The notes under the pieces were generated by a model that worked only from the letters and a program-made list of their open reading frames with translations, was not told where the DNA came from and did no database searches. Made by a program: the position numbers and the translations under genes. Below, in pieces: positions 1 to 64,000 of a stretch of 64,000 bases of DNA. The number at the start of each line of letters is the position of its first letter. Positions within the stretch are counted from its first letter, which is position 1. Origin of the DNA: a virus; the IMG/VR virus record IMGVR_UViG_3300045120_000498, positions 1 through 64,000 of that record; one strand, 5' to 3'.

Positions 1-20
1 GGCGGCCGACACCGGCCGCC
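1..20 (-). terminator. Inverted repeat near window end
   Basis: A 7-bp perfect stem (GGCGGCC / GGCCGCC) with a 6-base loop lies downstream of the last exported-protein gene and next to a second hairpin. No U-tract follows, so this is only a possible terminator. Confidence 0.35.
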
Positions 21-33
21 CCCCCACGACTCT

Positions 34-59
34 CCCCTCGGGTTGCCCGGGACGAGGGG
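34..59 (-). terminator. Probable terminator hairpin
   Basis: CCCCTCG at 34-40 pairs with CGAGGGG at 53-59 around a 12-base loop, starting 17 bases after the stop codon at 76. It is the natural end of the exported-protein transcript. There is no U-tract, which is usual in high-GC actinobacterial DNA. Confidence 0.5.
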
Positions 60-75
60 GAGCTTCAGACGCGGA

Positions 76-678
76 CTAGCTGACGCCCTGCGTCGAGTTG
101 AGCGGCATCCCAGCGCACGCCTGCGCGGGAACCTTCCCGCCGCCGAGCGCCTTCACGTACTGGCCGTGGTTCTTCACGGACTCGGTGCCGACGGTCGTCG
201 TGACGGTGGTCGTGATGACCGGCATCGCGATGCGCATGTCGATGCTGACCTGGAACGAGTTGTTCGGGCCGGTCGCGGAACCGATCACCAGCGAACCGTT
301 GGCCGGAGCGTTGACGACGGAGTGCGACACGCCGTCGTTCCGCTGCGTGACGAAGCTGACGGTGCTGCCGAGCGGGCTGCCGCTGAACGAGCCGGAGACA
401 AGCTCGGTGTAGTGCTGCGTGCCGTTGCCGTCCGTGCCGTCCTGAACGCCGGTGCCGTCGAACGTGTTGTCCGGGTTCACGATCACCGTGTAGCTGTGCG
501 TCCAGACGTTCTCGAACTGGTGCTCGACGTTGGCAGGCTCGGTCCACGTGAACGTCGCGGTGCGGACCGTCGTGTTGACGGGCACCGACGCCTCGCAGCG
601 CGGCACGTCGGCCGACGCGACCGAGGGGAGAGCGAGAGCCGCGACCGCGGCGACGCCCAGAATGAACTTACGCATCAT
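76..678 (-). CDS. Exported protein with signal peptide, 200 aa
   Basis: I do not recognise the family. The N terminus (MMRKFILGVAAVAALALP, then a cleavage site like SVASA|DVP) is a standard Sec signal peptide. The mature part is Thr/Val/Ser/Asn-rich with few charges, as in extracellular beta-sheet proteins, and has two Cys that could form a disulfide. The start is ATG 678 (a second ATG follows at 675), preceded by GGAAAGGAA and a hairpin. The leader resembles that of the exported gene at 1749-1988, suggesting co-regulation. A role at the host surface or in the envelope is inferred. Confidence 0.75.
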   Translation of the reverse strand: MMRKFILGVAAVAALALPSVASADVPRCEASVPVNTTVRTATFTWTEPANVEHQFENVWTHSYTVIVNPDNTFDGTGVQDGTDGNGTQHYTELVSGSFSGSPLGSTVSFVTQRNDGVSHSVVNAPANGSLVIGSATGPNNSFQVSIDMRIAMPVITTTVTTTVGTESVKNHGQYVKALGGGKVPAQACAGMPLNSTQGVS

Positions 679-689
679 GCGTTTCGTTC

Positions 690-737
690 CTTTCCGTCGG
701 GATTGCCCGACTGGGGGGATGGAGCAATGGCGCTCCG
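690..737 (-). promoter_or_regulatory. Leader of exported gene: hairpin plus RBS (copy A)
   Basis: Read on the minus strand: GGAGCGCCATTGCTC, then TCCCCCC, then the stem GTCGGG-CAAT-CCCGAC (711-696) directly followed by GGAAAGGAA. The same order of elements occurs upstream of the gene at 1749-1988. No palindromic phage promoter is visible here. Confidence 0.6.
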
Positions 738-787
738 CACTGCGCGGGCAGCCGCACCGGCCACCCGCGCAACACGCAACGTCTCGC

Positions 788-1258
788 CTACCGACGTGCC
801 GAGGAAGTGGCGAGCGAACCCGCCTGGAACATCGGCCCGAACGCACGAGCCGCCGAGCTACGTCCGGCCGACTGACACTCCGGAGCGATGATCAGGAACG
901 GCGTGCCGGTGTCACCCGTAGCCGTCGCATCGACGCCCGTCGTCGCGAACAGCCCCAGAGGCGGATCGAAGCCCGCACCGGCGCTGCCGTAGGCGTAGCC
1001 GAACGTGCCGCCGTCACCGTCGCCGTACTGCGTCAGGTTCACGAACTGCATACAGCCGACCAGCCCGTTCAGCGCGGCCGCCTGCATCTTGACCCGCTTC
1101 GACAACACCTTGTTGTCGTGCTGGAGCTTCTTCACGGCCTTCGCCAGTGACTTCAAGCTCGTGGCCGCCTCCGCGCCCGGCGCCAGCGCCGCGAACAGCG
1201 ACGCCACGGCCAGCACGACGACCAGCCGACGAATGATCCATGCCTTGCTCACGTGCAT
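788..1258 (-). CDS. Exported coiled-coil protein, 156 aa
   Basis: The N terminus has an arginine pair, a hydrophobic stretch of about 18 residues and an APGAEA|A cleavage site, a clear signal peptide. It is followed by a short Lys/Leu heptad segment (about residues 38-65, LKSLAKAVKKLQHDNKVLSKR), a probable coiled coil, then a Gly-rich neutral domain with two Cys. ATG 1258 overlaps the stop of the lipoprotein gene upstream (TGATG), with GGAAGGA just before it. Coiled coils behind signal peptides are common in surface proteins of Gram-positive actinobacteria; the function is unknown. Confidence 0.75.
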   Translation of the reverse strand: MHVSKAWIIRRLVVVLAVASLFAALAPGAEAATSLKSLAKAVKKLQHDNKVLSKRVKMQAAALNGLVGCMQFVNLTQYGDGDGGTFGYAYGSAGAGFDPPLGLFATTGVDATATGDTGTPFLIIAPECQSAGRSSAARAFGPMFQAGSLATSSARR

Positions 1259-1746
1259 CAGTCCTTCCACTTCGTGATGACAGCGCAGGCGTCCTTACCG
1301 GCCTGGGTGTACCGGTAGCTCGCCCACCCCTGCTTATCGGTCGCGGGCAGCCGGAACTTGACCGTCCGCTTCTGGGCCGCTCGCAACACGACCGTCTTCT
1401 TCAACTTCAGGGCCTTGCCGCCCTTCTGGAACCACTTCACGGTCGCGAGGATCGTGCCGTCCACGTGCGACGTGTTCTTGAAGATCAGGTCGGCGTACAT
1501 CGTGACCTTGCCGTCGCTCAGGTTGCCGACGGTGTACGAACACGTGTAGCTGATCGTGCCGGTCGGCTTCGCGACCGGAGCCGCGGTGGTCGTCGGAGCC
1601 GCCGTGGTGGCCGGAGCCGCCTTCGCGGTCGTCGCCGGAACGGGCGGCCCGGCCGTGCTGCCTGCGGACGGCGCGGACTTCTCCACACCGCCGCAGCCAG
1701 CCAGCACGACCGCGCCGATCACGGCGCTGATGATCGTGGCCCGCAC
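1258..1746 (-). CDS. Putative lipoprotein, 162 aa
   Basis: Starting at GTG 1746, the first residues (VRATIISAVIGAVVLAGCGG) form a lipoprotein signal with lipobox LAGC, so the Cys near residue 18 would be acylated and the protein anchored outside the membrane. A low-complexity Ala/Pro/Thr linker (to about residue 60) leads to a compact domain with two Cys, probably a beta-sandwich. It sits between two other exported proteins with almost no spacing, so the three are co-expressed. Contains one GTGTTGCGAG copy. Superinfection exclusion or cell-surface modification is possible but unproven. Confidence 0.75.
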   Translation of the reverse strand: MRATIISAVIGAVVLAGCGGVEKSAPSAGSTAGPPVPATTAKAAPATTAAPTTTAAPVAKPTGTISYTCSYTVGNLSDGKVTMYADLIFKNTSHVDGTILATVKWFQKGGKALKLKKTVVLRAAQKRTVKFRLPATDKQGWASYRYTQAGKDACAVITKWKD

Positions 1747-1748
1747 GC

Positions 1749-1988
1749 CTAGAACCCCGGCTGCGTCCCGTTGGCGATGTGACCAGCGACCTTCGCGAGC
1801 AGCACGTCCTCGTGCTGCGCGGCGAGCGTGGTCAGGATCGCGGGCGGCGTAGCCACCTCGGCGGCCGTCGGCGCGCCGGTCGTGACGGCGGGGCTGCCGT
1901 CGGGGTTGAGCGGCATCGCGACGGCCGCGGTCGTGCCGGTAACGGCGACGGCCACGCCCACAGCGAGCGCAATCGTGAACTTCCTCAT
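1749..1988 (-). CDS. Small exported protein, 79 aa
   Basis: MRKFTIALAVGVAVAVTG followed by an AVA|MP-like cleavage site is a Sec signal peptide, leaving a mature peptide of about 54 residues with no Cys. First gene of the exported-protein operon; ATG 1988 is preceded by GGAAAGGAA and a hairpin leader. The first four residues (MRKF) match those of the exported protein ending at 76, and the leaders are alike, so the two regions may share an origin. Function unknown. Confidence 0.7.
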   Translation of the reverse strand: MRKFTIALAVGVAVAVTGTTAAVAMPLNPDGSPAVTTGAPTAAEVATPPAILTTLAAQHEDVLLAKVAGHIANGTQPGF

Positions 1989-2002
1989 TCGGGGGGACTT
2001 CC

Positions 2003-2045
2003 TTTCCGCTGGACTTGACCAGCAACGGGGGGACAGAGCATTGGC
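2003..2045 (-). promoter_or_regulatory. Leader of exported operon: hairpin plus RBS (copy B)
   Basis: Minus strand: GGAGCGCCAATGCTC, TCCCCCC, stem GCTGG-TCAAGT-CCAGC (2022-2007), then GGAAAGGAA. The order and much of the sequence match copy A at 690-737, while the stem sequence differs, so the stem itself appears conserved. Confidence 0.6.
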
Positions 2046-2051
2046 GCTCCA

Positions 2052-2086
2052 GAACCGGTCAGGGGGCTGGGGTCCCTGACCGGTTC
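2052..2086 (-). terminator. Strong terminator hairpin
   Basis: GAACCGGTCAGGG (2052-2064) and CCCTGACCGGTTC (2074-2086) form a perfect 13-bp stem with a 9-base loop just after the stop codon at 2094. It separates the small-gene region from the exported-protein operon. Confidence 0.75.
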
Positions 2087-2093
2087 TGCAACG

Positions 2094-2276
2094 TCACGGT
2101 GCTCGGTGCGCGCGGTCGTCCCACGCAATCGGCAGGAACCCGCCGCTCGTGATCCACTTGTGCAGCGCCTCGAATGACTCGGCAAGCTCGACCGCCGTGG
2201 CCGCCTCAGCGCCCTTCGTCGCGATCACTCGCGCACTCGCGTCCAACGCCGTGCGCAGTGCAGCCTCAGGGTCCAT
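2094..2276 (-). CDS. Small hypothetical protein, 60 aa
   Basis: Acidic/alanine-rich, predicted mostly helical, not recognised. ATG 2276 is chosen over ATG 2282 because GGGAAGG abuts the latter and gives normal spacing to the former. It has its own promoter cassette and a strong terminator, so it is a monocistronic unit. Confidence 0.6.
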   Translation of the reverse strand: MDPEAALRTALDASARVIATKGAEAATAVELAESFEALHKWITSGGFLPIAWDDRAHRAP

Positions 2277-2289
2277 CTCCATCCTTCCC

Positions 2290-2358
2290 GCGGGGCCTTC
2301 CCCGCTGTCGTTGATCAACCGTAGCACACGTTGTGCGCATTGAGCGCACAACGTGTGC
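2290..2358 (-). promoter_or_regulatory. Promoter cassette with doubled operator
   Basis: Minus strand: AATGCGCACAACGTGTGCTACGGTT (operator plus extended -10, TGC-TACGGT), then stem GCGGGG-AAGG-CCCCGC (2305-2290) and RBS GGGAAGG. A second operator copy lies head to head: GCACACGTTGTGCGC (2324-2338) and GCGCACAACGTGTGC (2344-2358) form a perfect 15-bp inverted repeat with a 5-base spacer. Confidence 0.7.
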
Positions 2359-2370
2359 GTCACTCTGAAC

Positions 2371-2718
2371 CTACCCCGCGCTCCCGCGTCGCGTCAAGCG
2401 CATCTCGTCCATCGCCTCGGTCGGCGTCGGCATCCGCACCGCCGACCACGCCGCCAGCGCCATCCCCAGGCCCGGGTCGCGCTCCCACAGCGACGCCAGG
2501 TTCAGCCACTCCCCCGGCGACGGCTCGCGCTCCGTGAACCGCTCCAGCATCGCGAAGAACTCCGGCCGCGACAGCGTGAGCGGGTGGAACTCGCGCATCA
2601 GCACGTCGCCCACCCGATCATCGCCGCACGACTCGCGCGCGTTGGAGCGCGCCTTCGCAGCCGCGACCAGCAGCATCTCGCACGACTCGCACGACCGCTC
2701 CAACACCGGCAGGCCCAT
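2371..2718 (-). CDS. Hypothetical protein with CxxC, 115 aa
   Basis: Not recognised. Near the N terminus a CESC pair and a further Cys could bind a metal; the rest looks helical with an amphipathic C terminus. ATG 2718 overlaps the previous stop (TGATG), so it is translationally coupled to the gene at 2718-3371. Last gene of its operon. Confidence 0.6.
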   Translation of the reverse strand: MGLPVLERSCESCEMLLVAAAKARSNARESCGDDRVGDVLMREFHPLTLSRPEFFAMLERFTEREPSPGEWLNLASLWERDPGLGMALAAWSAVRMPTPTEAMDEMRLTRRGSAG

Positions 2719-3371
2719 CACTCGCCGTCCTCGGGAGCCGTGAGCAGCCCGGCCACCGCCGACGGCTCAACGCCGAGCGTTTCGGCGTGCGCGACGACCA
2801 TCGCCTCGATGTCGGCCTTGGACTTCTGGACGACGTTCTCGGAGTGCTCGATGAGCGACTTGGCCGCGAACTCGATGTTCGCGGGCATGTTCTCGATCAT
2901 CGCCTGCAAGTGCCGCAGGTTGCGGGCCGTCTTGTGCTCGGAGTAGGTCTTGAACGCCGCCGCAACCTCCGCGGCGGCATCCTCGGCGGCGTTGCGCACC
3001 TCGCTCATCGACTCGGCCAACCGCGACTCGAACGGCATCCCCGGCACCAGCAGGTCGCCCTCGCGGCGGCGGATCGTGCACGGCACGCCGTTGCCGGAGT
3101 TCATCGACGACACGAACGACGCCCACTGCGCCTCGCTCAACTCCACCTCCACGAACTCGCGGTCGATGCCGTGCCAGTCGCGGTGCAGGTCGCGCTTGCG
3201 CTGGCCGGTCGCGAGCCGGATGTGGACGGTGTTCATGTGCCGGATGTCGGAGTCGTACAGCACCGATCCCGGCGTGGACTGCGTGCGAAAGGCGCCGATC
3301 ATGCCCCACGCGGGGTGCGTCTCGTAGCCGCGCTCGTCGGTCGTCGGGTTCTCGATGTCGCGGCGCGTCAC
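2718..3371 (-). CDS. Hypothetical phage protein, 217 aa
   Basis: The first half is beta-rich and includes a segment like EVELSEAQWASFVSSMN followed by NGVPCTI, a pattern I associate with conserved phage and plasmid accessory proteins of unknown function. The second half (from about residue 110) is a long Ala/Glu/Lys-rich helical region, probably coiled coil. GTG 3371 overlaps the preceding stop (GTGA). Mid-operon gene. Confidence 0.65.
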   Translation of the reverse strand: MTRRDIENPTTDERGYETHPAWGMIGAFRTQSTPGSVLYDSDIRHMNTVHIRLATGQRKRDLHRDWHGIDREFVEVELSEAQWASFVSSMNSGNGVPCTIRRREGDLLVPGMPFESRLAESMSEVRNAAEDAAAEVAAAFKTYSEHKTARNLRHLQAMIENMPANIEFAAKSLIEHSENVVQKSKADIEAMVVAHAETLGVEPSAVAGLLTAPEDGE

Positions 3372-3739
3372 AGCGCACCGCCCATCTCCGCCAGCGCCGC
3401 CTCGGCCGCCTCCGGGATCATCCCGAAGCCGTCGTGGCCGCACACGTCCGTCAGCTTCACTAGCTCGGCCAGCGTCAACTCGATCACGGCCACGACTGGC
3501 GCCTCGCTCGGATCGTCCTCCCCGAGCGCCCCAATCGTCCCGGCCGGAATCGTCTTCACCTTCCCGAGCAGGGACAGGATCGCCTGCAAGTCGGAGTCCA
3601 TCGCCTCCAGCGTCTCGGCCATGCCCTCGTCATCGTGCTGAAGGCCGTACGGGTCGGCCTCCAGCGCCCGCACCCGCGTGAGCACACCACGCACGAGCGC
3701 CGCCAGCGACTCGTTCAATGTCATCTGCGCTTTCGCCAT
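3368..3739 (-). CDS. Hypothetical helical protein, 123 aa
   Basis: Acidic, mostly helical, no recognisable motif. ATG 3739 overlaps the upstream stop (TGATG). The same 1-4 base overlap on both sides indicates stoichiometric translation with its neighbours. Confidence 0.6.
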   Translation of the reverse strand: MAKAQMTLNESLAALVRGVLTRVRALEADPYGLQHDDEGMAETLEAMDSDLQAILSLLGKVKTIPAGTIGALGEDDPSEAPVVAVIELTLAELVKLTDVCGHDGFGMIPEAAEAALAEMGGAL

Positions 3740-4080
3740 CACGCCGTCACCTCGTGCTCGTGCAGCCACGCCGTCACGTACAGGTAGCCACTGTTGCCAT
3801 GTGGACTGCCGACCACGCGCGCCACGCCGTCGTCGAACAGCGTGAACACCGACTCGCTGCCGCGCATCTCCGACGCGATCCGAGCCGCCGTGTCGAACGG
3901 CTCCGTACGAACCGTCTCGCGCAGGTAGCCGAGCAGCTTCGCCTTCGCGTCCGGCTCGCCCGCCGCGTCCGTGCGATCCCACACCACGTCGTTCGGGAAG
4001 ATCAGCCGCGCGCCCCACGCCGCCGTCACGGCGGGCAGGTCGTGCTTGTGACCGAACATCAGATCGTTGACCGCGCTCAT
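3739..4080 (-). CDS. Hypothetical protein, 113 aa
   Basis: Not recognised; mixed alpha/beta with several aromatic residues and no Cys. ATG 4080 is supported by the stem-loop plus GGAAAGG that lies inside the 3' end of the upstream gene. Confidence 0.6.
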   Translation of the reverse strand: MSAVNDLMFGHKHDLPAVTAAWGARLIFPNDVVWDRTDAAGEPDAKAKLLGYLRETVRTEPFDTAARIASEMRGSESVFTLFDDGVARVVGSPHGNSGYLYVTAWLHEHEVTA

Positions 4081-4085
4081 CGCGA

Positions 4086-4307
4086 TCACCCCTTTCCGCG
4101 GGCCGTGCCCGCAATGATCTTCTGGCACCGCTTGCACGTCACGCGCGCCAGCGGCTCGTCGTAGTTGACCGGCGGGCGCCCGTAGATCGTGACGCCGCAG
4201 ACCGCCGTGAACTTGCCACTCTCGGGCGTCATCGCGTGCGCCGCACGGCTCGTGTAGCGGCTCCGGAAGTGCGCCTCCGAGTAGCCGACGGAGATGCCCG
4301 TCGCCAT
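4086..4307 (-). CDS. Small zinc-binding-type protein, 73 aa
   Basis: Contains a single Cys near residue 38 and a CKRC knuckle near residue 59, the arrangement of a small zinc-binding module common in actinophage accessory proteins. Its last ten codons (ending AGTARGKG) also encode the hairpin and RBS of the next gene, so the C-terminal sequence may be dictated by RNA structure. Confidence 0.6.
   Translation of the reverse strand: MATGISVGYSEAHFRSRYTSRAAHAMTPESGKFTAVCGVTIYGRPPVNYDEPLARVTCKRCQKIIAGTARGKG
4091..4112 (-). promoter_or_regulatory. Stem-loop plus RBS embedded in upstream gene
   Basis: Minus strand GCGGG-CACGG-CCCGC (4112-4098) directly followed by GGAAAGG, serving the start at 4080. 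No palindromic promoter precedes it, so the stem-loop/RBS module can be used within an operon independently of the promoter. Confidence 0.6.
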
Positions 4308-4308
4308 G

Positions 4309-4524
4309 TCAGCCGCCCCTCTGGAGCGAGTTCAGCAGCACCAGCCCGTAGAACTGGCCGGTGTCGGCGTCCTCGACGAAGCAGTGGCCCATCGTGCCGT
4401 TGCGCGGGCAGCCGTGCGGCTGCACCTTGCGCACCAGCGTGCCCGGCGTCGGCTGATTCTCGCGCCGGTCCCAGCGATCCGCGCCGACCGGCTGGAACTC
4501 GAACACCTGCGTCCCCTTCTTCAT
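4309..4524 (-). CDS. Small hypothetical protein, 71 aa
   Basis: Begins with KKGTQVFEFQPVG and is beta-rich with two Cys (PHGCP and HCF); it may be a small barrel. ATG 4524 overlaps the preceding stop (ATGA). Function unknown. Confidence 0.55.
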   Translation of the reverse strand: MKKGTQVFEFQPVGADRWDRRENQPTPGTLVRKVQPHGCPRNGTMGHCFVEDADTGQFYGLVLLNSLQRGG

Positions 4525-4826
4525 GCCGTCCCCCACTCTCCGTTGCGGAAGCACGAGGCGCGGTAGGCCACCTCGCCCACCTCCTCGCAGAACACGTCGC
4601 GCTGCTCGCCCTTGACCCAGACCTTCGCGCCGCGCTTGAACACGCGGCGGACGACGTAGGTGTCGTTGCCGTCCAGATCGACCGTGACGCTGTAGCCGTT
4701 GCTGACCGGCAGCGTGATGCCCGTCTCGCGGACGCCCACCCGGCCGCCGCTGATCGACAGCACGTTCATGCGGCCGATCTGCTCGACTAGCTCGCGAGCG
4801 TTGCACTGGCAGAAGTTGTCGGTCAT
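4521..4826 (-). CDS. Hypothetical protein, 101 aa
   Basis: Starts with a CQC motif and contains a predicted all-beta middle (about residues 25-85). ATG 4826 overlaps the upstream stop (TGATG), with a G-rich SD. Not recognised. Confidence 0.55.
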   Translation of the reverse strand: MTDNFCQCNARELVEQIGRMNVLSISGGRVGVRETGITLPVSNGYSVTVDLDGNDTYVVRRVFKRGAKVWVKGEQRDVFCEEVGEVAYRASCFRNGEWGTA

Positions 4827-5038
4827 CAGGCACCCCCCGTCGTGTCGAACTCGTCGCGGCTGAACCACTCGCGGACGTGACCGTCGCGGACGGTGCCGCC
4901 GTGGACCGGACGCCCGGTGGGCTGGTAGTCGATCAGGTAGATCAGGCCGAACGGGCGCGTCTCGTCGATCCTGACGATCACGCCGAGCGTGGGGACGTCG
5001 CGCATGGTCACGCGGTCACCGGCGGTGTATCCCTGCAT
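4826..5038 (-). CDS. Small SH3/KOW-like protein, 70 aa
   Basis: The N terminus (YTAGDRVTMRDVPTLGVIVR) has the GDxV...GxV pattern of KOW/SH3-like barrels, which bind RNA or proteins. First gene of the operon running to 2371; the start is set by GGAAAGG eleven bases upstream. The barrel assignment is by pattern only. Confidence 0.55.
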   Translation of the reverse strand: MQGYTAGDRVTMRDVPTLGVIVRIDETRPFGLIYLIDYQPTGRPVHGGTVRDGHVREWFSRDEFDTTGGA

Positions 5039-5054
5039 CTCCGAACCTGCCTTT

Positions 5055-5103
5055 CCGCGGGGCTTCTCCCCGCACCCGAATAGTAGCACACTCTGTGTGT
5101 ATT
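5055..5103 (-). promoter_or_regulatory. Palindromic promoter plus stem-loop leader
   Basis: Minus strand: AATACACACAGAGTGTGCTACTATT (extended -10 TGC-TACTAT), 10 bases, stem GCGGGG-AGAAG-CCCCGC (5073-5057), RBS GGAAAGG. Drives the gene at 5038 and those after it. Confidence 0.75.
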
Positions 5104-5111
5104 GCGCCGGT

Positions 5112-5375
5112 TCAGCGCGCCCACGTCCGGTGCTTGTCCATGAACGCGGGCCAGCGGCCCTCCCACTCCGCGTGCAGCTTCGACCCCTTCGGCAGCGGCG
5201 TCAGATTGACGGCCGCGATCCGCACCTCCTCCGGCTCGAACTGGCGCCGCTCGCCCTCGTCGAACCGCACGCGGTAGCCGTTGTGCGGCGAGATGTAGCG
5301 GACGATGGTCGCCTCGCGGCCGCCCTCGTGCAGCACCCGCTGGCCGGGCTTCAGCAGCAGCGTCTTCCGCGCCAT
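5112..5375 (-). CDS. Small beta-rich protein, 87 aa
   Basis: The pattern LKPGQRVLHEGGREATIVRY is again SH3/KOW-like (GQxV...G..A.I), followed by a basic tail with several Trp. ATG 5375 overlaps the upstream stop (TGATG). It resembles its neighbour at 4826 only in fold pattern. Confidence 0.55.
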   Translation of the reverse strand: MARKTLLLKPGQRVLHEGGREATIVRYISPHNGYRVRFDEGERRQFEPEEVRIAAVNLTPLPKGSKLHAEWEGRWPAFMDKHRTWAR

Positions 5376-5749
5376 CAGGCACCCCCTCCAAGGTCGATGT
5401 TCTCCGGCACCAGCACGCGCCGGGCCACGCAGTCGTTGAGCACGATGTCGTCCAGCAGCGCGCCCCAGCCGCACTCGTAGTGCCACACCTTCGCGCGCTT
5501 CGTGCGCGGCACGTAGGTGCCGTAGGGCTTGACCTTGCCGTCGTCCTCGATGCCCTTGTGGCAGTAGCAGCAGGTCGGCGTACCGACCTCGCGCGTGAAG
5601 CGCGCCAGGCCCTCGTTCGTGAGGATGAAGCTGATCGAGTTGCGGCGCCGCTTCGTGGCCGCGGGCAGGTCAGTCAGGTCCTCGACCCGCCAGTACCCCC
5701 ACGGATTGCCAGCCGTGCGCGGCGCGAACACCGTCGTTGCTCCGGTCAT
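5375..5749 (-). CDS. Zinc-ribbon-like protein, 124 aa
   Basis: Contains CCYCHKG near residue 59 and HYECGW near residue 89, a plausible four-ligand zinc site; the region between is basic. ATG 5749 follows GGAAAGG and a stem-loop. Nucleic-acid binding is inferred from the basic zinc region only. Confidence 0.6.
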   Translation of the reverse strand: MTGATTVFAPRTAGNPWGYWRVEDLTDLPAATKRRRNSISFILTNEGLARFTREVGTPTCCYCHKGIEDDGKVKPYGTYVPRTKRAKVWHYECGWGALLDDIVLNDCVARRVLVPENIDLGGGA

Positions 5750-5762
5750 GTCGCTCCCCTTT

Positions 5763-5810
5763 CCGCGGGGCACTCCCCGCACCCGAAGGATAGCACACGC
5801 CGTGTGTATC
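5763..5810 (-). promoter_or_regulatory. Palindromic promoter plus stem-loop leader
   Basis: Minus strand: GATACACACGGCGTGTGCTATCCTT (extended -10 TGC-TATCCT), stem GCGGGG-AGTG-CCCCGC (5780-5765), RBS GGAAAGG; start codon at 5749. Confidence 0.75.
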
Positions 5811-5817
5811 GGTGTCG

Positions 5818-6102
5818 CTACTCGCCGGGCGGCGCCGACGGCTCGTCGAACTCGTCGTCCTCGATGTCGTTGATCCGCCGCATCAGGTCGGTCGGCACGC
5901 CTCGCAGTGCCTCGTCCGGCGTCTGCAACATCGTCGCCAGGTCATTCGCGTACGTCGTCGCCGTGCCCGTCAGAAACGGCCGGTCGAGGTCCTCCGCGGG
6001 GTCGGCCACGATCTGATCGCGCACCTCCAGGATGCGCTCCACGTCGCTGTCCATCACCGCCGCGTCGAGCAGCGCCATGTACGCCCTGTCTCGCTCGCTC
6101 AT
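5818..6102 (-). CDS. Acidic helical protein, 94 aa
   Basis: Highly acidic C terminus (IEDDEFDEPS), otherwise helical; no motif. ATG 6102 overlaps the stop of the upstream gene (ATGA). Last gene of a three-gene unit. Confidence 0.55.
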   Translation of the reverse strand: MSERDRAYMALLDAAVMDSDVERILEVRDQIVADPAEDLDRPFLTGTATTYANDLATMLQTPDEALRGVPTDLMRRINDIEDDEFDEPSAPPGE

Positions 6103-6353
6103 TCCGTCTCCAGCATCGCCATCACGATCAGCGCCAGCTTCCGCGCCACCGTCTCGGCGTCCGTGCCGACCAGCGGCCGAAGCTCCCGCTCGAACCGCCG
6201 CAGCATCTCACGTCTCGTGTCGTCGTCGAGCGATCCGTTCGCGCCGCGCATCTCGACGACCACGTGGTGATGATGCTCGTGCCGCTGCACCGGCACTAGC
6301 GGCGGCGGCGTGAGCGGCACCAGCGCCGGGGCGCTCGTCGTCTCATCCAGCAT
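6099..6353 (-). CDS. Small protein with His run, 84 aa
   Basis: Has a Pro-rich N terminus and a natural HEHHHH run near residue 27, then a helical C terminus. It starts inside the upstream gene (11-base overlap in another frame). Function unknown; the histidines might bind metal. Confidence 0.5.
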   Translation of the reverse strand: MLDETTSAPALVPLTPPPLVPVQRHEHHHHVVVEMRGANGSLDDDTRREMLRRFERELRPLVGTDAETVARKLALIVMAMLETE

Positions 6354-6615
6354 CCGGCACCTGGAGCGGCGGCGGCCCCTCACGCGGCCCGTAGATCGCG
6401 TCCAGGCCCTCGTCCTGAAGCCGCTTCAGCAGCGCCGAGTCCTCCGGCGTCAGCCACGCCATCCACCCCGCCACGCCCGCCGGATCATCGGGCAGCACCG
6501 GCTCGTCCTCATCCTCGTGCCGCGCAAGCACCTGCTCGCGCACGCGCTCGCGGGCGGAGTCGAACACCGCCTGCTGCTGCGCTAGCTCGCGCTCGGATGG
6601 GAAGTCACGGGACAT
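6343..6615 (-). CDS. Hypothetical protein, 90 aa
   Basis: Charged and helical, rich in Glu/Arg/Asp with a Gln run (QQQ); no family recognised. The -10 box lies so close to ATG 6615 that the message would have at most a few leader bases and no SD, so it is probably a leaderless mRNA. Confidence 0.55.
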   Translation of the reverse strand: MSRDFPSERELAQQQAVFDSARERVREQVLARHEDEDEPVLPDDPAGVAGWMAWLTPEDSALLKRLQDEGLDAIYGPREGPPPLQVPDAG

Positions 6616-6618
6616 CTG

Positions 6619-6645
6619 ACGCAGTGTATCGCACTTTGTGTGTAT
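6619..6645 (-). promoter_or_regulatory. Palindromic promoter, leaderless type
   Basis: Minus strand AATACACACAAAGTGCGATACACT; -10 TACACT or GATACA, with ATG 6615 only about 11 bases downstream and neither stem-loop nor RBS between. It sits just after the stop of the giant gene (6646). Confidence 0.65.
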
Positions 6646-9600
6646 TCACTCGTTCTGCGACGCCAGGGCCGAGCCGTTGTACCGCCACACGTCCGCGCCC
6701 CAGCCGGTCGGCGTCAGCACCCGCTCCTCGCCGATGCCCCAGGTCGCCGGAACATCCGTCGCGACCACCTCGCCGACGACAGCACTGCCCCGGTTCTCCA
6801 CGATCCGCACGAAGTAGTTCGTCGCCGTGCTCGGGTCGCGACGACTGATCACGTCACCCGGCTGCAAGTCCCGGAACGCAGGCTTCTCCTGCTCCGGCCA
6901 GTCCGGAATCACGCCGACCCGCTGCACCGCACCCACGCCAGCAGGCGCCTCGGGCGCGGACGGCACGAGCGGCGCCGACGGCGGCTCGTCCGACTCGGCG
7001 TTCCCGTGGTACGTCCACCAGTCCAGGCCCCAAATGCCCGAGTTGATCGAGCGTACGTCGCCAATCTGCCGGTGATCCACGTTCGACGCGATCACCTCCG
7101 TCCGCGTGCGACCCGTCGCGTTGGCTTCCGTCACCCGCATCCAGTACGTCTCGCCGTCCTCCGACCGGCGGATCACGTCACCGACCCGCAACGCCGAGTA
7201 CGCAGGCTTCTCCCGCACCGGCCAGGACGGAAGCACACCGAACGCCTGAGGCGTCCCGAGCGGCCCCGATGCCTCGACCGTCGGCGCCTCGGCCGACCCG
7301 GCCGGTGCGTCCGCCGCGTGCAGTTGTCCGATCTGCGCCGCGCGGTCCCACTCGTCGTAGCTCCACGGCTCGTCGCCGCCCCACTGGCGCGTCTCGGCGT
7401 TCCACCGCTTCAGGTGCAGCATCCGTTCCCCGAACCGGCCCGCCACCTGGAACGTCCGATCCGGATGGCCGTACGGGTCCTCCATCCGCACCATGAACCC
7501 CGTCGTCACGTTCGCGGCCGACGGCACCCAGCCCGGCGCCGTCCCGGGAGCGGCTGGCGCGTCGGGCGCGACGTGCCCGTAGAACTGCCACGCATCGCCG
7601 AAGCCCCCCCAGCCGAGCGGACCGACCGTCCGCTGCTCGCCCACCGGGAACGTGTTGACCACGTTCGACGCGACGATGGTGCCGCGCACCTGCCCGCGCC
7701 CGTCGATGTCCGTGATCTTCACGAAGTGCTTCTCCTGACCGTCCGTACGGCCGATCACGTCGCCCACCTGTAGATCGTCGAAGGCGGGCTTTGGCAGCAC
7801 CGGCCACTCCGGGATCACGCCCTGCGGCTGCATCGCGCCCAGCGTCGGGTCGGCCTCCGGCGGCCGCGCGCGAATCCGGCGCTGGCCGACCAACTGCTGC
7901 CACTCGTCTTCGTACATCAGGAACCCCGACCCCCACCGCATGTTGTCGCCCGGAGCGTTCGCGTCGAATTGCTTCTGCTCGACCGTGATCGACCGGCCCG
8001 ACGACGGCCCAGCCGGATGCGTGTCCGTCACCCGGCCCGTCCACGCCACGTCGCCGTCCGGCGTCGTCATCGTGAACTGGAACCCCGGCGTGATGTTCTC
8101 CATCGACAGCGGCCCCGACGGTGGCGGCTCAGGCGCAGGCGGCGGCTCGGGCGGCGTCGCGGGGCCGTGGTACGTCCACTGGTCAAAGGCGTAGTGGGTC
8201 GCCAGCAACTCGCGCGACTGGCCGACCGGCCGTCCCCGCATATTCGACGCGACCACCGTCCCGTGCACGACCCCGCTCTCCGTCCGGTCGATCTTCAGGT
8301 AGTAGCCGTTGGTTTCGCCGAACCGGAGCACGTCGCCCGGCTGGATGTCCGTGAAGGCGGCCTTCGGCAGCACCGGCCACTCCGGCATCACGCCATCCGG
8401 CTGCACGGCGCCCACCCCGCCCACCGGCACCGGCGCAGGCGGCGGCTCCGGCGGCTCGGGCGGCGGCGGCGGCTCCGCTCGCGGCGGCCGCGGCGGACGA
8501 TCCGGCCGCGGCACGTAGCTCGCATGACCCGGCAGGTACTTCACACCCGACCACGACTGGCCCACCAGCACCTTCTGGCCCAGGTTGAAGTTCGGCCGCT
8601 CCGTCCCCGCCGGACGCCCGTCCGCGTGCGCCAACTGCTCGATCACCGCGATGTCGCCCGAGTCGATCCGCTCACGCAAGTGCGTCGCCTCGTCCGCCGT
8701 GATCCTGCTACTGCGCGCCGCCGAGTCAACGAGTCCCCGCATCGTGGCCTTCTGATTGCTCTGCACCTGGAAGCCCATCGTCGCCCACGTGTACGCGCCG
8801 TTCTTCAACGTCGCGCTGACCGTGATCGCGGTGATCCCGGCGTCCACGTACGCCTTCTCCGTCTTCCGGATGAACCCACCAGCGAAGCCCGTCCCCTGGT
8901 GCGAATCCTGAATCTGGAGGTAGGAGTGATGCACCTTCTGCGCGTCCGGGTAGATCGCCCGCTTGAACTCGCCCACCCGGCTGCCACCCGCGTCGATCAC
9001 CGACCCGCCGACCGCCATGTGATCGCCCCGCACCGTCGTGCTCGTCACCATCGCCCGCAGGTCCGAGCGGCCGAACACGCCCGAGAACGACGACCGTAGC
9101 CACGCCTCCGACTTCAGGTCGTACGTTGGCGCCTCGACCCACGGCGGCAGCACCACGCCGTTCTGCGCGAGCGAGTCAACCGCCCATTCGTACAGCATCG
9201 GATGATCGGTCTGAAGCGTCCGCGCGGCCGCCTCGTTCGTGTAGACCGCCTCGATGGACGCCGCCAGGAACGCCCGCGGCTTCTCGCCCGTCAGGATGCC
9301 CCGCTCGTCGTCCGCCTGCCGCACCAGCGCCGCGGCCGCGCCCTCCGCCATCTGTGTTGCGAAGGACGTGCCGATCTTCTCGCCGAGACGGCGCGTCTCC
9401 GCGGTGTCGGCCCAGTCCACCCGGCCCAACTCGCCCATCGCCTTCGACAGGCCAACCACCGGCTCGACCCGCGTCAGCGGCTCCGGCTTCCACCGCGTCA
9501 CCGCCGACGGCTCGACAAGCACCTCGGCGTTCGATGCCATGTCGCGCACCAGCACCGTCGGCTGCGGAGCGTTCTCGGCCATGCCGATGATCCACCCCTC

Positions 9601-12600
9601 GCCCGATGTCGTGGTGCGCAGGCCCGCGACGGTGCCGCGCTCGTAGCGCACCGGGTCGCCCGCCTTCAGCCCGTTCGGCAGCGTCGTCACGCGCAGGTGC
9701 CGCGGGTCATACGCGGTGTCGTCGCCGACCAGCTTGATCACCGGGAACGCGCCGCGCCAGTCCACCGACTCGACGATCCCGTCGTGCGAGTCCTCGCCAC
9801 TCGTCGTCACCAGGTCGCCCTGCGTGACGATGTGCCCCGACGCGATCCGGCTCGCAACACGCAGCGTGGCCGGATCGAGCATGTGGTGCTCCGCGCCCTG
9901 CCGCAGCTTCACCAGCCCGCCGTCCGGCTCCTCGGCGACCTCCATGAGCGCCTGCGTGCGCAGGTCATCGCGCGACAGCCTCGGGTTCCGCTCGTCGCCG
10001 TACGCCAGCACCATCCCGCCGCCGCCCGGCCGAATCCAGCCACCCGGAATCTCGTTCGGGTCAAGCGGCGGCTGCGGCTCCGGCCGATCCGGCTGTGCGT
10101 GCCCGGGCGCCAGCATCAGGAACTCCGGCCACCGCACAACCTCCGTGCCCGACGGCGACCCGTCCGCGCCCAGGATCACCGCTCGAATCCGCCCGTCCGG
10201 CCGAATGCCGAGCACCTTCATCGGCGACCGCGTGCCCGGCGCCTCGCCCGGCTGCGGACGGGCGCCGATGGCCCTCGTGCTGCGCACGATGCTGCCGACG
10301 TACGCCTCCTCGCCATCCGACAGCGTGGCGATGTTGCCGACCGTCGGCACCCACTCGGACAGGTCGCTCGGCCGCCACGGATGCCCCGTGTGGTCGATCA
10401 CCGCCCACTCGCCCGCCGTCGCCGTCGGCGCGAACCCCGCCACCACGACCGGCGCCCCCGAAGGCGTCACGTACCGGCGGCCCGCCATCACCTCGACATC
10501 GCCCGCGCCGCTCAGGCTCCGCGGCCGGAACGCCAGCGACTCCGCCGCCACCAGCCGCGATGTCGGCGCGACCGGCACCCCCGCGTCGCCCGCGCCCACC
10601 CGAAGCTCGCGATGCGTCGGCTCGCCGCGCGTCCCCTCGCCGGTCTGCGTCAGGATCGTGATGCCATCGCCCGCCGCGGTGTCCCAGACGATCCCCTCCA
10701 CGTCTCCCACCCGGACGCGCTCGCCCGCCTTCCACTCGCGGCCGCGCCACAACACCGACCCGCCCTTCGCGGTCAGCGGCGGCAGCGCCCGCTCCGGCGT
10801 CACGCCGCGCACGTACTCGCCCGGGATCGCGATGCCCAGCGTGCCGTACGTGTCGCGCTCGACCGTGCCCAGCTTCACCTCGCCGTTGTGGAGCACCGCC
10901 ACCTGCGTGCCCTCCACCGGCCGGATCGCCTCGTGCTGCACGATCCCGAACTCGGAGTCTGGCGCCAGCCCATCGAACGACCCGTCGTCCAGCCATTGGA
11001 TCGTGTAGCCCGCCCGGTTGCGGCCCGCCGAGTCCTGCCGGTACGTCGCCGTGATCCGGCCCAGCCGGTCGCCCACCGTGACCACCGAACCGATCCGCAA
11101 CTGATCGCGGCTGCGGTACGGATCGGCGCCCTCCGGGAACCGCTCCGGCGCCAGCCCAGCACCGATGGGCACCAGTTCCGTCGCCTTGTAGAGCCGCTGC
11201 GTGCCGTCCGGCGACTCGCCGTACCACTCCACCGACTGACCGACCCCGGACGTGCCGATCAGCCGCACCACGTTGCCCGCCCGGTCGGTCACGACCTGAC
11301 CCTGCTCCAGCGGCGTCGGGTGCGGATCGAGCTTCAGCACCGCCTGGAAGTTCGGCGGCGTCCGGTTCCCGTCGCTCGCGGAGCCGTACAGCCGCGTCGA
11401 GGACTCGCGGCCGCTCGGGATCGTCCCGCCGTTGGCGTCCCGCATCAGTTGGTTCAGCCGCTCCAGCCGCGACTCGCCCGGGTAGCCGTAGCGGAGCCGC
11501 ATCAGCAACGCCTGCCGCTCGCCCTGCGGCACCTTCGCGTCGTCCATGATCGTCCGCATCCCCTGCCGGAACCCGCGGTACGACCCCAGCACGCGCTCGT
11601 TCGACGGGTTCTCCTGCGCCCACTCCAGCACATCGTGGTAGCCGTGCTCGCCGAGCCAGTCGCGCGCCGTGACGTGCGCCAGTTCCTCGACGACGGCTTC
11701 CTCCAGGCCGACCCCGCCGTACGTGTTGATCGGGTCGCGATCCTGGTTCACCGAGTGCAGCAACTCGTGCGCCATCACCTTGTAGGAGGCGTACAGGTCG
11801 GCCTTCTCTTGGTTCGTCAGGTGCTCGTTGTTGTTGCGACGCTCGATGCCGCGCTGAAGCGCCGGAAGCACCGCCGAGCCGAGCCGGATGTAGCCCCGCA
11901 ACTGGTGCAGGCCCGAGAACCCCTCATACCCGGTGCCGCGCCGGGTGCCGGTCGAGAAGATCACCTCGCTGATTTCCGACTGCTTGCCCTCCGGCACACC
12001 GTTCGCGCGCGACAACTCCAGCGCCAGCGCCGTCAGGTCACCCGCGTACTCCGCCTGATTCTGCGGCACCCGCCCACGCACCCGCTCGCGCCGCAACGCC
12101 ACCGACCCGCCCGGCAGCTTGAACGCGCGCGAGTCGGTCAGCATGTACCGCGGCCCGAGCGGCGTCGGCCGCTTCGCGAAGTCCACGATGATCGACGCGC
12201 CCGTCTCCGCCGACTTGTAGCTACGCGACAGCACTTCCTCGCCGTCCGGCGTCGTGCGACGCCGCGCGTTCCGGGTCGTCGGCTTCATCCGCAGACCCTT
12301 CAGCACCGCCTCGACCTCAGTGCTCGTGGCCTCCATCATCGTCGCCGTCCGGCCCCGGCCGATCTTCAGCGGGTTGCGCTTCGCGTCCGTCGCCGCCGTC
12401 AGCGCCTCGCGGATCGCCTCCGTCCGCTGATCGGTCGCGTTGTTCCACGCCTCCGCCTCCGCGATCCGCACCCGCTCCTGCGCGTCGGCGGCCTCAGCGT
12501 CGGTCAGGATGTCGTGCGGCCCGGCGCCCGGGATGCCGACCTCGACCACCTTGTCGTTCATCGGCCCGTCGCGACCGACCCGGAACCGCATCGGCGTGCC

Positions 12601-15600
12601 CAGCCCCGACTTCGGCCACACCGTGAAGATCGGCGCGTCCTTCGCGTGCTCGACCTCGCCCACGATGTCCGCCGCCTGCCGCGCCGTGTCGAACGGCGTG
12701 CCGACCGGGATCGCGTCACGCCACCGGCCCGCGCTCGCGAGCGCGCGGATCGCCTCGACCCGGCGCGTGTTCGTCATCACTTCCAACAACTGCCACTTGT
12801 GGGACCGCTGCACGTGATCGACGCCCGCGTACACCAGCGAGTAGCGGCCGTCCGGCGAGAAGTACGGCGCGTAGCCGTAGCTGCCCGGCTTCACCCACCC
12901 GCGCGCGGTCAAGTAGTTCTTCGCCGCCTGCGCATCGAAGACGCTCAGGTCGGCCTGCAACCGCTGAAGCGTCCGCGGCCCCGCCGTCGCGTCCGCCGCC
13001 GGGATGAACGACGTGCGGACGTTGACCACGCCCCAGTCCTGCCTCTGCCCTTCGTACGGCGGCGTCTCGCCCGGCAGCAGGTCGCGGTAGCGGCGGTCGA
13101 ACGTCACCTGCATCCGGCCCTCCGGCCGGGTCAGAATCCAGCCCTCGCGAGAGCTTTCCTCCGCGAACCCGTTCTCCCGCAGCAGCGCCGTCAGCGGCCG
13201 CAGCAGCCCGCCATCGTGCTCGCGAAGCTGCGTGAACAGCGCCTCCGGCGCGAGCTTCTGATCCGGCGGCGGAATCCGGTTGTCGTTCCCGTCCTCGGCG
13301 TCCATCCACGTCTCGAACTCGGGCGGCAACGGCAACTCCAGCCGCCGCGCGATGTCGCCCACCGTCCGCGACCAGTGCGGCGACCGCTGCACCGCCGAGT
13401 TCCAGTCGCCCATGATCGCCGCGTAGCCCTCGGCAATCGCCTGCTGCGGAACGCCGTGGCTGTGATCGCCGTACCGGAAGGCGTCCGACGCCAGCACCCG
13501 GAACTCCGGATCAAGCGGCCCCGTCGTGCGGCTCAACCGGTTCGCCATCGCGATGTTCGCCAGTTCGGCCAGCGAGTTCTCGCGGCCAGGCCGCCAGCCC
13601 GACCAGTCCGGCACCGTGATGCTCGAATCGCCACGCGCGATCCGCTCGAACGACTCATACGACGTGGCGTAGATCGACACCGCATCCCACGCCTTCGGCT
13701 GCCACGGATCGACCATCGCGATCTGCGACACCGCCACCGTCCGCCAGCCCGAGTGCTCCGGCAGCGTGTGGTCGTTCTCGGCCACGAACACCCGCACCAT
13801 CCCGTCCCGCGGAACCTCGCTCACCTGCGCACCGTGAAGCTGGCCGTTCGCCTCGCGCACGACCACCGACTGTCCCGGCCGGATGTCCAGCACGGGAGCG
13901 TCCGTCACCGGCGGCGGAGTCAGAGTCGGCCGCGGAGTCGGCCCAGCCCGAGGCGACGCGGGTGGCGGAGTCGTGCGCGTGCTCGCGCGCCGCTGCCGCA
14001 GGTCCGGGTGCGTACGCCGCCACCGCGGCGCCGACGCCACCTGCGCTTCGCCCCACGTTCCGTCCGGCTGGCGCTCCGCTCGCAACACGCGCGTCGTCCC
14101 GGCCGGACTCGTGAACAGAACCAGCCCATCCTCCGACTCGCGCGAGAAGTCCTCGTCCAGCGGAATGAAGTTGCGACGGCCCTGGATGAACACCGACCGG
14201 CCCAACCGGCCACGGAACATCTGCGCGAACTCGCGCTCCTGGTCGTACGTCAGGTTCGGCGGCGCGTCCCGGTAGTCGAACTCGATCCGCTCCACCGGCC
14301 GTGCGCTGTCCGGCGACATCGACACGGCCTCGTCGCCGCCGTTCACGATCACGCCGTCGTAGCCGTCGGCCAGCAGCCGATCCGCGATCATCGCGTCCCG
14401 CTCGGGACTGATCGGCGACACGCCCCGCGTGCGCAGGTCGGCGACCACCGGCTCCACGTACCGCTCCCGGAAGTGATCGTCGTCGCGGCCGGTCACGTGC
14501 AGGGGCTTCTCGATCCGCAGCGCCACCGGCACCGCATCGCCGAACTCCGGATTCGAGTGCGTCGCCGCCCACACCCCGCGGCCCCACGGCGACCGGCCAG
14601 CCATCACGTCGATCCCGTGCGACTCGATGGCGGCCCGCTCGTCCTGCCGCACGCTCAGGTGCATCACACCCCGCACCGCCGACGAACCGAGCCAGTCCGG
14701 CACCTCGCTCTGCGGCAGCAGTTGCGAATCGCCGGTCGTCGCCAGCGGGTTCGGCACCGCCGGGTACTGCACCGCGCCCAGGCCCGCCCCGCGCAGGTCG
14801 GCCGCCTCGTAGCCGACCGCCTGCATATACGCCGTCACCGGGTCAGGCGTGTTCGCCGCATACACCGCCGCCTGGTACTTGTGCTCGTCGTCGCGGCCGG
14901 ACGCCGGATCAGGCAGGTCCGCCGCCACGTCCCGCAGCGTCACGAGCCGCCCTTCCAGGTCGATCACCGAGTTCTGCCCGGCCGTCGCCGACGCCAGCGC
15001 GTTGAACGCGCCCAGCACCCGCGGCGCGTCCAGCGGGTCCGGCGTATATACGCTCGTCATCCGGCGCAGGTCATCGTCGTTCAGCTTCCGGCCGGTGCCG
15101 ACCTGCGTGAACGCCACCGGCGCGCCGACGCCGACGCCCGGCGTCATCCCCTTGTTCGCGACCGACATCCGGCCAATCTCGCGCCGCAGGCCGGGACTCA
15201 TCGGCACGCCGCCCTTCGCCGACCACAGCGCCATGTCCAGCGCCCGCTCCGGGTCGTCCTCGACCGCGCCCTCCCACTGATCGCCCAGCATCCGCGTCAG
15301 GAACGGCTCCACCGCACCGATGGCGTCCGCCCGCTCCGACGGCGTGAGCAGGTCGGCGCGGTACGTCGCCGCGTCCACCTCCAGCGCGTTCGGCAGGTCC
15401 TCGTCGTGGACGATGCTGACCTCGCCGAACGGCTTCCGCGTCTCGTCGAGCAGCGTCCGGTACGGCATCTGCGACCCGTCCGGCAGCGTCGCCATCTCGT
15501 CCTTGCCGACGTACAGCCGGTTGAACTCGCTCGTGCTGATCTTCAGGAACCCGTCCCGCGCCCGCTGCACCGCCGCGATCCGCGCCCGCAGCGTCTCCGA

Positions 15601-18600
15601 GGCGTTCGCACGGGCCTCCAGCAGCGCGTTGAGCCGCACTTCCTCGGATTCAAGCTCGCCCCTGTCCAAGTCCTGCCGTGCGCCCGTGCCGCGCCGCAGC
15701 AGCGCCCGGAGGTGCGCCAGCCGCTTGCCCGCATCCTCCGCCGACAGCCGCGCCATCTGGGGTGAGAGCATCAGCAGCAGCGCCTCGCGGCCAGCTTCCG
15801 CCTGTGACGCGAAGCCCGCGTCCTGCCACGTGCCCAGGTCGCCGGGCACCGGCGTCGGCAGGAACAGGTCAGGCCCGAGGCTGTGCGGCGTCACCTTGAT
15901 CTGCCCGGCCCCCGGCTCGGCGCCCTTCGGGTCGCCCGCGCGCGTCGCGCCCGCCAGCCGCGCCTCGGTCATCCACACCGACCCGTAGTCGCCGCCGACC
16001 CGCACCGCCCGCACCGTGCCGTCCGCGTTCTCGTCGATGTCCTCGACGACGCCCTTCGTGCCCTCCCCGAAGTCCACCTCGTCGCCCACACCCAGCGTCT
16101 CGAACCCGCCCGTGCCCAACCACTGGAACGGCACCCGATGCACCGGCCCGCCCGGCTCGGCCGGGATCACCCGCTGCAAGTCCGACTCCGTGACGATCTG
16201 CCCCGTCTCCAGCACCCCGAACGGCACACCGCTGCGCTCGCCCGCATCGACCATCGGCACCGGCGTCCCGTCTCGCAACACGGCGATGGCGCCCAGCCCG
16301 GCCCGCTCGCCCTTCATCGTCCACGTCGCCGGACGAATCGGAGAATCCGGCGCCGCGCCGATCATCGGCACGTAGTCGGGCGTCACCTGCGTCGTGAAGA
16401 ACGACGCCAACTCCACCGGCTCGCGCCCCGTCCGCTCGGACAGGAAGGCCGACCGCTCATCCGGCGACATCTGCGTCTTCATGTGCCACAGCAGCGCCGG
16501 ACGATCCGCCACCGGGATGCCCGCCTCGTTCAGCAGTTCGTCGAGCGCCGCCCGGTAGTGCTCGTAGTAGCCGACCGAAGCGTCGTGCCGCGGGTTGTTC
16601 GCCATCCACTGCGCCACGTCCGTCAGCCCGTGATCGTCCAGCAGTTGGTTCACGACCGAACCGGTCACCTCGTCCGTCAGCGCCTCCTCCAGCGCCGCGC
16701 CCGGCTTCCTGGTGTCCACGTAGTCGCGCCAGTTCGTCGGGTTCACGCCGTGCAGAAGCTCGTGCACGACCGTCCTGTAGGCCCGCGCGGTCGTCGCCGG
16801 GAACGGGTCAGCCTCGCCCTTGTCCGCGCGCGCCAGCGCCGCCTCGATGTCCGCCTGCACCCGCGGCGCCACCAGCACGTTGCCGTCCCACAGGTGCACG
16901 CCCGTGTGATCGTGGAGCGACTGATCGAAGCCCATCGTCCCGTACGCCCAGCGCGCGTCCGTGCGCGCGGCGATGCCACCCACCACTGCCACCGCATCCT
17001 GAAGGAACTCGCCCCACGTCTTCGGCGCGTGCTCGACCCGGTGGAAGTCCTCCTCCTTCGGCACGAACGACCGCTCCACGAGCGCGTCCGTGACCAGGCC
17101 GTCCTTCGTCTCGACCGTCACCGTCGAGCCGTCCGTGTGCCGGTACGACGCCCACCCCTCGCCCGAGTCCGCGTGCACGAAGCCCGCGTCGCGCGCCACC
17201 GCATCGAGCACGTCCGCTGGCGTGCCCTTCAGCACCGCCTGCGGCGACCGGCCCGCGAGCACGTCGTGCACCATCTGCGCGTCAGCGGAGAACTTCGGTG
17301 GCGTGCCGACCGTCAGCCGCCCCGTCTTCCGCCAGTCGAGCACGTCCGGATGCGCCTCCGGTGCGTCCGGCGTCGAGATGAGCTTCCCGTCCCGGTACAC
17401 GTTCGTGCTGTCCGGCGGACTCGTGAACGTGTGCCCGTCGATCACCCGCTGGAAGTTCCGGTGCTCCGGGACCGACACCCGGCGGCCACGCAGCCGCACC
17501 GTCCGATGACGGGGGGCACCGCGATCCTCTGGAACCAGGTCCCGTAGCACGCTCCCCGCTGCCCCCAAGCGACGTACTACGGCCCGGGTCGAAGGGATCG
17601 CGGCGCCACGGCGCGGACGGAACTGGCCGCCCTTCACCGTCCCCTTCGCGTAGCGTAGATCGTACGGGTGCGTGCGCGAGCGCGCCTCGACCAGCGCCAG
17701 GTACTCGTCCACCAGCGCCGGATCGACTTCCTCCAGTTGCCGCGCCTTCCGCGCAATCGCGTCCGCGCGTCGCATCGCGTCGGCCGGATCGGGCAGCGCA
17801 CCACGCCGCAGCAGCCCTCGCGCCTGCGCCTCCGCGATCCCCAGCAGCCGACACGGACACCCGGCGTGCAGCGGCGGATGGTACTTCCGCAGCACCGCCC
17901 ACGGCCACGCCTTCCCGCTCATCGCGATGCAGTCCGGCGTGTGCTGCCGCACAGTGTTCGACAACTGCCAGTAGGCGCCCTGCGGCGAGGATTCCTGGAG
18001 CCGCTTCATGTCTGCGAACCCCGCCAGCCGACCGGACAACGCCTGCCGTCGCTGCTCGATGTAGCGCCGCTCGCGATCCACGATCTTCTGGATCGCCTGC
18101 CGCCGGTCGCCCGCTTCCTCGATCCGCAGCGCCTTCGGCAGGTCGCGCTTCACCCGGCGGCTCATCTTCCGCATGAACTCCGCCTGGTAGCCACGCTCGC
18201 GGTCCAGCACCTCGTCCACGTCGGTCGGCTCCAACTCGGGATGCTGGCCCATCGCCGCGGCCACGGCCTCGGCGTCTGTCGTCTTCACCGCCGACACCGC
18301 GAGTGACTGGAGCACCATCGAAGTCGCCGCCGCCACCGTGTCCGCGCCGCCCGCAGCCGCCTTCGCGCCGACCATCAGCGGCATCGCCGCGACACCCGAC
18401 ACGCCCAGCGCCCCGAGCAGCCCCGACGCGGCCTGACCCGCGCTCGCGCTCGGCGGAGTCGGCTCCGTCGGCGGCGGATCGGCGTGCGTCTGCGGCTCCG
18501 TCGCCGTCGCCTCGGCAATCGTCCACGCCACGCCGCGCCGCGTCAGAGCGTCCAGCAACTCGTCGCCCGGGTCAGTCGGGAAGTCCACCCCGGACACGTC

Positions 18601-19095
18601 GCTCCACGCCACGCCGCCGTGCACGTGCGCCTCGGCCACCGACTCCAGCCCCGCGAACGGCCCGAACAGGCCGTCGTCGCCCGCGCTCGCAGGCGACGGA
18701 TCGTTCACCGCCGACGGCTCCACCCCCGCCTCTTGCAGCACGAACGTCGTCCGCTCGCGCACCGCCGACTTCAGCCGCACCCGAATCTCGCCATTCGGCG
18801 GCGCGTCCGGCCGCTCCATCACCCCGTAGTGCGGACACCGATCAGGCCGCGCATCCGGGTCGATCCCGAACCACGCCTGCTCGATGTCTCGCAACACACC
18901 GCCGACCACCTCGCGGGCCGACTGGAACCGGCCCTCCGCGAGCGCGAACGCGATGGCGTCCTCGTCCACGTGCAGCACCGGCACCGCGCCGCTCGACCGA
19001 CCGACCGACCGCTCCAGCCACTCGCGCACCGCCGCGTCGATCCGGCGCTCGCCGCGCTGCCGCGCGAACCCGTCCAGGCGCGGAGGCTCGGGCAT
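6646..19095 (-). CDS. Giant polyvalent head-morphogenesis protein, 4149 aa
   Basis: Seen: about residues 300-440 carry a MuF-like minor head segment ending in HTPDC (near 384) and HPPLHAGCPCRL (near 405), and the gene directly follows the portal, the usual MuF position. HELLH occurs at 778-782 and again at 2443-2447, each with a downstream Glu-rich helix: two zincin-type metallopeptidase domains. Residues about 1475-1607 resemble an ADP-ribosyltransferase-like domain. Near 3398, QGTGFAGGF inside a GNAT-like fold suggests an acetyltransferase. Several SH3/KOW-like segments lie between 2600 and 3200. The C terminus has a Pro-rich linker and four related repeats (from about 3559, 3750, 3947 and 4053) built on WPxxxKPAFxDLQxGDVI. 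Known: MuF and portal proteins are often fused to several enzyme domains (polyvalent proteins) and may be injected with DNA. Inferred: a virion-packaged multi-effector. ATG 19095 follows GAGGA inside the portal 3' end. Confidence 0.85.
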   Translation of the reverse strand: MPEPPRLDGFARQRGERRIDAAVREWLERSVGRSSGAVPVLHVDEDAIAFALAEGRFQSAREVVGGVLRDIEQAWFGIDPDARPDRCPHYGVMERPDAPPNGEIRVRLKSAVRERTTFVLQEAGVEPSAVNDPSPASAGDDGLFGPFAGLESVAEAHVHGGVAWSDVSGVDFPTDPGDELLDALTRRGVAWTIAEATATEPQTHADPPPTEPTPPSASAGQAASGLLGALGVSGVAAMPLMVGAKAAAGGADTVAAATSMVLQSLAVSAVKTTDAEAVAAAMGQHPELEPTDVDEVLDRERGYQAEFMRKMSRRVKRDLPKALRIEEAGDRRQAIQKIVDRERRYIEQRRQALSGRLAGFADMKRLQESSPQGAYWQLSNTVRQHTPDCIAMSGKAWPWAVLRKYHPPLHAGCPCRLLGIAEAQARGLLRRGALPDPADAMRRADAIARKARQLEEVDPALVDEYLALVEARSRTHPYDLRYAKGTVKGGQFRPRRGAAIPSTRAVVRRLGAAGSVLRDLVPEDRGAPRHRTVRLRGRRVSVPEHRNFQRVIDGHTFTSPPDSTNVYRDGKLISTPDAPEAHPDVLDWRKTGRLTVGTPPKFSADAQMVHDVLAGRSPQAVLKGTPADVLDAVARDAGFVHADSGEGWASYRHTDGSTVTVETKDGLVTDALVERSFVPKEEDFHRVEHAPKTWGEFLQDAVAVVGGIAARTDARWAYGTMGFDQSLHDHTGVHLWDGNVLVAPRVQADIEAALARADKGEADPFPATTARAYRTVVHELLHGVNPTNWRDYVDTRKPGAALEEALTDEVTGSVVNQLLDDHGLTDVAQWMANNPRHDASVGYYEHYRAALDELLNEAGIPVADRPALLWHMKTQMSPDERSAFLSERTGREPVELASFFTTQVTPDYVPMIGAAPDSPIRPATWTMKGERAGLGAIAVLRDGTPVPMVDAGERSGVPFGVLETGQIVTESDLQRVIPAEPGGPVHRVPFQWLGTGGFETLGVGDEVDFGEGTKGVVEDIDENADGTVRAVRVGGDYGSVWMTEARLAGATRAGDPKGAEPGAGQIKVTPHSLGPDLFLPTPVPGDLGTWQDAGFASQAEAGREALLLMLSPQMARLSAEDAGKRLAHLRALLRRGTGARQDLDRGELESEEVRLNALLEARANASETLRARIAAVQRARDGFLKISTSEFNRLYVGKDEMATLPDGSQMPYRTLLDETRKPFGEVSIVHDEDLPNALEVDAATYRADLLTPSERADAIGAVEPFLTRMLGDQWEGAVEDDPERALDMALWSAKGGVPMSPGLRREIGRMSVANKGMTPGVGVGAPVAFTQVGTGRKLNDDDLRRMTSVYTPDPLDAPRVLGAFNALASATAGQNSVIDLEGRLVTLRDVAADLPDPASGRDDEHKYQAAVYAANTPDPVTAYMQAVGYEAADLRGAGLGAVQYPAVPNPLATTGDSQLLPQSEVPDWLGSSAVRGVMHLSVRQDERAAIESHGIDVMAGRSPWGRGVWAATHSNPEFGDAVPVALRIEKPLHVTGRDDDHFRERYVEPVVADLRTRGVSPISPERDAMIADRLLADGYDGVIVNGGDEAVSMSPDSARPVERIEFDYRDAPPNLTYDQEREFAQMFRGRLGRSVFIQGRRNFIPLDEDFSRESEDGLVLFTSPAGTTRVLRAERQPDGTWGEAQVASAPRWRRTHPDLRQRRASTRTTPPPASPRAGPTPRPTLTPPPVTDAPVLDIRPGQSVVVREANGQLHGAQVSEVPRDGMVRVFVAENDHTLPEHSGWRTVAVSQIAMVDPWQPKAWDAVSIYATSYESFERIARGDSSITVPDWSGWRPGRENSLAELANIAMANRLSRTTGPLDPEFRVLASDAFRYGDHSHGVPQQAIAEGYAAIMGDWNSAVQRSPHWSRTVGDIARRLELPLPPEFETWMDAEDGNDNRIPPPDQKLAPEALFTQLREHDGGLLRPLTALLRENGFAEESSREGWILTRPEGRMQVTFDRRYRDLLPGETPPYEGQRQDWGVVNVRTSFIPAADATAGPRTLQRLQADLSVFDAQAAKNYLTARGWVKPGSYGYAPYFSPDGRYSLVYAGVDHVQRSHKWQLLEVMTNTRRVEAIRALASAGRWRDAIPVGTPFDTARQAADIVGEVEHAKDAPIFTVWPKSGLGTPMRFRVGRDGPMNDKVVEVGIPGAGPHDILTDAEAADAQERVRIAEAEAWNNATDQRTEAIREALTAATDAKRNPLKIGRGRTATMMEATSTEVEAVLKGLRMKPTTRNARRRTTPDGEEVLSRSYKSAETGASIIVDFAKRPTPLGPRYMLTDSRAFKLPGGSVALRRERVRGRVPQNQAEYAGDLTALALELSRANGVPEGKQSEISEVIFSTGTRRGTGYEGFSGLHQLRGYIRLGSAVLPALQRGIERRNNNEHLTNQEKADLYASYKVMAHELLHSVNQDRDPINTYGGVGLEEAVVEELAHVTARDWLGEHGYHDVLEWAQENPSNERVLGSYRGFRQGMRTIMDDAKVPQGERQALLMRLRYGYPGESRLERLNQLMRDANGGTIPSGRESSTRLYGSASDGNRTPPNFQAVLKLDPHPTPLEQGQVVTDRAGNVVRLIGTSGVGQSVEWYGESPDGTQRLYKATELVPIGAGLAPERFPEGADPYRSRDQLRIGSVVTVGDRLGRITATYRQDSAGRNRAGYTIQWLDDGSFDGLAPDSEFGIVQHEAIRPVEGTQVAVLHNGEVKLGTVERDTYGTLGIAIPGEYVRGVTPERALPPLTAKGGSVLWRGREWKAGERVRVGDVEGIVWDTAAGDGITILTQTGEGTRGEPTHRELRVGAGDAGVPVAPTSRLVAAESLAFRPRSLSGAGDVEVMAGRRYVTPSGAPVVVAGFAPTATAGEWAVIDHTGHPWRPSDLSEWVPTVGNIATLSDGEEAYVGSIVRSTRAIGARPQPGEAPGTRSPMKVLGIRPDGRIRAVILGADGSPSGTEVVRWPEFLMLAPGHAQPDRPEPQPPLDPNEIPGGWIRPGGGGMVLAYGDERNPRLSRDDLRTQALMEVAEEPDGGLVKLRQGAEHHMLDPATLRVASRIASGHIVTQGDLVTTSGEDSHDGIVESVDWRGAFPVIKLVGDDTAYDPRHLRVTTLPNGLKAGDPVRYERGTVAGLRTTTSGEGWIIGMAENAPQPTVLVRDMASNAEVLVEPSAVTRWKPEPLTRVEPVVGLSKAMGELGRVDWADTAETRRLGEKIGTSFATQMAEGAAAALVRQADDERGILTGEKPRAFLAASIEAVYTNEAAARTLQTDHPMLYEWAVDSLAQNGVVLPPWVEAPTYDLKSEAWLRSSFSGVFGRSDLRAMVTSTTVRGDHMAVGGSVIDAGGSRVGEFKRAIYPDAQKVHHSYLQIQDSHQGTGFAGGFIRKTEKAYVDAGITAITVSATLKNGAYTWATMGFQVQSNQKATMRGLVDSAARSSRITADEATHLRERIDSGDIAVIEQLAHADGRPAGTERPNFNLGQKVLVGQSWSGVKYLPGHASYVPRPDRPPRPPRAEPPPPPEPPEPPPAPVPVGGVGAVQPDGVMPEWPVLPKAAFTDIQPGDVLRFGETNGYYLKIDRTESGVVHGTVVASNMRGRPVGQSRELLATHYAFDQWTYHGPATPPEPPPAPEPPPSGPLSMENITPGFQFTMTTPDGDVAWTGRVTDTHPAGPSSGRSITVEQKQFDANAPGDNMRWGSGFLMYEDEWQQLVGQRRIRARPPEADPTLGAMQPQGVIPEWPVLPKPAFDDLQVGDVIGRTDGQEKHFVKITDIDGRGQVRGTIVASNVVNTFPVGEQRTVGPLGWGGFGDAWQFYGHVAPDAPAAPGTAPGWVPSAANVTTGFMVRMEDPYGHPDRTFQVAGRFGERMLHLKRWNAETRQWGGDEPWSYDEWDRAAQIGQLHAADAPAGSAEAPTVEASGPLGTPQAFGVLPSWPVREKPAYSALRVGDVIRRSEDGETYWMRVTEANATGRTRTEVIASNVDHRQIGDVRSINSGIWGLDWWTYHGNAESDEPPSAPLVPSAPEAPAGVGAVQRVGVIPDWPEQEKPAFRDLQPGDVISRRDPSTATNYFVRIVENRGSAVVGEVVATDVPATWGIGEERVLTPTGWGADVWRYNGSALASQNE

Positions 19096-19096
19096 C

Positions 19097-21040
19097 TCAG
19101 TCCTCGGTCACTAGCTCGACAGCCGCGATCCACGCATCGCGGAACGCCGGATCGGCCAGAAGCTCCGCCTCCAGCATCGACAGCGCCGACTGCTGCACCA
19201 CGCGCTGCTCCGGCGGCGGCTGCTTCATCGGCGCGCCATACGGGTTCGTCGCCTGATCCACGCCATCGCCGCCGGTCGGCGCGCCCTCGCCCTGACTGTT
19301 CTGCTGCTGCTGATCCGACGGCGGCTGCTCCGGCGGCGCGCCCTGCGCCGCGGCCTGCGCCGCAACCACCGCCGGGTCCTGATAGCCGACCGGCAGGATG
19401 CGTTCCACCGCCTCTGCCGGGTCCTGCATCTCGAACGCCTCGCCGAGCGTGATCGTCAGCAGCGTCCGGCTCAACTCCAGGTTCGTGTTGTTCGGGTCGA
19501 ACGTCCGCGCCGTGTTCGTCACCGCGCTCACCAGGTCAGCCATCATCCGCCGCAGCGCCGACGGCATCTTGAACTCGTAGCTCAGGTCGCGCTCCGTCTG
19601 CGTCTCGTCCTGATCGTCCGCCGCTTCCTGCGTCGCCGTCGTGGTCGTCGTGGTCGTCTCCGCCTCCGGCTCGATGGCCGCCAGCGCCGACCCCTCCGGC
19701 GTCGCGAACTTGTCCAGCCGTCCCACCTCGACGGCCCGCTCGATCACCCGGTCGATGAACGCCCGGTACAGGTTCTCGAACAACTCCTGCCGCGCCTCGA
19801 CGTGCTTCAGCACCGGCAACTCCAGCGCCGTGTTGCCAGCCACAGTGCTCGCGCTCGCGTCGCCCAGGTAGTGCTGCGGCCAGCCGACCGCCGCGCTCAC
19901 CTGCGCCCGGATCATCTGCGTGTCCTGGATGGCGTTCGCCGACCCCGAATCGAGCTTGAACGGCGCCGAGTTCACCGCGTCGTTCTCCAGCAGGATCGAG
20001 GCGTTCGCCGGAGGAATCTTCGCCGCGCCCGTGTCCGGGATCGTCGCCGCGCCCAACTCCGACCGCCGCGAGATGGCCTGCGACGCCAGCTTCGACAACT
20101 GGCCCGGCGTCGCCTTCGCGGTCTGCTTCATGATGTACGCCGCCGCCGCCTTCGCCATGTCCACCCGCGCAGCGACGACCTCGTTGTAGCCCGACAGCCA
20201 CCGGAGCGTCCGCTGCATCGTCGGCACGCCGAACGCCATCTCCGACATCCGGTTCTGCGCGACGTGGTAGATGCGGCCCTCCGCCAGCTTCTCTGCGGGC
20301 GGCGTCGGGAACGTGACGCCTTCCTCTCGCAACACGCGCGGGTTCAGCCAGTGCTCGTAGTAGACGACCTTCTGGCCCATCCGCAGGTTCGACTGCTGAT
20401 CCCGCTCGTTCGTCAGGCCGCCGCGGCCGCCGCTCGTGCCGCCCGCCGTCTTCAGCATGTCGTTCTTGAAGTCCCACTCCGCGTCGGCCTTCTCGACCAC
20501 GTAGTAGAGGATGCGCATGGGGTTGTCCTGATCGCGCACCACGTCCACCACGCGGTCGTGCGGCATCACGGACACCTTCACCTTGCCGTCGTCGCCGCCG
20601 TCGAAGATCGTCAGGAACAGGTTCGACTGGAGCGACAGGTCGGTGCCCAGCGCCATCTGCGCCGCGTACGTCGTCAGCGCCGCCTTGTTGTCCACGTCGT
20701 CCCACGCCTCGTCGATCACGACCTGCACCTCGGGATCGCGCGCACGCGGGCGAGGCACGCCCCGCGCGAACGTAAAGTCGTTCTGCAGGTCCACCGCAGC
20801 GCCCGCCATCGGGTCGGTCCGCCACACGTCCCGCGCCGCGTGCGCCCACTGCCGCCGCGTCGCGATGGGCGCATCCGGCTGCCCCGTCCGGGTCAGGTAG
20901 TCGAGCGCCGTGTACCCGATCATGTCCAGGTCGCGCCGCGTCGCGCGAAGCTCGGTGACGGTCGCCTCGTGCAGCGCCAGGTCGTCCGTCGTGACGACCG
21001 CGAACCCGGTCGCCTCCCGAAGCCGATCAAGCAAACCCAT
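19097..21040 (-). CDS. Portal protein, 647 aa
   Basis: Forms the dodecameric DNA channel at one capsid vertex. The N terminus (LDRLREATGF), the WRTDPMAGAAVDLQNDFTF segment, the long helical clip/stem region and the C-terminal part with GWPQHYLGD and GNTALELPVLKH are typical of SPP1/HK97-type actinophage portals, and the length fits. The C terminus is Gln/Pro/Gly-rich. It overlaps the small gene upstream by 14 bases and is followed by the MuF-type giant gene, the classic portal-MuF order. The large terminase is 16 kb away, which is unusual. Confidence 0.85.
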   Translation of the reverse strand: MGLLDRLREATGFAVVTTDDLALHEATVTELRATRRDLDMIGYTALDYLTRTGQPDAPIATRRQWAHAARDVWRTDPMAGAAVDLQNDFTFARGVPRPRARDPEVQVVIDEAWDDVDNKAALTTYAAQMALGTDLSLQSNLFLTIFDGGDDGKVKVSVMPHDRVVDVVRDQDNPMRILYYVVEKADAEWDFKNDMLKTAGGTSGGRGGLTNERDQQSNLRMGQKVVYYEHWLNPRVLREEGVTFPTPPAEKLAEGRIYHVAQNRMSEMAFGVPTMQRTLRWLSGYNEVVAARVDMAKAAAAYIMKQTAKATPGQLSKLASQAISRRSELGAATIPDTGAAKIPPANASILLENDAVNSAPFKLDSGSANAIQDTQMIRAQVSAAVGWPQHYLGDASASTVAGNTALELPVLKHVEARQELFENLYRAFIDRVIERAVEVGRLDKFATPEGSALAAIEPEAETTTTTTTATQEAADDQDETQTERDLSYEFKMPSALRRMMADLVSAVTNTARTFDPNNTNLELSRTLLTITLGEAFEMQDPAEAVERILPVGYQDPAVVAAQAAAQGAPPEQPPSDQQQQNSQGEGAPTGGDGVDQATNPYGAPMKQPPPEQRVVQQSALSMLEAELLADPAFRDAWIAAVELVTED

Positions 21041-21239
21041 CGACGCCCTCCCGTGACCGCCGGACGAGCTTCATCTTACGGACGACGGACATATCGTGCT
21101 CCCCCGTGACCTCCGTCCGACAGTTCTCGACCACTGCGCGGGGACCGTCGATCAGAAGTATCTGGAACAGACGCCGACCGTCCGTCAGATAGTCACCGAC
21201 CATCGGCTCGTATCGACGGAGCGTTCCCTGGTCCGCCAT
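21027..21239 (-). CDS. Small protein upstream of portal, 70 aa
   Basis: Not recognised; beta-rich N terminus (GDYLTDGRRLFQILL) with a basic C terminus. It overlaps the portal start by 14 bases, so portal translation is probably coupled to it. Confidence 0.55.
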   Translation of the reverse strand: MADQGTLRRYEPMVGDYLTDGRRLFQILLIDGPRAVVENCRTEVTGEHDMSVVRKMKLVRRSREGVDGFA

Positions 21240-21256
21240 GCGAGCATCATAGGCCG

Positions 21257-21520
21257 CTACACGTCCACCAGTTCAGTACGCCGCGCCGCCCACACCCGCT
21301 CCTTCTCCGCTTGCCACGTCGGGCACGCGCAGTAGTCGCCCAGGCAGAACGCCATCAGCGACCGCGGACTCGTCGCCGCCATGATCGCCGACCGCTCCAC
21401 CCGGCAGTGGCAGCCGGACCCCGCCACCGCCTCGGCAATCGGCTCACCGGCGGGACAGCCCACCACGGGATCGAACACCCGTGGCAGGCCCGCCGTGATC
21501 CTCACGCGCGTGTCCGCCAT
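21257..21520 (-). CDS. Cys-rich small protein, 87 aa
   Basis: Contains GCHCRV near residue 36 and FCLGDYCACP near 58, enough Cys/His for one zinc site. Similar short Cys-cluster proteins are scattered through this genome. Function unknown. Confidence 0.55.
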   Translation of the reverse strand: MADTRVRITAGLPRVFDPVVGCPAGEPIAEAVAGSGCHCRVERSAIMAATSPRSLMAFCLGDYCACPTWQAEKERVWAARRTELVDV

Positions 21521-21534
21521 CCGGCGGATGCTAC

Positions 21535-21897
21535 CTACGTCAGCGCGAACTCGGGCGAACGGCCCCGCGACTCGCCCGTGCGACGCACCTGCTCGCGCCG
21601 CTCCAGCACCCCGAGCGCGTGCGTTGCGCGCGACCGCGGCCCGCCGATGCGACGGCTAATCTCCGCCTTCGTCATCGGCCCTTCGCCGGTCAGCAGTTCC
21701 GCCACCTTGTCCGCGAAGTCCGGCTCGTCGCGCCGCTGGCCGACCGCCGGGTCGAGCGACTTCAGCGCCGTCTCGATCCGCCGCAGGTCGGCCTTCGCAG
21801 CGTCCAGCCGCTCCATCAGCGCACGCACCTCGTCGTGCTTCTCGTCGCGCGCAGCGACAAGTTCCGCGGTCGCTGTATCCATCCGCGATCCGGCCAT
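21535..21897 (-). CDS. Winged-helix protein, 120 aa
   Basis: Residues about 10-50 are a coiled coil, followed by a winged-helix domain with MTKAEISRRIGG as helix 2/turn and a basic recognition helix and wing (SRATHALGVLERREQVRRTG). Probably a small DNA-binding regulator. ATG 21897 has AAGGGAG eight bases upstream; an earlier ATG (21933) lacks an RBS. A candidate for one of the phage transcription factors. Confidence 0.6.
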   Translation of the reverse strand: MAGSRMDTATAELVAARDEKHDEVRALMERLDAAKADLRRIETALKSLDPAVGQRRDEPDFADKVAELLTGEGPMTKAEISRRIGGPRSRATHALGVLERREQVRRTGESRGRSPEFALT

Positions 21898-21982
21898 GTT
21901 GAAGCTCCCTTGCACTCGGGGGTTCGTCGGCACGAACCCAGTACGCGAAGATTACCAGCCCGGTGTCGGTATGTGCCAGCCG

Positions 21983-22552
21983 CTAGCGCGACCCGGCGAC
22001 CGCTTCCACGTCACCGTCAGCCATGAGCAACTGACGGTCGAGCGACCGGATCGTGCGCGAGCCGGTGCGCTTCTCAGCACACTCCGGTCCCAGCCCGCGC
22101 TCGATGGACTCGATGTCGGTCAGTTGCGCGCCGCACCGGCCGCACCGCGCCGCTTCGACCGCCTCGACCGTGCCGTTGCTCGGCGTCGGCACCTCGCCCG
22201 TCCAGGCGTACTGGAGCGCCGCATGCGCCGCGTACCGGATCAGCGGCCGATGCCCGCGCTCGTCCCGCCCCTCGAACGCCTGCCGCGAGAGCAGGTTCAG
22301 GTGCAGGCACGTGATCGGCTGCACGCCGTTCGCCCAGTCGGCCGACCCGTGCACGCTCACGCTCAGGTTCCGCGAACCGTCACGGCCATGCCACTGCCGG
22401 ATGGCGAACGTCTCGTGGTAGCGGCGGCCTCCGTCAGCCTGCGCCACCGTCACGGTGACGAGGACGACGCCCTTCCGATTATCGGACTGGGCGAGTGCCG
22501 CCAGTTGCCGACCGACGCGAGTGTCGGTGTTGATCGGGAAGTCGTAGAACAC
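21983..22552 (-). CDS. DUF6011-type zinc protein, 189 aa
   Basis: The C-terminal part holds CGRCGAQLTD...RGLGPECAEK (about residues 137-162), the four-Cys signature I associate with DUF6011 domains of phage proteins, preceded by a beta-rich domain of unknown role. The start is GTG 22552 with GAGAGG six bases upstream. It has its own palindromic promoter. Confidence 0.65.
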   Translation of the reverse strand: MFYDFPINTDTRVGRQLAALAQSDNRKGVVLVTVTVAQADGGRRYHETFAIRQWHGRDGSRNLSVSVHGSADWANGVQPITCLHLNLLSRQAFEGRDERGHRPLIRYAAHAALQYAWTGEVPTPSNGTVEAVEAARCGRCGAQLTDIESIERGLGPECAEKRTGSRTIRSLDRQLLMADGDVEAVAGSR

Positions 22553-22575
22553 GGCTACCTCTCATCGCTCGGCCA

Positions 22576-22600
22576 AGCGTAGCACACGTTGTGTGTCTCA
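22576..22600 (-). promoter_or_regulatory. Palindromic promoter without stem-loop
   Basis: Minus strand GAGACACACAACGTGTGCTACGCTT; extended -10 TGC-TACGCT. A short leader with GAGAGG precedes GTG 22552; no stem-loop is present. Confidence 0.65.
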
Positions 22601-22620
22601 GAGGGGTCAGCCGAAGGCGC

Positions 22621-22642
22621 CGAGGGGCATACGCACCCCTCG
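22621..22642 (-). terminator. Possible terminator hairpin
   Basis: CGAGGGG (22621-22627) and CCCCTCG (22636-22642) form a 7-bp stem with an 8-base loop in the 180-base gap after the stop at 22782. I see nothing else in that gap. Confidence 0.4.
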
Positions 22643-22781
22643 ACGCCCGTGTGGCTCCACGCCTGCCTCCTGCCACGGAAGGCCGACAGCCCAGTGTAGA
22701 CCGCCTACCCCCCAACGGTCCCGCCCGCGGACCATTCCCAGCGAGTCCAGGCCGCGAGTCCCTACTAGCCGTCGAACGGTA

Positions 22782-23153
22782 CTACCGCTCGGCCGCGTCT
22801 GCCGGATGCGGCATCTCGCGCTCTGCCACCCACACCACACGCCGCTTCGGTATCCGGTTCGCAACACGCACCTCCCGCAGCACCGGCCCCCACTGCGGCA
22901 CCAGGTGCACGGCGTCCTTCGCGTCCAGCGACACCTCCCACAGGTCCCACCAGCCGTACGGCGAACCGAACGCCTGCGCCGACAGCCGCCACGCTCGCAC
23001 CGGCGTCGGACCCAGGCAGATCATCTGCTCCCAGTCCGTCACCGCCATCACGCCGCCCGGCGCCGTCGGCCGCTTCCCGGGCACCAGCCCGAGCCGCGTG
23101 ATCCCCGTCCGGCGCTCCCGCGGGGACCAGTGAAAGAGCACGTCGAGGATCAC
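22782..23153 (-). CDS. Hypothetical protein, 123 aa
   Basis: Begins ILDVLFHWSPRERRTGI, then GLVPGK and a CLGPTPVRAWRLS block. The H-x-S...G-hydrophobic-x-PG pattern is reminiscent of ADP-ribosyltransferase-like N termini, but I cannot confirm this. Start GTG 23153, with a weak RBS. Last gene of the SNF2/HNH operon. Confidence 0.55.
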   Translation of the reverse strand: MILDVLFHWSPRERRTGITRLGLVPGKRPTAPGGVMAVTDWEQMICLGPTPVRAWRLSAQAFGSPYGWWDLWEVSLDAKDAVHLVPQWGPVLREVRVANRIPKRRVVWVAEREMPHPADAAER

Positions 23154-23163
23154 TCATCCGAGC

Positions 23164-23553
23164 TTATACGGCGGCCGCCCGGTCGCCTGTCAGCCGTCGC
23201 CATGCCGCCGCAATCCCGCCCGCCACGAACACCGCCCGCGCCTGCTCCTCCACCGTCAGATGCGGCAACAGGTCAATCGTCCGGCGGTCATACGACCGGT
23301 GATGCGTCACGCACAGCGGCACCACGTCCACCGGGTTCACCCACAGCGTCTCGTCGCCCAGCGTGCGCGGCCCGTCGTGCTCGCGGCCGATCAGGTGCGC
23401 AGCCTCCACCTTGCCCTTCCGCTTGCACGCCCGACACCGACCCTCCGCCTTGCACTTCGCCAGCGCGTCCGACCAGTCCCGCTCCACCCGCACCCGCTTC
23501 ATCGCCGACCGCTTCAACGGCGTGTTGCGAGCGGGCGGCCCGGACCGCTTCAT
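23164..23553 (-). CDS. HNH endonuclease, 129 aa
   Basis: The HNH core is visible: CRAC (about 40-43), AAHLIGRE (His-bearing first strand, about 52), NPVDVVPLC and THHRSYD (about 85-95), with a basic N terminus. Such standalone HNH proteins nick or cut DNA and in many phages assist packaging. ATG 23553 overlaps the preceding stop (ATGA). An antisense copy of GTGTTGCGAG lies in codons 8-11. Confidence 0.75.
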   Translation of the reverse strand: MKRSGPPARNTPLKRSAMKRVRVERDWSDALAKCKAEGRCRACKRKGKVEAAHLIGREHDGPRTLGDETLWVNPVDVVPLCVTHHRSYDRRTIDLLPHLTVEEQARAVFVAGGIAAAWRRLTGDRAAAV

Positions 23554-23819
23554 CGCCGCCGTCGGAAGTCCGCCGCGTAAGGGCACTCGGCGAAGTGAGT
23601 CACGTACCGCAGCGCGCCCGCCGGAGCCGCCTCGCCCTTCTTCAGCACGTGCGCGAGCGGCGGCCGGGCGCCATCCGCGGGCAGGATGATCACGTTCCCG
23701 TCCGGCACCGGCTCCGGGTTCAGCGGCATCATCCGCGGCGGCGCGGCCTGCCACCCCGTCTCGGTCGCGTAGAACTTCACCGGCGCGCCGCACTTCGAGC
23801 ACTGATTGACCGGCGCCAT
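23550..23819 (-). CDS. Zinc-finger-type protein, 89 aa
   Basis: Begins with NQCSKCGAPV (CxxC) and ends with THFAECPYA, giving a likely C2HC zinc site around a beta-rich insert. A recurrent small actinophage architecture of unknown function. ATG 23819 overlaps the stop before it (TGATG). Confidence 0.6.
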   Translation of the reverse strand: MAPVNQCSKCGAPVKFYATETGWQAAPPRMMPLNPEPVPDGNVIILPADGARPPLAHVLKKGEAAPAGALRYVTHFAECPYAADFRRRR

Positions 23820-24127
23820 CACGCAGCCCGGCCGCGGCACACCCCAGCCCGCGGCTCCATCCGCACCCGGCGTCGGACGCCACCGCCCCTCTCAGCGCCC
23901 CCGGCACGGCACGACACGACGCGATCCGCCGCACGCTGCCGAACCCCTGTCTCCGCCGGGCGGCGCTCACGCGCCCGCCTACGCGCCTCGCGCGCGAGCC
24001 GTCGAAGCTCCGGCAGCAGCCGCTCGACCACGCGCTTTACCGCCGCCGCGAACTTGCGCACCACGCCAGCCAGCCGCTCCATCGCACGCCGGAACCGCTC
24101 CATCATCTCGATCAGGTCGTCGGACAC
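23819..24127 (-). CDS. Very basic helical protein, 102 aa
   Basis: A long amphipathic helix (residues 1-60) followed by an extremely Arg-rich tail. GTG 24127 has GAGGGGG upstream. It could bind nucleic acid by charge alone; no family recognised. Confidence 0.5.
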   Translation of the reverse strand: MSDDLIEMMERFRRAMERLAGVVRKFAAAVKRVVERLLPELRRLAREARRRARERRPAETGVRQRAADRVVSCRAGGAERGGGVRRRVRMEPRAGVCRGRAA

Positions 24128-24166
24128 GCTGCCCCCTCGGTCAAGGATAATCAGCCCCGCCGCAGG

Positions 24167-24346
24167 TCACGACTTCCGCCTCCGCCGCCTGCGCGCCTGC
24201 ACCATGTCCGACGCCAGCTTCAGGCGCGCGTGGTGCGGCTGCTCCATCAGCAGCCGCGTCGGGCCGATGCACTTCACGCCGCTCGCAACACCACACACCG
24301 GGCAGGCCGCGCCCTTGACCGCGAACTCCGCCGTCTTCTCGTCCAT
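24167..24346 (-). CDS. Small zinc-binding-type protein, 59 aa
   Basis: Pattern CPVCGVASGVKC followed by HHAR and a run of Arg: the C-x2-C-x8-C...H layout of the small zinc modules repeated in this genome (24852-25067, 52483-52680). TGATG overlap upstream. Contains one GTGTTGCGAG copy read as GVAS. Confidence 0.6.
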   Translation of the reverse strand: MDEKTAEFAVKGAACPVCGVASGVKCIGPTRLLMEQPHHARLKLASDMVQARRRRRRKS

Positions 24347-24852
24347 CAGAACCGATTCCCAGGCACGAACGCCGCACCCGGCAGCAACTCCGACATCGGC
24401 CGAAGCGCAGCCTGCGGGACGAAGAACGCCGGTCGGCCCTTCCTCGCCGGATCGCCCCACCACCGCGTCTGCTTGCCGTTGGCGCCGTGAATCCAGCCGA
24501 CCATCGTCAGCGTCGGCGGGGTGCCCGTCACGAGCACGAACGTCCCGTCTTCCGGATCGCGGGCGGTGTCGTGCAGGATCAGCCGTCCGTTCGCGTAGGT
24601 CGTGCTCCGCACGTGGATGTTCGGGAACACGTCCGGCGCGCCGGTCACGCGCTCCAGCACCGCGTACCAGTGCCGCCCGAGCGTCCGCGAGACGACGTAC
24701 TCCGCCGCGGCGCCCAGAGCGTGGTTCTCGGTCGGATCGCGCGGCGGCGCGCCGTACGGCTCAGGACGGCCCTTCTCGACCGCCGCCTGCTGGCGCAACA
24801 CACCGACGTACGCCACGTACCGCATCTCGATGCCGGACAGCCCGACCCGCAT
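24346..24852 (-). CDS. Possible PD-(D/E)xK-like protein, 168 aa
   Basis: Residues about 45-120 contain GAAAEYVVSRTLGRHW, then APDVFPNIHVRST and DGTFVLVTG: an acidic residue, a D-x-hydrophobic strand and a further strand, the usual layout of PD-(D/E)xK nucleases, but the final lysine is not obvious. Coupled by TGATG overlap downstream of the helicase. A role in DNA processing is inferred mostly from context. Confidence 0.5.
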   Translation of the reverse strand: MRVGLSGIEMRYVAYVGVLRQQAAVEKGRPEPYGAPPRDPTENHALGAAAEYVVSRTLGRHWYAVLERVTGAPDVFPNIHVRSTTYANGRLILHDTARDPEDGTFVLVTGTPPTLTMVGWIHGANGKQTRWWGDPARKGRPAFFVPQAALRPMSELLPGAAFVPGNRF

Positions 24853-25067
24853 CAGTGCCGCCGCCGGTTCGACTCGACCGCCGTCGCCACCGCGTACACC
24901 GACTTCACGTCGTTCGGCCGCGACCGCGCAGGCACCAGCGCCGCCCGCCGCGCGTGCACCTTGTCCGCCCGCTTGTCCTCGCAGCCAATCGAGCAGTATT
25001 CGCCGACCCGCGCATGGCACGTCGGGCACGAGAACGACAGCGCGTCCGTGTACCGGGCGCGACTCAT
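24852..25067 (-). CDS. Small zinc-binding-type protein, 71 aa
   Basis: SCPTCHARVGEYCSIGCEDKR followed by HARR is a zinc module near residues 13-40, related in pattern to 24167-24346 and 52483-52680. ATG 25067 overlaps the helicase stop (ATGA). Confidence 0.6.
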   Translation of the reverse strand: MSRARYTDALSFSCPTCHARVGEYCSIGCEDKRADKVHARRAALVPARSRPNDVKSVYAVATAVESNRRRH

Positions 25068-27457
25068 GCCGCCTCCGCCTGCCGCTCGGCCATCCGCGCC
25101 ACCAGGCTCGCCATGATCGACTCACCGCTCGCGCCGACCGTGCCCGAGTTCACCGCGTCGGTCACCGCCCGCTTCGCGTCGATCAGGTCCGCCATGTCCA
25201 GGTCGAACGTGTCCTCACCCAGCAGGTAGTAGCTGGAGATGCCGTGCGCGTCGTTCAGGCGCCCGTAGGCCCGGCCCTCGGCCTGATCCACGTCACCCGG
25301 CCGCCAGGGAAGCTCGACGAACGCGACGTGATGCGCCGCGGTGATCGTCAGGCCGACACCGCCGACACTCAGCGAGATGACGATGAGCGGCACGCTCGCG
25401 TCCTCCTGGAACCGGCGCACCTGCTCGTCGCGCACCTGCGGCGCGTCGTCGGCCAGCACCCGCGCGGCCGTCGGGAAGGCGTCCAGCAGCGCCCGCTGCA
25501 CGTCCACGTGCCAGGTGAACAGGATCAGCTTCTCGCCCTGCTCGACGAACTCCGCCGCCCACTCCTTGACCGCCTCGATCTTGCCCTCGCCGGTCAGCCG
25601 CCGCAGCGCAGTCATCCGGCGCAGAGCCTCCGCCGACTCAGCCCGCTTGCCCACCTCGTCGGCGTGCTTCTTCACCGCCGCCTCACGCTCGGCCTTCGAC
25701 AGCCCCGCCAGCGTCGCCCGGAACGCGGAGTCCGCGGCCGCCTGCGTCCGCGCCCACTCCACCACGTCCTTCTCCGCCCGGCGATACTCGGCCCGGTTCG
25801 TGATCGGCAGCAGCACCGACTGGCGCTGCACTGGCGGAAGCTCCGTCAGCACGTCGCGCTTGTCGCGCCGCACGTAGCACACCTCGCGCAGCCGCTCGTT
25901 CAACTCGTCCAGGTGCGACGCGCCCGACACGTCCCAGTGCCCAAGCCCGTCCACGTGCCCGTCGCAGTAGCGCCGCTGGTAGTACCCGCTGCCGCCAAGC
26001 TCCCCGATCCGGCCCAGGATCGAGAGCGGCGACAGAAGCTCAATCGGCCGGTTCAGGATCGCCGTGCCGGTCGCCATCAGCCGCAGCTTCGCGAGCCGCG
26101 CGATGCTACCCGCGGCAATCGTGCGCTGTGCCTTCGGGTTCTTCAGATAGTGCGCCTCGTCGAAAATGACGGCGCCCAGCTTCGTGCCCGTGAACCGCGG
26201 CAGCACCTTCTTCAGGATGTCGTAGTTCACGACCATAAAGTCGGCCGTCGTGTCGTTCAGCGTGATCGTCCGGCGCCCACCGCCCGCCAGCGCGTGCTTC
26301 CGGAAGCTGCCCGCCTTCACCTCGCCCTTCGAGTCGAGCAGCGTGATCGACCGGCCCGGCAGCCACAAGTCAAGCTCGCGCAGCCAGTTGATCTTGACCA
26401 GGTTCGGCACCACGATCAGCGCCGGGAAGGCGTCCGCCGCCTGCACCGCCAGCATCGTCTGCGGCGTCTTGCCCAGACCCATCTCGTCGCCGATGATCCC
26501 GCGGCCGTCCGCGTGCTCCAGCAGGTAGCGAATGCCCGCCTTCTGGAACGGATGCAGCGCCAGCCCCTCGCGGATGCCCGCGATATCCAGGTCGGCGTCA
26601 AGCGCCCGGCTGGCGTCCACCTTCGCGCCGCGCACCGCGTCCGCAGCCTCCACCGCAGCGACCAACTCGGGCGCCACCGTGAAGCCCTTCGACTCCAGTT
26701 CGACCAGCTTCCGCGCTCGCGCCAGCGGCACCTCCCAGCGGGTCGCGCCGCGGTTGAACGTCGCGCCCGTGATCGTCCGCATGATCGCCACGATGTCCGC
26801 CGCGTACGGGAAGAACACCAGCGCCTTGTCGCCGTCAAGCTCGACCCGGCACGGCGGCTTCGCAGCCTCCGCCTCAGCCCACTCCGCGAACGCCGCCAGC
26901 GCGTGCCGAGCACCATCGCTCATGGCCGCGCCGAACCGCTCCGCCCACACCGCCAGCACCGCCGCGCCCGCCGGGCGAACGATCCACCGGCGCAAGTCGC
27001 GGTCCCACGCCCGCGCGTCCTTCGGCACCTCGCGGATGCCCGCCACCATCTCGTCGTCGTACGGGAACCGGACATCGAAGTCGTCGCCGCTCATCACGAT
27101 CCGCGGCTGATTCGCCGTCCGCCGCTCCGCCGCGCGCTTGTGCACCCGGTACGTGTACGCGAACTCGCGCGCCGCGCCTCGCGCCTCGTCGGACGCCAGC
27201 GGCACCTGCGGCACCGGGATCGCGTCGAAGTCGATGCCGTAGCCCGCAAGCTGCCCGCGGTACTTCCGCAGCATCACCCACGCGCCGTACTCGACCTCCG
27301 CGCCCCACGTCGCCTGATCGGTCGCCGCGAGCGCCTGTCCGATGTACGTGTCGGCCTTGTTGAAACCCTGCCCGTTGAGCGCCGTTGCGAAGTCGCCGTC
27401 GCGTGCTGCAAGCGCCTGCGCCGCCCCTACGAGAGTCGGTTCCGTCTTCGTCGCCAT
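25064..27457 (-). CDS. SNF2-family DNA helicase/ATPase, 797 aa
   Basis: Motor domains of superfamily 2 remodellers: motif I GDEMGLGKTPQTM (about 322-334), motif II DEAHYLKN (about 428), motif III ATGTAILNRP, then C-terminal lobe ILFTWHVDVQRALL and motif VI-like DQAEGRAYGRLN, where the usual second Arg is replaced. The N-terminal 300 residues hold two HARP-like substrate-recognition segments as in SMARCAL1-type phage helicases. Likely role: replication-fork remodelling or recombination. ATG 27457 follows GGAAAGG and a stem-loop. Confidence 0.85.
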   Translation of the reverse strand: MATKTEPTLVGAAQALAARDGDFATALNGQGFNKADTYIGQALAATDQATWGAEVEYGAWVMLRKYRGQLAGYGIDFDAIPVPQVPLASDEARGAAREFAYTYRVHKRAAERRTANQPRIVMSGDDFDVRFPYDDEMVAGIREVPKDARAWDRDLRRWIVRPAGAAVLAVWAERFGAAMSDGARHALAAFAEWAEAEAAKPPCRVELDGDKALVFFPYAADIVAIMRTITGATFNRGATRWEVPLARARKLVELESKGFTVAPELVAAVEAADAVRGAKVDASRALDADLDIAGIREGLALHPFQKAGIRYLLEHADGRGIIGDEMGLGKTPQTMLAVQAADAFPALIVVPNLVKINWLRELDLWLPGRSITLLDSKGEVKAGSFRKHALAGGGRRTITLNDTTADFMVVNYDILKKVLPRFTGTKLGAVIFDEAHYLKNPKAQRTIAAGSIARLAKLRLMATGTAILNRPIELLSPLSILGRIGELGGSGYYQRRYCDGHVDGLGHWDVSGASHLDELNERLREVCYVRRDKRDVLTELPPVQRQSVLLPITNRAEYRRAEKDVVEWARTQAAADSAFRATLAGLSKAEREAAVKKHADEVGKRAESAEALRRMTALRRLTGEGKIEAVKEWAAEFVEQGEKLILFTWHVDVQRALLDAFPTAARVLADDAPQVRDEQVRRFQEDASVPLIVISLSVGGVGLTITAAHHVAFVELPWRPGDVDQAEGRAYGRLNDAHGISSYYLLGEDTFDLDMADLIDAKRAVTDAVNSGTVGASGESIMASLVARMAERQAEAA

Positions 27458-27474
27458 CTCAGCACCCGTCCTTT

Positions 27475-27520
27475 CCGCGGGTCTTCCCGCACACGAACCA
27501 TAGCACACTTTGCGTGTATC
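27475..27520 (-). promoter_or_regulatory. Palindromic promoter plus stem-loop leader
   Basis: Minus strand: GATACACGCAAAGTGTGCTATGGTT (extended -10 TGC-TATGGT), stem GCGGG-AAGA-CCCGC (27490-27477), RBS GGAAAGG, start 27457. A plus-sense GTGTTGCGAG (27582-27591) lies in the intergenic DNA upstream. Confidence 0.75.
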
Positions 27521-27613
27521 TAGCGGCCCTGACTGCCCGCCCCACGGCATGGGGCGGGCATGGTCGGGAGGTGCGTAGGAACGTGTTGCGAGGATACCCG
27601 GTTTGCGCCCGGG

Positions 27614-27847
27614 TCACTCGCCCTTCGGCCCAGCTTCGGGTGACTTTCCGCCCGCGCGTCCCAGCAGATAGCCCGACCCCAGCCCGAGCACGCCCGCGAA
27701 CATCGTGCCGAACCCGCTGATCATCCGCGACGCGATCACCTTGTCGCCGACCAGCGCCACGACCATCATCCCGACTCCGTACAGCAGCAGCAGCAGCACC
27801 ATCCCGCGCACGAACCGCAGGAACAGGGAGTCTTGTTCGCGGCTCAC
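27614..27847 (-). CDS. Small membrane protein, 77 aa
   Basis: Two predicted transmembrane helices: FVRGMVLLLLLYGVGMMVV (about 11-33) and FGTMFAGVLGLGSGYLLG (about 46-64), with a charged tail. GTG 27847 lies only a few bases after a -10-like TATGCT, so it may be leaderless. Function unknown; such proteins can be holin-like, but nothing here proves it. Confidence 0.6.
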   Translation of the reverse strand: MSREQDSLFLRFVRGMVLLLLLYGVGMMVVALVGDKVIASRMISGFGTMFAGVLGLGSGYLLGRAGGKSPEAGPKGE

Positions 27848-27988
27848 GACGCAAGCATAGACCCCCTGGAAAGTGCCGGTTTCTGTCCGTCTGACAGACG
27901 CAGAGAGGGGAGCGACGACCGGCGCGGCCCAGCGGCGGCTAGGTCGGCCGCCGCCACTCCCCGACACACGATGCTACCCGAGCATGAC

Positions 27989-28016
27989 GACGGGGCGCCC
28001 ATCTGGACGCCCCGTC
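27989..28016 (-). terminator. Terminator hairpin
   Basis: GACGGGGCG (27989-27997) pairs with CGCCCCGTC (28008-28016) in a 9-bp stem with a 10-base loop, 36 bases after the stop at 28052. Confidence 0.65.
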
Positions 28017-28051
28017 TCGCGCATTCATCCCCAGCAAGGTGTTCGCCGAGT

Positions 28052-28882
28052 TTACAGGTACTCGCGGCGGTACTTCTTCTCCGCCTTCGCCTGCGCCGTC
28101 TCGCGCACCGTCTCGGCCGTCTCGCCCGTCTTGAAGACGATGGCCTCGATCAGCTTCTCCGCGTCGGCCTGGTACTCGGCGATCAGCCCGCTCAGGTGGG
28201 TCGCGCCGCGCTGGTGGCGGTCGGAGTTCAGCACGATCACCTGGAGCAGCGCGCTGGTCAACTCGTTGCGCGCCGTGACCAGCGTGGCGACCGTCGTGTA
28301 CCGGAGCCGCAGCGTCGTGCCGTCCGGGTTCGTGATCGCCTTCGCCGCCTTCGCGTCGGCCTTGGCCTGCTTCTCAGCCTGCTTGGCCGCGGCCTCGTCG
28401 GCCGTCAGCCGCTCCGTGCGGGTCAGCAGCCCGGCCGCCTTCAGCCGCGCATACTCGCTCGGCGCGTCCGGGAAGCAGACCGTGCACGCCTTCTCGCCGC
28501 AGTCCGCGACCATCGCCGCCTCGTCGCAGTCGGCCAACTCGACCAGCCAGGCGTACTGCGTCGTCGCGTAGCAGGTCGTGCAGTCCGTCCCGCGGTGCAC
28601 GTGGCCGTTGCCGTTCGTCACCAGGAAGTACCGGTTCCACTGATCGACCGCGTAGCGGGCCTGGTAGGGCGCCGCCGCCTCGCGCAGCCCGGCCAGCGTC
28701 TCGCGAAGCTCCGCGATAGCCGCCTCGCCGCGCTCGACATCGTACGGGCGCGCCTCGCGCCCGCGCGGGTTCATGAACTTCTGCCAGCCCGCGATGGACG
28801 CCTCGGCCTTGGCCTGCGCCGCCCAGTTCTCCGCGAGGAACGTGTCCACCTCGACCGGAGTCATCGTCGCCACGTAGGTCAT
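28052..28882 (-). CDS. Actinophage zinc-ribbon protein, 276 aa
   Basis: About residues 85-150 read FLVTNGNGHVHRG, DCTTCYATTQYAWL and CGEKACTVCFPDAP: two CxxC pairs plus His, a domain I recognise as widespread in actinobacteriophages, with unknown function. The second half is a long Ala/Lys/Glu helix, then a helical domain. It has its own promoter cassette and terminator, i.e. a monocistronic, separately controlled gene. Confidence 0.7.
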   Translation of the reverse strand: MTYVATMTPVEVDTFLAENWAAQAKAEASIAGWQKFMNPRGREARPYDVERGEAAIAELRETLAGLREAAAPYQARYAVDQWNRYFLVTNGNGHVHRGTDCTTCYATTQYAWLVELADCDEAAMVADCGEKACTVCFPDAPSEYARLKAAGLLTRTERLTADEAAAKQAEKQAKADAKAAKAITNPDGTTLRLRYTTVATLVTARNELTSALLQVIVLNSDRHQRGATHLSGLIAEYQADAEKLIEAIVFKTGETAETVRETAQAKAEKKYRREYL

Positions 28883-28897
28883 CTCGTCGCGTCCTTT

Positions 28898-28946
28898 CCG
28901 CGGGGTCCCTCCCCGCACACAGAGAATAGCACACTCCGTGTGTATC
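28898..28946 (-). promoter_or_regulatory. Palindromic promoter plus stem-loop leader
   Basis: Minus strand: GATACACACGGAGTGTGCTATTCTC (extended -10 TGC-TATTCT), stem GCGGGG-AGGGA-CCCCGC (28916-28900), RBS GGAAAGG, start 28882. Confidence 0.75.
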
Positions 28947-29347
28947 TACGCAGTCGCGACGGCGGCGCCTGTCATGGCCGCCGCCATGATGCTCATGAGC
29001 GTCCCCCGCGGAATCGAGTGCGACCCGTGCATCGGCACGATCACCTTCCGGCCGCCGCCCGGCGGCTCGAACACCGCGTGCGACCCCTTCTGACCGACCT
29101 TCGTGAAGCCCGCCTTCGTGAGCATCTTCCCGATCTGCTTCGGCGTCATCGCCGGGAACCGCGAGCCGACGAACCTCCGCGGCTGGCCCGACTCGATGAA
29201 CCGGCCCGAGTTCGGGTCGGTCGGATGTAGCGCCTTGCTCCACGGCACGTGCGGGCCGCGCGCCTCCATGATCCGGGCCGCCCGCAGCGCGACCGGCCGC
29301 GTCAGGCCGCGCGCCTCGAACCGCGCCACGAGCGCCCAGAACGTCAC
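28946..29347 (-). CDS. HicA-like protein with N-terminal extension, 133 aa
   Basis: Residues about 67-125 match the HicA/YcfA dsRBD-like fold: MTPKQIGKMLTKAGF, then GSHAVFEPP with the catalytic-type His, then VPMHGSHSIPRGTL. Family members are mRNA interferases. Residues 1-66 are an unrelated basic extension. No HicB-like antitoxin gene is adjacent, so this may be an orphan, a repurposed RNA-binding protein or one paired with a distant partner. It is the last gene of the dehydrogenase cassette. Start GTG 29347, 9 bases after the preceding stop. Confidence 0.7.
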   Translation of the reverse strand: MTFWALVARFEARGLTRPVALRAARIMEARGPHVPWSKALHPTDPNSGRFIESGQPRRFVGSRFPAMTPKQIGKMLTKAGFTKVGQKGSHAVFEPPGGGRKVIVPMHGSHSIPRGTLMSIMAAAMTGAAVATA

Positions 29348-29356
29348 GCGCCCAGT

Positions 29357-30985
29357 CTACGCCGTGCGAATCGCCTCCGCCGTGCGCAGCGCGAGCGCCG
29401 CCAGTGTCAGCGTCGGGTTCGCCGTCCCCACCGTCGGGAACAGCGAGCTACCGGCGATCCACAGGTTGCGCACGTCGTGCGACCGGCCGAACCCGTCCGT
29501 CACCGAAGTCGCCCGGTCGGCACCCATCTTCGTCGTGCCCATCAGGTGCCCAGCCCCGAACGGGAAGCCGACGTGCGTCCGCTCGGTCGCGCGAAGCTGA
29601 TCGAACAGCCGCTCGTGCAGCACCGCCGCGTCCGCCATCCCGTCCCGCACGTACTGGCCGATGGTGAACGCGATCCGCGGCCGCGGCAGCCCGATGGCGT
29701 CGAGGTGCGCGAAGTCCGGCGTGATCCGGTTGGCCGGGTTCGGCAACTGCTCCATCAGCGACGCGAACCGAATCTCGCGGGCCACATGATCGTGCCACCG
29801 CTTCGCCAGCGCGTTGCCGCCCTCGCGCAAGTCCACGAACGGCTGGCCGTCCGGCTGCGACGTGAACTCGAACGTCGGGTCGCCAATCGGGAACTTCCAG
29901 CCGTCGTTCCCCACCTCCACCCGGAACGCCGACTTCTGGCCGCGCGTCGGCGCCTGCCGCGGCGACTCGATCCCAGCCGTGCTCAGTGGCCCGCGCTGCG
30001 GGAACACCGGGTCGGCCGACAGCGCGTACGACAGTTGGATGGGGTGATCCATCAGGTTCCGGCCCAGCATCCCGGACGAGTTGCCGACCCCGTGGCCGCC
30101 GTTCGCGGCCAGCATGATCTTCGGCGTCTCGACGGCGTTCGCAGCCATCACCACGACGTTCGCGAGCACCGTCACGTCCGCCCTGTCCGGCTGCCGGTAC
30201 ACGACCCCTCGGGCGGAGCCGTCCGCGTTCAGCAGTACGTCCCACACGACCGCGTTGAAGATCAGCTTCGCGCCGCGCGCGGTCGCCTGGTCGAGGTGGA
30301 TGAGCGCGTCGTACTTCGCGCCGACCGGGCAGATCGGGATGCAGTTCGAGCAGCCCTCGCACCGGTCGCGATTGTTGAAGCCCTCTGTGTTGCGAGCCTG
30401 CGGCGTCGCCTCCACCCGGAACCCGATCTTGCGCGCCGCCGTGTCGATCACCTTGTCCAGGTAGCTCGTCGGCACCGCCTCCATCGGGAAGCCCGCCGAC
30501 CGCGGCGATCCCTGCGGCGCGTTGTCGTTCCCGGCCACGCCAATCTCGTGCTCGGCCTTCACGTACCACGGTTCCAGGTCGTTGTACGCGAGCGGCCAGT
30601 CCGCGCCCACCCCGAACAGCGACTTCATCCGGAAGTCCGACGGCAGCAGCCGTGGCGTCGTCCCGAGCCAGTGCCACGTCGTGCCGCCCACGATCCGCTC
30701 GTAGGTCGAGCCGAACGGGTCCGGCCCATCCTGGATGAAGTAGCCGGTGCCCGGCACGCCAATCTCCAGCACCGTCGGATGCGGCGCCCACGCCGTGTTC
30801 GGGTACGGCGACTCCGGCACCTTGGCCGTCGCCGCACGGAACACCTTCACCGCCGCCGCCCGGTCGATGGGCGGCCCGGCCTCCAGGATCGTCACCTTGC
30901 GCCCGGCCTTCGCGAGCTTCGCGGCGATCAGCGCACCGGCCACGCCGGAGCCGACCACCGCCACGTCTGTGCTGATGGTCGTCAC
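29357..30985 (-). CDS. GMC oxidoreductase, FAD-sugar/polyol dehydrogenase alpha subunit, 542 aa
   Basis: N-terminal Rossmann motif VVGSGVAGALIAAKLAKAG (about 10-28) binds FAD. Near 209-221 is CEGCSNCIPICPVGA, matching the extra cysteine cluster (iron-sulfur type) of bacterial FAD-glucose, gluconate and sorbitol dehydrogenase alpha subunits. The C-terminal GMC domain has GAGHLMGTTKMG and GTANPTLTLAALALR with the catalytic His/Asn region. It oxidises a sugar or polyol and passes electrons to a cytochrome or quinone. GTG 30985 overlaps the stop of the gamma-subunit gene. No cytochrome (beta) subunit is in the window, so a host acceptor would be needed. Confidence 0.85.
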   Translation of the reverse strand: MTTISTDVAVVGSGVAGALIAAKLAKAGRKVTILEAGPPIDRAAAVKVFRAATAKVPESPYPNTAWAPHPTVLEIGVPGTGYFIQDGPDPFGSTYERIVGGTTWHWLGTTPRLLPSDFRMKSLFGVGADWPLAYNDLEPWYVKAEHEIGVAGNDNAPQGSPRSAGFPMEAVPTSYLDKVIDTAARKIGFRVEATPQARNTEGFNNRDRCEGCSNCIPICPVGAKYDALIHLDQATARGAKLIFNAVVWDVLLNADGSARGVVYRQPDRADVTVLANVVVMAANAVETPKIMLAANGGHGVGNSSGMLGRNLMDHPIQLSYALSADPVFPQRGPLSTAGIESPRQAPTRGQKSAFRVEVGNDGWKFPIGDPTFEFTSQPDGQPFVDLREGGNALAKRWHDHVAREIRFASLMEQLPNPANRITPDFAHLDAIGLPRPRIAFTIGQYVRDGMADAAVLHERLFDQLRATERTHVGFPFGAGHLMGTTKMGADRATSVTDGFGRSHDVRNLWIAGSSLFPTVGTANPTLTLAALALRTAEAIRTA

Positions 30986-31449
30986 GACGGCCGATCCTCC
31001 CACTTCGGGAACCCGAGCTTCGTGCTGGACGGCTGTGCGAAGTCGTCCACCGACGCCCACGCGAGCGCGCCCACGTAGTCCGCCGTCTTGTTGCTCACCA
31101 GCCCGCTGTACCAGTAGACCAGCACTTGCTGTGCCGTCGCCGCGTTGCCCGGATCGTTCAGCGCCCCGGATGCCAGGATGCCGTTGAACGTGGTCGGCGG
31201 ATGCGCGGAGCGCACCGTCGCCTGCACGAGCTTCAGGATCGCCGCAGGGTCGAGCGCCGCCAGGTATTGCGCGCCCACCGTGCGGCTCAGGTCGAACTCG
31301 TCATCGGTCAGCGCCTCGGACAGAGCCATGAACTCGTCCAAGGTGACGGGGCCGGTAGCTGTCCGGGCCATGCTCGGCCAGGCAGCGAGAATCGCACCGG
31401 ACGCGACCCCCACCAGTGCCCCCCGGCGGGTCGTCCGTGTTGTGTCCAT
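30982..31449 (-). CDS. FAD-dehydrogenase small (gamma-type) subunit, Tat signal, 155 aa
   Basis: TTRRGALVGVASGAIL at residues 6-21 is a twin-arginine signal; the helical remainder, with ALSEALTDDEFD and VLVYWYSGLV, matches the small subunit family of sorbitol/glucose/gluconate dehydrogenases. In known complexes this subunit carries the Tat signal and escorts the FAD subunit across the membrane. Its gene directly precedes and overlaps the alpha gene (GTGA), as in bacterial operons. ATG 31449 is almost leaderless behind a -10-like TAGCAT. Confidence 0.75.
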   Translation of the reverse strand: MDTTRTTRRGALVGVASGAILAAWPSMARTATGPVTLDEFMALSEALTDDEFDLSRTVGAQYLAALDPAAILKLVQATVRSAHPPTTFNGILASGALNDPGNAATAQQVLVYWYSGLVSNKTADYVGALAWASVDDFAQPSSTKLGFPKWEDRPS

Positions 31450-31470
31450 GCGTCGATGCTACATGGCGGA
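31450..31470 (-). promoter_or_regulatory. Possible independent promoter of metabolic cassette
   Basis: Minus strand CCATGTAGCATCGACGC then ATG 31449: a -10-like TAGCAT six bases from the start codon, implying a leaderless message. The CACAC-N3-GTGTG operator of other units is absent. Confidence 0.4.
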
Positions 31471-31490
31471 GAGCAGGCAGAATCGGGCAG

Positions 31491-31772
31491 TTACTCGGCC
31501 AGCCGCTTCAGCGCCTCCGCGTGTTCCGTCGCAATCTTGCGGATAGCTTCGGACGAAAGCATCCGGCCCTCGTGCGGCTCGGGCGGCATCTCGACCTTCC
31601 ACTTCTTCGCGAACCGCTCCGCACCGGCGCGGTCGGTGATCCGCTGCATCGACTGCGGATAGCGCAGCCGCGAGCCGGTGTAGTACCGGTCCCACGTCCA
31701 CGAGATGCGGAACGTGTCCGGCCCCATGTGGCGGATGCGATGCCCGTACGACGACGACCGGTAGCGACTCAC
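31491..31772 (-). CDS. Hypothetical protein, 93 aa
   Basis: Basic, Tyr/Trp-rich N-terminal half (SYGHRIRHMGPDTFRISWTW) and helical C terminus. GTG 31772 overlaps the upstream stop (GTGA). Not recognised; last gene of its operon. Confidence 0.55.
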   Translation of the reverse strand: MSRYRSSSYGHRIRHMGPDTFRISWTWDRYYTGSRLRYPQSMQRITDRAGAERFAKKWKVEMPPEPHEGRMLSSEAIRKIATEHAEALKRLAE

Positions 31773-31987
31773 GACGACACCGCCACCGGACGGTACTCCA
31801 GGACCCGCGTTGCGAGCACCTGCGTCGTGTGGCTACACACCTCGGAGTGGAGCTTCGCCGCGGCCCGCACGTAGCCGAGCGTCAGCGGCGCCGAGTCCTC
31901 GTCCGGGAACCGCCAGCCGCAGCCGTCCTCGCAACACACCGCCACCGCTCGCGCCCGGCCGACCCGGACCCTCTCGACCGTCGTCAT
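31769..31987 (-). CDS. Small zinc-finger-type protein, 72 aa
   Basis: CCEDGCGWRF (about 18-27) and HSEVCSHTTQV (about 47-57) give a C2H2-like zinc site. ATG 31987 overlaps the upstream stop. A GTGTTGCGAG copy is read here as the CCE codons, a different phase from most copies. Confidence 0.6.
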   Translation of the reverse strand: MTTVERVRVGRARAVAVCCEDGCGWRFPDEDSAPLTLGYVRAAAKLHSEVCSHTTQVLATRVLEYRPVAVSS

Positions 31988-32286
31988 CACTCGGCCGCCT
32001 CGCGCTCGCGCGCCTCGAACTCCGCGCGCAGCGTCACGTACGCATCGCCTCGCGCCTTCGCCATCGCCTCGCACAGCATCAGGTGAACCTCCTGCCCGAG
32101 CGCCGTCAACCGCTGCTTGTTCGGATCGTGCGGCACCGCCTCCGTCAGCGGCGAATGCACCAGCCACCGTTCCTGCTCATCCTCCGGCCGCTGGCTCCGG
32201 GGCAGGAACATGCCGCTGAACCCGGCCGCGAACAGTTCGCCGATTAGCTCACGCCGCCGCCGCATTTCCCGCTCGTGCGCGCTCAT
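31987..32286 (-). CDS. Hypothetical protein, 99 aa
   Basis: Helical and charged at both ends (HEREMRRRRELI and FEAREREAAE). Start 32286 is set by GGGAAGG behind a stem-loop. No family recognised. Confidence 0.55.
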   Translation of the reverse strand: MSAHEREMRRRRELIGELFAAGFSGMFLPRSQRPEDEQERWLVHSPLTEAVPHDPNKQRLTALGQEVHLMLCEAMAKARGDAYVTLRAEFEAREREAAE

Positions 32287-32291
32287 CTCTT

Positions 32292-32317
32292 GCCCCTTCC
32301 CGCGGGGATCGCCCCGC
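32292..32317 (-). promoter_or_regulatory. Internal stem-loop plus RBS
   Basis: Minus strand GCGGGG-CGAT-CCCCGC (32317-32302) directly followed by GGGAAGG for the start at 32286. No operator/promoter motif lies between this and the upstream stop at 32324, so it acts inside an operon. Confidence 0.6.
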
Positions 32318-32323
32318 CATCGT

Positions 32324-32689
32324 TCAATCGTCCTCGCCTCGCAACACGCGAGCGGTCGCCACGTTCCGGGCGACACCATCCCAGCCCTCGACCACCCGCA
32401 GGATGTCGTCCGGCCGGAACCGGATGATCCGGCGCGACTTGTCCAGCGCCACCTCGACCGTCGAATCCTCGCGCACGCCCGTCACGACGCCGTACCGGTC
32501 GCCGCGCATCCAGTGATCCGTCGCCGGGTGCAACTCGACCCGCTGACCCACGCGCGGGGAGATGTAGACCGCCTCGCGCAGCCGCTCGTGGCAGAGTCCG
32601 CCGTCCTTACTCGGCACCGCGCACACCAGCGGCCCCGTGGGGCCGCCGTAGCGATAGCCGACCTGCGGCCCATGCGTCGGACAGATCAT
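32324..32689 (-). CDS. Hypothetical protein, 121 aa
   Basis: Cys pair region CPTHG...CAVPSKDGGLCHERL at the N terminus (possible zinc site), then an SH3-like segment (VGQRVELH...RYGVVTGV). ATG 32689 overlaps the upstream stop (ATGA). Function unknown. Confidence 0.6.
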   Translation of the reverse strand: MICPTHGPQVGYRYGGPTGPLVCAVPSKDGGLCHERLREAVYISPRVGQRVELHPATDHWMRGDRYGVVTGVREDSTVEVALDKSRRIIRFRPDDILRVVEGWDGVARNVATARVLRGEDD

Positions 32690-32844
32690 GTCGCCGCCCT
32701 CCAGGCGCGCCGGTCGCGCTTCGTGTAGCCCTTGCCCTTACCGCGCACGCCGCCGCGCAGCGCCTCCCGCTTCGCGAGCGCCAGCGCGTACTCGTCCCGC
32801 AGCACCCGCCGCGGCAACGTCGTCGTGATCGTCGTCTTTGCCAT
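32686..32844 (-). CDS. Very small basic protein, 52 aa
   Basis: Strongly basic (GGVRGKGKGYTKRDRRAWR). ATG 32844 overlaps the upstream stop (TGATG). Possibly nucleic-acid binding by charge; not recognised. Confidence 0.5.
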   Translation of the reverse strand: MAKTTITTTLPRRVLRDEYALALAKREALRGGVRGKGKGYTKRDRRAWRAAT

Positions 32845-33161
32845 CACCAGCCTCCAGTCTGCTCGGCGTACCACTCCGCCCCGAAGGGCATCAGCGCCTC
32901 CTCGCGGTCGCGCCGGTCGGCCTCCACCTGCTCGCCCCAGGCCGCAGCCTCGACCGCGTAGAACGAGCGCACCGTGCGCTTCACGTCGCCCGCGAAGTCC
33001 GGCTCGTCGTTCGTCGAGTCGAAGCCGCTGTCGGCCTCGCACTCCAGCGCGAGCAGCGCCGCCGCGTCGAACGTGTCGGCCGTGGCGAACACCTCTGCGT
33101 GCGACTCGAACTCGCCCGTGTAGTAGCTCGTGTAGGTCGTCTCGATCACGAGAGCAGCCAT
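32844..33161 (-). CDS. Acidic hypothetical protein, 105 aa
   Basis: Tyr-rich N terminus (TTYTSYYTGEFESHAEV) followed by an acidic helical region. First gene of the operon; start 33161 after GGAAAGG and a stem-loop. Confidence 0.55.
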   Translation of the reverse strand: MAALVIETTYTSYYTGEFESHAEVFATADTFDAAALLALECEADSGFDSTNDEPDFAGDVKRTVRSFYAVEAAAWGEQVEADRRDREEALMPFGAEWYAEQTGGW

Positions 33162-33175
33162 CGTGCCCGTCCTTT

Positions 33176-33232
33176 CCGCGGGTTCTTCCCGCACCCGGAG
33201 TGTAGCAGGTCTAGCGCACGTTGTGTGTATCT
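33176..33232 (-). promoter_or_regulatory. Displaced-operator promoter plus stem-loop leader
   Basis: Minus strand: operator GATACACACAACGTGCGCTA, then a separate extended -10 CTGC-TACACT ten bases further on, stem GCGGG-AAGAA-CCCGC (33192-33178), RBS GGAAAGG, start 33161. The operator is upstream of the -10 rather than fused to it. Confidence 0.65.
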
Positions 33233-33828
33233 GGCAGGTACAGGCCGCTCGGGTTCCGGTCGGTCAGCATCCCCACGATGTCGATGGGAATGATCCCGGC
33301 CAGCGTCGCGCCCGGCACCGACGGGTGCGGCGTGTCGCACATCGCGCCCAGAATCTCGCCCGCAGGCCAGCCCTGCACCGGCGCGTGCGCGAGCATCGAC
33401 CAGCCGCTCACGTCGAGCGGCCCGAGCAGGTCGAGGAAGCTCCGCGCGCGGTCCGACCACGGCGTGCTCGGCGTCAACTCCACCGCCGGGCCGACCGCCT
33501 TGTGCGGACGACCCCACTGCCAGATCGACCCCCAGCCGAACGGCAGGTGCCGACCGTCGCACATCGTGCCGACCCAGATGCCCTCGACCGCCGCGTCGTA
33601 GCTCCACAGCGTCGGGTCGATGATCGTCGCGTCCCGGTCGTAGCAGTCGTCGCCGACCACGATCCACGAGTGCTGGCCGCCGACGCCGACGCCCATGCCT
33701 CGCGCGACGCGCGCGCGGAAGCTCGCCTCCCGCACGACCTTCAGGCTCGCCGCGTGACACTGCGCCGCCCACCCGTCGAGCGGCCCCAGAATGCGCGCCG
33801 CCTCGGCCACCATCGCGTCGGTCGTCAC
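33211..33828 (-). CDS. Possible papain/transglutaminase-like protein, 205 aa
   Basis: Ordered Cys-His-Asp residues are visible: QCHAASLKVV (Cys, about residue 23), GGQHSWIVVG (His, about 53) and IIDPTLWSYD (Asp, about 70). This is the order of a papain-like or transglutaminase fold triad. The rest is neutral with several Trp. Peptidase activity is inferred from residue order only. GTG 33828 overlaps the upstream stop. Confidence 0.55.
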   Translation of the reverse strand: MTTDAMVAEAARILGPLDGWAAQCHAASLKVVREASFRARVARGMGVGVGGQHSWIVVGDDCYDRDATIIDPTLWSYDAAVEGIWVGTMCDGRHLPFGWGSIWQWGRPHKAVGPAVELTPSTPWSDRARSFLDLLGPLDVSGWSMLAHAPVQGWPAGEILGAMCDTPHPSVPGATLAGIIPIDIVGMLTDRNPSGLYLPDTHNVR

Positions 33829-34115
33829 AGCGTCCCACCCGGGCACACGAGCATGTCGTTGATCCGGTGCGGCCCGCCGCACTCATACGAGCCGCACCAC
33901 TGCACGCCCTGCTCCGACCAGCCGGGCGACGCCCCCGGCACCGCCAGCCCGCGCTTGCGGCACTCGCGCACCGCGTAGCCGTACGACTCGACGGCCTCAT
34001 CCACGGCGACCTGCGCCGCCGCCAGTCGGTCGATGGCCTCGGCCAGGAGCCGCGCGCGCACCTTCGCCGCCGTCTGCGGCGAGCCGTTCGGCGCGATGCT
34101 CATGTCTCGGGTCAT
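33825..34115 (-). CDS. Hypothetical protein with C-terminal Cys cluster, 96 aa
   Basis: Long Ala-rich helix with ECRKRG, then WCGSYECGGPH and VCPG near the C terminus, a potential zinc site. ATG 34115 overlaps the stop upstream (ATGA) and has GAGGGAG before it. Confidence 0.55.
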   Translation of the reverse strand: MTRDMSIAPNGSPQTAAKVRARLLAEAIDRLAAAQVAVDEAVESYGYAVRECRKRGLAVPGASPGWSEQGVQWCGSYECGGPHRINDMLVCPGGTL

Positions 34116-34390
34116 GCTCCCTCGTCTCTCTCACGGGCGCACTGCGTGCAGACGCCCAGCTTGTAGTCCGCCGTCTCGTCCACCTCGGCCAGATAGCGCA
34201 CCCGCAGGCACACGCTGCACTGACCCATCGGCCAGAAGTCCTCCGCCAGCCCGACCAGTTCCTCGCACAGCGCCACCTTCGGATCGTCCATCCGGACGCA
34301 CACCAGCGTCCGGGCGCCGAACGTGACGACGTTCACCACGTGCCCGGTGTCGTGCGTGCCCTTGTCGCGTACCTGATCACCCACCTTCAC
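34112..34390 (-). CDS. SH3-like plus zinc-knuckle protein, 92 aa
   Basis: N-terminal VKVGDQVRDKGTHDTGHVV looks like a KOW/SH3 barrel; C-terminal CSVC (about 58) and CTQC (about 81) pairs form a rubredoxin-like zinc knuckle. GTG 34390 follows GAGGAGG and overlaps the preceding stop. Confidence 0.6.
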   Translation of the reverse strand: MKVGDQVRDKGTHDTGHVVNVVTFGARTLVCVRMDDPKVALCEELVGLAEDFWPMGQCSVCLRVRYLAEVDETADYKLGVCTQCARERDEGA

Positions 34391-34674
34391 TGGAACGACC
34401 TCCTCGGATCGTCGCTGCCGTACGGACTGACCGCCGGGGACCCCGGCACCTCCGGCCACCGCGGCTCGTGCTCCGGGCAGCACAGCACCTTCGCCTTGCT
34501 CGTCTCGTCCTGCACCCACTCGCCGTTCACGCAGCGAGCGCGAACGAGGCGCCACCCCTCGGGGTAGGCGCCGCCGTCCGCCATCGTGCCGACCACCGGC
34601 CCGACGTGCAGACCCGGCACGCAATACGCGCGCACCGGGAGCCGCCGACTCGGCGCAGGGCGCCGGGGGATCAC
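34387..34674 (-). CDS. Hypothetical protein, 95 aa
   Basis: Contains CVNGEW and VLCCPEHEP; possibly metal binding. GTG 34674 overlaps the upstream stop (GTGA). Not recognised. Confidence 0.5.
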   Translation of the reverse strand: MIPRRPAPSRRLPVRAYCVPGLHVGPVVGTMADGGAYPEGWRLVRARCVNGEWVQDETSKAKVLCCPEHEPRWPEVPGSPAVSPYGSDDPRRSFQ

Positions 34675-34973
34675 AGGTTCACCCCGGGCCACTCCGGCAC
34701 GTCGAAGCTGTCCGGGTGGCAGTTCGCCCAGACGCCGCCGTAGCCGCTGTCCCAGATGCTCACGAACGGCGACTCGTTGACGCCGTTCTCGAACGCGGCC
34801 ACGACCATCCCGGTCGTCTTCGTCAGCCCCGCCGCGGCGACCGCCCGGTCGCACAGCGTCCACGTGCTGGCCCACGACCTGCCGTCGCGGTCGCTGATCA
34901 CGACCGGCACCACTTCCATCTCCAGCGCCGGGGTGCACACCATCGCGGCCACCGTCGTCATCACCGTCGTCAT
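34671..34973 (-). CDS. Hypothetical protein, 100 aa
   Basis: Mixed alpha/beta with a Thr-rich N terminus. ATG 34973 has GAGGGGG upstream. No motif recognised. Confidence 0.5.
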   Translation of the reverse strand: MTTVMTTVAAMVCTPALEMEVVPVVISDRDGRSWASTWTLCDRAVAAAGLTKTTGMVVAAFENGVNESPFVSIWDSGYGGVWANCHPDSFDVPEWPGVNL

Positions 34974-34974
34974 C

Positions 34975-35265
34975 TCAGTTGCCCCCTCGGTAGAAGTCAG
35001 CCGCATCGGCCAGGAACCGGGCGCGCTCGTCCTCGCCCATCGTGCGCAGCAGGTGGAACGTCTCGACTTCCTCGTTCGCCGTCACCCGCCCGCCGTGGTA
35101 GTACCGGACGACCGCATCGCGCATCGCCCACTGCGACCGCGGCCGCAGATTCGTCGGCACCATCAGGTACGCCGTCTCCAGCGCCGCCGTCAGGCCCGCG
35201 TGATCGTCGCGCGTCAGGTCAGCCGCCACGTCGAGCGCCCGCGCCAGCCGGAGGTTCGCCCTCAT
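34975..35265 (-). CDS. Hypothetical protein, 96 aa
   Basis: All-helical, with WAMRDAVVRYYHGGRV as a possible amphipathic block. ATG 35265 overlaps the upstream stop (ATGA). Related-looking short helical proteins are typical of phage accessory operons; function unknown. Confidence 0.55.
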   Translation of the reverse strand: MRANLRLARALDVAADLTRDDHAGLTAALETAYLMVPTNLRPRSQWAMRDAVVRYYHGGRVTANEEVETFHLLRTMGEDERARFLADAADFYRGGN

Positions 35266-35495
35266 CGGGCACCCCCTCCGGCCAGCCACGCGACCGCCTC
35301 GCGCTTCGTGTCGAACCAATCCAGCACCTCGCCGTCAGCGACGCGCACCGCGCACCAGCCGTCGTCGTCGCACCCGGCGTTCACGCCCAGACCGTCGCGC
35401 TCGTCGGCCGTCACGTTCCCGGTCACGTCGCGCTCGACCCGGAACTTGCCGTCCAGCGTCTCGTAGACGCCCGGCGCTACTCGCTTCATTCGCAT
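35262..35495 (-). CDS. Small beta-rich protein, 77 aa
   Basis: Beta-hairpin-rich N terminus (VYETLDGKFRVERDV) and a C-terminal helix (TKREAVAWLAGG). Start 35495 after AGGAG seven bases upstream; leader gene of its operon. Confidence 0.55.
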   Translation of the reverse strand: MRMKRVAPGVYETLDGKFRVERDVTGNVTADERDGLGVNAGCDDDGWCAVRVADGEVLDWFDTKREAVAWLAGGGAR

Positions 35496-35509
35496 CTCGC
35501 GTCTCCTTT

Positions 35510-35566
35510 CCGCGGGGCCTTCCCGCACACCCATTGTACCAGGTATCGCACACGACGTGTGTATCA
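35510..35566 (-). promoter_or_regulatory. Displaced-operator promoter plus stem-loop leader
   Basis: Minus strand: operator GATACACACGTCGTGTGCGA, then a separate extended -10 CTGG-TACAAT, stem GCGGG-AAGGC-CCCGC (35526-35512), RBS GGAAAGGAG, start 35495. Confidence 0.65.
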
Positions 35567-35785
35567 AGCGTCGCGGTACAGCACCGACCCGTCTGACCGC
35601 TCGCACACCCACCGCCCGTCCTTCCACTCCCACAGCCGATAGCTCGTGGACGGGTGCCAGTCAGGACGAATCTCGCGCAGCCGCCGGTGCAGCCGGAGCG
35701 ACGCCACCGACCGGCTCTCGGCGTCCAGAGTCACCTCCGGAAGCCCCGAGCCGGGCGGCGGCTCGCACAGCCACAGCCGCGTCAT
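35564..35785 (-). CDS. Small hypothetical protein, 73 aa
   Basis: Trp-rich C-terminal half (YRLWEWKDGRWVCERSDG). ATG 35785 overlaps the previous stop (ATGA). Not recognised. Confidence 0.5.
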   Translation of the reverse strand: MTRLWLCEPPPGSGLPEVTLDAESRSVASLRLHRRLREIRPDWHPSTSYRLWEWKDGRWVCERSDGSVLYRDA

Positions 35786-35985
35786 GCCATCGACGCAGCG
35801 ATGAACGCCGACGGGTCATCGGCCAGCTTCGACAGCGAGTCGCGCACATCGCACCACGTGCCCCAGATCGCCCACCAGTTGTCGTCGGCCGACTCGTTGT
35901 TCGTCGGATCATTCGGACGCACCGAAGCCAGCGTCTCGGCCACCCTCGACTCGGCCATCCCGGCCGTCTTCTCGCAGTTATCCAT
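35782..35985 (-). CDS. Small acidic protein, 67 aa
   Basis: Contains NWWAIWGTWCDVRDSL. ATG 35985 overlaps the preceding stop (TGATG). Not recognised. Confidence 0.5.
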   Translation of the reverse strand: MDNCEKTAGMAESRVAETLASVRPNDPTNNESADDNWWAIWGTWCDVRDSLSKLADDPSAFIAASMA

Positions 35986-36284
35986 CACCCACCTCCCTCC
36001 CAGGTGTAGTCCAGGTCGGACTTCGCCTCGCCACCGGCCAGAATGGCCTCGATGAGGCTCATCGACGGGGCATCCAGGATCAACTCGTAGGTCACGTCGC
36101 CCACCGGGGACACGACCGTCTCGCCGTCCTCGTTCTCGGTGCTGTTGAAGCTGACCGGCCACACGACCTTGATCGCCACCGGCGCGCCGAACAGCCCGCT
36201 GAACAGGTTCGTTGCCTGCTCGATCCGCTGCTGCGCCGCGTGCGCCTCGTCCGCGTCGGAGAAGTAAAGCCTGAACTCGGCCAT
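35985..36284 (-). CDS. Hypothetical protein, 99 aa
   Basis: Alpha/beta pattern (FRLYFSDADEAHAAQQRI then IKVVWPVSF). ATG 36284 overlaps the TAA of the gene upstream (TAATG). Not recognised. Confidence 0.5.
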   Translation of the reverse strand: MAEFRLYFSDADEAHAAQQRIEQATNLFSGLFGAPVAIKVVWPVSFNSTENEDGETVVSPVGDVTYELILDAPSMSLIEAILAGGEAKSDLDYTWEGGG

Positions 36285-36673
36285 TACCGTGACATCCGGT
36301 CGTAGTCGGCCCACGTCTCGTAGCGGTCGTGGAGGTCCACCACGCGGTCGCGGACGCCGGTGATCTTCGTGACGGCATCGCAGAACCGCGAGTCCGACGT
36401 GCCGACCACCGTGCCGCCGTACATCGGCCCGGCCGCGCCCTCCGGCGCCGCGGTGCCGATCATCGGCACCCACCAGGTCGCCACCTGCATCGCGGGCACG
36501 ATCCGTGCCGTGCCGCGCAGGTTGCCGTCCACGAGCATCACCGCCGGAGCTTCCGGCGACGGCTCGTGCGGCCCGTCCACGTTCACGACGGTCACTTCGT
36601 CGGCCGTCTCGGAGATGCCGCCAGCCGAGTACGACTGGCCCTTGTGCTTGTAGATGTTGGCGATGAGTCCCAT
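36284..36673 (-). CDS. Hypothetical protein, 129 aa
   Basis: Starts MGLIANIYKHKG; beta-rich, no Cys cluster. Contains a segment EVTVVNVDGPHEPSPEAPAV that looks exposed. First gene after the large terminase, under its own promoter. Function unknown. Confidence 0.55.
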   Translation of the reverse strand: MGLIANIYKHKGQSYSAGGISETADEVTVVNVDGPHEPSPEAPAVMLVDGNLRGTARIVPAMQVATWWVPMIGTAAPEGAAGPMYGGTVVGTSDSRFCDAVTKITGVRDRVVDLHDRYETWADYDRMSR

Positions 36674-36684
36674 CGCGCTCCTTT

Positions 36685-36741
36685 CCGCGGGGTCTTCCCG
36701 CATCCGCAGCATAGCAGGTAAAGCACACGCCGTGTGTATCA
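36685..36741 (-). promoter_or_regulatory. Displaced-operator promoter plus stem-loop leader
   Basis: Minus strand: operator GATACACACGGCGTGTGCTT, then a separate extended -10 CTGC-TATGCT, stem GCGGG-AAGAC-CCCGC (36701-36687), RBS GGAAAGG, start 36673. The operator touches the stop codon of the terminase gene. Confidence 0.65.
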
Positions 36742-38502
36742 GTAGTCCTCGGGGTCGTCCTCCGCCTCGTCGTCGAACACCTCGAACGCCGCGTCGCCCA
36801 TGTTCGGCCCGGCGTGGTAGCCCATCGACGCCGGATCGCCCACCTGCGACCGCTCGAACTCCAGATGATCCTCCAGCGGCACAACCTCCGTCCGCTGCGC
36901 GCCCGCCACGACCGCCTGCCGGTACAGCCACATCTCCGACGCCACCAGGTCGTACACCTCCGCCTGCGCGTAGTCGTCCGGCCCCGTCTTCTTGTAGCCC
37001 ACGACCACCTTGTCCACGTCGTCGATGGTCGCGTGCCGCACCAGCGCCCGCATCTGCGCGCCGTACCCCTCCGGCAGGTCCACCGGCAGCCAGTTCCGCT
37101 GCTCGCGCATCACCGCCATCATCGCGTCGATGGCCTCCGTCCGGCGGATCGACACCGTGCGTGTTTCCTCCCGCACGACCATCACCGCGCCGTCCTTCGG
37201 CGCCGAGTAGTTCACCAGGTAGACGATGCCCGGGAACTGATTCGCCAGCCCCATCGCCATCCGGTGCTCCGGCAGGTGATCGACGCACGCCATGTTCACC
37301 CGGAACTCGCGCATCTTCTCGGCCACCTCGTTGAACGAGTCGCACTCGCCGATCCACAGCGCCCGCTTCACACCGTCGCCCAGGTGCTCGCTGATCCGCA
37401 CGTTCAGCGCCCGCGTGGACGCCACGTCCACGCCCATCGTGACCAGGTTCACGCCGCCGTAGCCCGTCTCCATGTAGTAGAAGCCGCCCGCCGACTGCGC
37501 CGCTTGCAACACCGCCGACGTGAGCCGCCCTTCCTCCGGCGCGTATTCCTCGGCCAGGTCCTTGTTGTGGAACGTCGTGACCTCGTAAGGCCGCGTCGCC
37601 TTCGACGCCTTCACGATGCTCGCCAGCGCGCCGTTCTCGTTCGTCGCAACACGCGGCACGATCAGCCGCGGCGCGTGATAGCCGCGAATGTCGCGATCCG
37701 GGAACTCCGCCACCCACTCGCCGACGCCCACGTCGAGCGGCTTCCGGCACTGCCGACAGACCACCAGCACCCGGTCCTGATCGACGTTCTCCCAGAAGTC
37801 GATGTGCTGCCACGTCCCGCACCCGCACTTCACCATCCACCGCCGCTTGTCCGACGCTTCGTACTGACCGCTGACGCCGAACTCCGGCACCGACGGCACC
37901 CCGACCCGCCGGATCAGCCCGTGTTGCGAGCCGGACACGCGCCGCTCGGCGTCCGGGATGTTCTCCTGCGTGAGCGTGTCGTACTCGTCGAACGCGATGG
38001 TGTCGGCATCCACCGAGTCGAGCGCGCGCTTCACCTCCGAGCCACGGAAGTAGACGAACCCCAGACCGATCCGCTTCAGGCCCTTGTTCTGCACGTCCCG
38101 GCGGCTCGCGCGGCCCGACAGGTAGTCCGACCCGTCAATCAGCGTCTTCACCCGCGCGTCCGAGAAGTCGTACAACTGGCTCGCCGTCGGGAACACGTAC
38201 AGGCTCGTCCAGCCCTTCGTGTCGGCGTGGTACATCGACCACCGCACGAGCCACGCCGACACCCCGATCTGCGTCGCCTTCTTGACCACCAGTTCACGCT
38301 GATTCGCGCCCGCCTCGTATAGCTCGCGCTGGAACGGGAACCGGTCGAAGTCGAGCGCCGCCTTCGGCTCCGGCACCCGCAGCGCCCACGGCATGAACTC
38401 GACATCCAGCTTCTCGCGCTCCGCCGCATCCCGCTTCGCGCGAAGCTCAGACCGGGTGGTCATGCTCACCCGCCGCCGGATCAGGTCGGCGCCGCGGGTC
38501 AC
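36739..38502 (-). CDS. terL: Terminase large subunit, GpA type, 587 aa
   Basis: ATP-driven DNA packaging motor and headful or site cutter. FPFQRELYE leads into the Walker A-like KKATQIGVS (about 75) and Walker B FDEYDTL (about 167), with a CGCG...CRQC zinc pair at about 222-252. The nuclease part begins near GVDVAS (about 358), with further Asp residues downstream. This is the GpA branch (lambda/PF05876-like). GTG 38502 is preferred because GGGAGG lies seven bases upstream and it overlaps the previous stop; an in-frame ATG at 38463 is the alternative. An antisense GTGTTGCGAG is at 37921. Confidence 0.85.
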   Translation of the reverse strand: MTRGADLIRRRVSMTTRSELRAKRDAAEREKLDVEFMPWALRVPEPKAALDFDRFPFQRELYEAGANQRELVVKKATQIGVSAWLVRWSMYHADTKGWTSLYVFPTASQLYDFSDARVKTLIDGSDYLSGRASRRDVQNKGLKRIGLGFVYFRGSEVKRALDSVDADTIAFDEYDTLTQENIPDAERRVSGSQHGLIRRVGVPSVPEFGVSGQYEASDKRRWMVKCGCGTWQHIDFWENVDQDRVLVVCRQCRKPLDVGVGEWVAEFPDRDIRGYHAPRLIVPRVATNENGALASIVKASKATRPYEVTTFHNKDLAEEYAPEEGRLTSAVLQAAQSAGGFYYMETGYGGVNLVTMGVDVASTRALNVRISEHLGDGVKRALWIGECDSFNEVAEKMREFRVNMACVDHLPEHRMAMGLANQFPGIVYLVNYSAPKDGAVMVVREETRTVSIRRTEAIDAMMAVMREQRNWLPVDLPEGYGAQMRALVRHATIDDVDKVVVGYKKTGPDDYAQAEVYDLVASEMWLYRQAVVAGAQRTEVVPLEDHLEFERSQVGDPASMGYHAGPNMGDAAFEVFDDEAEDDPEDY

Positions 38503-38789
38503 GGCGACGCCTCCCACCGCATCGGGCCACGCTCCGTCGCGTGCAGCGGCCCGGCCAGTTCCATCTCGGCAGGCGTCATCAGCGGCGCTCGCAACACCAG
38601 CGCGTCGCGCGAGACGCGCGGCTCCGTCGAGGACAGGCCGACCGGTGGCCCCTTCCAGCCGAACGCCGCGCCGCAGTCCGCGCACACGACGGTGATTTCG
38701 GCCGCGAACGCATGAGGATCGACCTTGCCGTCGCTCGTCAACCGGAACACCTCGACGTTCGCAGCGAACTCCAGGTGCTCGCAGGTCAT
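38499..38789 (-). CDS. Terminase-linked zinc protein, 96 aa
   Basis: CEHLEFAANVEVFRL at the N terminus and VCADCGAAFGWKG near residue 36, a pattern of small proteins found next to terminase genes in many phages. ATG 38789 overlaps the stop upstream (ATGA). Function unknown. Confidence 0.65.
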   Translation of the reverse strand: MTCEHLEFAANVEVFRLTSDGKVDPHAFAAEITVVCADCGAAFGWKGPPVGLSSTEPRVSRDALVLRAPLMTPAEMELAGPLHATERGPMRWEASP

Positions 38790-39055
38790 GCCACGGCCCG
38801 CTCGGTCGGCGCGGGCACCGGCACGTACCGGCCCCTGCGCGCACGCCGCAACAGACCCCGCGCCTCCAACCGCCCCAGCGCCACCGACGGCGCCGAGTAG
38901 GGCGCCGCGTAGCCCAGCAACCGAAGCTCCCGCGTGCGCACCTCCCCATGCGCGCGCGCCCACTCCAGCACGCCGTGCTGCTGCTGCGTCAGCCCACGGA
39001 CATTCCAGGCGCGCTCGGGCGCCGTCAGCGCCAGTTGCTCAGACGCTCGCGCCAA
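38786..39055 (-). CDS. Winged-helix DNA-binding protein, 89 aa
   Basis: LTQQQHGVLEWARAHGEVRTR then SAPSVALGRLEARGLLRRAR is a winged-helix domain with a basic wing. TTG 39055 is chosen because GGAG lies seven bases upstream; the gene overlaps the previous one by 17 bases. A candidate regulator of terminase or operator binder. Confidence 0.55.
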   Translation of the reverse strand: MARASEQLALTAPERAWNVRGLTQQQHGVLEWARAHGEVRTRELRLLGYAAPYSAPSVALGRLEARGLLRRARRGRYVPVPAPTERAVA

Positions 39056-39551
39056 AGACAAGCTCCGCCGCGCGCCGCGTGCCCATCGGCCTGCCGTCCA
39101 CTTCCCAGTAGCCACAGTGGTCACGCCGCAGGCCCCGCTCGATCAGACACGCCTCGACGAACGTCCAGTCCACCGGCAGCGGCGGCTCCGACGGCCCGAA
39201 CCGCGTCTCCGACCCCTGTACCCACAGCGTGCCGTACTGCAACCGGTGCCCCTCGGGCATGTCGTTGTCGGTCACGACCGGCATCCGCACCCGGAACAGG
39301 CTCGTCTCCACCTCCATCCGCAGCTTCGTGCGCGCGCGGAGCGGCTGCCGCAGCGGCGGCATCTCGACCGGCGACTCGACCCGGTACGCGCCGCCGTCAT
39401 CGCGCCACCGGACAGCGCCGATGAACTCGGTCAGCGTGCCGCCGAACGATCCGTACAGCGCGATCCGGGTCAGCAGCATCTCCTCGTCGATCCCCAGCGG
39501 GCCGCCGACTCGCAACACAGTCGGCTTGCCGAATACGACCGCCCCGTCCAT
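39039..39551 (-). CDS. Hypothetical beta-rich protein, 170 aa
   Basis: All-beta N-terminal 110 residues, with RTKLRMEVETSLFRVRMPVV, and a C-terminal helix-rich end (ACLIERGLRRDHCGYWEV). Contains one GTGTTGCGAG (VLRV). Not recognised. Confidence 0.6.
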   Translation of the reverse strand: MDGAVVFGKPTVLRVGGPLGIDEEMLLTRIALYGSFGGTLTEFIGAVRWRDDGGAYRVESPVEMPPLRQPLRARTKLRMEVETSLFRVRMPVVTDNDMPEGHRLQYGTLWVQGSETRFGPSEPPLPVDWTFVEACLIERGLRRDHCGYWEVDGRPMGTRRAAELVFGASV

Positions 39552-39563
39552 GCCCGAAGCGTA

Positions 39564-40007
39564 CTAGCGGACGTAGTTCAGCGCGCGCTTCGGCGCCGCC
39601 GCGCACCGCTGCCAGTGCGCCGCCACATGCGTGATCGCCATGTCCCGCCCAGCCCGCCGCAGCCGCTCGCTCATCATCCGCGCGTCCATCGCCTCCGCGG
39701 CGATCCCGCGCCCATCGACCATCACCAGCGTCCCGTCGCGCACCGACACGAACTCCATCGGCGTGCCGGTCGTACAGCCGCGGCCCAGGAACACCAGCCC
39801 GCCACACGAGCCGCACCGGTACGGCGGCTCCGGCCGCAGGTGCCCGGTCGGCACGTCCTCGACCACGTTCGAGTCGTCCCACTTCAGCCGCGTCACGTGG
39901 TTGTCGCTCACGCGCACGAACCCGATCCGGCCCGGCCACGACGTAGCGAACGGGTCCACCGTGTCCGTACCCGGCTCGAACCGCACCCGGTCACCCACGT
40001 TCAGCAT
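39564..40007 (-). CDS. SH3-like plus zinc protein, 147 aa
   Basis: NVGDRVRFEPG and GRIGFVRVSDNHVTRLKW form a KOW/SH3-like barrel, followed by CGSCGGLVFLGRGC (zinc) and a helical tail. ATG 40007 follows GAGGAGG and overlaps the previous gene by 17 bases. Confidence 0.6.
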   Translation of the reverse strand: MLNVGDRVRFEPGTDTVDPFATSWPGRIGFVRVSDNHVTRLKWDDSNVVEDVPTGHLRPEPPYRCGSCGGLVFLGRGCTTGTPMEFVSVRDGTLVMVDGRGIAAEAMDARMMSERLRRAGRDMAITHVAAHWQRCAAAPKRALNYVR

Positions 40008-40149
40008 CGTCGTCCTCCTCGGTGATGTCCTCGACTTCGGCGTTGGCAATCTCGTCCATCGAGAAGCCGTGCTCCCACAGGTGCGCGGCGCTCAACTCCA
40101 GCGGCACCTTCGCGCCGCAGATGCCGCAGATGCTCATTTCCTCGGTCAC
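39991..40149 (-). CDS. Small C2H2-type zinc protein, 52 aa
   Basis: SICGICGAKVPLELSAAHLWEHG is a C2H2 zinc-finger pattern, followed by an acidic tail. GTG 40149 overlaps the upstream stop. Confidence 0.6.
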   Translation of the reverse strand: MTEEMSICGICGAKVPLELSAAHLWEHGFSMDEIANAEVEDITEEDDDAERG

Positions 40150-40349
40150 GGCCACACCTTGCGGCCCTCGTGCACGACGTGCAGCGCCGGAACCTCGTCG
40201 CCCCGCTCCGCCGCGAGCCGCTGCTTGCGCTCGCAGAACTCGACCGCGCGCTCCAGCGTGTCGCGAAGCTGGCACTCGCGCCACTCCCGCACAAGCTGCC
40301 CGGGTCCGACCAGGAACGTGCCCAGCTTCATCACCACGTACAGGCTCAC
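40146..40349 (-). CDS. Small hypothetical protein, 67 aa
   Basis: Helical and charged (CQLRDTLERAVEFCERKQRL). GTG 40349 overlaps the upstream stop (GTGA). Confidence 0.5.
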   Translation of the reverse strand: MSLYVVMKLGTFLVGPGQLVREWRECQLRDTLERAVEFCERKQRLAAERGDEVPALHVVHEGRKVWP

Positions 40350-40552
40350 GAGCCGTCCACTATCTCTCGCGCCTCGTTCAGCGCGTTCTCAATCTCGGCC
40401 GTGATGGTCGCCACCGGCACGCCCCGCAGATACGCCGCGACGACGGCGCCGTGCAGCGTCCCGCGCGCCTTCCCCTGCACCTCGTCACCCGCCGTCAGGT
40501 ACGGATTGTCCGGGCACCGGATCAAAACCTGGACGACAGGCGCCTCAGCCAT
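40346..40552 (-). CDS. Small hypothetical protein, 68 aa
   Basis: Contains RCPDNPYLTAGDEVQGKARGT and a helical C terminus. ATG 40552 overlaps the upstream gene by eight bases. Not recognised. Confidence 0.5.
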   Translation of the reverse strand: MAEAPVVQVLIRCPDNPYLTAGDEVQGKARGTLHGAVVAAYLRGVPVATITAEIENALNEAREIVDGS

Positions 40553-41030
40553 TGGACGGCTCCTTCGCGGCAACCACCAGCGCGCGAAGCTCCATCTCGC
40601 TTGACGGGTGCCAATACTCCGGCACCACGTTGTATCCGGGGCGGAGGATGACGGCAAGGTCGGCGAGGGGCAGCCCGGGCGGAAGCAGCGGCACCTCGAT
40701 CCAATGCTGCGCTGGCCGACCCTCGCACGCGCACTCCATCTCCTCGATGGCCGTCTTGCAACTCGGGCAGTACCAGGCGGTAGGCGTGTCGGCGGGAGCC
40801 GCGGACCGGGCCGACCCGCGCGGGCGGCCGGGCATGTTCTGCGGCAGGCCCGCAGCGTCCACCGCCGCGCTCCACGTGCCGAAGTGGCGTACGACCGTCG
40901 CCCTGGACGGAAGATCAATCGCACCCGAACGCCGCGATGTCTGCGACGGGGATCGTCCGTGACGCGCGTGGAAGTTCTGGAACGCAGCGATCACAGCGTC
41001 CCTCGTCCAAGGATTCGTGCTCAATGCCAT
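40545..41030 (-). CDS. HTH plus zinc protein, 161 aa
   Basis: Residues about 8-60 form a helix-turn-helix unit (WTRDAVIAAFQNFHARHGR ... LPSRATVVRHFGTW) like the repeats associated with homing-type HNH nucleases, but no HNH core follows. Next come YCPSC and CACEG Cys pairs and then WIEVPLLPPG, a block shared with the gene at 58027-58299. Start 41030 after GGAAAGG and a stem-loop. Confidence 0.6.
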   Translation of the reverse strand: MALSTNPWTRDAVIAAFQNFHARHGRSPSQTSRRSGAIDLPSRATVVRHFGTWSAAVDAAGLPQNMPGRPRGSARSAAPADTPTAWYCPSCKTAIEEMECACEGRPAQHWIEVPLLPPGLPLADLAVILRPGYNVVPEYWHPSSEMELRALVVAAKEPSNG

Positions 41031-41041
41031 CGGCTCCCTTT

Positions 41042-41096
41042 CCGCGGGGGCCGGTCGCTCCCGCACACCGGATCATAACGCACTCCGTGTGTATCC
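41042..41096 (-). promoter_or_regulatory. Palindromic promoter plus stem-loop leader
   Basis: Minus strand: GATACACACGGAGTGCGTTATGATCC (-10 TTATGAT), stem GCGGG with an 11-base loop and CCCGC (41064-41044), RBS GGAAAGG, start 41030. It lies just after the terminator of the non-coding transcript. Confidence 0.65.
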
Positions 41097-41112
41097 CCCC
41101 AGAAATGCGAAC

Positions 41113-41140
41113 GCCCGGCCGGTAGCTACTCCGGCCGGGC
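41113..41140 (-). terminator. Strong terminator hairpin
   Basis: GCCCGGCCGG (41113-41122) and CCGGCCGGGC (41131-41140) form a perfect 10-bp stem with an 8-base loop, followed on the minus strand by a short TTT stretch. It ends the putative non-coding RNA. Confidence 0.75.
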
Positions 41141-41330
41141 GATGCTGCGTGACGCCTCACCGCCTGCATAGCGGCTATCGCCCGTCTTCGACCACCGCCG
41201 CCCATTCCGAGCGAACGCGCCGCTCTCACCGTGTGCACCAGGTGAGCACATCGACGAAGGAACCTCCACGAGTCAGCCACTCGGACTGGCGGGGGTCGAA
41301 CCCACTCCCACGTCGCGCACCCAGAGAATA
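41113..41330 (-). ncRNA. Putative structured non-coding RNA, about 210 nt
   Basis: A complete phage promoter (operator plus TGC-TATTCT) at 41329-41346 fires into about 190 bases that have no RBS and no ORF I can support, ending at a 10-bp terminator hairpin. The 5' part contains GTGGG-TTCGACC-CCCGC, which looks exactly like a tRNA T-arm, then CGAGT-GGCTG-ACTCG (5-bp stem). No tRNA acceptor or anticodon arm is found around it. A short open frame from an internal ATG ends after eight codons. No known RNA family recognised. Confidence 0.5.
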
Positions 41331-41348
41331 GCACACTTTGTGTGTATC
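41322..41348 (-). promoter_or_regulatory. Palindromic promoter of non-coding region
   Basis: Minus strand GATACACACAAAGTGTGCTATTCTC, a near-consensus copy with extended -10 TGC-TATTCT. Unlike the others, no GGAAAGG or start codon follows. Confidence 0.75.
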
Positions 41349-41362
41349 GCGCCGGTTACGCG

Positions 41363-41398
41363 GCGGCCCCCGGCGACTGCGAGGAAACCGGGGGCCGC
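41363..41398 (-). terminator. Strong terminator hairpin
   Basis: GCGGCCCCCGG (41363-41373) pairs with CCGGGGGCCGC (41388-41398), an 11-bp stem with a 14-base loop, just after the stop at 41423. Confidence 0.75.
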
Positions 41399-41422
41399 AC
41401 ATGCGTCGTCGATGGGACGGTT

Positions 41423-41848
41423 CTAGGCCGGAGGCTGATCCGCAGGCGCGCCGCCCGCGCCGGGATCGGCCGGAGCAGCGCCGCCGCCCTGCGCGTCGGA
41501 CACCGCAGCCTGCATGTCCACTGCCGCCTGCGACAGCGACTCGGCCACGGCCGTGATCTTCTCGGCCGCCGCGCCCGTGTCGGGCGCGCTCCGCACCTCG
41601 TCCGCGAGCGTGCGAAGCTCCTCGACTACGGCCGTCTTCGCGTCCTCCACGACCGACTGGGTGGCCGCCTGAAGGTCCAGGATTGCCTGATCAAGGTCCG
41701 CCATCTTCCGCTCCATCCTCTCCGCCCATGCGGGCTGTTGCTCAGTGGCAGCCGCCGCAATCGTCTCCAGCGCCGTCGCGATCCGATCAAGCTCGCGCAC
41801 CGCGACGTGCTCCAGGAAGTGATGCTCTTGCCGCTCTCGCTCGTTCAT
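41423..41848 (-). CDS. Coiled-coil protein, 141 aa
   Basis: Almost entirely helical with heptad-like spacing (HFLEHVAVRELDRIATALE ... VVEELRTLADEV), ending in a Gly/Ala/Pro-rich acidic tail. Possibly a scaffold-like or structural accessory protein, but nothing else supports that. Last gene of the methyltransferase/SSB operon. Confidence 0.6.
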   Translation of the reverse strand: MNERERQEHHFLEHVAVRELDRIATALETIAAAATEQQPAWAERMERKMADLDQAILDLQAATQSVVEDAKTAVVEELRTLADEVRSAPDTGAAAEKITAVAESLSQAAVDMQAAVSDAQGGGAAPADPGAGGAPADQPPA

Positions 41849-41884
41849 CCCCGCGGAGCATAGGCCGAACCGTCCCTCCCTGCG

Positions 41885-43159
41885 TCAAGCGAACAGGCTC
41901 AACTGCTGGAGCCGCTTGGCCGCCAGCTTCAGGTAGTCCGCCTTCAACTCGACGCCCACCGCGTGCCGACCGAGACGCCGCGCCACCAGCGCCGTCGTGC
42001 CGCTCCCCAGGAACGGGTCGAGCACCACGCACGGCCGCACCGGATGCGCGTCGAGCGAGACGCGCGGCCGGTACACCTGCACCGGCGTCACCGTGCCGTC
42101 CGGCTCGTCCACCATCACCGTCTCGAACTCGCCGTTGCACGAGCAGGTCGGCGCCCACCCGACCGTCTCCGTCTCCGTGAACCGCTGGCCGTTGTTCCCA
42201 CCGCCGTAGATACCGGCCCGCTTCGCCTCGTCGTACCGGCCCGGCCGGTAGCGAGGATCAGCCGGGTCAAGCTCGAACCGCTCCACCGACCGCCGCTGCA
42301 CCTCGCGCGCCCACGGCGCGCCGCACACCCCGCAGCAGCCACGCTCCGACGTGCCCGCCTTCACGCACGGCTCCACGAGCTTCTGCGGGAACGTCGCGAA
42401 GTGCGCGCCCGGATAGTTCTCCGTCGGGATCGTCCACACCGACCGCAGGTTCCGACCCGAGCCGTCGAAGCTGCTGCGGCCGCCGCCGCCCCCGGCCTGC
42501 TCGGTGTCGTTCTGGAACGCCGCGCCGTTCACGTACCGCACGTCGCGGAAGTTCGCCGACCGGCCGAACCCCTCGCCCTGCTCGCGCACCGCCTCCGCGT
42601 CGAAGAAATAGCGGCTCGCCTTCGTCAGCAGGAACAGGTACTCGTGCGCCGTCGTCGGTCGGTCCGTCGCCGCCTCCGGCATCGGGTTCGGCTTGTGCCA
42701 GATCACGTCCCGGCGTAGCCACCAGCCGTCGTCCTGGAGCGCCAGCGCCACCCGCCACGGCGCGCCCACCATGTCCTTCACCTTCATCCGCGGCAGCCGC
42801 GGTCGCGTCGGCAGGGCAGCGGCACCGCGATTCCGCGCCTGCTTCGAGGCAGCATTGCTCGGCGCGTCCCGCGAATAGCCGCCGTCGCCGACGTAGCTGT
42901 CGCCCAGGTTCAGCCACACCGTGCCGTCCGCTCGCAACACCCGCCGCACCTCGCGGAACACGTCCACCAGCGCCTCGACGAACTCGGTCGGCGTCGCCTC
43001 CAGGCCGATCTGCCCCGGCTCGCCGTAGTCGCGCAGGCCGAGATACGGCGGACTCGTCACCACGCAGTGCACCGACCCCGCGGGAAGCTCTCGCAACACC
43101 TCCCGCGCCTCGCCGTGGTAGAGACGGACATCGCCGTCATCCAACCACGGCGGCCTCAC
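41885..43159 (-). CDS. DNA methyltransferase (N4/N6, beta-type order), 424 aa
   Basis: Catalytic motif IV TSPPYLGL near residue 35 precedes the target-recognition region, and the AdoMet motif DPFLGSGTTALVARR is near residue 385, the order of beta-class enzymes (N4-cytosine or N6-adenine). Middle residues include CGVCGAPW and CSC, a possible zinc site. No cognate endonuclease is beside it, so it is a solitary phage methylase, probably protecting against restriction. GTG 43159 overlaps the upstream stop. Carries two GTGTTGCGAG copies 159 bases apart. Confidence 0.85.
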   Translation of the reverse strand: MRPPWLDDGDVRLYHGEAREVLRELPAGSVHCVVTSPPYLGLRDYGEPGQIGLEATPTEFVEALVDVFREVRRVLRADGTVWLNLGDSYVGDGGYSRDAPSNAASKQARNRGAAALPTRPRLPRMKVKDMVGAPWRVALALQDDGWWLRRDVIWHKPNPMPEAATDRPTTAHEYLFLLTKASRYFFDAEAVREQGEGFGRSANFRDVRYVNGAAFQNDTEQAGGGGGRSSFDGSGRNLRSVWTIPTENYPGAHFATFPQKLVEPCVKAGTSERGCCGVCGAPWAREVQRRSVERFELDPADPRYRPGRYDEAKRAGIYGGGNNGQRFTETETVGWAPTCSCNGEFETVMVDEPDGTVTPVQVYRPRVSLDAHPVRPCVVLDPFLGSGTTALVARRLGRHAVGVELKADYLKLAAKRLQQLSLFA

Positions 43160-43503
43160 GTCTCGGCGGCCTCCATCAGCCGCACCGCGTCGCCGGTCAC
43201 GCTCACGACAAGCTGATCGCCCAGCACCCGCGCCGACACCTCTCCTACCCGCTGGCCGTTGCGCACGAGCACCATTCTGCCGAACAGCGAGTTGTCGCGC
43301 CGCACCGCAAACCCGTTCCCCTGCCGCGGGATCGCGGACGCCTCGATGGCGTCGATGGCGTCCAGCAGCGCACGCCGCTCGCGCTTGTCCCACTGCACGT
43401 CGTCAGGCACCTCGGCCGCGTCGATCCGCTCCGTCAGGTAGTCCACCCGGCGGCGGAGAATCGCCGCCGTCCGCTTCGGGCCGATGCTCGCGTCCTTCGC
43501 CAT
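43156..43503 (-). CDS. Hypothetical protein, 115 aa
   Basis: N-terminal helical, C-terminal beta-rich (VRRDNSLFGRMVLVRNGQRV). ATG 43503. It directly precedes and overlaps the methyltransferase gene. Not recognised. Confidence 0.55.
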   Translation of the reverse strand: MAKDASIGPKRTAAILRRRVDYLTERIDAAEVPDDVQWDKRERRALLDAIDAIEASAIPRQGNGFAVRRDNSLFGRMVLVRNGQRVGEVSARVLGDQLVVSVTGDAVRLMEAAET

Positions 43504-43504
43504 C

Positions 43505-43717
43505 TCACCCGCCCGATCCGTCGTAGGACTCGACCGACGCCACGTGCGCGGGCGCGATGAACACCGTGCCGGACGCCAGCCCGCGGGCGCGGTACTTCGG
43601 GAACTCGATCAGCGCCACGTCGTAGTCGGCCGAGTTCAGCGTCTCGGCCACCTCGTCAGCCAGGCCGTCCAGCAGCACAGCCTCAGCGATTCCAGCCAGC
43701 CTGACTCGCGTTGCCAT
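43505..43717 (-). CDS. Small hypothetical protein, 70 aa
   Basis: Alpha/beta with no motif. ATG 43717 is preceded by GGAAAGG, but no clear stem-loop. Not recognised. Confidence 0.5.
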   Translation of the reverse strand: MATRVRLAGIAEAVLLDGLADEVAETLNSADYDVALIEFPKYRARGLASGTVFIAPAHVASVESYDGSGG

Positions 43718-43839
43718 CAGCGCCGTGTCCTTTCCGCGCGGGCCTTCTGCTTCGCCTTCGCGCACTGCCGTGCACCGTACCCGAACAGGGCCAGGATCAC
43801 GAGCGCGTTGAAGGTCGCGTTCGCGAGAATCCCGATCAC
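43717..43839 (-). CDS. Tiny membrane protein, 40 aa
   Basis: One transmembrane helix (ILANATFNALVILALFGYG) followed by a Lys/Arg-rich cytoplasmic tail. GTG 43839 overlaps the preceding stop and its own stop overlaps the next start, so it is a real small gene. Confidence 0.6.
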   Translation of the reverse strand: MIGILANATFNALVILALFGYGARQCAKAKQKARAERTRR

Positions 43840-44045
43840 GTCTCCACCTCGATCAGGTCGGTCGTCCGCAGCGTGCAGGAACCCCAGCCGACGCCCAGCT
43901 TCACGCCCCACCCGCCGGGCCAGCCGAAGTGCTCGTCGTGCTCGCCCTCGACCACCTCGCGCAGCCGGTGAAACGCCGTGCCGTCCGGCATCCGCGCCTT
44001 CATGCCGACCGTCGCGCAGACGGCCGGGATCGTTTCCGTCGCCAT
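43836..44045 (-). CDS. Small hypothetical protein, 69 aa
   Basis: Gly/Trp-rich beta protein (HFGWPGGWGVKLGVGWGSC). ATG 44045 overlaps the upstream stop (TGATG). Confidence 0.5.
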   Translation of the reverse strand: MATETIPAVCATVGMKARMPDGTAFHRLREVVEGEHDEHFGWPGGWGVKLGVGWGSCTLRTTDLIEVET

Positions 44046-44308
44046 CAGACCAGCCCGCCGACTGTCTCGATCCGCCAGGCCAGCGCGTAGGCGTACAACG
44101 CCGCCTGCCCCGCGCTGTAGAACTGCACCACGTTCTCGGTCTGCGGCGCCGATACCTCGTAGACCGTGTTGCCGTGATCGGCCACCGACACGCCGCCGAT
44201 CACGACGTGCACGTCCACGCTCTCGATGGAGACGTGCATCGACGCCTTGACGGCCTCCAGCGCGTCCGCTAGCGCGTCGATCTGCTCGTTGTCCATCGTC
44301 ATCCTCAC
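44045..44308 (-). CDS. Hypothetical protein, 87 aa
   Basis: Alpha/beta with no recognised motif. Start either GTG 44308, which overlaps the previous stop (GTGA), or ATG 44302. Mid-operon. Confidence 0.5.
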   Translation of the reverse strand: MRMTMDNEQIDALADALEAVKASMHVSIESVDVHVVIGGVSVADHGNTVYEVSAPQTENVVQFYSAGQAALYAYALAWRIETVGGLV

Positions 44309-44535
44309 GACCGCCCCGCATCGCTCGGGCGGAAGTCGTCCGGATGCTCGTCCGCGTCCTCGTTGACCGCGGCCCACATCGCGCGCTCCGACGCCTTGTC
44401 CTCGTCCTCGGCCATCTTCTTCTCGCTCCAGGCCCGCTCCGACGGACGACGCAGGAACGCCCTTGCCGCGTCCTCAGCCCGCTTCAGCGCCACGCCGCGA
44501 TACGCAATCGCGCGCTCGATCTTTTCACGGTTCAT
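44305..44535 (-). CDS. Small charged helical protein, 76 aa
   Basis: Helical, with ALKRAEDAARAFLRRPSERA and an acidic tail. ATG 44535 after GGAAAGG and a stem-loop; first gene of its operon. Confidence 0.55.
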   Translation of the reverse strand: MNREKIERAIAYRGVALKRAEDAARAFLRRPSERAWSEKKMAEDEDKASERAMWAAVNEDADEHPDDFRPSDAGRS

Positions 44536-44547
44536 GCCGTCTCCTTT

Positions 44548-44597
44548 CCGCGAGCACCGCTCGCACGTCGAACAATAGCACCCATCGTGTGTATCAG
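44548..44597 (-). promoter_or_regulatory. Palindromic promoter plus stem-loop leader
   Basis: Minus strand: GATACACACGATGGGTGCTATTGTT (extended -10 TGC-TATTGT), stem GCGAGC-GGT-GCTCGC (44564-44550), RBS GGAAAGG, start 44535. The stem sequence differs from the usual GCGGGG/CCCCGC, so pairing rather than sequence is conserved. Confidence 0.7.
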
Positions 44598-44845
44598 CGA
44601 GTCGGGGTCGCCTTCCGCACGAACCGCATGTCCAGGCACACCTCCCGCGTCCCGCCCTCCGGCGGGTCGTACTGCACCCGCCACAACGCAGAGCCGTCAC
44701 GCGGCGGCGGAGGCGCCGCCACGGCCACGAACGACCACACCGGCGCCAGCGGCACGAACACCGAGTGCCGCGTCGGCGGCAGCCGATCCTCCAGCAGCAC
44801 CTCCCGCGGCACGAACCACACCGTGATCCGGTAGGCACGCGCCAT
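44594..44845 (-). CDS. Small hypothetical protein, 83 aa
   Basis: Beta-rich N terminus (AYRITVWFVPREVLL) and a Pro-rich middle. ATG 44845. Last gene of its operon; not recognised. Confidence 0.5.
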   Translation of the reverse strand: MARAYRITVWFVPREVLLEDRLPPTRHSVFVPLAPVWSFVAVAAPPPPRDGSALWRVQYDPPEGGTREVCLDMRFVRKATPTR

Positions 44846-44854
44846 CCGGGGAGC

Positions 44855-45193
44855 CTACTCGTCCGGGTTCAGGCTCGGCGTGACGCTCATCGAGCCGCCC
44901 ACGTGCAGCGAGTACGTCGCACCGCCGAACGGGCCGTTCGGCCACCCCGCATCGCGCGCCGCGACGAACTCGGCCTCCGATATCGCCGTCAGCACGCCCG
45001 GCGCGAGCGCGCCCAGCGCCATGTCCTCGCCCGCCGAGAACACGTGCATCAGCACGTAGCCCCCCGTCTTCAGGTCGTTCGCGTGCTGGCGCTCCAGCGG
45101 GTCCGAAACCTGCTCCGGATCGACCACCTCGTAGTAGACCCGGCCGTGCCCCTCGATGTCGCGGTAGCCGAACCGCATGTTCTCGTCAGCCAT
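44855..45193 (-). CDS. Hypothetical protein, 112 aa
   Basis: Contains HGRVYYEVVDPEQVSDPLER and GGYVLMHVFSAGED, alpha/beta. ATG 45193 overlaps the gene upstream by eight bases. Not recognised. Confidence 0.5.
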   Translation of the reverse strand: MADENMRFGYRDIEGHGRVYYEVVDPEQVSDPLERQHANDLKTGGYVLMHVFSAGEDMALGALAPGVLTAISEAEFVAARDAGWPNGPFGGATYSLHVGGSMSVTPSLNPDE

Positions 45194-45362
45194 CGTCCAC
45201 CTCGTTGAAGATGTCGCCGGATTCCTCCGTCGCGCAGTCCAGCCACGCCACGAACTTCCGGTCGCGCGTCACCGAGATGTTGCCAGTCCGGTTCCCGGTC
45301 AACTCGTCGTCCGGCCGCAGCCGCCCGTCCGCCACCATCTGAAGCAGGTCGCTCACCGTCAC
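45186..45362 (-). CDS. Small protein, paralogue of 56291-56521, 58 aa
   Basis: The pattern VSDLLQMVADGRLRPDDELTG then GNISV, FVAWLD matches the neighbouring-region protein at 56291-56521 (IGELVEVLADERLRPGDVV ... GNLVV, YVGWID). Probably a small fold of the type found in phage and plasmid accessory proteins. GTG 45362 overlaps the upstream stop (GTGA) and has GGAG before it. Confidence 0.6.
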   Translation of the reverse strand: MTVSDLLQMVADGRLRPDDELTGNRTGNISVTRDRKFVAWLDCATEESGDIFNEVDDG

Positions 45363-45799
45363 CACGTTCTCCGATCCGGGAGCCGCCGCACCCACCGATT
45401 CCAGGCCCGTTGCCACGACGGATGTAGGTAGCCACGCAGCCACGGCCTCCGCCGCCGGGCCTCGTTCAGCCACACCGGCTCCGGCTGCTCAACCGGGCCG
45501 CCGAAGCCCTTCTCCAGCAGCGACTTCGGCATCGGCTTCGACTTCGGCATCGGCTTCGCAGGCGCCCGCGGAACCCCCGCGTACGGATTGAGCGCCATCT
45601 GCGTCTGCCACGCCGTCAGCCGCTTGCGCTCGCGCACCGCCACCCGCCACCGCACCAGCGCCACCGTACCGTCGAAGCACAGCGCGCCGACCACCAGCAG
45701 CAGACACGCCGCCGCCACCAGGCAGTACCACGCGCCGACCAGCATCAGCCGCATCACCGGGAACATCGCGACCAGCACGATGAACGCCAGGAAGATCAT
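45359..45799 (-). CDS. Membrane protein, 146 aa
   Basis: Two N-terminal hydrophobic segments (IFLAFIVLVAMFPVMRLML and YCLVAAACLLLVVGALCF) followed by a long basic, Pro/Lys/Arg-rich cytoplasmic part. Function unknown. ATG 45799 overlaps the preceding stop (ATGA). Confidence 0.65.
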   Translation of the reverse strand: MIFLAFIVLVAMFPVMRLMLVGAWYCLVAAACLLLVVGALCFDGTVALVRWRVAVRERKRLTAWQTQMALNPYAGVPRAPAKPMPKSKPMPKSLLEKGFGGPVEQPEPVWLNEARRRRPWLRGYLHPSWQRAWNRWVRRLPDRRTW

Positions 45800-45972
45800 G
45801 GCTCGCACCGCCCCCGATGCGTCGGCAACGCCCGCCCAGCGATCAGCGCCCCGCACACCACGCACCAGCGCGGCCGCGGCGCCGAAGCGTCCGTGTGCAC
45901 CTCCATCGCCACCACGAACCCCGGCGGATCAGACGACACCACGACGCCATCCAGCACCTTCGTCGGCTCCAT
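45796..45972 (-). CDS. Small C2H2-type zinc protein, 58 aa
   Basis: The C terminus CVVCGALIAGRALPTHRGRC is a compact zinc-finger pattern. ATG 45972. Mid-operon, directly after the exported nuclease gene. Confidence 0.55.
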   Translation of the reverse strand: MEPTKVLDGVVVSSDPPGFVVAMEVHTDASAPRPRWCVVCGALIAGRALPTHRGRCEP

Positions 45973-45982
45973 GTCCCGCTCC

Positions 45983-46855
45983 TTACCGCTCTGTGCCCTT
46001 CGGCCCAGTGCTCCATGCCCGCGTCGGGTGATACGTCGCCTGCGGGCAGTGCCCCCACGCGCCCATCCCCGCCGCACGCGCTTTCCGCGCCGACCTGTCC
46101 AGCGTCGCCGCATACCGGCCACGGTCACCGCCGAAGAAGTACGGCGCCGCCGCCCCGTCCAGCACCAGCCGGTGCTGCACCAGCCTGCCGCCCACCGACA
46201 CGTACCGCAGCAGCCTGCCGAACCGATCCACCTTGTCCAGCTTCGGGTCGATGCTCACGACCACCCGCTTGCCCAGCACCAGCCGCCGAAGCTCATCCCG
46301 AGCCGCCAGCCCGAAGCACTCGCCCGGCCGAAGCTCCGGCGTGTCGATCTGCACCAGCCGGATCGTCCGCACCTTGCCGTCCCGGAACCGCGCCTTCAGC
46401 GTGTCGCCGTCGTACGCCGACACGACCGTCACCTTCGCGCTCGTGCCAGCAGACCGGCCCACCGTCCGCCACCGCGCCTTCGCGATCCCGTCGATCCGCA
46501 GCGCCCGCCCCGGCCGGTACGTCAGGTCAACGTCCCGGCCAGCCACGAACGGCCCGCGATCCTGCACCGGCACGACCACGCACCGCGAGCGGACGCAGAC
46601 CTGAATCCGCGTCCCGCACTTCAGCGACTTGTGCGCGACCGCCCACGTCCTCGTGGTCACCCGCCTGCCGTTGCACGCCATCCCGCCGCAAGGCTCCCCA
46701 GCAGCCCCGCACGGCCCGTACGTGCTCGCGATGGTCGTATGCCACGGCCCGGCCGCGTGCGCGTGAGGCGGCCAGATGATGCACATGGCGACCGTCAGCG
46801 GCAGCGCCAGCGCCAGCCGCCGCCCGAGCCGTTGCCAGCGTTCCCTCGGCGTCAT
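45983..46855 (-). CDS. Exported RlpA-like/staphylococcal-nuclease fusion, 290 aa
   Basis: The signal peptide ends near IWPPHAHA|AG. About residues 38-130 form a double-psi beta-barrel of RlpA/expansin type (ASTYGPCG ... RRVTTRTWAVAHKSLKCGT ... VQDRGPFVAGRDVDL). About residues 140-265 are an SNase/thermonuclease domain (VVSAYDGDTLKARFR, LVQIDTPELRPGECFG, DRFGRLLRYV). The barrel suggests peptidoglycan binding, the second domain Ca-dependent nucleic-acid cleavage outside the cell. Six or more Cys could form disulfides. ATG 46855 overlaps the upstream stop with GGAGG upstream. Inferred: cell-wall-tethered nuclease, possibly for exclusion of competing DNA or nucleotide scavenging. Confidence 0.8.
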   Translation of the reverse strand: MTPRERWQRLGRRLALALPLTVAMCIIWPPHAHAAGPWHTTIASTYGPCGAAGEPCGGMACNGRRVTTRTWAVAHKSLKCGTRIQVCVRSRCVVVPVQDRGPFVAGRDVDLTYRPGRALRIDGIAKARWRTVGRSAGTSAKVTVVSAYDGDTLKARFRDGKVRTIRLVQIDTPELRPGECFGLAARDELRRLVLGKRVVVSIDPKLDKVDRFGRLLRYVSVGGRLVQHRLVLDGAAAPYFFGGDRGRYAATLDRSARKARAAGMGAWGHCPQATYHPTRAWSTGPKGTER

Positions 46856-47469
46856 CACAGGCCCGCCTCCTTTTCGTCCCGCGTGAGCACCGCATCCAGT
46901 GCTCGCAACACGCGCTTCAGGCCGCCCTTCAGCGCCGCGTCGCGCCACAGGCCGACGCCGCCGAGCACCGTCTTCAGGCTCGCCTGCACCGCCCGCATCT
47001 CCTCGTGCAGCCGGTCGGCGCGCGGATTCGGGATGTACCGCTCGGTCGGGCCGAACGCCTCGTCGATGGCCTCCATGTCCTCGTCGTCCGGCCGCACCAG
47101 CGGCCCGCGCGCGTCCTCGCGCAGGCGAGCCTCGTCCAACTGCCGCCGCAAGGCCGACAACTCGTCGTCCACGCCCAACTCCGGCCGGTTGTTCAGCAGG
47201 TGCAGCAGCGTCGCCTGCGCCTCGACCAGGTTCAGCGCCGCCTCCAGCGCCATCTCGCCCGCCGTGTACCGATCCGTCGCCACGTGCAGGTCGCGCGACA
47301 ACTGCGCGATGCGATCAGCGGCGTCTTCGGCTAGCCCTGCCCCAATCGGATCGCCTTCCTGCACCCAACTCCACGCTGCATCGCGAAGCTCCTTCTGGAT
47401 GCCGTCGTCGCTCACGCGCACGGCCTCAACCGGCACGTCCAGATTCTCGTCCACAGGCCCCTGAGCCAT
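46855..47469 (-). CDS. Hypothetical helical protein, 204 aa
   Basis: Long coiled-coil-like middle (about residues 45-120, AEDAADRIAQLSRDLHVATD), acidic segment RPDDEDMEAIDEAFG, and a C-terminal amphipathic helix. Start 47469 follows GGAAAGG and a G/C stem-loop immediately downstream of ssb. Contains a GTGTTGCGAG copy. Confidence 0.6.
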   Translation of the reverse strand: MAQGPVDENLDVPVEAVRVSDDGIQKELRDAAWSWVQEGDPIGAGLAEDAADRIAQLSRDLHVATDRYTAGEMALEAALNLVEAQATLLHLLNNRPELGVDDELSALRRQLDEARLREDARGPLVRPDDEDMEAIDEAFGPTERYIPNPRADRLHEEMRAVQASLKTVLGGVGLWRDAALKGGLKRVLRALDAVLTRDEKEAGL

Positions 47470-47477
47470 CAGGACTC

Positions 47478-47501
47478 CTTTCCGCCCCCGCAATCGGGGG
47501 C
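47478..47501 (-). promoter_or_regulatory. Intercistronic stem-loop plus RBS
   Basis: Minus strand GCCCCCG-ATTG-CGGGGGC (47501-47484) followed by GGAAAGGAG for the start at 47469. It lies 11 bases after the ssb stop codon, so it may attenuate or protect the 3' end of the ssb message as well. Confidence 0.6.
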
Positions 47502-47511
47502 ATCACGCCCC

Positions 47512-47988
47512 TCAGAAGGGGATGTCGTCGTCGATCCCGCCCGGCGTACCAGGCGCGCCCGCGTCCCACGGGCCGCCCGGCGCGTCCGGCCGCCGCCCAG
47601 GCGTCGCCACCTCGTGCGGCACCGGCTCGTTCGAGCCGCCGTCCGAGCGCCGTCGCTCGCACGGGATCGCCTTGTCCGCGATCACGTCCAGCGTCGAACG
47701 CCGAGTGCCGTCCGGCGCGTCCCACTGACGGAACCGTAGCTTGCCCTGCACCGCCACCATCGTGCCCTTCGACGAGTTCCGGGCCAGCCACTCGCCCAGC
47801 TTCCCGAACATCGAGCAGTTCACGAACACCGGCCGGTCGATCCACTGATCGGTTTCGCGATCCTTCACCTGCTCGTTCACCGCGATCCCGAAGTCGCACA
47901 CCGACAGCCCGCTCGGCAGCACCTTCAGTTCAGGGTCGCGCGTCATGTTGCCCATCAGGCACACGACGTTCACTGCGAATGCGCTCAA
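47512..47988 (-). CDS. ssb: Single-stranded DNA-binding protein, 158 aa
   Basis: OB-fold: VCLMGNMTRDPELKVLPSGLS near the N terminus, KFGE-type region WLARNSSKGTMVAVQGKLRF in the middle, and the classic acidic C-terminal tail ending DDDIPF, which recruits replication partners. The disordered Pro/Gly linker is typical of actinobacterial SSBs. TTG 47988 has GAGGG seven bases upstream; GTG 47973 is a possible alternative. Driven by its own palindromic promoter. Confidence 0.9.
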   Translation of the reverse strand: MSAFAVNVVCLMGNMTRDPELKVLPSGLSVCDFGIAVNEQVKDRETDQWIDRPVFVNCSMFGKLGEWLARNSSKGTMVAVQGKLRFRQWDAPDGTRRSTLDVIADKAIPCERRRSDGGSNEPVPHEVATPGRRPDAPGGPWDAGAPGTPGGIDDDIPF

Positions 47989-48009
47989 CTACCAGCCCTC
48001 GGTCTAGGG

Positions 48010-48042
48010 TGTCTCGACACTAGCACACACCGTGTGCATTCA
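48010..48042 (-). promoter_or_regulatory. Palindromic promoter of ssb
   Basis: Minus strand AATGCACACGGTGTGTGCTAGTGTC; extended -10 TGC-TAGTGT. No GGAAAGG stem-loop here; a short GTGTC-GA-GACAC repeat overlaps the -10. Confidence 0.7.
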
Positions 48043-48774
48043 GCCCAGCAGGCTCATCTGATGCTCGGGGTCGGCCCACACGACCTCCGCCGCCATCCGC
48101 CCCATCGAGTCGCGCGAGCCGCGCAGGTGCCGGAACGGCAGCCAGTCCGCCCCGTCCTGCTCGCACACGATCCGCTGGCCCGGCAGCGACCGGCACCACG
48201 CGCCCAACTCGGCGTAGTCCAGCGACGCCGCGCCGCACCCCTTCGCGTACCCCGCGCCCTGCGGCCGGATGTTCCCATTGGGCGACCGCTCGCCGATCAT
48301 GTACGGCGGGTCCACGAACCACGTCGCCTCCGTGCCCTGCGGGACGCACCAGCGCGCCTCGTGGTAGTCGCCGAGCACGACTTCGACCTTCGCCTTCACC
48401 GCCTCCAGCAGCGGCCCCATCTGCCGCAGCATCCCGCGGAAGTAGCTCGCCTGCCGCGCCGTCACCGTCATCGACTTGCACGACGCGATGGCATTCGACG
48501 CCGCGCTGGTCATCACCAGGAAGTCGGTCGTCGTCTCGCCCTCAACCGGGTCAGGGAACGCCCGCAGGTCGTCGGCGCTCATCTGGAGCAGCCGCAGCCA
48601 CGTGTGCACGACCCGCGGGTCCTTCTCGATCAGCACCACGCGCCGCACCGCCCGGCTCCGCACGTGCCGCATCGAGTACGCCGCCGCCCCGGCGAACGGC
48701 TCGATGATCGTGTCGTACGACGGCGGCGGGTACAGGCCCGCCAACCGTCGTTTCGAGCCGTAGTAGTAGAACAC
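48040..48774 (-). CDS. DNA adenine methyltransferase (D12/Dam class), 244 aa
   Basis: YYYGSKRRLAGL and EPFAGAAAYSMRHV (FxGxG-type AdoMet motif, about 27-33) open the fold, and DPPYMIGE near residue 157 is the catalytic DPPY of N6-adenine methylases (alpha order, D12 class). No endonuclease neighbour. Likely marks phage DNA against host restriction. Start GTG 48774, 11 bases after the previous stop. Confidence 0.85.
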   Translation of the reverse strand: MFYYYGSKRRLAGLYPPPSYDTIIEPFAGAAAYSMRHVRSRAVRRVVLIEKDPRVVHTWLRLLQMSADDLRAFPDPVEGETTTDFLVMTSAASNAIASCKSMTVTARQASYFRGMLRQMGPLLEAVKAKVEVVLGDYHEARWCVPQGTEATWFVDPPYMIGERSPNGNIRPQGAGYAKGCGAASLDYAELGAWCRSLPGQRIVCEQDGADWLPFRHLRGSRDSMGRMAAEVVWADPEHQMSLLG

Positions 48775-48784
48775 CGGAGAGAGC

Positions 48785-49465
48785 CTACCCGAGCACCTTC
48801 CGCTGCCGCCGGAGCTTCACGATCAGCCCATCAGCCGCGCGCAGTTCATGCTCTGTCCGGCCGTTCGTCTCGGCCAGCGCCGCGATCTTCCGGCGCAGGT
48901 CGTCGTCCTCGACTCGCAACTCCAGCGTCCGCATCAGCCCGGCCAGCACGTCCGTCAGGTCGGCCAGGTCATCCACGTACCCCAGCAGGTCCTCGCTCGT
49001 GACGACGCCCCAGAACGCCATGTCCTTGTCACTGACGCTCTCGATGTTCGCCGTCGCCCGCATCGTGTTCCGCCGCAACTCCAGCCACAGCCCTCGGTCA
49101 CCCGGCTGCCGCTTCGGCATCTCCGCCAGCCGTCGCCGCACCGAGCCACGCCTGCGCTTGCGCTTCCCACCGGCCTTCGCCTGCCGCGCCGCGCAGTCCG
49201 CGGCCGCCTGCTCGACCTCGCCCATCGGCACGGCCACGTAGATCATCGGCTTGATCCCGTTCGTCGTCGCCTCCGTGTCCCGCCCGGCGTCCCGCAGCAG
49301 ACCGAGCTTCATCAGCTTGCCCAACTCCTTCGTCAGGCCGTCGCCGCGGTTACACGGCGCACGCAGCCGCGGAGCCGTCACCGGCCCCTTCGCAGCCTCA
49401 GCCATGATCGTCCGATACACCTGCGGTAGCCCGGCAAGCAGCGCGTCGTATTCGTCCCTCGTCAT
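48785..49465 (-). CDS. Winged-helix protein, 226 aa
   Basis: An N-terminal winged helix (about residues 10-80, TRDEYDALLAGLPQVYRTIM ... LTKELGKLMKLGLLRD) is followed by a basic linker (GGKRKRRRGSVRRRLAEM) and an acidic coiled coil. Probably a DNA-binding regulator or replication accessory. The start ATG 49465 sits directly after a stem whose loop contains the SD. Confidence 0.6.
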   Translation of the reverse strand: MTRDEYDALLAGLPQVYRTIMAEAAKGPVTAPRLRAPCNRGDGLTKELGKLMKLGLLRDAGRDTEATTNGIKPMIYVAVPMGEVEQAAADCAARQAKAGGKRKRRRGSVRRRLAEMPKRQPGDRGLWLELRRNTMRATANIESVSDKDMAFWGVVTSEDLLGYVDDLADLTDVLAGLMRTLELRVEDDDLRRKIAALAETNGRTEHELRAADGLIVKLRRQRKVLG

Positions 49466-49483
49466 CTGCACCTCCAAGTGCAG
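49466..49483 (-). promoter_or_regulatory. RBS-in-loop hairpin at start codon
   Basis: Minus strand CTGCAC-TTGGAG-GTGCAG then ATG 49465: a perfect 6-bp stem holds the GGAG in its loop and ends right at the start codon. This could control ribosome access. Confidence 0.45.
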
Positions 49484-49486
49484 GCG

Positions 49487-49524
49487 TGGGGGGCAGCGCA
49501 GGCCGAAGCCCGCGCCGCCCCCCA
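49487..49524 (-). terminator. Terminator hairpin
   Basis: TGGGGGGC (49487-49494) pairs with GCCCCCCA (49517-49524), with further pairing inside, just downstream of the stop at 49536. It separates the early gene upstream from the winged-helix operon. Confidence 0.65.
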
Positions 49525-49535
49525 GGCCGCCCTAA

Positions 49536-50186
49536 CTACTCGCCAGCCTCGGTGGACACGCCCAGCGCAAGCTGGAACGTCTCCCGAGCGTGGGTCGTAG
49601 CGGTCTTGGTCGCGGACTTCACGACGGACTCGGCGTGCGCCGCCAGCGCGGGCTGGCGAACGCCCACCAGGCCCATGTTGCGCGCGAACCGCTTTGCCAG
49701 GTTGTCGAGCTTCTTGTCGAGCGGAGCGATGAAGTCCCGGTCGAGGCACTTCTGATCGCCCGTCACGTAGCAGGCGGGCACCTCGTTCGCGTCGATGGCG
49801 ACGCCGAACTTGACCAGGATCATGCCCTCGGCCAGTTCGCCGACCATCCGCTGCACGGCCGAGTTGTATTCCGGTGACGCCTCGCGCCACACGGCCGCCT
49901 CGATCTTCACGTACGCCGCGTTCTCGACCTCGGACGCCGACTCGCGCGCCTCGCCGGTCGGCTGGACGGACGGCACGACCAGGCACGTCAGCGCGCCCTT
50001 CGTGATCGCCTTCGCCTTGCGGTCGGCGAGCGACGCGGCGACGCAGTTCGTGGCGACGTGCTCCGCGATCCGCGTCCGGAGCTTGCCCTTGTCCAGCACG
50101 CCCTCGTCGGTCAGTAGATCGGCCGCCGCGTACCACTGGCTGACCTGTGCATCGACCTGCTCTTGCAGGTCACTTCTCGTAGCCAT
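49536..50186 (-). CDS. Conserved-looking phage protein near ssb, 216 aa
   Basis: Not recognised. Helical N terminus, central alpha/beta region and a helical C terminus (ALAAHAESVVKSATKTATTH). A single-gene unit with promoter and terminator, next to ssb and methylase genes, so a DNA-metabolism role is plausible but unproven. ATG 50186 is about 12 bases from GGAAAGG. Confidence 0.6.
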   Translation of the reverse strand: MATRSDLQEQVDAQVSQWYAAADLLTDEGVLDKGKLRTRIAEHVATNCVAASLADRKAKAITKGALTCLVVPSVQPTGEARESASEVENAAYVKIEAAVWREASPEYNSAVQRMVGELAEGMILVKFGVAIDANEVPACYVTGDQKCLDRDFIAPLDKKLDNLAKRFARNMGLVGVRQPALAAHAESVVKSATKTATTHARETFQLALGVSTEAGE

Positions 50187-50258
50187 TTCCGCGGCCACCC
50201 TTTCCTCAGTCCGCGATCCATCCGGCGCGAGTGCGGCGGAATCGTCGGGGAGCGGGAT

Positions 50259-50285
50259 TCACCGTACCTCACGGCGTGCGTATCC
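50259..50285 (-). promoter_or_regulatory. Palindromic promoter, proximal copy
   Basis: Minus strand GATACGCACGCCGTGAGGTACGGTG; matches the consensus at most positions, -10 TACGGT with extended TGAGG. About 75 bases upstream of start 50186. Confidence 0.5.
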
Positions 50286-50318
50286 GCAACCCTCGTGGCC
50301 GCTATTTGCGGGATCGGC

Positions 50319-50343
50319 TGTCACCTGCTACGCACAACGTGCG
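50319..50343 (-). promoter_or_regulatory. Second, weaker operator-like palindrome
   Basis: Minus strand TAGCGCACGTTGTGCGTA: the CAC-N3-GTG core is present but the -10 is poor. It lies 35 bases upstream of the proximal copy, giving a tandem operator arrangement. Confidence 0.4.
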
Positions 50344-50547
50344 CTACAGGCGGCCGTACTCGTGGATCGTGTCCCACGCCAGGTACAGCGTCACCACGAA
50401 CGCGCCCAGCGCCCACACCTCCAGCAGCCGATCAAGCGAATGCGGATACGTCAGGCTCGACGCCCACACCGCCAGCGACGACAGCACCAGCGTGATCACG
50501 GCCGCGGCAACCACCCGCCGCCGTGCATACCGGTGCTCATGGATCAC
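50344..50547 (-). CDS. Small membrane protein, 67 aa
   Basis: Two hydrophobic helices (VVAAAVITLVLSSLAVWAS and WALGAFVVTLYLAW) with a basic N terminus. GTG 50547 overlaps the upstream gene by 11 bases. Function unknown. Confidence 0.55.
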   Translation of the reverse strand: MIHEHRYARRRVVAAAVITLVLSSLAVWASSLTYPHSLDRLLEVWALGAFVVTLYLAWDTIHEYGRL

Positions 50548-50983
50548 CCAGCGCCGCCTTGATCAGTTCCGCCTCCGCATCGAACGACGCCGCCTCGGCC
50601 GCGTCCGTCGCCCATTCCTGCTTCGCCGCGTAGATCGAGTTCACGATCCCCTGCCACGTCTCCCGCGTCGCCGTGATCGCCACCTCGTCCGTCGAGAGCG
50701 GCGGCACGCCGTCGCCGCTCGACCACTGGTACTTGCGCTCGAACACCGACTCCAGGCACGGGTAATACTCGCCCTGCGTCCCGCAGATCACCCAGTAGCC
50801 GACGGTCGCCGTCGCCTCGCCGGTGTCCGTCGGGATCACCAGTACCGTCTCCGGCTCCATCCCCGGCGCCGTCGAACGGTTCACCACGCGGCCGCCGCAC
50901 CACTCGGCGATGGCCTCCCAGTCGGCGTCGTCCGTCAACTGCACGGCCTCCACCTCAGCAGGCTTCGTCACGTAGCGATCCAT
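50537..50983 (-). CDS. Conserved actinophage protein, 148 aa
   Basis: Residues about 60-85 (YWVICGTQGEYYPC ... VFERKY) match a widespread actinophage family of unknown function, and the C-terminal segment AITATRETWQGIVNSIYAAK resembles the protein at 59670-59900. ATG 50983 with GGAGGAA upstream. A plus-sense GTGTTGCGAG lies in the leader at 50997. Confidence 0.65.
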   Translation of the reverse strand: MDRYVTKPAEVEAVQLTDDADWEAIAEWCGGRVVNRSTAPGMEPETVLVIPTDTGEATATVGYWVICGTQGEYYPCLESVFERKYQWSSGDGVPPLSTDEVAITATRETWQGIVNSIYAAKQEWATDAAEAASFDAEAELIKAALGDP

Positions 50984-51079
50984 CGTTCCTCCCGGTGTGT
51001 TGCGAGGCGGAGCCTGGTACGTCGCAGCCTCGGCCGCGGCCCCTCCGGCAGGGAGGCTCGCCCCGCAGTGCCGGAAACC

Positions 51080-51400
51080 TCAGCGGCGCGCCATCAACTC
51101 GGCCATCGCGGCGTTCCGCGCCAGCGCGTACTTGTCGAACTCGACCTGAATCGCCGCGTGCGTGTCGCGGATGCCCTCGGCCAGCCGGTCGCGCAGACCG
51201 ACCAGCTTCTCGTGCCGCTGACGCTCCAGCGTGGACTTGCCCAGCGTCCGCCAGCCGTCCGTGCCGTGCAGCAGCAGGTCAACCGACTCCAGTTCCGCGG
51301 CCGCCTCGCGCGCGACCGCGAGCAGGTCGGTGATCGCGCCGAGCATGTCCTTCGTGAAGTCCACCCGCTCCTCGGGCATCGTGCCCTCGACGACGCTCAC
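51080..51400 (-). CDS. Hypothetical helical protein, 106 aa
   Basis: Predicted all-helical (LAVAREAAAELESVDLLLHG ... RQRHEKLVGLRDRLAEGI). GTG 51400 overlaps the upstream stop. Not recognised. Confidence 0.55.
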   Translation of the reverse strand: MSVVEGTMPEERVDFTKDMLGAITDLLAVAREAAAELESVDLLLHGTDGWRTLGKSTLERQRHEKLVGLRDRLAEGIRDTHAAIQVEFDKYALARNAAMAELMARR

Positions 51401-51801
51401 GGCGCGTCTCCCTGCTCGTCTCCCGCATCGGGATCGACCGGAGCCACCGGCTCGGCCTCGTCCGAGCGTGGCGTCAGCGAGGCGTACACGTCCCGTCCGT
51501 GCGCGTTCACCTCCAGCACCATGCCCGTCGGCACCTCAGCCGCCGAATCGAGGAAGTCAGCGAACCGCTCCGCCCGGCTCGGATCACGGAACGACCGCAC
51601 CCGCGCCGTCCGCCCCGGCTGAAGCGTCAACGCCCGCACGATGGCCGCAGCCGACCGGCTGTCCGTCGTGCTCGCACCCTGATCGCGCCACTCGAACGAC
51701 GGCGGCAGGTTCTCGATGTCAGCCACCCCGGACCGGTCGCGCGCACGCGGGCGCCGACCACTTCCCGGAGCGGGCGCCTCGGCAGCGCCTCGTCTCGCCA
51801 T
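51397..51801 (-). CDS. Hypothetical protein, 134 aa
   Basis: Basic disordered N terminus (residues 1-25), a compact alpha/beta middle, and an acidic Asp/Pro tail. The start 51801 follows GGAAAGGA without a stem-loop. Confidence 0.55.
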   Translation of the reverse strand: MARRGAAEAPAPGSGRRPRARDRSGVADIENLPPSFEWRDQGASTTDSRSAAAIVRALTLQPGRTARVRSFRDPSRAERFADFLDSAAEVPTGMVLEVNAHGRDVYASLTPRSDEAEPVAPVDPDAGDEQGDAP

Positions 51802-51814
51802 ACGTGTTCCTTTC

Positions 51815-51851
51815 CTCGGACGCGCAACACTAGCACGCGCCGTGTGTATCT
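51815..51851 (-). promoter_or_regulatory. Palindromic promoter
   Basis: Minus strand GATACACACGGCGCGTGCTAGTGTT; extended -10 TGC-TAGTGT; RBS GGAAAGGA, start 51801. No stem-loop. Confidence 0.7.
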
Positions 51852-52185
51852 AGCTGATCCTCCACACGTGCACGACCGTCCCCGACCACGGATCGGTCGT
51901 CGTGCCAATGTACGCCGCCGTGGGATCGGCCGTGACGAACTCGTCCGGCAGAAGCTCGCCGGTCGTCACGATCCGCAGCAGCACCGCCACGTCCGGTCGG
52001 TCCACCGGCACCAGCGCCCACGCCATCAGCCGCATCTTCCCCTCGACCGGCTGGAAGCCCACGTCCAGGAACCGCGCCGGAGCAGGCGCAATCACCTTCG
52101 CGACCAGCGCCCCGCCGTCCGGCGTGTCGTTCGCGTAGTCCGCGTCCGGGCCGGTCAGTTCGTACTTCCAGATCGCCAGCGTCAC
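51850..52185 (-). CDS. DUF7352-like protein, 111 aa
   Basis: IWKYELTGP at the N terminus, FLDVGFQ in the middle, GTTTDPW and VVHVWRI at the C terminus fit the pattern of a small phage family (DUF7352-like) of unknown role. Start GTG 52185. Confidence 0.55.
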   Translation of the reverse strand: MTLAIWKYELTGPDADYANDTPDGGALVAKVIAPAPARFLDVGFQPVEGKMRLMAWALVPVDRPDVAVLLRIVTTGELLPDEFVTADPTAAYIGTTTDPWSGTVVHVWRIS

Positions 52186-52189
52186 GCGC

Positions 52190-52486
52190 TCACCCCGCAG
52201 CGCCGGGCGGCGCCTCGTCCAACTCGCCCATGATGTCGGACTCGTCCATCTCGCCCGACCCCAGATCGGACGGCGCAGGCTCGATCACCCGCGCGATCAG
52301 GCCCATGAACTCCATCCCGTGCGGCGCCGCCAGCGGATCGGTGACGGTGATGATCGTCTTGCCCTTGCCCGTCTCGATGATCTGCGGACCGGCCGCCGCG
52401 AAGCCGACCACGATCCGCTCGACCTGATTCGTGCCGTCGGAGTAGACCGCCGTCATCGCGATGCACGGCGCGAAGATGAACGTCAT
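52190..52486 (-). CDS. Hypothetical protein, 98 aa
   Basis: Beta-rich with IIETGKGKTIITV in the middle and an acidic C terminus. ATG 52486 overlaps the preceding stop. Not recognised. Confidence 0.5.
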   Translation of the reverse strand: MTFIFAPCIAMTAVYSDGTNQVERIVVGFAAAGPQIIETGKGKTIITVTDPLAAPHGMEFMGLIARVIEPAPSDLGSGEMDESDIMGELDEAPPGAAG

Positions 52487-52680
52487 CGCTCCCTCCCCTG
52501 CTCGGTTGCACGAGCGACCATACCAGCGGCGTTCGCGCGCGGCGGATGCGAGTCAAGCAGCGGCCGCGGCAACGCCCCGACGATCATGCTCGTGCACACC
52601 CGGCCCGGCTTCGCGCCGCACACCGGGCACGTCACCGTCAGCGCCAACGCCCGCCGTGCTCGCGACGCGCCCACGCTCAC
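52483..52680 (-). CDS. Small zinc-binding-type protein, 65 aa
   Basis: TCPVCGAKPGRVCTS followed by HPPRANAAG: the same C-x2-C-x8-C...H module as 24167-24346 and 24852-25067. GTG 52680 overlaps the stop of the preceding gene (GTGA). Confidence 0.55.
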   Translation of the reverse strand: MSVGASRARRALALTVTCPVCGAKPGRVCTSMIVGALPRPLLDSHPPRANAAGMVARATEQGRER

Positions 52681-53006
52681 TCGACCGCCAGGATCGCGCG
52701 CGCGGCCCGGCCACGCTCCGCGTCCGCCTCCAACTCGCGGCACTCATCCGCCAGCCGCAGCACCAGCGCCGCCAGGTCGTCCAGCCGGTCAGCCAGGGTG
52801 CTCGCAACACGATCCCCGTTCGACCGCACCTGCGGCCGCGCGACCTGCCCAGTGCGCGTCAACGAGTAGTACCGCTGCGCGATGGTCAGCGGCTTCACGC
52901 CGGTCGCAATCGCCACCCGGTTGATCGCCGCTTTCGGTCCCAGCCCATCGTTGATCAGGTCGGCCACCCGCTGCGCCGTCAGCAGCGTCGATTCGTTCGC
53001 GCTCAC
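52677..53006 (-). CDS. Helix-rich protein, 109 aa
   Basis: The N terminus TLLTAQRVADLINDGLGPKA ... PLTIAQRYYSL looks like a helix-turn-helix unit. The C terminus is a long charged helix. GTG 53006 overlaps the upstream stop. Contains one GTGTTGCGAG copy read as RVAS. Confidence 0.55.
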   Translation of the reverse strand: MSANESTLLTAQRVADLINDGLGPKAAINRVAIATGVKPLTIAQRYYSLTRTGQVARPQVRSNGDRVASTLADRLDDLAALVLRLADECRELEADAERGRAARAILAVE

Positions 53007-53170
53007 GACGACACGCTCCGCAGCGCCACCAGCGTGAACACGGTCGCCATCACGACCACGCTCGCCATCCACCCCGGCTTCACGCCCAGGCCGCGATAGA
53101 CCAGCCCGACGCCCGCGCCCAGCGCCAGCGCGACGGCCACCTCGACCACGCCCACCGCCACGTCACGCAT
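53003..53170 (-). CDS. Small membrane protein, 55 aa
   Basis: Two hydrophobic stretches (VVEVAVALALGAGVGLVY and MASVVVMATVFTLVAL) separated by GLGVKPGW. ATG 53170 overlaps the previous gene by eight bases and its stop overlaps the next start, so it fits the operon exactly. Function unknown. Confidence 0.6.
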   Translation of the reverse strand: MRDVAVGVVEVAVALALGAGVGLVYRGLGVKPGWMASVVVMATVFTLVALRSVSS

Positions 53171-53675
53171 CGACAACCGCCCCCGCTCCGCACGCGAACG
53201 CCGTCACCGCGACGACCTCCTTGTCGTCCCACTTGCGGCCCGCCAGCGTCAACGCCAACTCGCCCGCCAGCGCCAGCGCCGCGTTCTTCAGGCAGCCCTT
53301 CAACCGGCGGCCCGGCATCGTCCCCGGATTCGCCCACCAGTCGGCGAACTTCCGCCGCGTGTAGGTCGCCTTCGCCTGCGCGTTCACGAGCAGCTTGCGC
53401 GCGCCGCACTGGCACGCCTCGATGCGCGTCCCGCGCGCTCGCGCGATCCCGCTCGCGACCTGGTACTGCACCCGCCGCGCGTTCGCGGCCAGCAGCACGT
53501 CCACGTAGTTGCCGCCGCACACCGTCACGCGCGCCCGGTGCGTGAACGGATGCAGGAAGCAGAGTCGGTTCTGCTCGACCGACCGTTGCAGCGCCGTGCT
53601 CGCGTGCGCGGTGCCCGCCATCGGCACCGCCAGTGTTGCGAGAGCGAGCGTCATCGTCACCACTCGGCGTGTCAC
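53163..53675 (-). CDS. Exported Cys-containing protein, 170 aa
   Basis: Signal peptide VTRRVVTMTLALATLAVPMAG with AHA|ST cleavage. The mature part is basic with about seven Cys (RLCFLH, VTVCGG, EACQCGARK, KGCLKN, FACGAG), probably disulfide-linked. GTG 53675 overlaps the TGA of a nine-codon leader ORF (53701-53672) that has the good RBS, so translation may be coupled to it. Function unknown; an exported phage protein may alter the host envelope. Confidence 0.65.
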   Translation of the reverse strand: MTRRVVTMTLALATLAVPMAGTAHASTALQRSVEQNRLCFLHPFTHRARVTVCGGNYVDVLLAANARRVQYQVASGIARARGTRIEACQCGARKLLVNAQAKATYTRRKFADWWANPGTMPGRRLKGCLKNAALALAGELALTLAGRKWDDKEVVAVTAFACGAGAVVDA

Positions 53676-53701
53676 GATGCGCACCTCATCGTCCGGGTCA
53701 T
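53672..53701 (-). CDS. Putative leader peptide, 9 aa
   Basis: ATG 53701, nine codons (MTRTMRCAS) ending in TGA that overlaps the GTG start of the exported protein (GTGA). GGAGAGG sits nine bases upstream of this ATG, while the GTG has no RBS of its own. It could be a translational coupler. Confidence 0.4.
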   Translation of the reverse strand: MTRTMRCAS

Positions 53702-53715
53702 GTAGACCATCCTCT

Positions 53716-53774
53716 CCGCGGGAACCGCTCCCCGCCTTGCACACCCGCTCAGGCTAGCACACGTTGTGCGTAGC
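53716..53774 (-). promoter_or_regulatory. Palindromic promoter plus stem-loop leader
   Basis: Minus strand: GCTACGCACAACGTGTGCTAGCCTG (extended -10 TGC-TAGCCT), stem GCGGG with an 8-base loop and CCCGC (53735-53718), RBS GGAGAGG (53716-53710). Confidence 0.7.
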
Positions 53775-53785
53775 CGCTCGCCGGG

Positions 53786-54109
53786 TTAGTGCGACACCCG
53801 CGTCGGCCACGACCACGTGCCCAGCGGTGCCTCCGCAGCCTCCACGTGCGACGCCTCGACGCCCTCCTTCCAGAGCACGTCGTTGCCGTCCAGGAACACC
53901 TGAAGGTTCTCCGTCGGATCGGCCACCCGTACCACCATCGCAGCGAACACGTCGCCCGGCGCCACCCGCGCGCCCACGTGCAACTGCTCGCCGGTCGCCA
54001 GGTCCCCCCGGCCCATCGTCGCCCGCCGCCGGTTCACCGCCTGCGCGTCGCCGTCCGTCAGCTTGTAGTGCACGATCCGGCCCAGCGACGGACCCAGCGA
54101 CGGCGCCAT
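53786..54109 (-). CDS. Conserved actinophage protein, 107 aa
   Basis: GRIVHYKLTDGDAQAVNRRR at the N terminus, GDVFAAMVVRV in the middle and NLQVFLDGNDVLWKEGV at the C terminus are hallmarks of a very widespread actinophage family of unknown function. ATG 54109 overlaps the preceding stop. Confidence 0.75.
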   Translation of the reverse strand: MAPSLGPSLGRIVHYKLTDGDAQAVNRRRATMGRGDLATGEQLHVGARVAPGDVFAAMVVRVADPTENLQVFLDGNDVLWKEGVEASHVEAAEAPLGTWSWPTRVSH

Positions 54110-54204
54110 CACTGCACCCCGAACAGCGCAGGCCCCAGGAACAGCAGCCAGTAGACCGCGAGCGCCAGCACGACCAGCCCGAAGAACGCCACCCGTTCGA
54201 TCAC
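54109..54204 (-). CDS. Tiny membrane protein, 31 aa
   Basis: Essentially a single transmembrane helix (VAFFGLVVLALAVYWLLFLG). GTG 54204 overlaps the previous stop and its own stop overlaps the next ATG, supporting it as a real gene. Confidence 0.55.
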   Translation of the reverse strand: MIERVAFFGLVVLALAVYWLLFLGPALFGVQ

Positions 54205-54533
54205 GCGGGCACCCACCGCCCGTCCGTGATGAAGCCGTGGTCGCCGCACGAGTTGCACAGCAGGCTCGGCGTGAAGGTCGGCGGGTCGAGCGACACCACG
54301 TCCCACGTCGCCGCGTACGGGTCGATCCTGCGTTGCGCGTCCGTCGGGAACGTGATCGCGCCGAAGCACTCCGCGCCGGTCGGCGTCAGGTGCCGCACCG
54401 TCGCGCCGTACCACGGCTCGTCCGCCACGTCCGCGTACTGCGGATTCAGCTTGCGGTCCGGCCGCCACGACGACCACCGCATCGCGTGATCATGGCCCAG
54501 GTCGAGCCACCCGCTGTCACCGCCGTCCGCCAC
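54201..54533 (-). CDS. DUF6527-like protein, 110 aa
   Basis: RWSSWRPDRKLNPQYADV, YGATVRHLTPTGAECFGAIT and a C-terminal LCNSCGDHGFITDGRWVPA fit the DUF6527 family, with its CxxCxxHG metal-binding end. Known from many bacteria and phages, function unknown. GTG 54533. Confidence 0.75.
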   Translation of the reverse strand: MADGGDSGWLDLGHDHAMRWSSWRPDRKLNPQYADVADEPWYGATVRHLTPTGAECFGAITFPTDAQRRIDPYAATWDVVSLDPPTFTPSLLCNSCGDHGFITDGRWVPA

Positions 54534-54545
54534 CCTCCGATCATG

Positions 54546-55010
54546 TCATTTGCCGGTGCCCAACTGCAACCGTCCGCCGTCTCGCAACACAGGGATCAGC
54601 GTCTCCCCGACGGTCGTGCCGTCCGGCGCCTCGATGAAGCTCAGGAACACGTCCTCGAACCGCACCAGCCCGAACTCGGCCGCCTTCAGCGTCGCCTCCA
54701 GGTAGTGCGCGATCCCACGCCATGCCTGCCGGTCGCGCTGCTCGGGCGAGAACCGCCAGCCGGTGCCGCGCGACAGCCGCTCCGGCGCCAGCGGGTTCAC
54801 CCGAATCCGCACCACCATCTTCACCAGTTCGCCGTCCGACTCGCGCAGGATCGGCCACACGAACCGGCAGAACAGCGCCCGCGGCTCCTCCCACGTCTCG
54901 TCGAACGAGACGCCCAGCGCGCCCGCCTGCTGGAGCCGCTTCCGAATCTGGCCCTGCGACCGCTCGATGGACACCGCCGTGTCCTCGTAGGGCGACTGCA
55001 CCGGACTCAT
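54546..55010 (-). CDS. Hypothetical phage protein, 154 aa
   Basis: SPYEDTAVSIERSQGQIRKR at the N terminus and QAWRGIAHYLEATLKAAEFG later; this matches a phage protein type I have seen without a function. Contains one GTGTTGCGAG (VLRD). ATG 55010 overlaps the preceding stop (ATGA). Confidence 0.6.
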   Translation of the reverse strand: MSPVQSPYEDTAVSIERSQGQIRKRLQQAGALGVSFDETWEEPRALFCRFVWPILRESDGELVKMVVRIRVNPLAPERLSRGTGWRFSPEQRDRQAWRGIAHYLEATLKAAEFGLVRFEDVFLSFIEAPDGTTVGETLIPVLRDGGRLQLGTGK

Positions 55011-55462
55011 CCCGCCTCCCTCCGGCGGCGGCGCTCGTCGTACCAGCGGTGCCCCTTCAGCGTCGCGATCCACACGATGGCCTCCGACCCCGTGTCCGTC
55101 AGGCGCGTCCGCTCAGAGTTCATCACCAGGCCGTCCCTCACCAGGTCGTTCTTCCGCGTCCGGTGCGCGTTCGTCTTGATCCCCGGGATCAACTCCATCT
55201 CGTTCTGCGTGTAGCCCTGGTGGCCGCTCTCCACAATCGCCCGCAGCAGCAGCCCAGCCTGCGCCTCCCAGCCCGGCAGACGACGCGCCGCCGCGGCGCG
55301 CTCCGTCGGCTGCGGATTGCGACGCATCGTGCCGGTGCTGCCGGGCCGCAACTGCGCCGCCTCGGCGTCCAGGCCGTCCGCGATCCGCACCATCATCTCC
55401 GCGATGTCGGGGTGGAAGATGCACCGCAGCGCACCCTCGCGTAGCTCATCGGCATAGCTCAT
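55007..55462 (-). CDS. Possible winged-helix protein, 151 aa
   Basis: GLLLRAIVESGHQGYTQNEM ... NDLVRDGLVMNSERTRLTDTG resembles a winged-helix domain with a basic stretch, after a helical N terminus. Possibly DNA binding. ATG 55462. Confidence 0.55.
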   Translation of the reverse strand: MSYADELREGALRCIFHPDIAEMMVRIADGLDAEAAQLRPGSTGTMRRNPQPTERAAAARRLPGWEAQAGLLLRAIVESGHQGYTQNEMELIPGIKTNAHRTRKNDLVRDGLVMNSERTRLTDTGSEAIVWIATLKGHRWYDERRRRREAG

Positions 55463-55484
55463 CGGGCCGCCGCCCTCCTCTCGG

Positions 55485-55610
55485 TCAAAGCTCGTAGAAC
55501 ACGATCATCACGGCCCAGACGATTGTGGCTACCGCGCAGGCGAACACGAACGCCTCGGCCGGGTCAAGGCCCGTGTCCAGCCACTTCCGCCAGTAGTCGC
55601 GAAGCGTCAC
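55485..55610 (-). CDS. Tiny membrane protein, 41 aa
   Basis: One transmembrane helix (EAFVFACAVATIVWAVMIVF) after an amphipathic basic N terminus. GTG 55610 overlaps the upstream stop (GTGA). Confidence 0.55.
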   Translation of the reverse strand: MTLRDYWRKWLDTGLDPAEAFVFACAVATIVWAVMIVFYEL

Positions 55611-55894
55611 GTCTCCAGCCCCGGCTCGATCCGGTCCAGCACCTCCACCAGCCGGAACCGGCGAAGCTCGATGTGGTTCGGCGCCATCGCCGCCATCTGC
55701 TGCGCCGCCTCCCGGTACTGCTCCACCCGCCGCCGGTCGGCACCGATCAGCGGCATCGGCCCGAGCGCCGTCATCGTCGCCAGGATGCCCTCGTTGTCGT
55801 CGTTCGGGTCAAGCATCACCCACGCGAACACCTCCGTGATTCGGTCGCCGCGGCGCGTGCCGCCGTCCCCGTCGCCGTAGCTACGGACGTTCAT
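55607..55894 (-). CDS. Hypothetical protein, 95 aa
   Basis: Alpha/beta protein with RRRVEQYREAAQQMAAM helix; acidic N-terminal half. ATG 55894 overlaps the upstream stop. Not recognised. Confidence 0.5.
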   Translation of the reverse strand: MNVRSYGDGDGGTRRGDRITEVFAWVMLDPNDDNEGILATMTALGPMPLIGADRRRVEQYREAAQQMAAMAPNHIELRRFRLVEVLDRIEPGLET

Positions 55895-56319
55895 GCCTGC
55901 CTCGCAGGGGTGTTGATCTGGAACAGGCCGCGATCCTGCGACGGCTCGCGCACCGCGAACACCCGCACGTGGTTCATGAACATCTGCCGCACCGGGAACC
56001 CGGCCGACACCTCGTCCGTGTAGACCTGGAGCCGCGTCACCGTCCAGCGCCCGCCGTGCCGGTCGGTCACCGTGTCGCCCGGCTCCACGTGCACGATCCG
56101 GCCGTAGCCGCCGGACGGGATCGACCGGTCGCACCACGGCGCCTCGAACGGCAGCCCGTCGTAGATCAGGAACTCGCCCGGCTCGCGGTGCGTCCACGTC
56201 TCCGACAGGCCACCCATCCGCTGGCGTGCTCGCGCCGCCGCGCGGAGCCGCCACCTGCCCCACCAGGACAGCCAGTCCGGATGGATCGGGTCACCCCGCG
56301 GCACGATCCGCCCCCTCAT
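55891..56319 (-). CDS. Hypothetical protein, 142 aa
   Basis: Contains a beta segment GRIVHVEPGDTVTDRHGGRW that looks SH3-like, and Trp-rich N terminus. ATG 56319 gives a 29-base overlap with the upstream gene. Not recognised. Confidence 0.5.
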   Translation of the reverse strand: MRGRIVPRGDPIHPDWLSWWGRWRLRAAARARQRMGGLSETWTHREPGEFLIYDGLPFEAPWCDRSIPSGGYGRIVHVEPGDTVTDRHGGRWTVTRLQVYTDEVSAGFPVRQMFMNHVRVFAVREPSQDRGLFQINTPARQA

Positions 56320-56521
56320 CGAAGAAGTCCAGGCCCCGGCCCATCGTGCCGCGCAGGTCGATCCACCCGACGTACGTCTCGCCGTCTCGCAACACGACCA
56401 GGTTCCCGAGTTCGTTGCCCATCACCACGTCGCCCGGCCGCAGCCGCTCATCGGCCAGCACCTCGACCAACTCCCCGATGGTGAGCGGCTGGAACGGCAC
56501 GCTGGCAGGCCAGTCGGTCAC
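56291..56521 (-). CDS. Small protein, paralogue of 45186-45362, 76 aa
   Basis: Shares IGELVEVLADERLRPGDVV and GNLVVL...YVGWID with the protein at 45186-45362. Contains one GTGTTGCGAG (VLRD). ATG 56521 overlaps the VWA gene stop (ATGA). Function unknown. Confidence 0.55.
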   Translation of the reverse strand: MTDWPASVPFQPLTIGELVEVLADERLRPGDVVMGNELGNLVVLRDGETYVGWIDLRGTMGRGLDFFDEGADRAAG

Positions 56522-57192
56522 GTGCTCGACGACGGCTTCGTCGTGACCGTCTCCGCCTCGTCCTCGTCCGGCACCGCCTCCGGCTTCACGAAGGCGTCGT
56601 CCTGCGCCTTGCCGCTACGCAGGTAGCTCCGCGTGTCGATCACGCCGCGGTCACCCATGTAGCCCATCCCCTGCGCCGACACGTTCCCAGCCCCGGCGCC
56701 CTTTGTCATGTTCCGGCTCGACACCGACTCCAACTCGGCCGCCAGGAACACGAACGTCCACCGGCCCGTCTTCGTCCGCTTCCGCATCACCTTCTGGAGC
56801 CGCGCCCAGCCGTCCTTGTCCGCGTCGAACTCGGTGCTCGCGTTCTCCTGCCCGTCGGTGATCACGACCACCAGCGTGCGGCTGTCGTCAGCGTCCGTCT
56901 TGTCCAGCTTCCGGATCATCTGCGCCGTCGCGTCGTACAGCGCCGTCGAACCGCGCGGCTGCACCTCCAGGCCCGACCAGTCGTCGAGCGGCTTGCGCTT
57001 CTCGTGCTCGAACTGCTCGTCGAAGTAGACGACGCGCATGTCCGTGCGCTCCGACCCGGGCGCGCCCTGCACGCCCTCCAGCCACTTCGCCAGGTCCTTC
57101 GTCGCGTGCGGATTCGTCCACCGCATCGACCCGGAACGGTCGATCACCAGCCCGATGTGCGTCTCGCCCTCGAAGCCTTCGTCCGTGCTCAT
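56518..57192 (-). CDS. VWA-domain protein, 224 aa
   Basis: A full MIDAS is visible: DRSGS at residues 18-22, GSTALYDA near 83 and VITDGQEN near 110, the metal-ion-dependent adhesion site of von Willebrand A domains. The C-terminal 70 residues are Gly/Asp-rich with a tail of Glu and Ser. VWA proteins in bacteria often pair with MoxR-type ATPases, but none is in the window. ATG 57192 after GAAGGGAG. Confidence 0.75.
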   Translation of the reverse strand: MSTDEGFEGETHIGLVIDRSGSMRWTNPHATKDLAKWLEGVQGAPGSERTDMRVVYFDEQFEHEKRKPLDDWSGLEVQPRGSTALYDATAQMIRKLDKTDADDSRTLVVVITDGQENASTEFDADKDGWARLQKVMRKRTKTGRWTFVFLAAELESVSSRNMTKGAGAGNVSAQGMGYMGDRGVIDTRSYLRSGKAQDDAFVKPEAVPDEDEAETVTTKPSSST

Positions 57193-57204
57193 GTCGTGCT
57201 CCCT

Positions 57205-57477
57205 TCAGCCCTTCCCGGGCATCCCAACGAACCCCAGGTCCTTGCCGTTCGCGCGGAAGATCGCGCGCAGGTGCATGATCAGGTCAGCCATCGCCGTCGC
57301 GTCGTCCGCGTAGCCGTGCATCACCAGCCCGCCCCGCTTCTCGTCTTGCAGGAACACGATGCACTGCACGTCCTCGCCGTTCTCCGGCTGCGCGACCAGC
57401 GCCTCGATCATCGCGTCGCACAGCCGCGTCAGCCGATCCACCGGCTCGGATGTCCGGGTCGGTCGTTCCTCAGCCAT
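57205..57477 (-). CDS. Hypothetical protein, 90 aa
   Basis: Alpha/beta with QCIVFLQDEKRGGLVMHGYAD in the middle. ATG 57477 overlaps the stop of the gene upstream (TGATG). It sits directly before the VWA gene, so a functional link is possible. Confidence 0.55.
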   Translation of the reverse strand: MAEERPTRTSEPVDRLTRLCDAMIEALVAQPENGEDVQCIVFLQDEKRGGLVMHGYADDATAMADLIMHLRAIFRANGKDLGFVGMPGKG

Positions 57478-57746
57478 CAGATTTCTCCCATCTCCCGGCC
57501 ATGCTCCCGGATCAGCCCCGCCAGCGGGTGCCCCTCGGCCAGCAGCGCCTCGACCAGCGCGTCATACCGCGCGACCGCCTCCGGCGACTTCCGCACGTCC
57601 CGCATCTCGCCGGTCGTCGCGACCTCCTCGGACTTCAGGCGCCGCTGCACATGCACCGCCGTGCCGCTGCCCGGCAGCACCCACTCGCCTGCCCGGTGAT
57701 CGCCCACGCCACGCAGCATGTGCCGCGCCATCGCCTCGCTCGACAC
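57477..57746 (-). CDS. Possible 3' part of a TGA-interrupted gene, 89 aa
   Basis: GTG 57746 gives 89 aa, but the reading frame stays open upstream to an in-frame TGA at 57806-57804, reading IERDLGGPVWHAS right after it. The 42-aa gene at 57804-57932 ends at exactly this TGA in the same frame. It may be the second half of one 151-codon gene. Product not recognised; C terminus is helical. Confidence 0.5.
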   Translation of the reverse strand: MSSEAMARHMLRGVGDHRAGEWVLPGSGTAVHVQRRLKSEEVATTGEMRDVRKSPEAVARYDALVEALLAEGHPLAGLIREHGREMGEI

Positions 57747-57803
57747 GCTCGACTTGCCGATGGCGCTCGCGTGCCAAACTGGCCCGCCCAGGTCGCGCTC
57801 GAT

Positions 57804-57932
57804 TCACTCATAGCCCGCGTTCACCGTCAGCACGTGCGTCCCCGAACCGCTCACCCACCCGAACCGCGGATGGATCGTCTCGGCCGCCAGCAGGCAGAAG
57901 TTCCCGAGCGCCCTGATCTGCTCCGGCGTCAT
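57804..57932 (-). CDS. Possible 5' part of a TGA-interrupted gene, 42 aa
   Basis: MTPEQIRALGNFCLLAAET ... GSGTHVLTVNAGYE then TGA. ATG 57932 overlaps the previous stop (ATGA). The frame continues after the TGA into the gene at 57477-57746. Either a true short protein, a nonsense mutation, or readthrough. Confidence 0.5.
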   Translation of the reverse strand: MTPEQIRALGNFCLLAAETIHPRFGWVSGSGTHVLTVNAGYE

Positions 57933-58030
57933 CGCCGCACCGTCGTTTCAGTTCCGTTCGAGCCGTCATTTCGGTTCCGCACGTCGCGGCCGCACCCGAA
58001 CCCGACCACGAACGCGGACGACGCGCTCAC
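57929..58030 (-). CDS. Tiny hypothetical protein, 33 aa
   Basis: GTG 58030 overlaps the previous stop (GTGA) and its TGA overlaps the next ATG, the operon's standard spacing. Asn/Gly/Arg-rich sequence, no motif. Support comes mainly from the spacing. Confidence 0.4.
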   Translation of the reverse strand: MSASSAFVVGFGCGRDVRNRNDGSNGTETTVRR

Positions 58031-58299
58031 CCTCGGAACTCCAGGGCGCGGTAGGCGTGATCGAGCACGACCACCTTCTGCCAGCGCGGCTGTGCCCCCT
58101 CAACCTGCTTGATCAGCGCGCGGAGCGCCGCCTCCAGCACGGCCTCGCGGGCGGTAGGCGACTGGCCCGGGACGAGCAGCGGCACTTCGATCATCTCGAC
58201 GGGGCACCATCCTTCGTCGTCCTCGTGGTCGCCCGTCAGGTCGTAGCCCGAGACGTGACGGCAGTAGGGGCACCACCAGGCGGTAGGCGACTCAGCCAT
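58027..58299 (-). CDS. Zinc protein related to 40545-41030, 90 aa
   Basis: PTAWWCPYCRHV, then WCPVEMIEVPLLVPGQ: the CPxC plus EVPLLxPG arrangement also occurs in the C-terminal half of the gene at 40545-41030. ATG 58299 overlaps the preceding stop. Function unknown. Confidence 0.6.
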   Translation of the reverse strand: MAESPTAWWCPYCRHVSGYDLTGDHEDDEGWCPVEMIEVPLLVPGQSPTAREAVLEAALRALIKQVEGAQPRWQKVVVLDHAYRALEFRG

Positions 58300-58838
58300 C
58301 ACGCCGTCGCCCGCCACTCGCTCGCCCACAGGAAGTCGATTGAGCAGATCATCGCGCACTCCGCGTCCTCCACCCGGTCGCCGACCATCAGCGCCAGGTG
58401 CGGCGGATAGAACTCGCGGTGGATCGGCGCCATGATCAGCCCCGCCTCGATCAGCAGGCCCGGCGCAGGCTTCCGGCACCAGCATCGCGCGTACTCGGGA
58501 TCAGCCGCGTCCGGGTGATGCGCGCAGACCATCATCCGGTCGAACAGGCGCTCGGCCTGCCGCTGCGTCTCCACCATCGCCAGCATCACGTCCGCCAGCG
58601 TCACCAGGCCGAGCGCGACGCCGCCCTGATTCGACACGCCCACGATCCGACCGCCGCGATCCTTCCACCGGCGCATCAGCACCACGGCCTCCGGGAACAC
58701 GCGCACGTCCTCGGGGCCGTTCACGAACCGGCCCAGCGGGTCGTCCTTGCCCTCCCGCACCGTGCCGTCGATGTCGAGGTACAGCACCGGCGTCGCCTTC
58801 CCGTGCGGGGAATCCGCATGAGCTTGGATCGTGCTCAC
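58299..58838 (-). CDS. HAD-family phosphatase, 179 aa
   Basis: HAD motif I DIDGTV (residues 22-27), motif II VSNQGGV, zinc-type CAHHPDA and CWCRKPAPGLL, motif IV MVGDRVEDAECA. This is the HisB/GmhB subgroup with a zinc loop, as in histidinol-phosphate and heptose bisphosphate phosphatases; polynucleotide 3'-phosphatase domains look alike. Substrate cannot be inferred. GTG 58838 immediately follows the preceding stop. Confidence 0.7.
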   Translation of the reverse strand: MSTIQAHADSPHGKATPVLYLDIDGTVREGKDDPLGRFVNGPEDVRVFPEAVVLMRRWKDRGGRIVGVSNQGGVALGLVTLADVMLAMVETQRQAERLFDRMMVCAHHPDAADPEYARCWCRKPAPGLLIEAGLIMAPIHREFYPPHLALMVGDRVEDAECAMICSIDFLWASEWRATA

Positions 58839-59078
58839 TCAGCCACCACGCAGCCGCTCTGCGTCCGACGGCGACAGCAGCCCCTCGCGATCCGCTCGCA
58901 ACACCGCCAGCGCCGACCACAGGCACGCCGCATCCTCCACCGCGGACATCGCCATCACCTGCGCTCGACCCTCCTGCGTCTCCGCCGCGTTCGCCATCGT
59001 CGAGTACGTGTTCCACGACGACCGCTCACCGCGAAACCACGCCCGCGCCTCGTCCACCCGCACCTGGATGTCGGTCAC
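58839..59078 (-). CDS. Small hypothetical protein, 79 aa
   Basis: Helical, with an Arg/Trp-rich N terminus; contains one GTGTTGCGAG (VLRA). GTG 59078 overlaps the previous stop. Not recognised. Confidence 0.5.
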   Translation of the reverse strand: MTDIQVRVDEARAWFRGERSSWNTYSTMANAAETQEGRAQVMAMSAVEDAACLWSALAVLRADREGLLSPSDAERLRGG

Positions 59079-59272
59079 GTGAACACCCCGTCGTTCGCCT
59101 GCCCGACGAACCGCCGGACTTCCTCCAGCACCCACTCGCCGCGCCCAGCCGCGATCAGGTCGTTCGGCGACTCGCCTCCGAAGCGGCGGTTCTTGCCGCG
59201 CATGAACTGCTCCACGCCCTCGGCCGTGTAGACCTCCGACAGCATCAGCCGAACCTGCTCCGTCTCGGTCAT
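59075..59272 (-). CDS. MbcA/ParS-like (DUF2384-like) small protein, 65 aa
   Basis: FMRGKNRRFGGESPNDLIAA then a helix ending RRFVG resembles the C-terminal Xre/MbcA/ParS toxin-binding domain seen in antitoxins. No RES-type toxin partner is nearby. ATG 59272 overlaps the upstream stop (ATGA). Confidence 0.55.
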   Translation of the reverse strand: MTETEQVRLMLSEVYTAEGVEQFMRGKNRRFGGESPNDLIAAGRGEWVLEEVRRFVGQANDGVFT

Positions 59273-59544
59273 CCCGTCCACCCGCAGTACCCGCATCTCT
59301 GGCCCTTCCGGTGCCGCTGCTGATTCCGGCACTGCATCGTCCCGGCCGTGTTGCGAGACGGCACCACGCTCACCGCCGCGCCGCTCGTGCTCGTCACCTG
59401 GTAGCCCGGCCCGGCCAGCACGTTCTCGACGCACCCGCGGATGAACTCCGACATGCCAACGCCGCGCTGCTCCGCAGCCTCCCGCCACCGGTCGCGATCC
59501 GCTTCCGCCAGCCGTAGCCGCACCGTCGTGTCACTTGTAGCCAC
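59269..59544 (-). CDS. Ribbon-helix-helix regulator with zinc tail, 91 aa
   Basis: TTVRLRLAEADRDRWREAAE ... MSEFIRGCVENVL (about residues 6-43) is a ribbon-helix-helix DNA-binding domain, and the C terminus has CGYCGW, a possible zinc knuckle. Such proteins dimerise on palindromes. A near-perfect 12-bp inverted repeat flanks its own -10, and the GTG 59544 start codon lies in one arm, so autorepression is likely. Confidence 0.65.
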   Translation of the reverse strand: MATSDTTVRLRLAEADRDRWREAAEQRGVGMSEFIRGCVENVLAGPGYQVTSTSGAAVSVVPSRNTAGTMQCRNQQRHRKGQRCGYCGWTG

Positions 59545-59575
59545 AACGGCGATCCTAGCACCAGTTGTAGCTACA
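59545..59575 (-). promoter_or_regulatory. Autoregulatory promoter/operator of the RHH gene
   Basis: Minus strand: TGTAGCTACAAC (59575-59564), then extended -10 TGC-TAGGAT (59557-59552), then GTTGTGGCTACA, whose end lies in the start codon region (59547-59536). The arms match at 11 of 12 positions. A leaderless message from GTG 59544 is likely. Confidence 0.6.
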
Positions 59576-59577
59576 CG

Positions 59578-59670
59578 TCACGAGCGGGGCCATCGCCACA
59601 GCAGCAGCGCAGCGATCACGAGGAACCCGACGATCAGTTCCACGGCAAGCACGATGTCCGCGACATCCAC
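59578..59670 (-). CDS. Tiny membrane protein, 30 aa
   Basis: One transmembrane helix (IVLAVELIVGFLVIAALLLW) with a basic end. GTG 59670 shares a base with the previous TAG (TAGTG). Confidence 0.5.
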   Translation of the reverse strand: MDVADIVLAVELIVGFLVIAALLLWRWPRS

Positions 59671-59900
59671 TAGCGGCCGCGCTGGCGCTGCAACGCCGCG
59701 ATCCGGCGCTGCTCGAACTCGTCCAACTCCCTCGGCAGCACGTCCGACCCGGCCGGGTTCACCGCGATCCCCAACGCCTCCAGGATCGGCAGCGCGTCCG
59801 CCGGGTCAGCCATCCCCTCCCAGTACGCCGCGTACACCGCGTACGCGACCGACAGCCACGTCTCCCGCGACGCCGCGACGGTGATCTGCTCGCCGCTCAT
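59670..59900 (-). CDS. Small protein with tail shared with 50537-50983, 76 aa
   Basis: EQITVAASRETWLSVAYAVY resembles the C-terminal segment AITATRETWQGIVNSIYAA of the protein at 50537-50983. The rest is acidic and helical. ATG 59900 overlaps the preceding stop (ATGA). Confidence 0.55.
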   Translation of the reverse strand: MSGEQITVAASRETWLSVAYAVYAAYWEGMADPADALPILEALGIAVNPAGSDVLPRELDEFEQRRIAALQRQRGR

Positions 59901-60079
59901 CGGCCGTTCACCAGCCGACTCAGCGTCTCCACCAGCAGGTCGCGCTCCGTGCACACGTGCCCGATGCCCCGCACCAGCGTGCGCGTCGGCAGCGCAGGCA
60001 CCATCGGCGGGATCGTCGGCGCCTGCCACTCGACCGGCACGTCCACGGCCGCGCCGCAGTCGGGGCACTCGACCGTCAT
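59897..60079 (-). CDS. Small zinc-type protein, 60 aa
   Basis: ECPDCGAAVDVPVEW at the N terminus (CxxC) then Pro-rich stretch; further Cys at HVCTE. ATG 60079 overlaps the preceding stop. Confidence 0.5.
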   Translation of the reverse strand: MTVECPDCGAAVDVPVEWQAPTIPPMVPALPTRTLVRGIGHVCTERDLLVETLSRLVNGR

Positions 60080-60303
60080 GTCCAGTCTTCCAGGTGCCAG
60101 TCGTCCGGCGGCTCGGGCACCACGACTCGCAACACGCAGTCGTCGCGCAGCCGCAGTTCCATCTGGCCCAGCACCACCTCGTCGTTCTCGGTGACCGGCA
60201 GCAGCATCACGCCGTGCCGCATCGCCAGGCCCATGACCACGCCGCAGTAGAGCGCGTGCCGGGTGCGCCGCTCGGCCTGCTCGGCGGTCAGCAGGTCGGT
60301 CAT
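60076..60303 (-). CDS. Small hypothetical protein, 75 aa
   Basis: Helical N terminus, beta C-terminal half ([20 protein letters not shown]) that contains one GTGTTGCGAG copy. ATG 60303 overlaps the preceding stop (ATGA). Confidence 0.5.
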
Positions 60304-60650
60304 GCCTCCACCAGCAGCCGCGCAAGTTCATCGTGGATGCCGCATAGGCCGCTCCGCCGCCCCGCGCGCCGACGACACCCATCCTCCCGGCATGTCCGAA
60401 CCCGACTCTCCCCGAGCGGGTCGCCCGCCTCGCGCCACCGCTCGTAGTGCCAGCGGCACCAGCCGCGGCTGTGTGCGGGGCGGTCGCATCCCTCGATGGA
60501 GCAGTAGCCCGCTGGCAACGCTCGCCTCGCGATAGACCGCGCCGCGAGGGGATCGCCGTGGCGCCGCCAGCGTGCGTAATGCGATGAGCACCAGGTGCGG
60601 GCGATCTGCGGATAGTCGCAGCCCGCCACGCTGCACGGCTCGCCGGTCAT
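60300..60650 (-). CDS. Triple zinc-repeat protein, 116 aa
   Basis: Three related modules: [40 protein letters not shown] and [20 protein letters not shown] (C-x4-C-x7/8-C-x2-H). The first two are followed by ARWRRHGDP / ERWREAGDP. This repeat often accompanies HNH nucleases and probably binds DNA. ATG 60650 overlaps the terminase-small stop (ATGA). Confidence 0.65.
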
Positions 60651-61207
60651 GCCTCGACCAGCGCGTCAAGCTCATCCAGGAACGCGGCCTGCATCTCGTC
60701 CGGCACGAACCGCAGCGCCACCTTCACCATCTCGTCCGCGACGCGCGCGATGTCGCGCGGGTCCAGGCCGCGGCCCTGCTGGAGCGCGCGCGAGCGGTGC
60801 TCGGCGTCCATCCCGAACTGCACCATCCGCAGCACCGTCGCCGGTGGCATGTCCGCGATCCGCTTCAGCGCCTCGTCGTCGTCGTCGGGCAGCAGGTGCT
60901 TCACGCCCAGTTGCCACGCGCGGCGGCCGACTCCGGCGTGCTCGTCCAGCATCTTGCGGCGCATCTCGCCGCGTTCGATCTGATCGCGGGCCTGGTCGGC
61001 GGCGTCGGCTTCGGCGTCCCACGCGCGGACCCGGACGCGCCAGTCGTAGGTCCGGCTGAAGCGGGCCATGATCGTCTTCGACTTGCCGAACATCGCGGCG
61101 ACCTGCGCGTGCGACCGGTTCATCGGCCCCATGTCGCGGTATGCCTTGAACGCTGCCCAGGCTTGGTCTGACTCGTTGTCGCGGCGGTCCCAAGCCTTGG
61201 TCGGCAT
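60647..61207 (-). CDS. Small terminase-like DNA-binding protein, 186 aa
   Basis: N-terminal HTH ([20 protein letters not shown]) followed by a long helical region with [20 protein letters not shown], as in small terminase subunits, which recognise the packaging site and load the large subunit. ATG 61207 lies about six bases after a -10 element, so the message is probably leaderless. The terminase large gene is about 22 kb away. Confidence 0.65.
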
Positions 61208-61234
61208 GGCACTATCGTACAACCGGTGCGTAAC
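61208..61234 (-). promoter_or_regulatory. Promoter of small terminase, leaderless type
   Basis: Minus strand GTTACGCACCGGTTGTACGATAGTGCC then ATG 61207: a degenerate operator (CGCACC-GG-TTGTACG) with -10 TACGAT six bases before the start codon; no RBS. Confidence 0.5.
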
Positions 61235-61240
61235 GGTCAG

Positions 61241-61417
61241 TCACACGCGGGTCAGGGCTAGCTGCGCGAACGGTACGCGGCGTCCGAACTCGAAGATCGG
61301 TCGCACGAGCAGCACCGTCTCGGCGGCGAAGTCAATCTCGCCGATCCGCCATACGCGGCAGTCCCAGTAGACCGGCGTCTCGGCTTCCGCTGCTTCCCGT
61401 ACCTCGTCCGCGGTCAT
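61241..61417 (-). CDS. Small hypothetical protein, 58 aa
   Basis: Beta-rich, YWDCRVWRIGEIDFAAETVL. ATG 61417 overlaps the preceding stop (ATGA). Not recognised. Confidence 0.5.
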   Translation of the reverse strand: MTADEVREAAEAETPVYWDCRVWRIGEIDFAAETVLLVRPIFEFGRRVPFAQLALTRV

Positions 61418-61599
61418 CGCGGCGGCTTGCAGTCGGCGTGGGTGTAGTAGCTGCCCCACATGGTGGCGACGGGAGCCTTCCAGCGCGTGCCGTCCCACTC
61501 GGCTTCGCCCTTCAGGTAGCCGCCGTAGATGCCGACCGGCTGGCCGCAGCGGACGCAGACGCAGTTCACGACCGGCGGGCGGCGCTTATCCTCGGGCAT
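61414..61599 (-). CDS. Small zinc-type protein, 61 aa
   Basis: CVCVRCGQPVGIYGGY and YTHADC define a possible zinc site. ATG 61599 overlaps the preceding stop (TGATG). Confidence 0.5.
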   Translation of the reverse strand: MPEDKRRPPVVNCVCVRCGQPVGIYGGYLKGEAEWDGTRWKAPVATMWGSYYTHADCKPPR

Positions 61600-61778
61600 C
61601 ACAGGCCGCCGAGTAGCCCGGCGACGGCCAGCTTCGACAGATACGCCGCCAGGATCACGGCCACGGCGACTATCGGCGTCCACGGCGGACGCACCCCCGC
61701 CCAGCGCAATGCCAGGGCCATCGGAACCCCGAGCGCCACGCCCAGCAGCAGCGCACTGAACAGGTCAGAGTCGGGCAT
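61599..61778 (-). CDS. Small membrane protein, 59 aa
   Basis: Two transmembrane helices (LFSALLLGVALGVPMALAL and IVAVAVILAAYLSKLAVAG). ATG 61778 overlaps the preceding gene by 14 bases. Function unknown. Confidence 0.55.
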   Translation of the reverse strand: MPDSDLFSALLLGVALGVPMALALRWAGVRPPWTPIVAVAVILAAYLSKLAVAGLLGGL

Positions 61779-61953
61779 CGTCCGCGTCCTTGTGCAGCAG
61801 CGTGACCCGGAACGTCGCGCCCTCGCGCGGGTCGGGTGCGTGCGCGTTGAGCGCGTCGCCGACCGTCTCGGCCACGATCACGCGGTTCGTCAGCACGCGG
61901 TCGTCCTCGTCGGGGAAGCGGCTGTCTAGCGTCTCGACCCGTACGACCATCAT
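61765..61953 (-). CDS. Small beta-rich protein, 62 aa
   Basis: Starts MMVVRVETLDSRFPD; alpha/beta. The first of two consecutive ATGs (61953) is chosen; GGAAAGG and AGG lie upstream. First gene of its operon. Confidence 0.55.
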   Translation of the reverse strand: MMVVRVETLDSRFPDEDDRVLTNRVIVAETVGDALNAHAPDPREGATFRVTLLHKDADDARL

Positions 61954-61968
61954 CGGGGACCTGCCTTT

Positions 61969-62016
61969 CCGCGGGTTCCTCCCGCACGTCTGAGAATAGC
62001 ACACTTCGTGTGTATT
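61969..62016 (-). promoter_or_regulatory. Palindromic promoter plus stem-loop leader
   Basis: Minus strand: AATACACACGAAGTGTGCTATTCTC (extended -10 TGC-TATTCT), stem GCGGG-AGGAA-CCCGC (61985-61971), RBS GGAAAGG, start 61953. Confidence 0.75.
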
Positions 62017-62184
62017 TCAGCGGGTCACGATGCGGCCCTGGCCCTTGCACATCACGCACTCCGTCTCGCCCCCGGCGGGGTCCACGACCACCGTGCCGTA
62101 GCCCGAGCACTTCGGGCATCGCAGCACCTTGCCGGGCATCGTGCCGGTCAGATGGATGCGCGCCAGGCCGCGGATCGCGCTCAC
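62017..62184 (-). CDS. Small CxxCxGxG-type zinc protein, 55 aa
   Basis: CPKCSGYG and CVMCKGQG are the two CxxCxGxG halves of a DnaJ-like zinc-binding module. GTG 62184 overlaps the preceding stop (GTGA). Function unknown. Confidence 0.55.
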   Translation of the reverse strand: MSAIRGLARIHLTGTMPGKVLRCPKCSGYGTVVVDPAGGETECVMCKGQGRIVTR

Positions 62185-62327
62185 GCCGACCGGCCCCACC
62201 GGAACGTCGGCGCGTGGCGTTGCGCGCCGCACCGGCGGCAGCGTTCCAGCCACACGACCTTCGGGTCGCGCTTCCAGCGGTGCCGGATCGTGCACAGGTA
62301 CGGGCGGCGGGGCAGCTTCAGCTTCAC
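62181..62327 (-). CDS. Small basic zinc-type protein, 48 aa
   Basis: Very basic, with LCTIRHRW and RCRRCGAQRH as possible ligands. GTG 62327 overlaps the preceding stop. Confidence 0.5.
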   Translation of the reverse strand: MKLKLPRRPYLCTIRHRWKRDPKVVWLERCRRCGAQRHAPTFRWGRSA

Positions 62328-62536
62328 GCCAGCAGGCGGACGCCGGTGCCGCCGCACGACGTGCACTCGTGCGTGGCGATGATCGGGTCGAGGCAGCAGC
62401 GGCCCTGCACGAGGTTGCCGCAGCAGCGGTAGTCAAAGTCCAGGCCGTGCTCGCATTCGCACGGGGACGAGAGTAGGGCGGCGGGCGCCGCGACGGCCAA
62501 CGGCGTCGTGGTCACGTACTCGGTTTGGGTTGTCAT
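62324..62536 (-). CDS. Cys-rich small protein, 70 aa
   Basis: Eight Cys in SPCECEHGLDF, RCCGN, RCCLDP and CTSCGG, enough for one or two zinc sites. ATG 62536. Function unknown. Confidence 0.5.
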   Translation of the reverse strand: MTTQTEYVTTTPLAVAAPAALLSSPCECEHGLDFDYRCCGNLVQGRCCLDPIIATHECTSCGGTGVRLLA

Positions 62537-62601
62537 CGGGTGGGCCTTCGATGGGTCGGCGAAGCAGCCGCCGACGTGTGGCAGGAAGTAGCGGAGCGTG
62601 C

Positions 62602-62880
62602 CTACGAGCCGCGGGGTGGCGGACGTACGGGTAGCTCGGTGCCGCACAAGCGGCAGGCTGTGTCCCGCTCGTGCAGTGCGCCGCATCCGCTACACACGGT
62701 GTGTGTCAGTTCGGCGTACACGAGCGTGCCGTGGATCAGTCGGTGCATCAGGCGTCCTGCGCCGCCGCGCAGGTAGACGGTGTTGGGCGGTGCGGAGTTG
62801 ACCCACATCGCGTGCGCGGAACGGCTCACGGTGAGGATCGCTCCATCGAGCGGCCCTCCCCATACCTGAACGGCGCCCAC
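62602..62880 (-). CDS. Zinc-ribbon-type protein, 92 aa
   Basis: C-terminal CSGCGALHERDTACRLCG is a zinc ribbon; the N terminus is beta-rich. An operator-like palindrome (ACACACACCGTGTGTAG) lies inside the coding region at 62692-62709. Start GTG 62880, seemingly leaderless. Confidence 0.5.
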   Translation of the reverse strand: MGAVQVWGGPLDGAILTVSRSAHAMWVNSAPPNTVYLRGGAGRLMHRLIHGTLVYAELTHTVCSGCGALHERDTACRLCGTELPVRPPPRGS

Positions 62881-62885
62881 GCGGC

Positions 62886-62906
62886 GAGTCTAGCGCGCGT
62901 GTCCAG
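62886..62906 (-). promoter_or_regulatory. Possible promoter, degenerate operator
   Basis: Minus strand GGACACGCGCGCTAGACT: extended -10 CGC-TAGACT six bases before GTG 62880. The spacing between operator halves is shorter than elsewhere. Confidence 0.35.
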
Positions 62907-62913
62907 GAAGCGC

Positions 62914-62950
62914 GAAGCCCGCGCTCGCCGGGGCAACGAGCGCGGGCTTC
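62914..62950 (-). terminator. Strong terminator hairpin
   Basis: GAAGCCCGCGCTCG (62914-62927) and CGAGCGCGGGCTTC (62937-62950) form a perfect 14-bp stem with a 9-base loop after the stop at 63008. Confidence 0.8.
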
Positions 62951-63007
62951 GGTGTCAGGCTCGGCGCGGAGGGTGGGGGAGGAATGCGCCGTGCCTGCTC
63001 CGGGTCG

Positions 63008-63373
63008 TTAGGGCGAGATGCCCGCGGCCCGAAGGTCGTAGTGGCAGTCGTCGCCACTGATCGCTGCTAGCAGAAGGTGCAACGCTGCTCCGTCGGTGTC
63101 GTTCTTCAGGGTGAGCTTATCTGCCAGATACGACGCCATCGGGGCGCCGACGGGGAACTCGTAGCTCGTTCCGAAGTTCAGGATGGCGACGATCCACTGA
63201 TCGGGGTATTCGTGCTTGGCGGGGCCGACCTGCTCGGCGTAGTTCACGATCAGGATGTCGTACCGGGTGCCGTTGCCGGGCTGGTACTCGACGCGCACCG
63301 TGCCGTTCGAGTGGAGCGTGTTGCGAGCGTCGGCGCCCAGCGCGGCGATGCCCTCCAGCGTCATCGCGGGCAT
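63008..63373 (-). CDS. Hypothetical protein, 121 aa
   Basis: Alpha/beta with RYDILIVNYAEQVGP and WIVAILNFG strands. ATG 63373 overlaps the preceding stop (TGATG). An antisense GTGTTGCGAG is at 63318. Not recognised. Confidence 0.55.
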   Translation of the reverse strand: MPAMTLEGIAALGADARNTLHSNGTVRVEYQPGNGTRYDILIVNYAEQVGPAKHEYPDQWIVAILNFGTSYEFPVGAPMASYLADKLTLKNDTDGAALHLLLAAISGDDCHYDLRAAGISP

Positions 63374-63717
63374 CAGCCGCCATCCCTCTCCACCAGCAGC
63401 CAGTTGGGCGCCGGACGCTCGTCCAGTTCGACCTTGTATCCGACCCCGCGGAGGAAGGCGGCGAGCCGGTCCAGCGGCTCGTTAGCGAACACGGCCATGA
63501 TCCGGTCGGCCTTATCCTCGACGCCTTCGCCGAGAAACAGCGCCTCGATGATCTTCGCGCGCAGGGTAGGCGACTCAGCCGCGCCGGTTTCAAGGTCGAG
63601 GCGCCGCGCTGTCTCCGGCGGGATGCCGTCGTGACCGTTCTCGCAGACCGGCCCGTACTCGCCCATCGCGACGATCTTGCCGCCGCACACCTCGCAGACC
63701 GCCTCGGCCTCGCTCAT
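63373..63717 (-). CDS. Zinc-knuckle protein, 114 aa
   Basis: CEVCGGKIVA ... VCENGHDG near the N terminus then a helical region. ATG 63717 overlaps the previous stop (ATGA). Not recognised. Confidence 0.55.
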   Translation of the reverse strand: MSEAEAVCEVCGGKIVAMGEYGPVCENGHDGIPPETARRLDLETGAAESPTLRAKIIEALFLGEGVEDKADRIMAVFANEPLDRLAAFLRGVGYKVELDERPAPNWLLVERDGG

Positions 63718-64000
63718 GCCAGCCCTCCCGGCATCGCGGGCACCGCGTGCTGCGCGAGCATCCCGGTGCGGAACGTCGTGGACGCCATCGCGCCGATGGT
63801 GTAGAAGCCGCCGTCGAGCCAGCTTCGCGTCGTGAGCCAGTTCTTGAACGTGCGCTCGAACTCGCGCCGCGACATCTCGTAGGCCACGGCCGGGCGATCC
63901 GTCGGGTACGTCTCGACGCGGAACCGCTCGTCGAGTTCCATCCGTTCGATCAGCCCGCGGTAGGCGGAGAAGTTCGCGTTCTCGTGCGCGAACACGATCC
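63714..64000 (-). CDS. Hypothetical protein, 5' end outside the window
   Basis: No stop is seen upstream of 63995 within the window, so the start may lie beyond 64000; GTG 63995 is possible but has no visible RBS. Helical and alpha/beta with FKNWLTTRSWLDGGFYTIG. Stop overlaps the next start (ATGA). Confidence 0.5.
   Translation of the reverse strand, partial: IVFAHENANFSAYRGLIERMELDERFRVETYPTDRPAVAYEMSRREFERTFKNWLTTRSWLDGGFYTIGAMASTTFRTGMLAQHAVPAMPGGLA

Follow-up and report, generated by a model that had tools for sequence, protein, structure and literature searches.

The window analysed here (the whole stretch of DNA under study) covers the initial 64 kb of a viral record 127,514 bases long (GC 70%), whose minus strand carries 125 of the 138 coding-like open reading frames (ORFs). 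Terminase, portal and SNF2 helicase genes lie within the window, and those for tail sheath, baseplate wedge, tape measure and RecT are found further along the record, which is therefore that of a contractile-tailed phage. A gene for a Ku-like DNA end-binding protein (phrog_4873) is also located beyond the window, at record positions 68130-68969 (L003 4130-4969, minus strand). The portal gene is adjoined by a single ORF of 4149 aa (window 6646-19095, minus strand) that is matched by no Pfam family and only marginally by PHROGs, and is 99% conserved across the 895 residues covered by L097. Since the relatives of gene 28052-28918 among GenBank phages are confined to actinobacteriophages (Mycobacterium, Microbacterium, Arthrobacter, Gordonia, Rhodococcus and others), the host is likely to be an actinobacterium.

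The cassette of interest, a gamma (hitchhiker) subunit gene followed by an alpha (catalytic) subunit gene, sits inside this genome with phage genes on either side (Table 1). The alpha protein scores above the cut-off for both Pfam domains GMC_oxred_N and GMC_oxred_C. It aligns over its full length with the alpha subunit of the Burkholderia cepacia enzyme (BcGDH; PDB 6a2u/8grj/8hdd; phmmer E 3e-113, ~41% identity) and is also matched by fructose dehydrogenase (FDH; E 3e-97), the Gluconobacter form of which (PDB 7w2j, 8jej) is ~36% identical. An AlphaFold model computed from 24 alpha sequences (pLDDT 85.4, pTM 0.89) was superposed by Foldseek on 8jej, 8grj and 6a2u (FDH and BcGDH) with a TM of 0.91, as compared to ~0.65 for other GMC enzymes, among which C-glycoside and pyranose oxidoreductases/oxidases are the next, more distant neighbours. 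The gamma protein reaches 45 bits against PF12318 (FAD-SLDH; cut-off 24.2) and an E of 1.9e-8 against the BcGDH gamma chains (8grj/6a2u, phmmer); its model is best matched by 6a2u_A and 8hdd_C with a probability of 1.00 and a modest E of 2e-3, and its N-terminus bears the Tat motif TTRRGALVG. The stop codon of gamma and the start codon of alpha overlap by the 4 bases GTGA, and an overlap of 4 bases is likewise present in the relatives L002, L010 and L012; a longer GTG ORF from 31060 was rejected as the alpha gene because the relatives start at the overlap. The first-pass annotation had described a Tat-signalled small subunit gene and a GMC alpha gene with an iron-sulfur Cys cluster, overlapping by four bases, and all of these features were recovered. 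Homology and predicted fold confirm the pair as gamma and alpha subunits of the bacterial FAD-glucose/fructose dehydrogenase family. The likeness to BcGDH includes the small Tat hitchhiker encoded upstream, the histidine bearing covalent FAD, the catalytic His and Asn and the surface Fe-S cysteines; alpha/gamma architecture and fold are also shared with FDH and with the FAD-sorbitol dehydrogenases (PF12318).

Table 1. Features of the cassette and of its surroundings (window positions, unless the record is mentioned)
Feature	Position	Strand	Basis
Gamma (hitchhiker) subunit, 155 aa	30982..31449	-	PF12318, phmmer, Foldseek
Twin-arginine codons R8 R9 of gamma	31423..31428	-	invariant across gamma alignment
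Alpha (catalytic) subunit, 542 aa from GTG, GMC oxidoreductase	29357..30985	-	Pfam, phmmer, Foldseek
Alpha His105 (WHW), equivalent of FAD-linked His105 of BcGDH	30671..30673	-	invariant in alignment; role PMC6719666
Fe-S motif C209-x2-C212-x2-C215-x3-C219-P (CEGCSNCIPICP)	30329..30361	-	Pfam Fer4, alignments
Alpha His480, equivalent of catalytic His476 of BcGDH	29546..29548	-	invariant in alignment; role PMC6719666
Alpha Asn523, equivalent of catalytic Asn519 of BcGDH	29417..29419	-	invariant in alignment; role PMC6719666
TAGCAT, -10-like hexamer 6 nt before gamma ATG; predicted leaderless-type promoter	31456..31461	-	consensus match
hicA-domain gene, 133 aa, own TAGACT-N6-GTG, directly downstream of alpha	28946..29347	-	PF07927
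Copies of GATACACAC-N-GTGTGCTAT	27520, 28946, 33231, 41348, 5810; record 65661, 79788, 120471	window copies -	repeat

In BcGDH, FAD is joined to His105, catalysis is carried out by His476 and Asn519, and Asn475 and Asn474 are positioned for contacts with glucose (O2/O3) (PMC6719666). The phage alpha retains the FAD GxGxxG motif, and His105, His480 and Asn523 are invariant over the 24 aligned alpha sequences; no loss of FAD or catalytic residues, a point raised in the first-pass annotation, is thus observed. The positions of Asn474 and Asn475 are occupied by Ala478-Gly479, a replacement also encountered in the cytochrome-free relatives whose motif was read, and the substrate-site Asn is changed with respect to Gluconobacter FDH as well. 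The proposal of a FAD-dependent sugar/polyol dehydrogenase therefore holds for the family of both subunits, whereas its 'sugar/polyol' part is a guess because the glucose-contacting pair is Ala-Gly, and glucose itself is an unlikely substrate on the basis of these residues. As no characterised cytochrome-free member of the family was found in the literature searched, a substrate is not transferable from a relative.

The two subunits of BcGDH are linked by a disulfide between alpha Cys213 and gamma Cys152, cysteines that are not conserved within the family and are hence not a defining feature (PMC6719666). Both partners are gone in the phage pair, where the Cys213 position is a Glu and gamma is devoid of any cysteine. 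Among the 25 relatives with an identified gamma, alpha Cys213 and a gamma C-terminal Cys were both present in 19 and both absent in 6, neither ever being found alone. This joint presence or absence supports a binding of alpha to gamma similar to that of BcGDH. Over the relatives L010-L089, the interchain disulfide was gained or lost on both subunits together.

A difference from the family that the first-pass annotation had not noticed concerns the Cys cluster. The 3Fe-4S cluster of BcGDH is held by Cys212, Cys218 and Cys222 (PMC6719666), in a C-x2-N-x2-C-x3-C-P motif equivalent to that of ferredoxins minus its second Cys. The three family ligands are all present in the phage alpha (C209, C215 and C219), and a fourth Cys, residue 212 (codon 30350-30352, minus strand), is found at the position of BcGDH Asn215, so that residues 209-220 read CxxCxxCxxxCP, a complete canonical 4Fe-4S motif. 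Fer4 (PF00037) is matched just above its cut-off (21.4 versus 21.1 bits). None of the 81 fetched relatives displays a Cys at this position, which is N in 64, S in 15, A in 1 and Y in 1. A change from AAC to TGC involves two bases, more than a single read error; a second record covering the codon was looked for and none was found. The AlphaFold model is poor at this loop (pLDDT < 50 at residues 211-216) and the cluster type is therefore not readable from it; a 4Fe-4S cluster in the phage alpha is a prediction. We tentatively propose, as a possibility that falls short of being the likelier one, that a 4Fe-4S cluster replaces the family's 3Fe-4S in the phage enzyme, the fourth ligand having been regained through this one codon, that the cytochrome-less complex could reduce menaquinone directly, and that a self-sufficient version of the family would have been exchanged between unrelated phages. 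Should the cluster be of this type, the potential of the electron exit would drop and direct reduction of menaquinone without a cytochrome subunit would become possible.

No cytochrome c family and no multihaem ORF was detected across the 127.5-kb phage record. Within the 4 kb flanking the fetched relatives, multihaem ORFs accompany GDHs of the Burkholderia/Pseudomonas type and are almost wholly absent in the clade of the window, where many members still carry gamma upstream of alpha. The cytochrome-free alpha/gamma pair is thus, judging from these neighbourhoods, the bacterial state of the clade, and a cytochrome may be encoded elsewhere in those genomes. The absence reported in the first-pass annotation is real; its reading as a missing part or a loss by the phage was rejected, since the nearest bacterial relatives are also devoid of a neighbouring cytochrome. 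The trihaem cytochrome c (beta) subunit that characterises the three-subunit GDH/FDH complexes, BcGDH and Gluconobacter FDH included, is absent here, and membership of these complexes is not claimed.

The alpha phylogeny was obtained from a quick IQ-TREE run in which branches are supported by SH-aLRT only. The window alpha groups with that of a second viral contig as its sister (SH-aLRT 96), within an actinobacterial clade supported at 100. The other members, Paeniglutamicibacter sulfureus, Nocardioides terrigena and Intrasporangiaceae strain URHB0013 (L010-L012), display 70% alpha and 54-58% gamma identity to the phage pair. They share with it a short gene overlap and the absence of a neighbouring cytochrome and of an interchain disulfide, and differ from it by their ordinary chromosomal loci (all three with gamma) and by an Asn where the phage alpha has its additional Cys. 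The comparison with bacterial alpha subunits suggested earlier thus gives a nested position and points to a bacterial origin, the cassette having most likely been acquired from an actinobacterium. The alpha family is rare in the sampled actinobacterial genomes (2/396, 1/397 and 2/397, the query genomes themselves being counted in). Plasmids were rejected as a recent source, plasmid relatives being all below 60% identity and mostly rhizobial.

The second carrier (L002/G001, IMGVR_UViG_3300047508_000070) is a 33-kb IMG/VR contig of an unclassified contractile-tailed phage, with major head protein and baseplate genes. Its gamma-alpha pair is 73% (alpha) and 61% (gamma) identical to that of the window; it differs by a Shine-Dalgarno-led gamma (AAGGAGGTACATATG) and a 3Fe-4S-type motif. 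Besides the cassette, only one distant vWA-like gene is common to both phages (tblastn E 1e-5), which on this gene content are unrelated. This gene lies at 56518-57192 (minus strand) of the window and at about 26425-27027 of G001, with 30% identity. As the two phages share little beyond the cassette, the latter would either have moved between unrelated phages or have been acquired on two occasions from close donors. L096, a fragment of a phage nearly identical to that of the window (99% helicase), originates from metagenome 3300047508, as does L002 according to its contig name, indicating that both phage types live side by side.

Scans of 2.9 million IMG/VR viral contigs with alpha or gamma revealed no carrier beyond L002. 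No alpha/gamma family of this kind was found in PHROGs, no convincing pair in INPHARED and no pair in BFVD, where the nearest entries are giant-virus GMC proteins. Two GenBank matches labelled 'phage' were set aside: DQ115838 (AS-1 contig_31, 1.5 kb) is unannotated and too short to show a phage gene, and MT835479, an unverified faecal scaffold, is unannotated, is devoid of the Cys motif and lies among bacterial-looking genes. The open-access literature yielded no publication describing a FAD-GDH pair in a phage. GMC (AA3) genes are listed without further detail for vinegar viruses in a virome paper (PMC9602057), so that GMC genes of phages, taken by themselves, are not entirely new to the literature. 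The cassette is apparently an undescribed and rare phage gene set, recognisable as a member of a known enzyme family.

The accessory status of the cassette can be appreciated from a related phage, L098 (helicase 69%, terminase 65% identity), in which terminase and helicase are separated by 1.6 kb as compared to 9 kb in the window, and whose 87.9-kb contig contains no alpha anywhere. This comparison supports a moron-like, accessory set. An element GATACACAC-N-GTGTGCTAT, promoter-like and repeated in eight copies along the record, most of them followed by a GC hairpin and an AAAGG leader, is presumably the 'palindromic' promoter class implied in the first-pass annotation; it is absent at the gamma start. 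The hexamer present there resembles the leaderless arrangement of M. tuberculosis, with TANNNT centred 7-12 nt upstream of the start site (PMC3898074). On the gene-bearing strand, TANNNT precedes a start codon by 6 or 7 nt in 27 cases where ~15 would be expected, an approximately two-fold enrichment, and the other strand has 3 such cases. As a prediction only, TAGCAT-N6-ATG agrees with a host among the actinobacteria and with separate expression of the cassette. Of the suggested moron with its own non-palindromic promoter, the accessory position and a promoter-like element distinct from the phage repeat are retained, the element itself being predicted from a consensus match. The span of 28946-31449 initially attributed to the cassette is too wide, as it takes in the separate hicA-like gene. 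The product of the latter carries a 66-aa N-terminal extension, and its full 133-aa form is kept in L098 (64%) at 19532-19927, unlinked and in opposite orientation; it was rejected as a cassette part owing to this different location. No HicB of family PF15919 was found in the record.

Between the two phages, dN/dS is about 0.21 for alpha and 0.24 for gamma, values that include evolution in bacteria before capture; they are consistent with purifying divergence and are not proof of selection within the phage. They bear on whether the cassette could be passenger DNA, a captured bacterial fragment without a role in infection. Its rarity (one further viral contig in 2.9 million) and its absence from L098 would agree with this explanation. 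It is nevertheless unlikely in view of the open frames, the paired genes, the conserved catalytic and export residues, the purifying divergence and the retention of the same pair by two unrelated phages.

The cassette is more probably an auxiliary metabolic moron, picked up from a bacterium (most likely an actinobacterium) and kept for a Tat-exported extracytoplasmic dehydrogenase that would feed electrons to host respiration, the host Tat system and respiratory chain being assumed. The mechanism can be summarized as follows. The cassette would be transcribed from its own predicted leaderless-type start. By analogy with the solved relatives, alpha would fold in the host cytoplasm with covalent FAD and its Fe-S cluster and bind gamma, whose twin-arginine signal would direct export of the folded pair via the host Tat system. 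Outside the membrane, His480 and Asn523 would oxidise an alcohol group on a small substrate, either sugar-like or a polyol and probably not glucose, and thereby reduce FAD. The electrons would leave through the surface Fe-S cluster and reach an acceptor of the host, either menaquinone or a cytochrome c from its respiratory chain. A host acceptor is proposed since a dedicated cytochrome subunit is encoded neither in the phage record nor in the neighbourhood of the bacterial genes. The benefit may be respiratory energy or an altered chemistry of the wall zone during infection. The initial interpretation is thus kept as regards the FAD/GMC alpha with its Tat gamma, bacterial origin, phage carriage and accessory position, and abandoned as regards cytochrome loss and the inclusion of hicA.

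The same location outside the membrane, predicted by the Tat signal, would also suit an action on the host surface, in which the exported enzyme oxidises wall or receptor sugars or glycosides, thereby preventing the adsorption of later phages or changing the wall (superinfection exclusion or receptor masking). C-glycoside and pyranose oxidoreductases are indeed among the more distant structural neighbours, and an accessory set common to unrelated phages is typical of such morons. We regard this as rather unlikely: active sites of the BcGDH type handle small soluble sugars, and the tree groups alpha with genes of bacterial chromosomes, which have no part to play in phage exclusion. Quite improbable is an oxidase in which the reduced FAD, deprived of a cytochrome partner, passes its electrons to O2 and generates H2O2 outside the cell; it would account for the absence of a cytochrome from the phage record and beside the nearest relatives and is in line with pyranose and C-glycoside oxidases being the next nearest folds, but the Fe-S motif and the hitchhiker belong to electron-transfer dehydrogenases, and an Fe-S electron exit would serve no purpose in an oxidase. 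A structural or protective role in the virion, suggested by the FAD-containing GMC proteins that build the mimivirus genomic fibre coating its genome (virion role shown in PMC9512402) and by the giant-virus proteins being the nearest viral structures in BFVD, is scarcely credible given the Tat signal on gamma, the bacterial operon structure and a likeness to the GMC oxidoreductases of mimivirus and orpheovirus, viruses of eukaryotes, at the level of fold only (13-16% identity by fold alignment, TM ~0.65).

The cassette belongs to a cytochrome-free branch of the FAD-dehydrogenase family, and its alpha subunit offers a natural, predicted change from 3Fe-4S to 4Fe-4S in a family whose enzymes serve in glucose sensors. 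A phage-carried, exported dehydrogenase of respiratory type would carry auxiliary metabolism beyond the cytoplasm, to the outer side of the host membrane, by way of the host Tat system.
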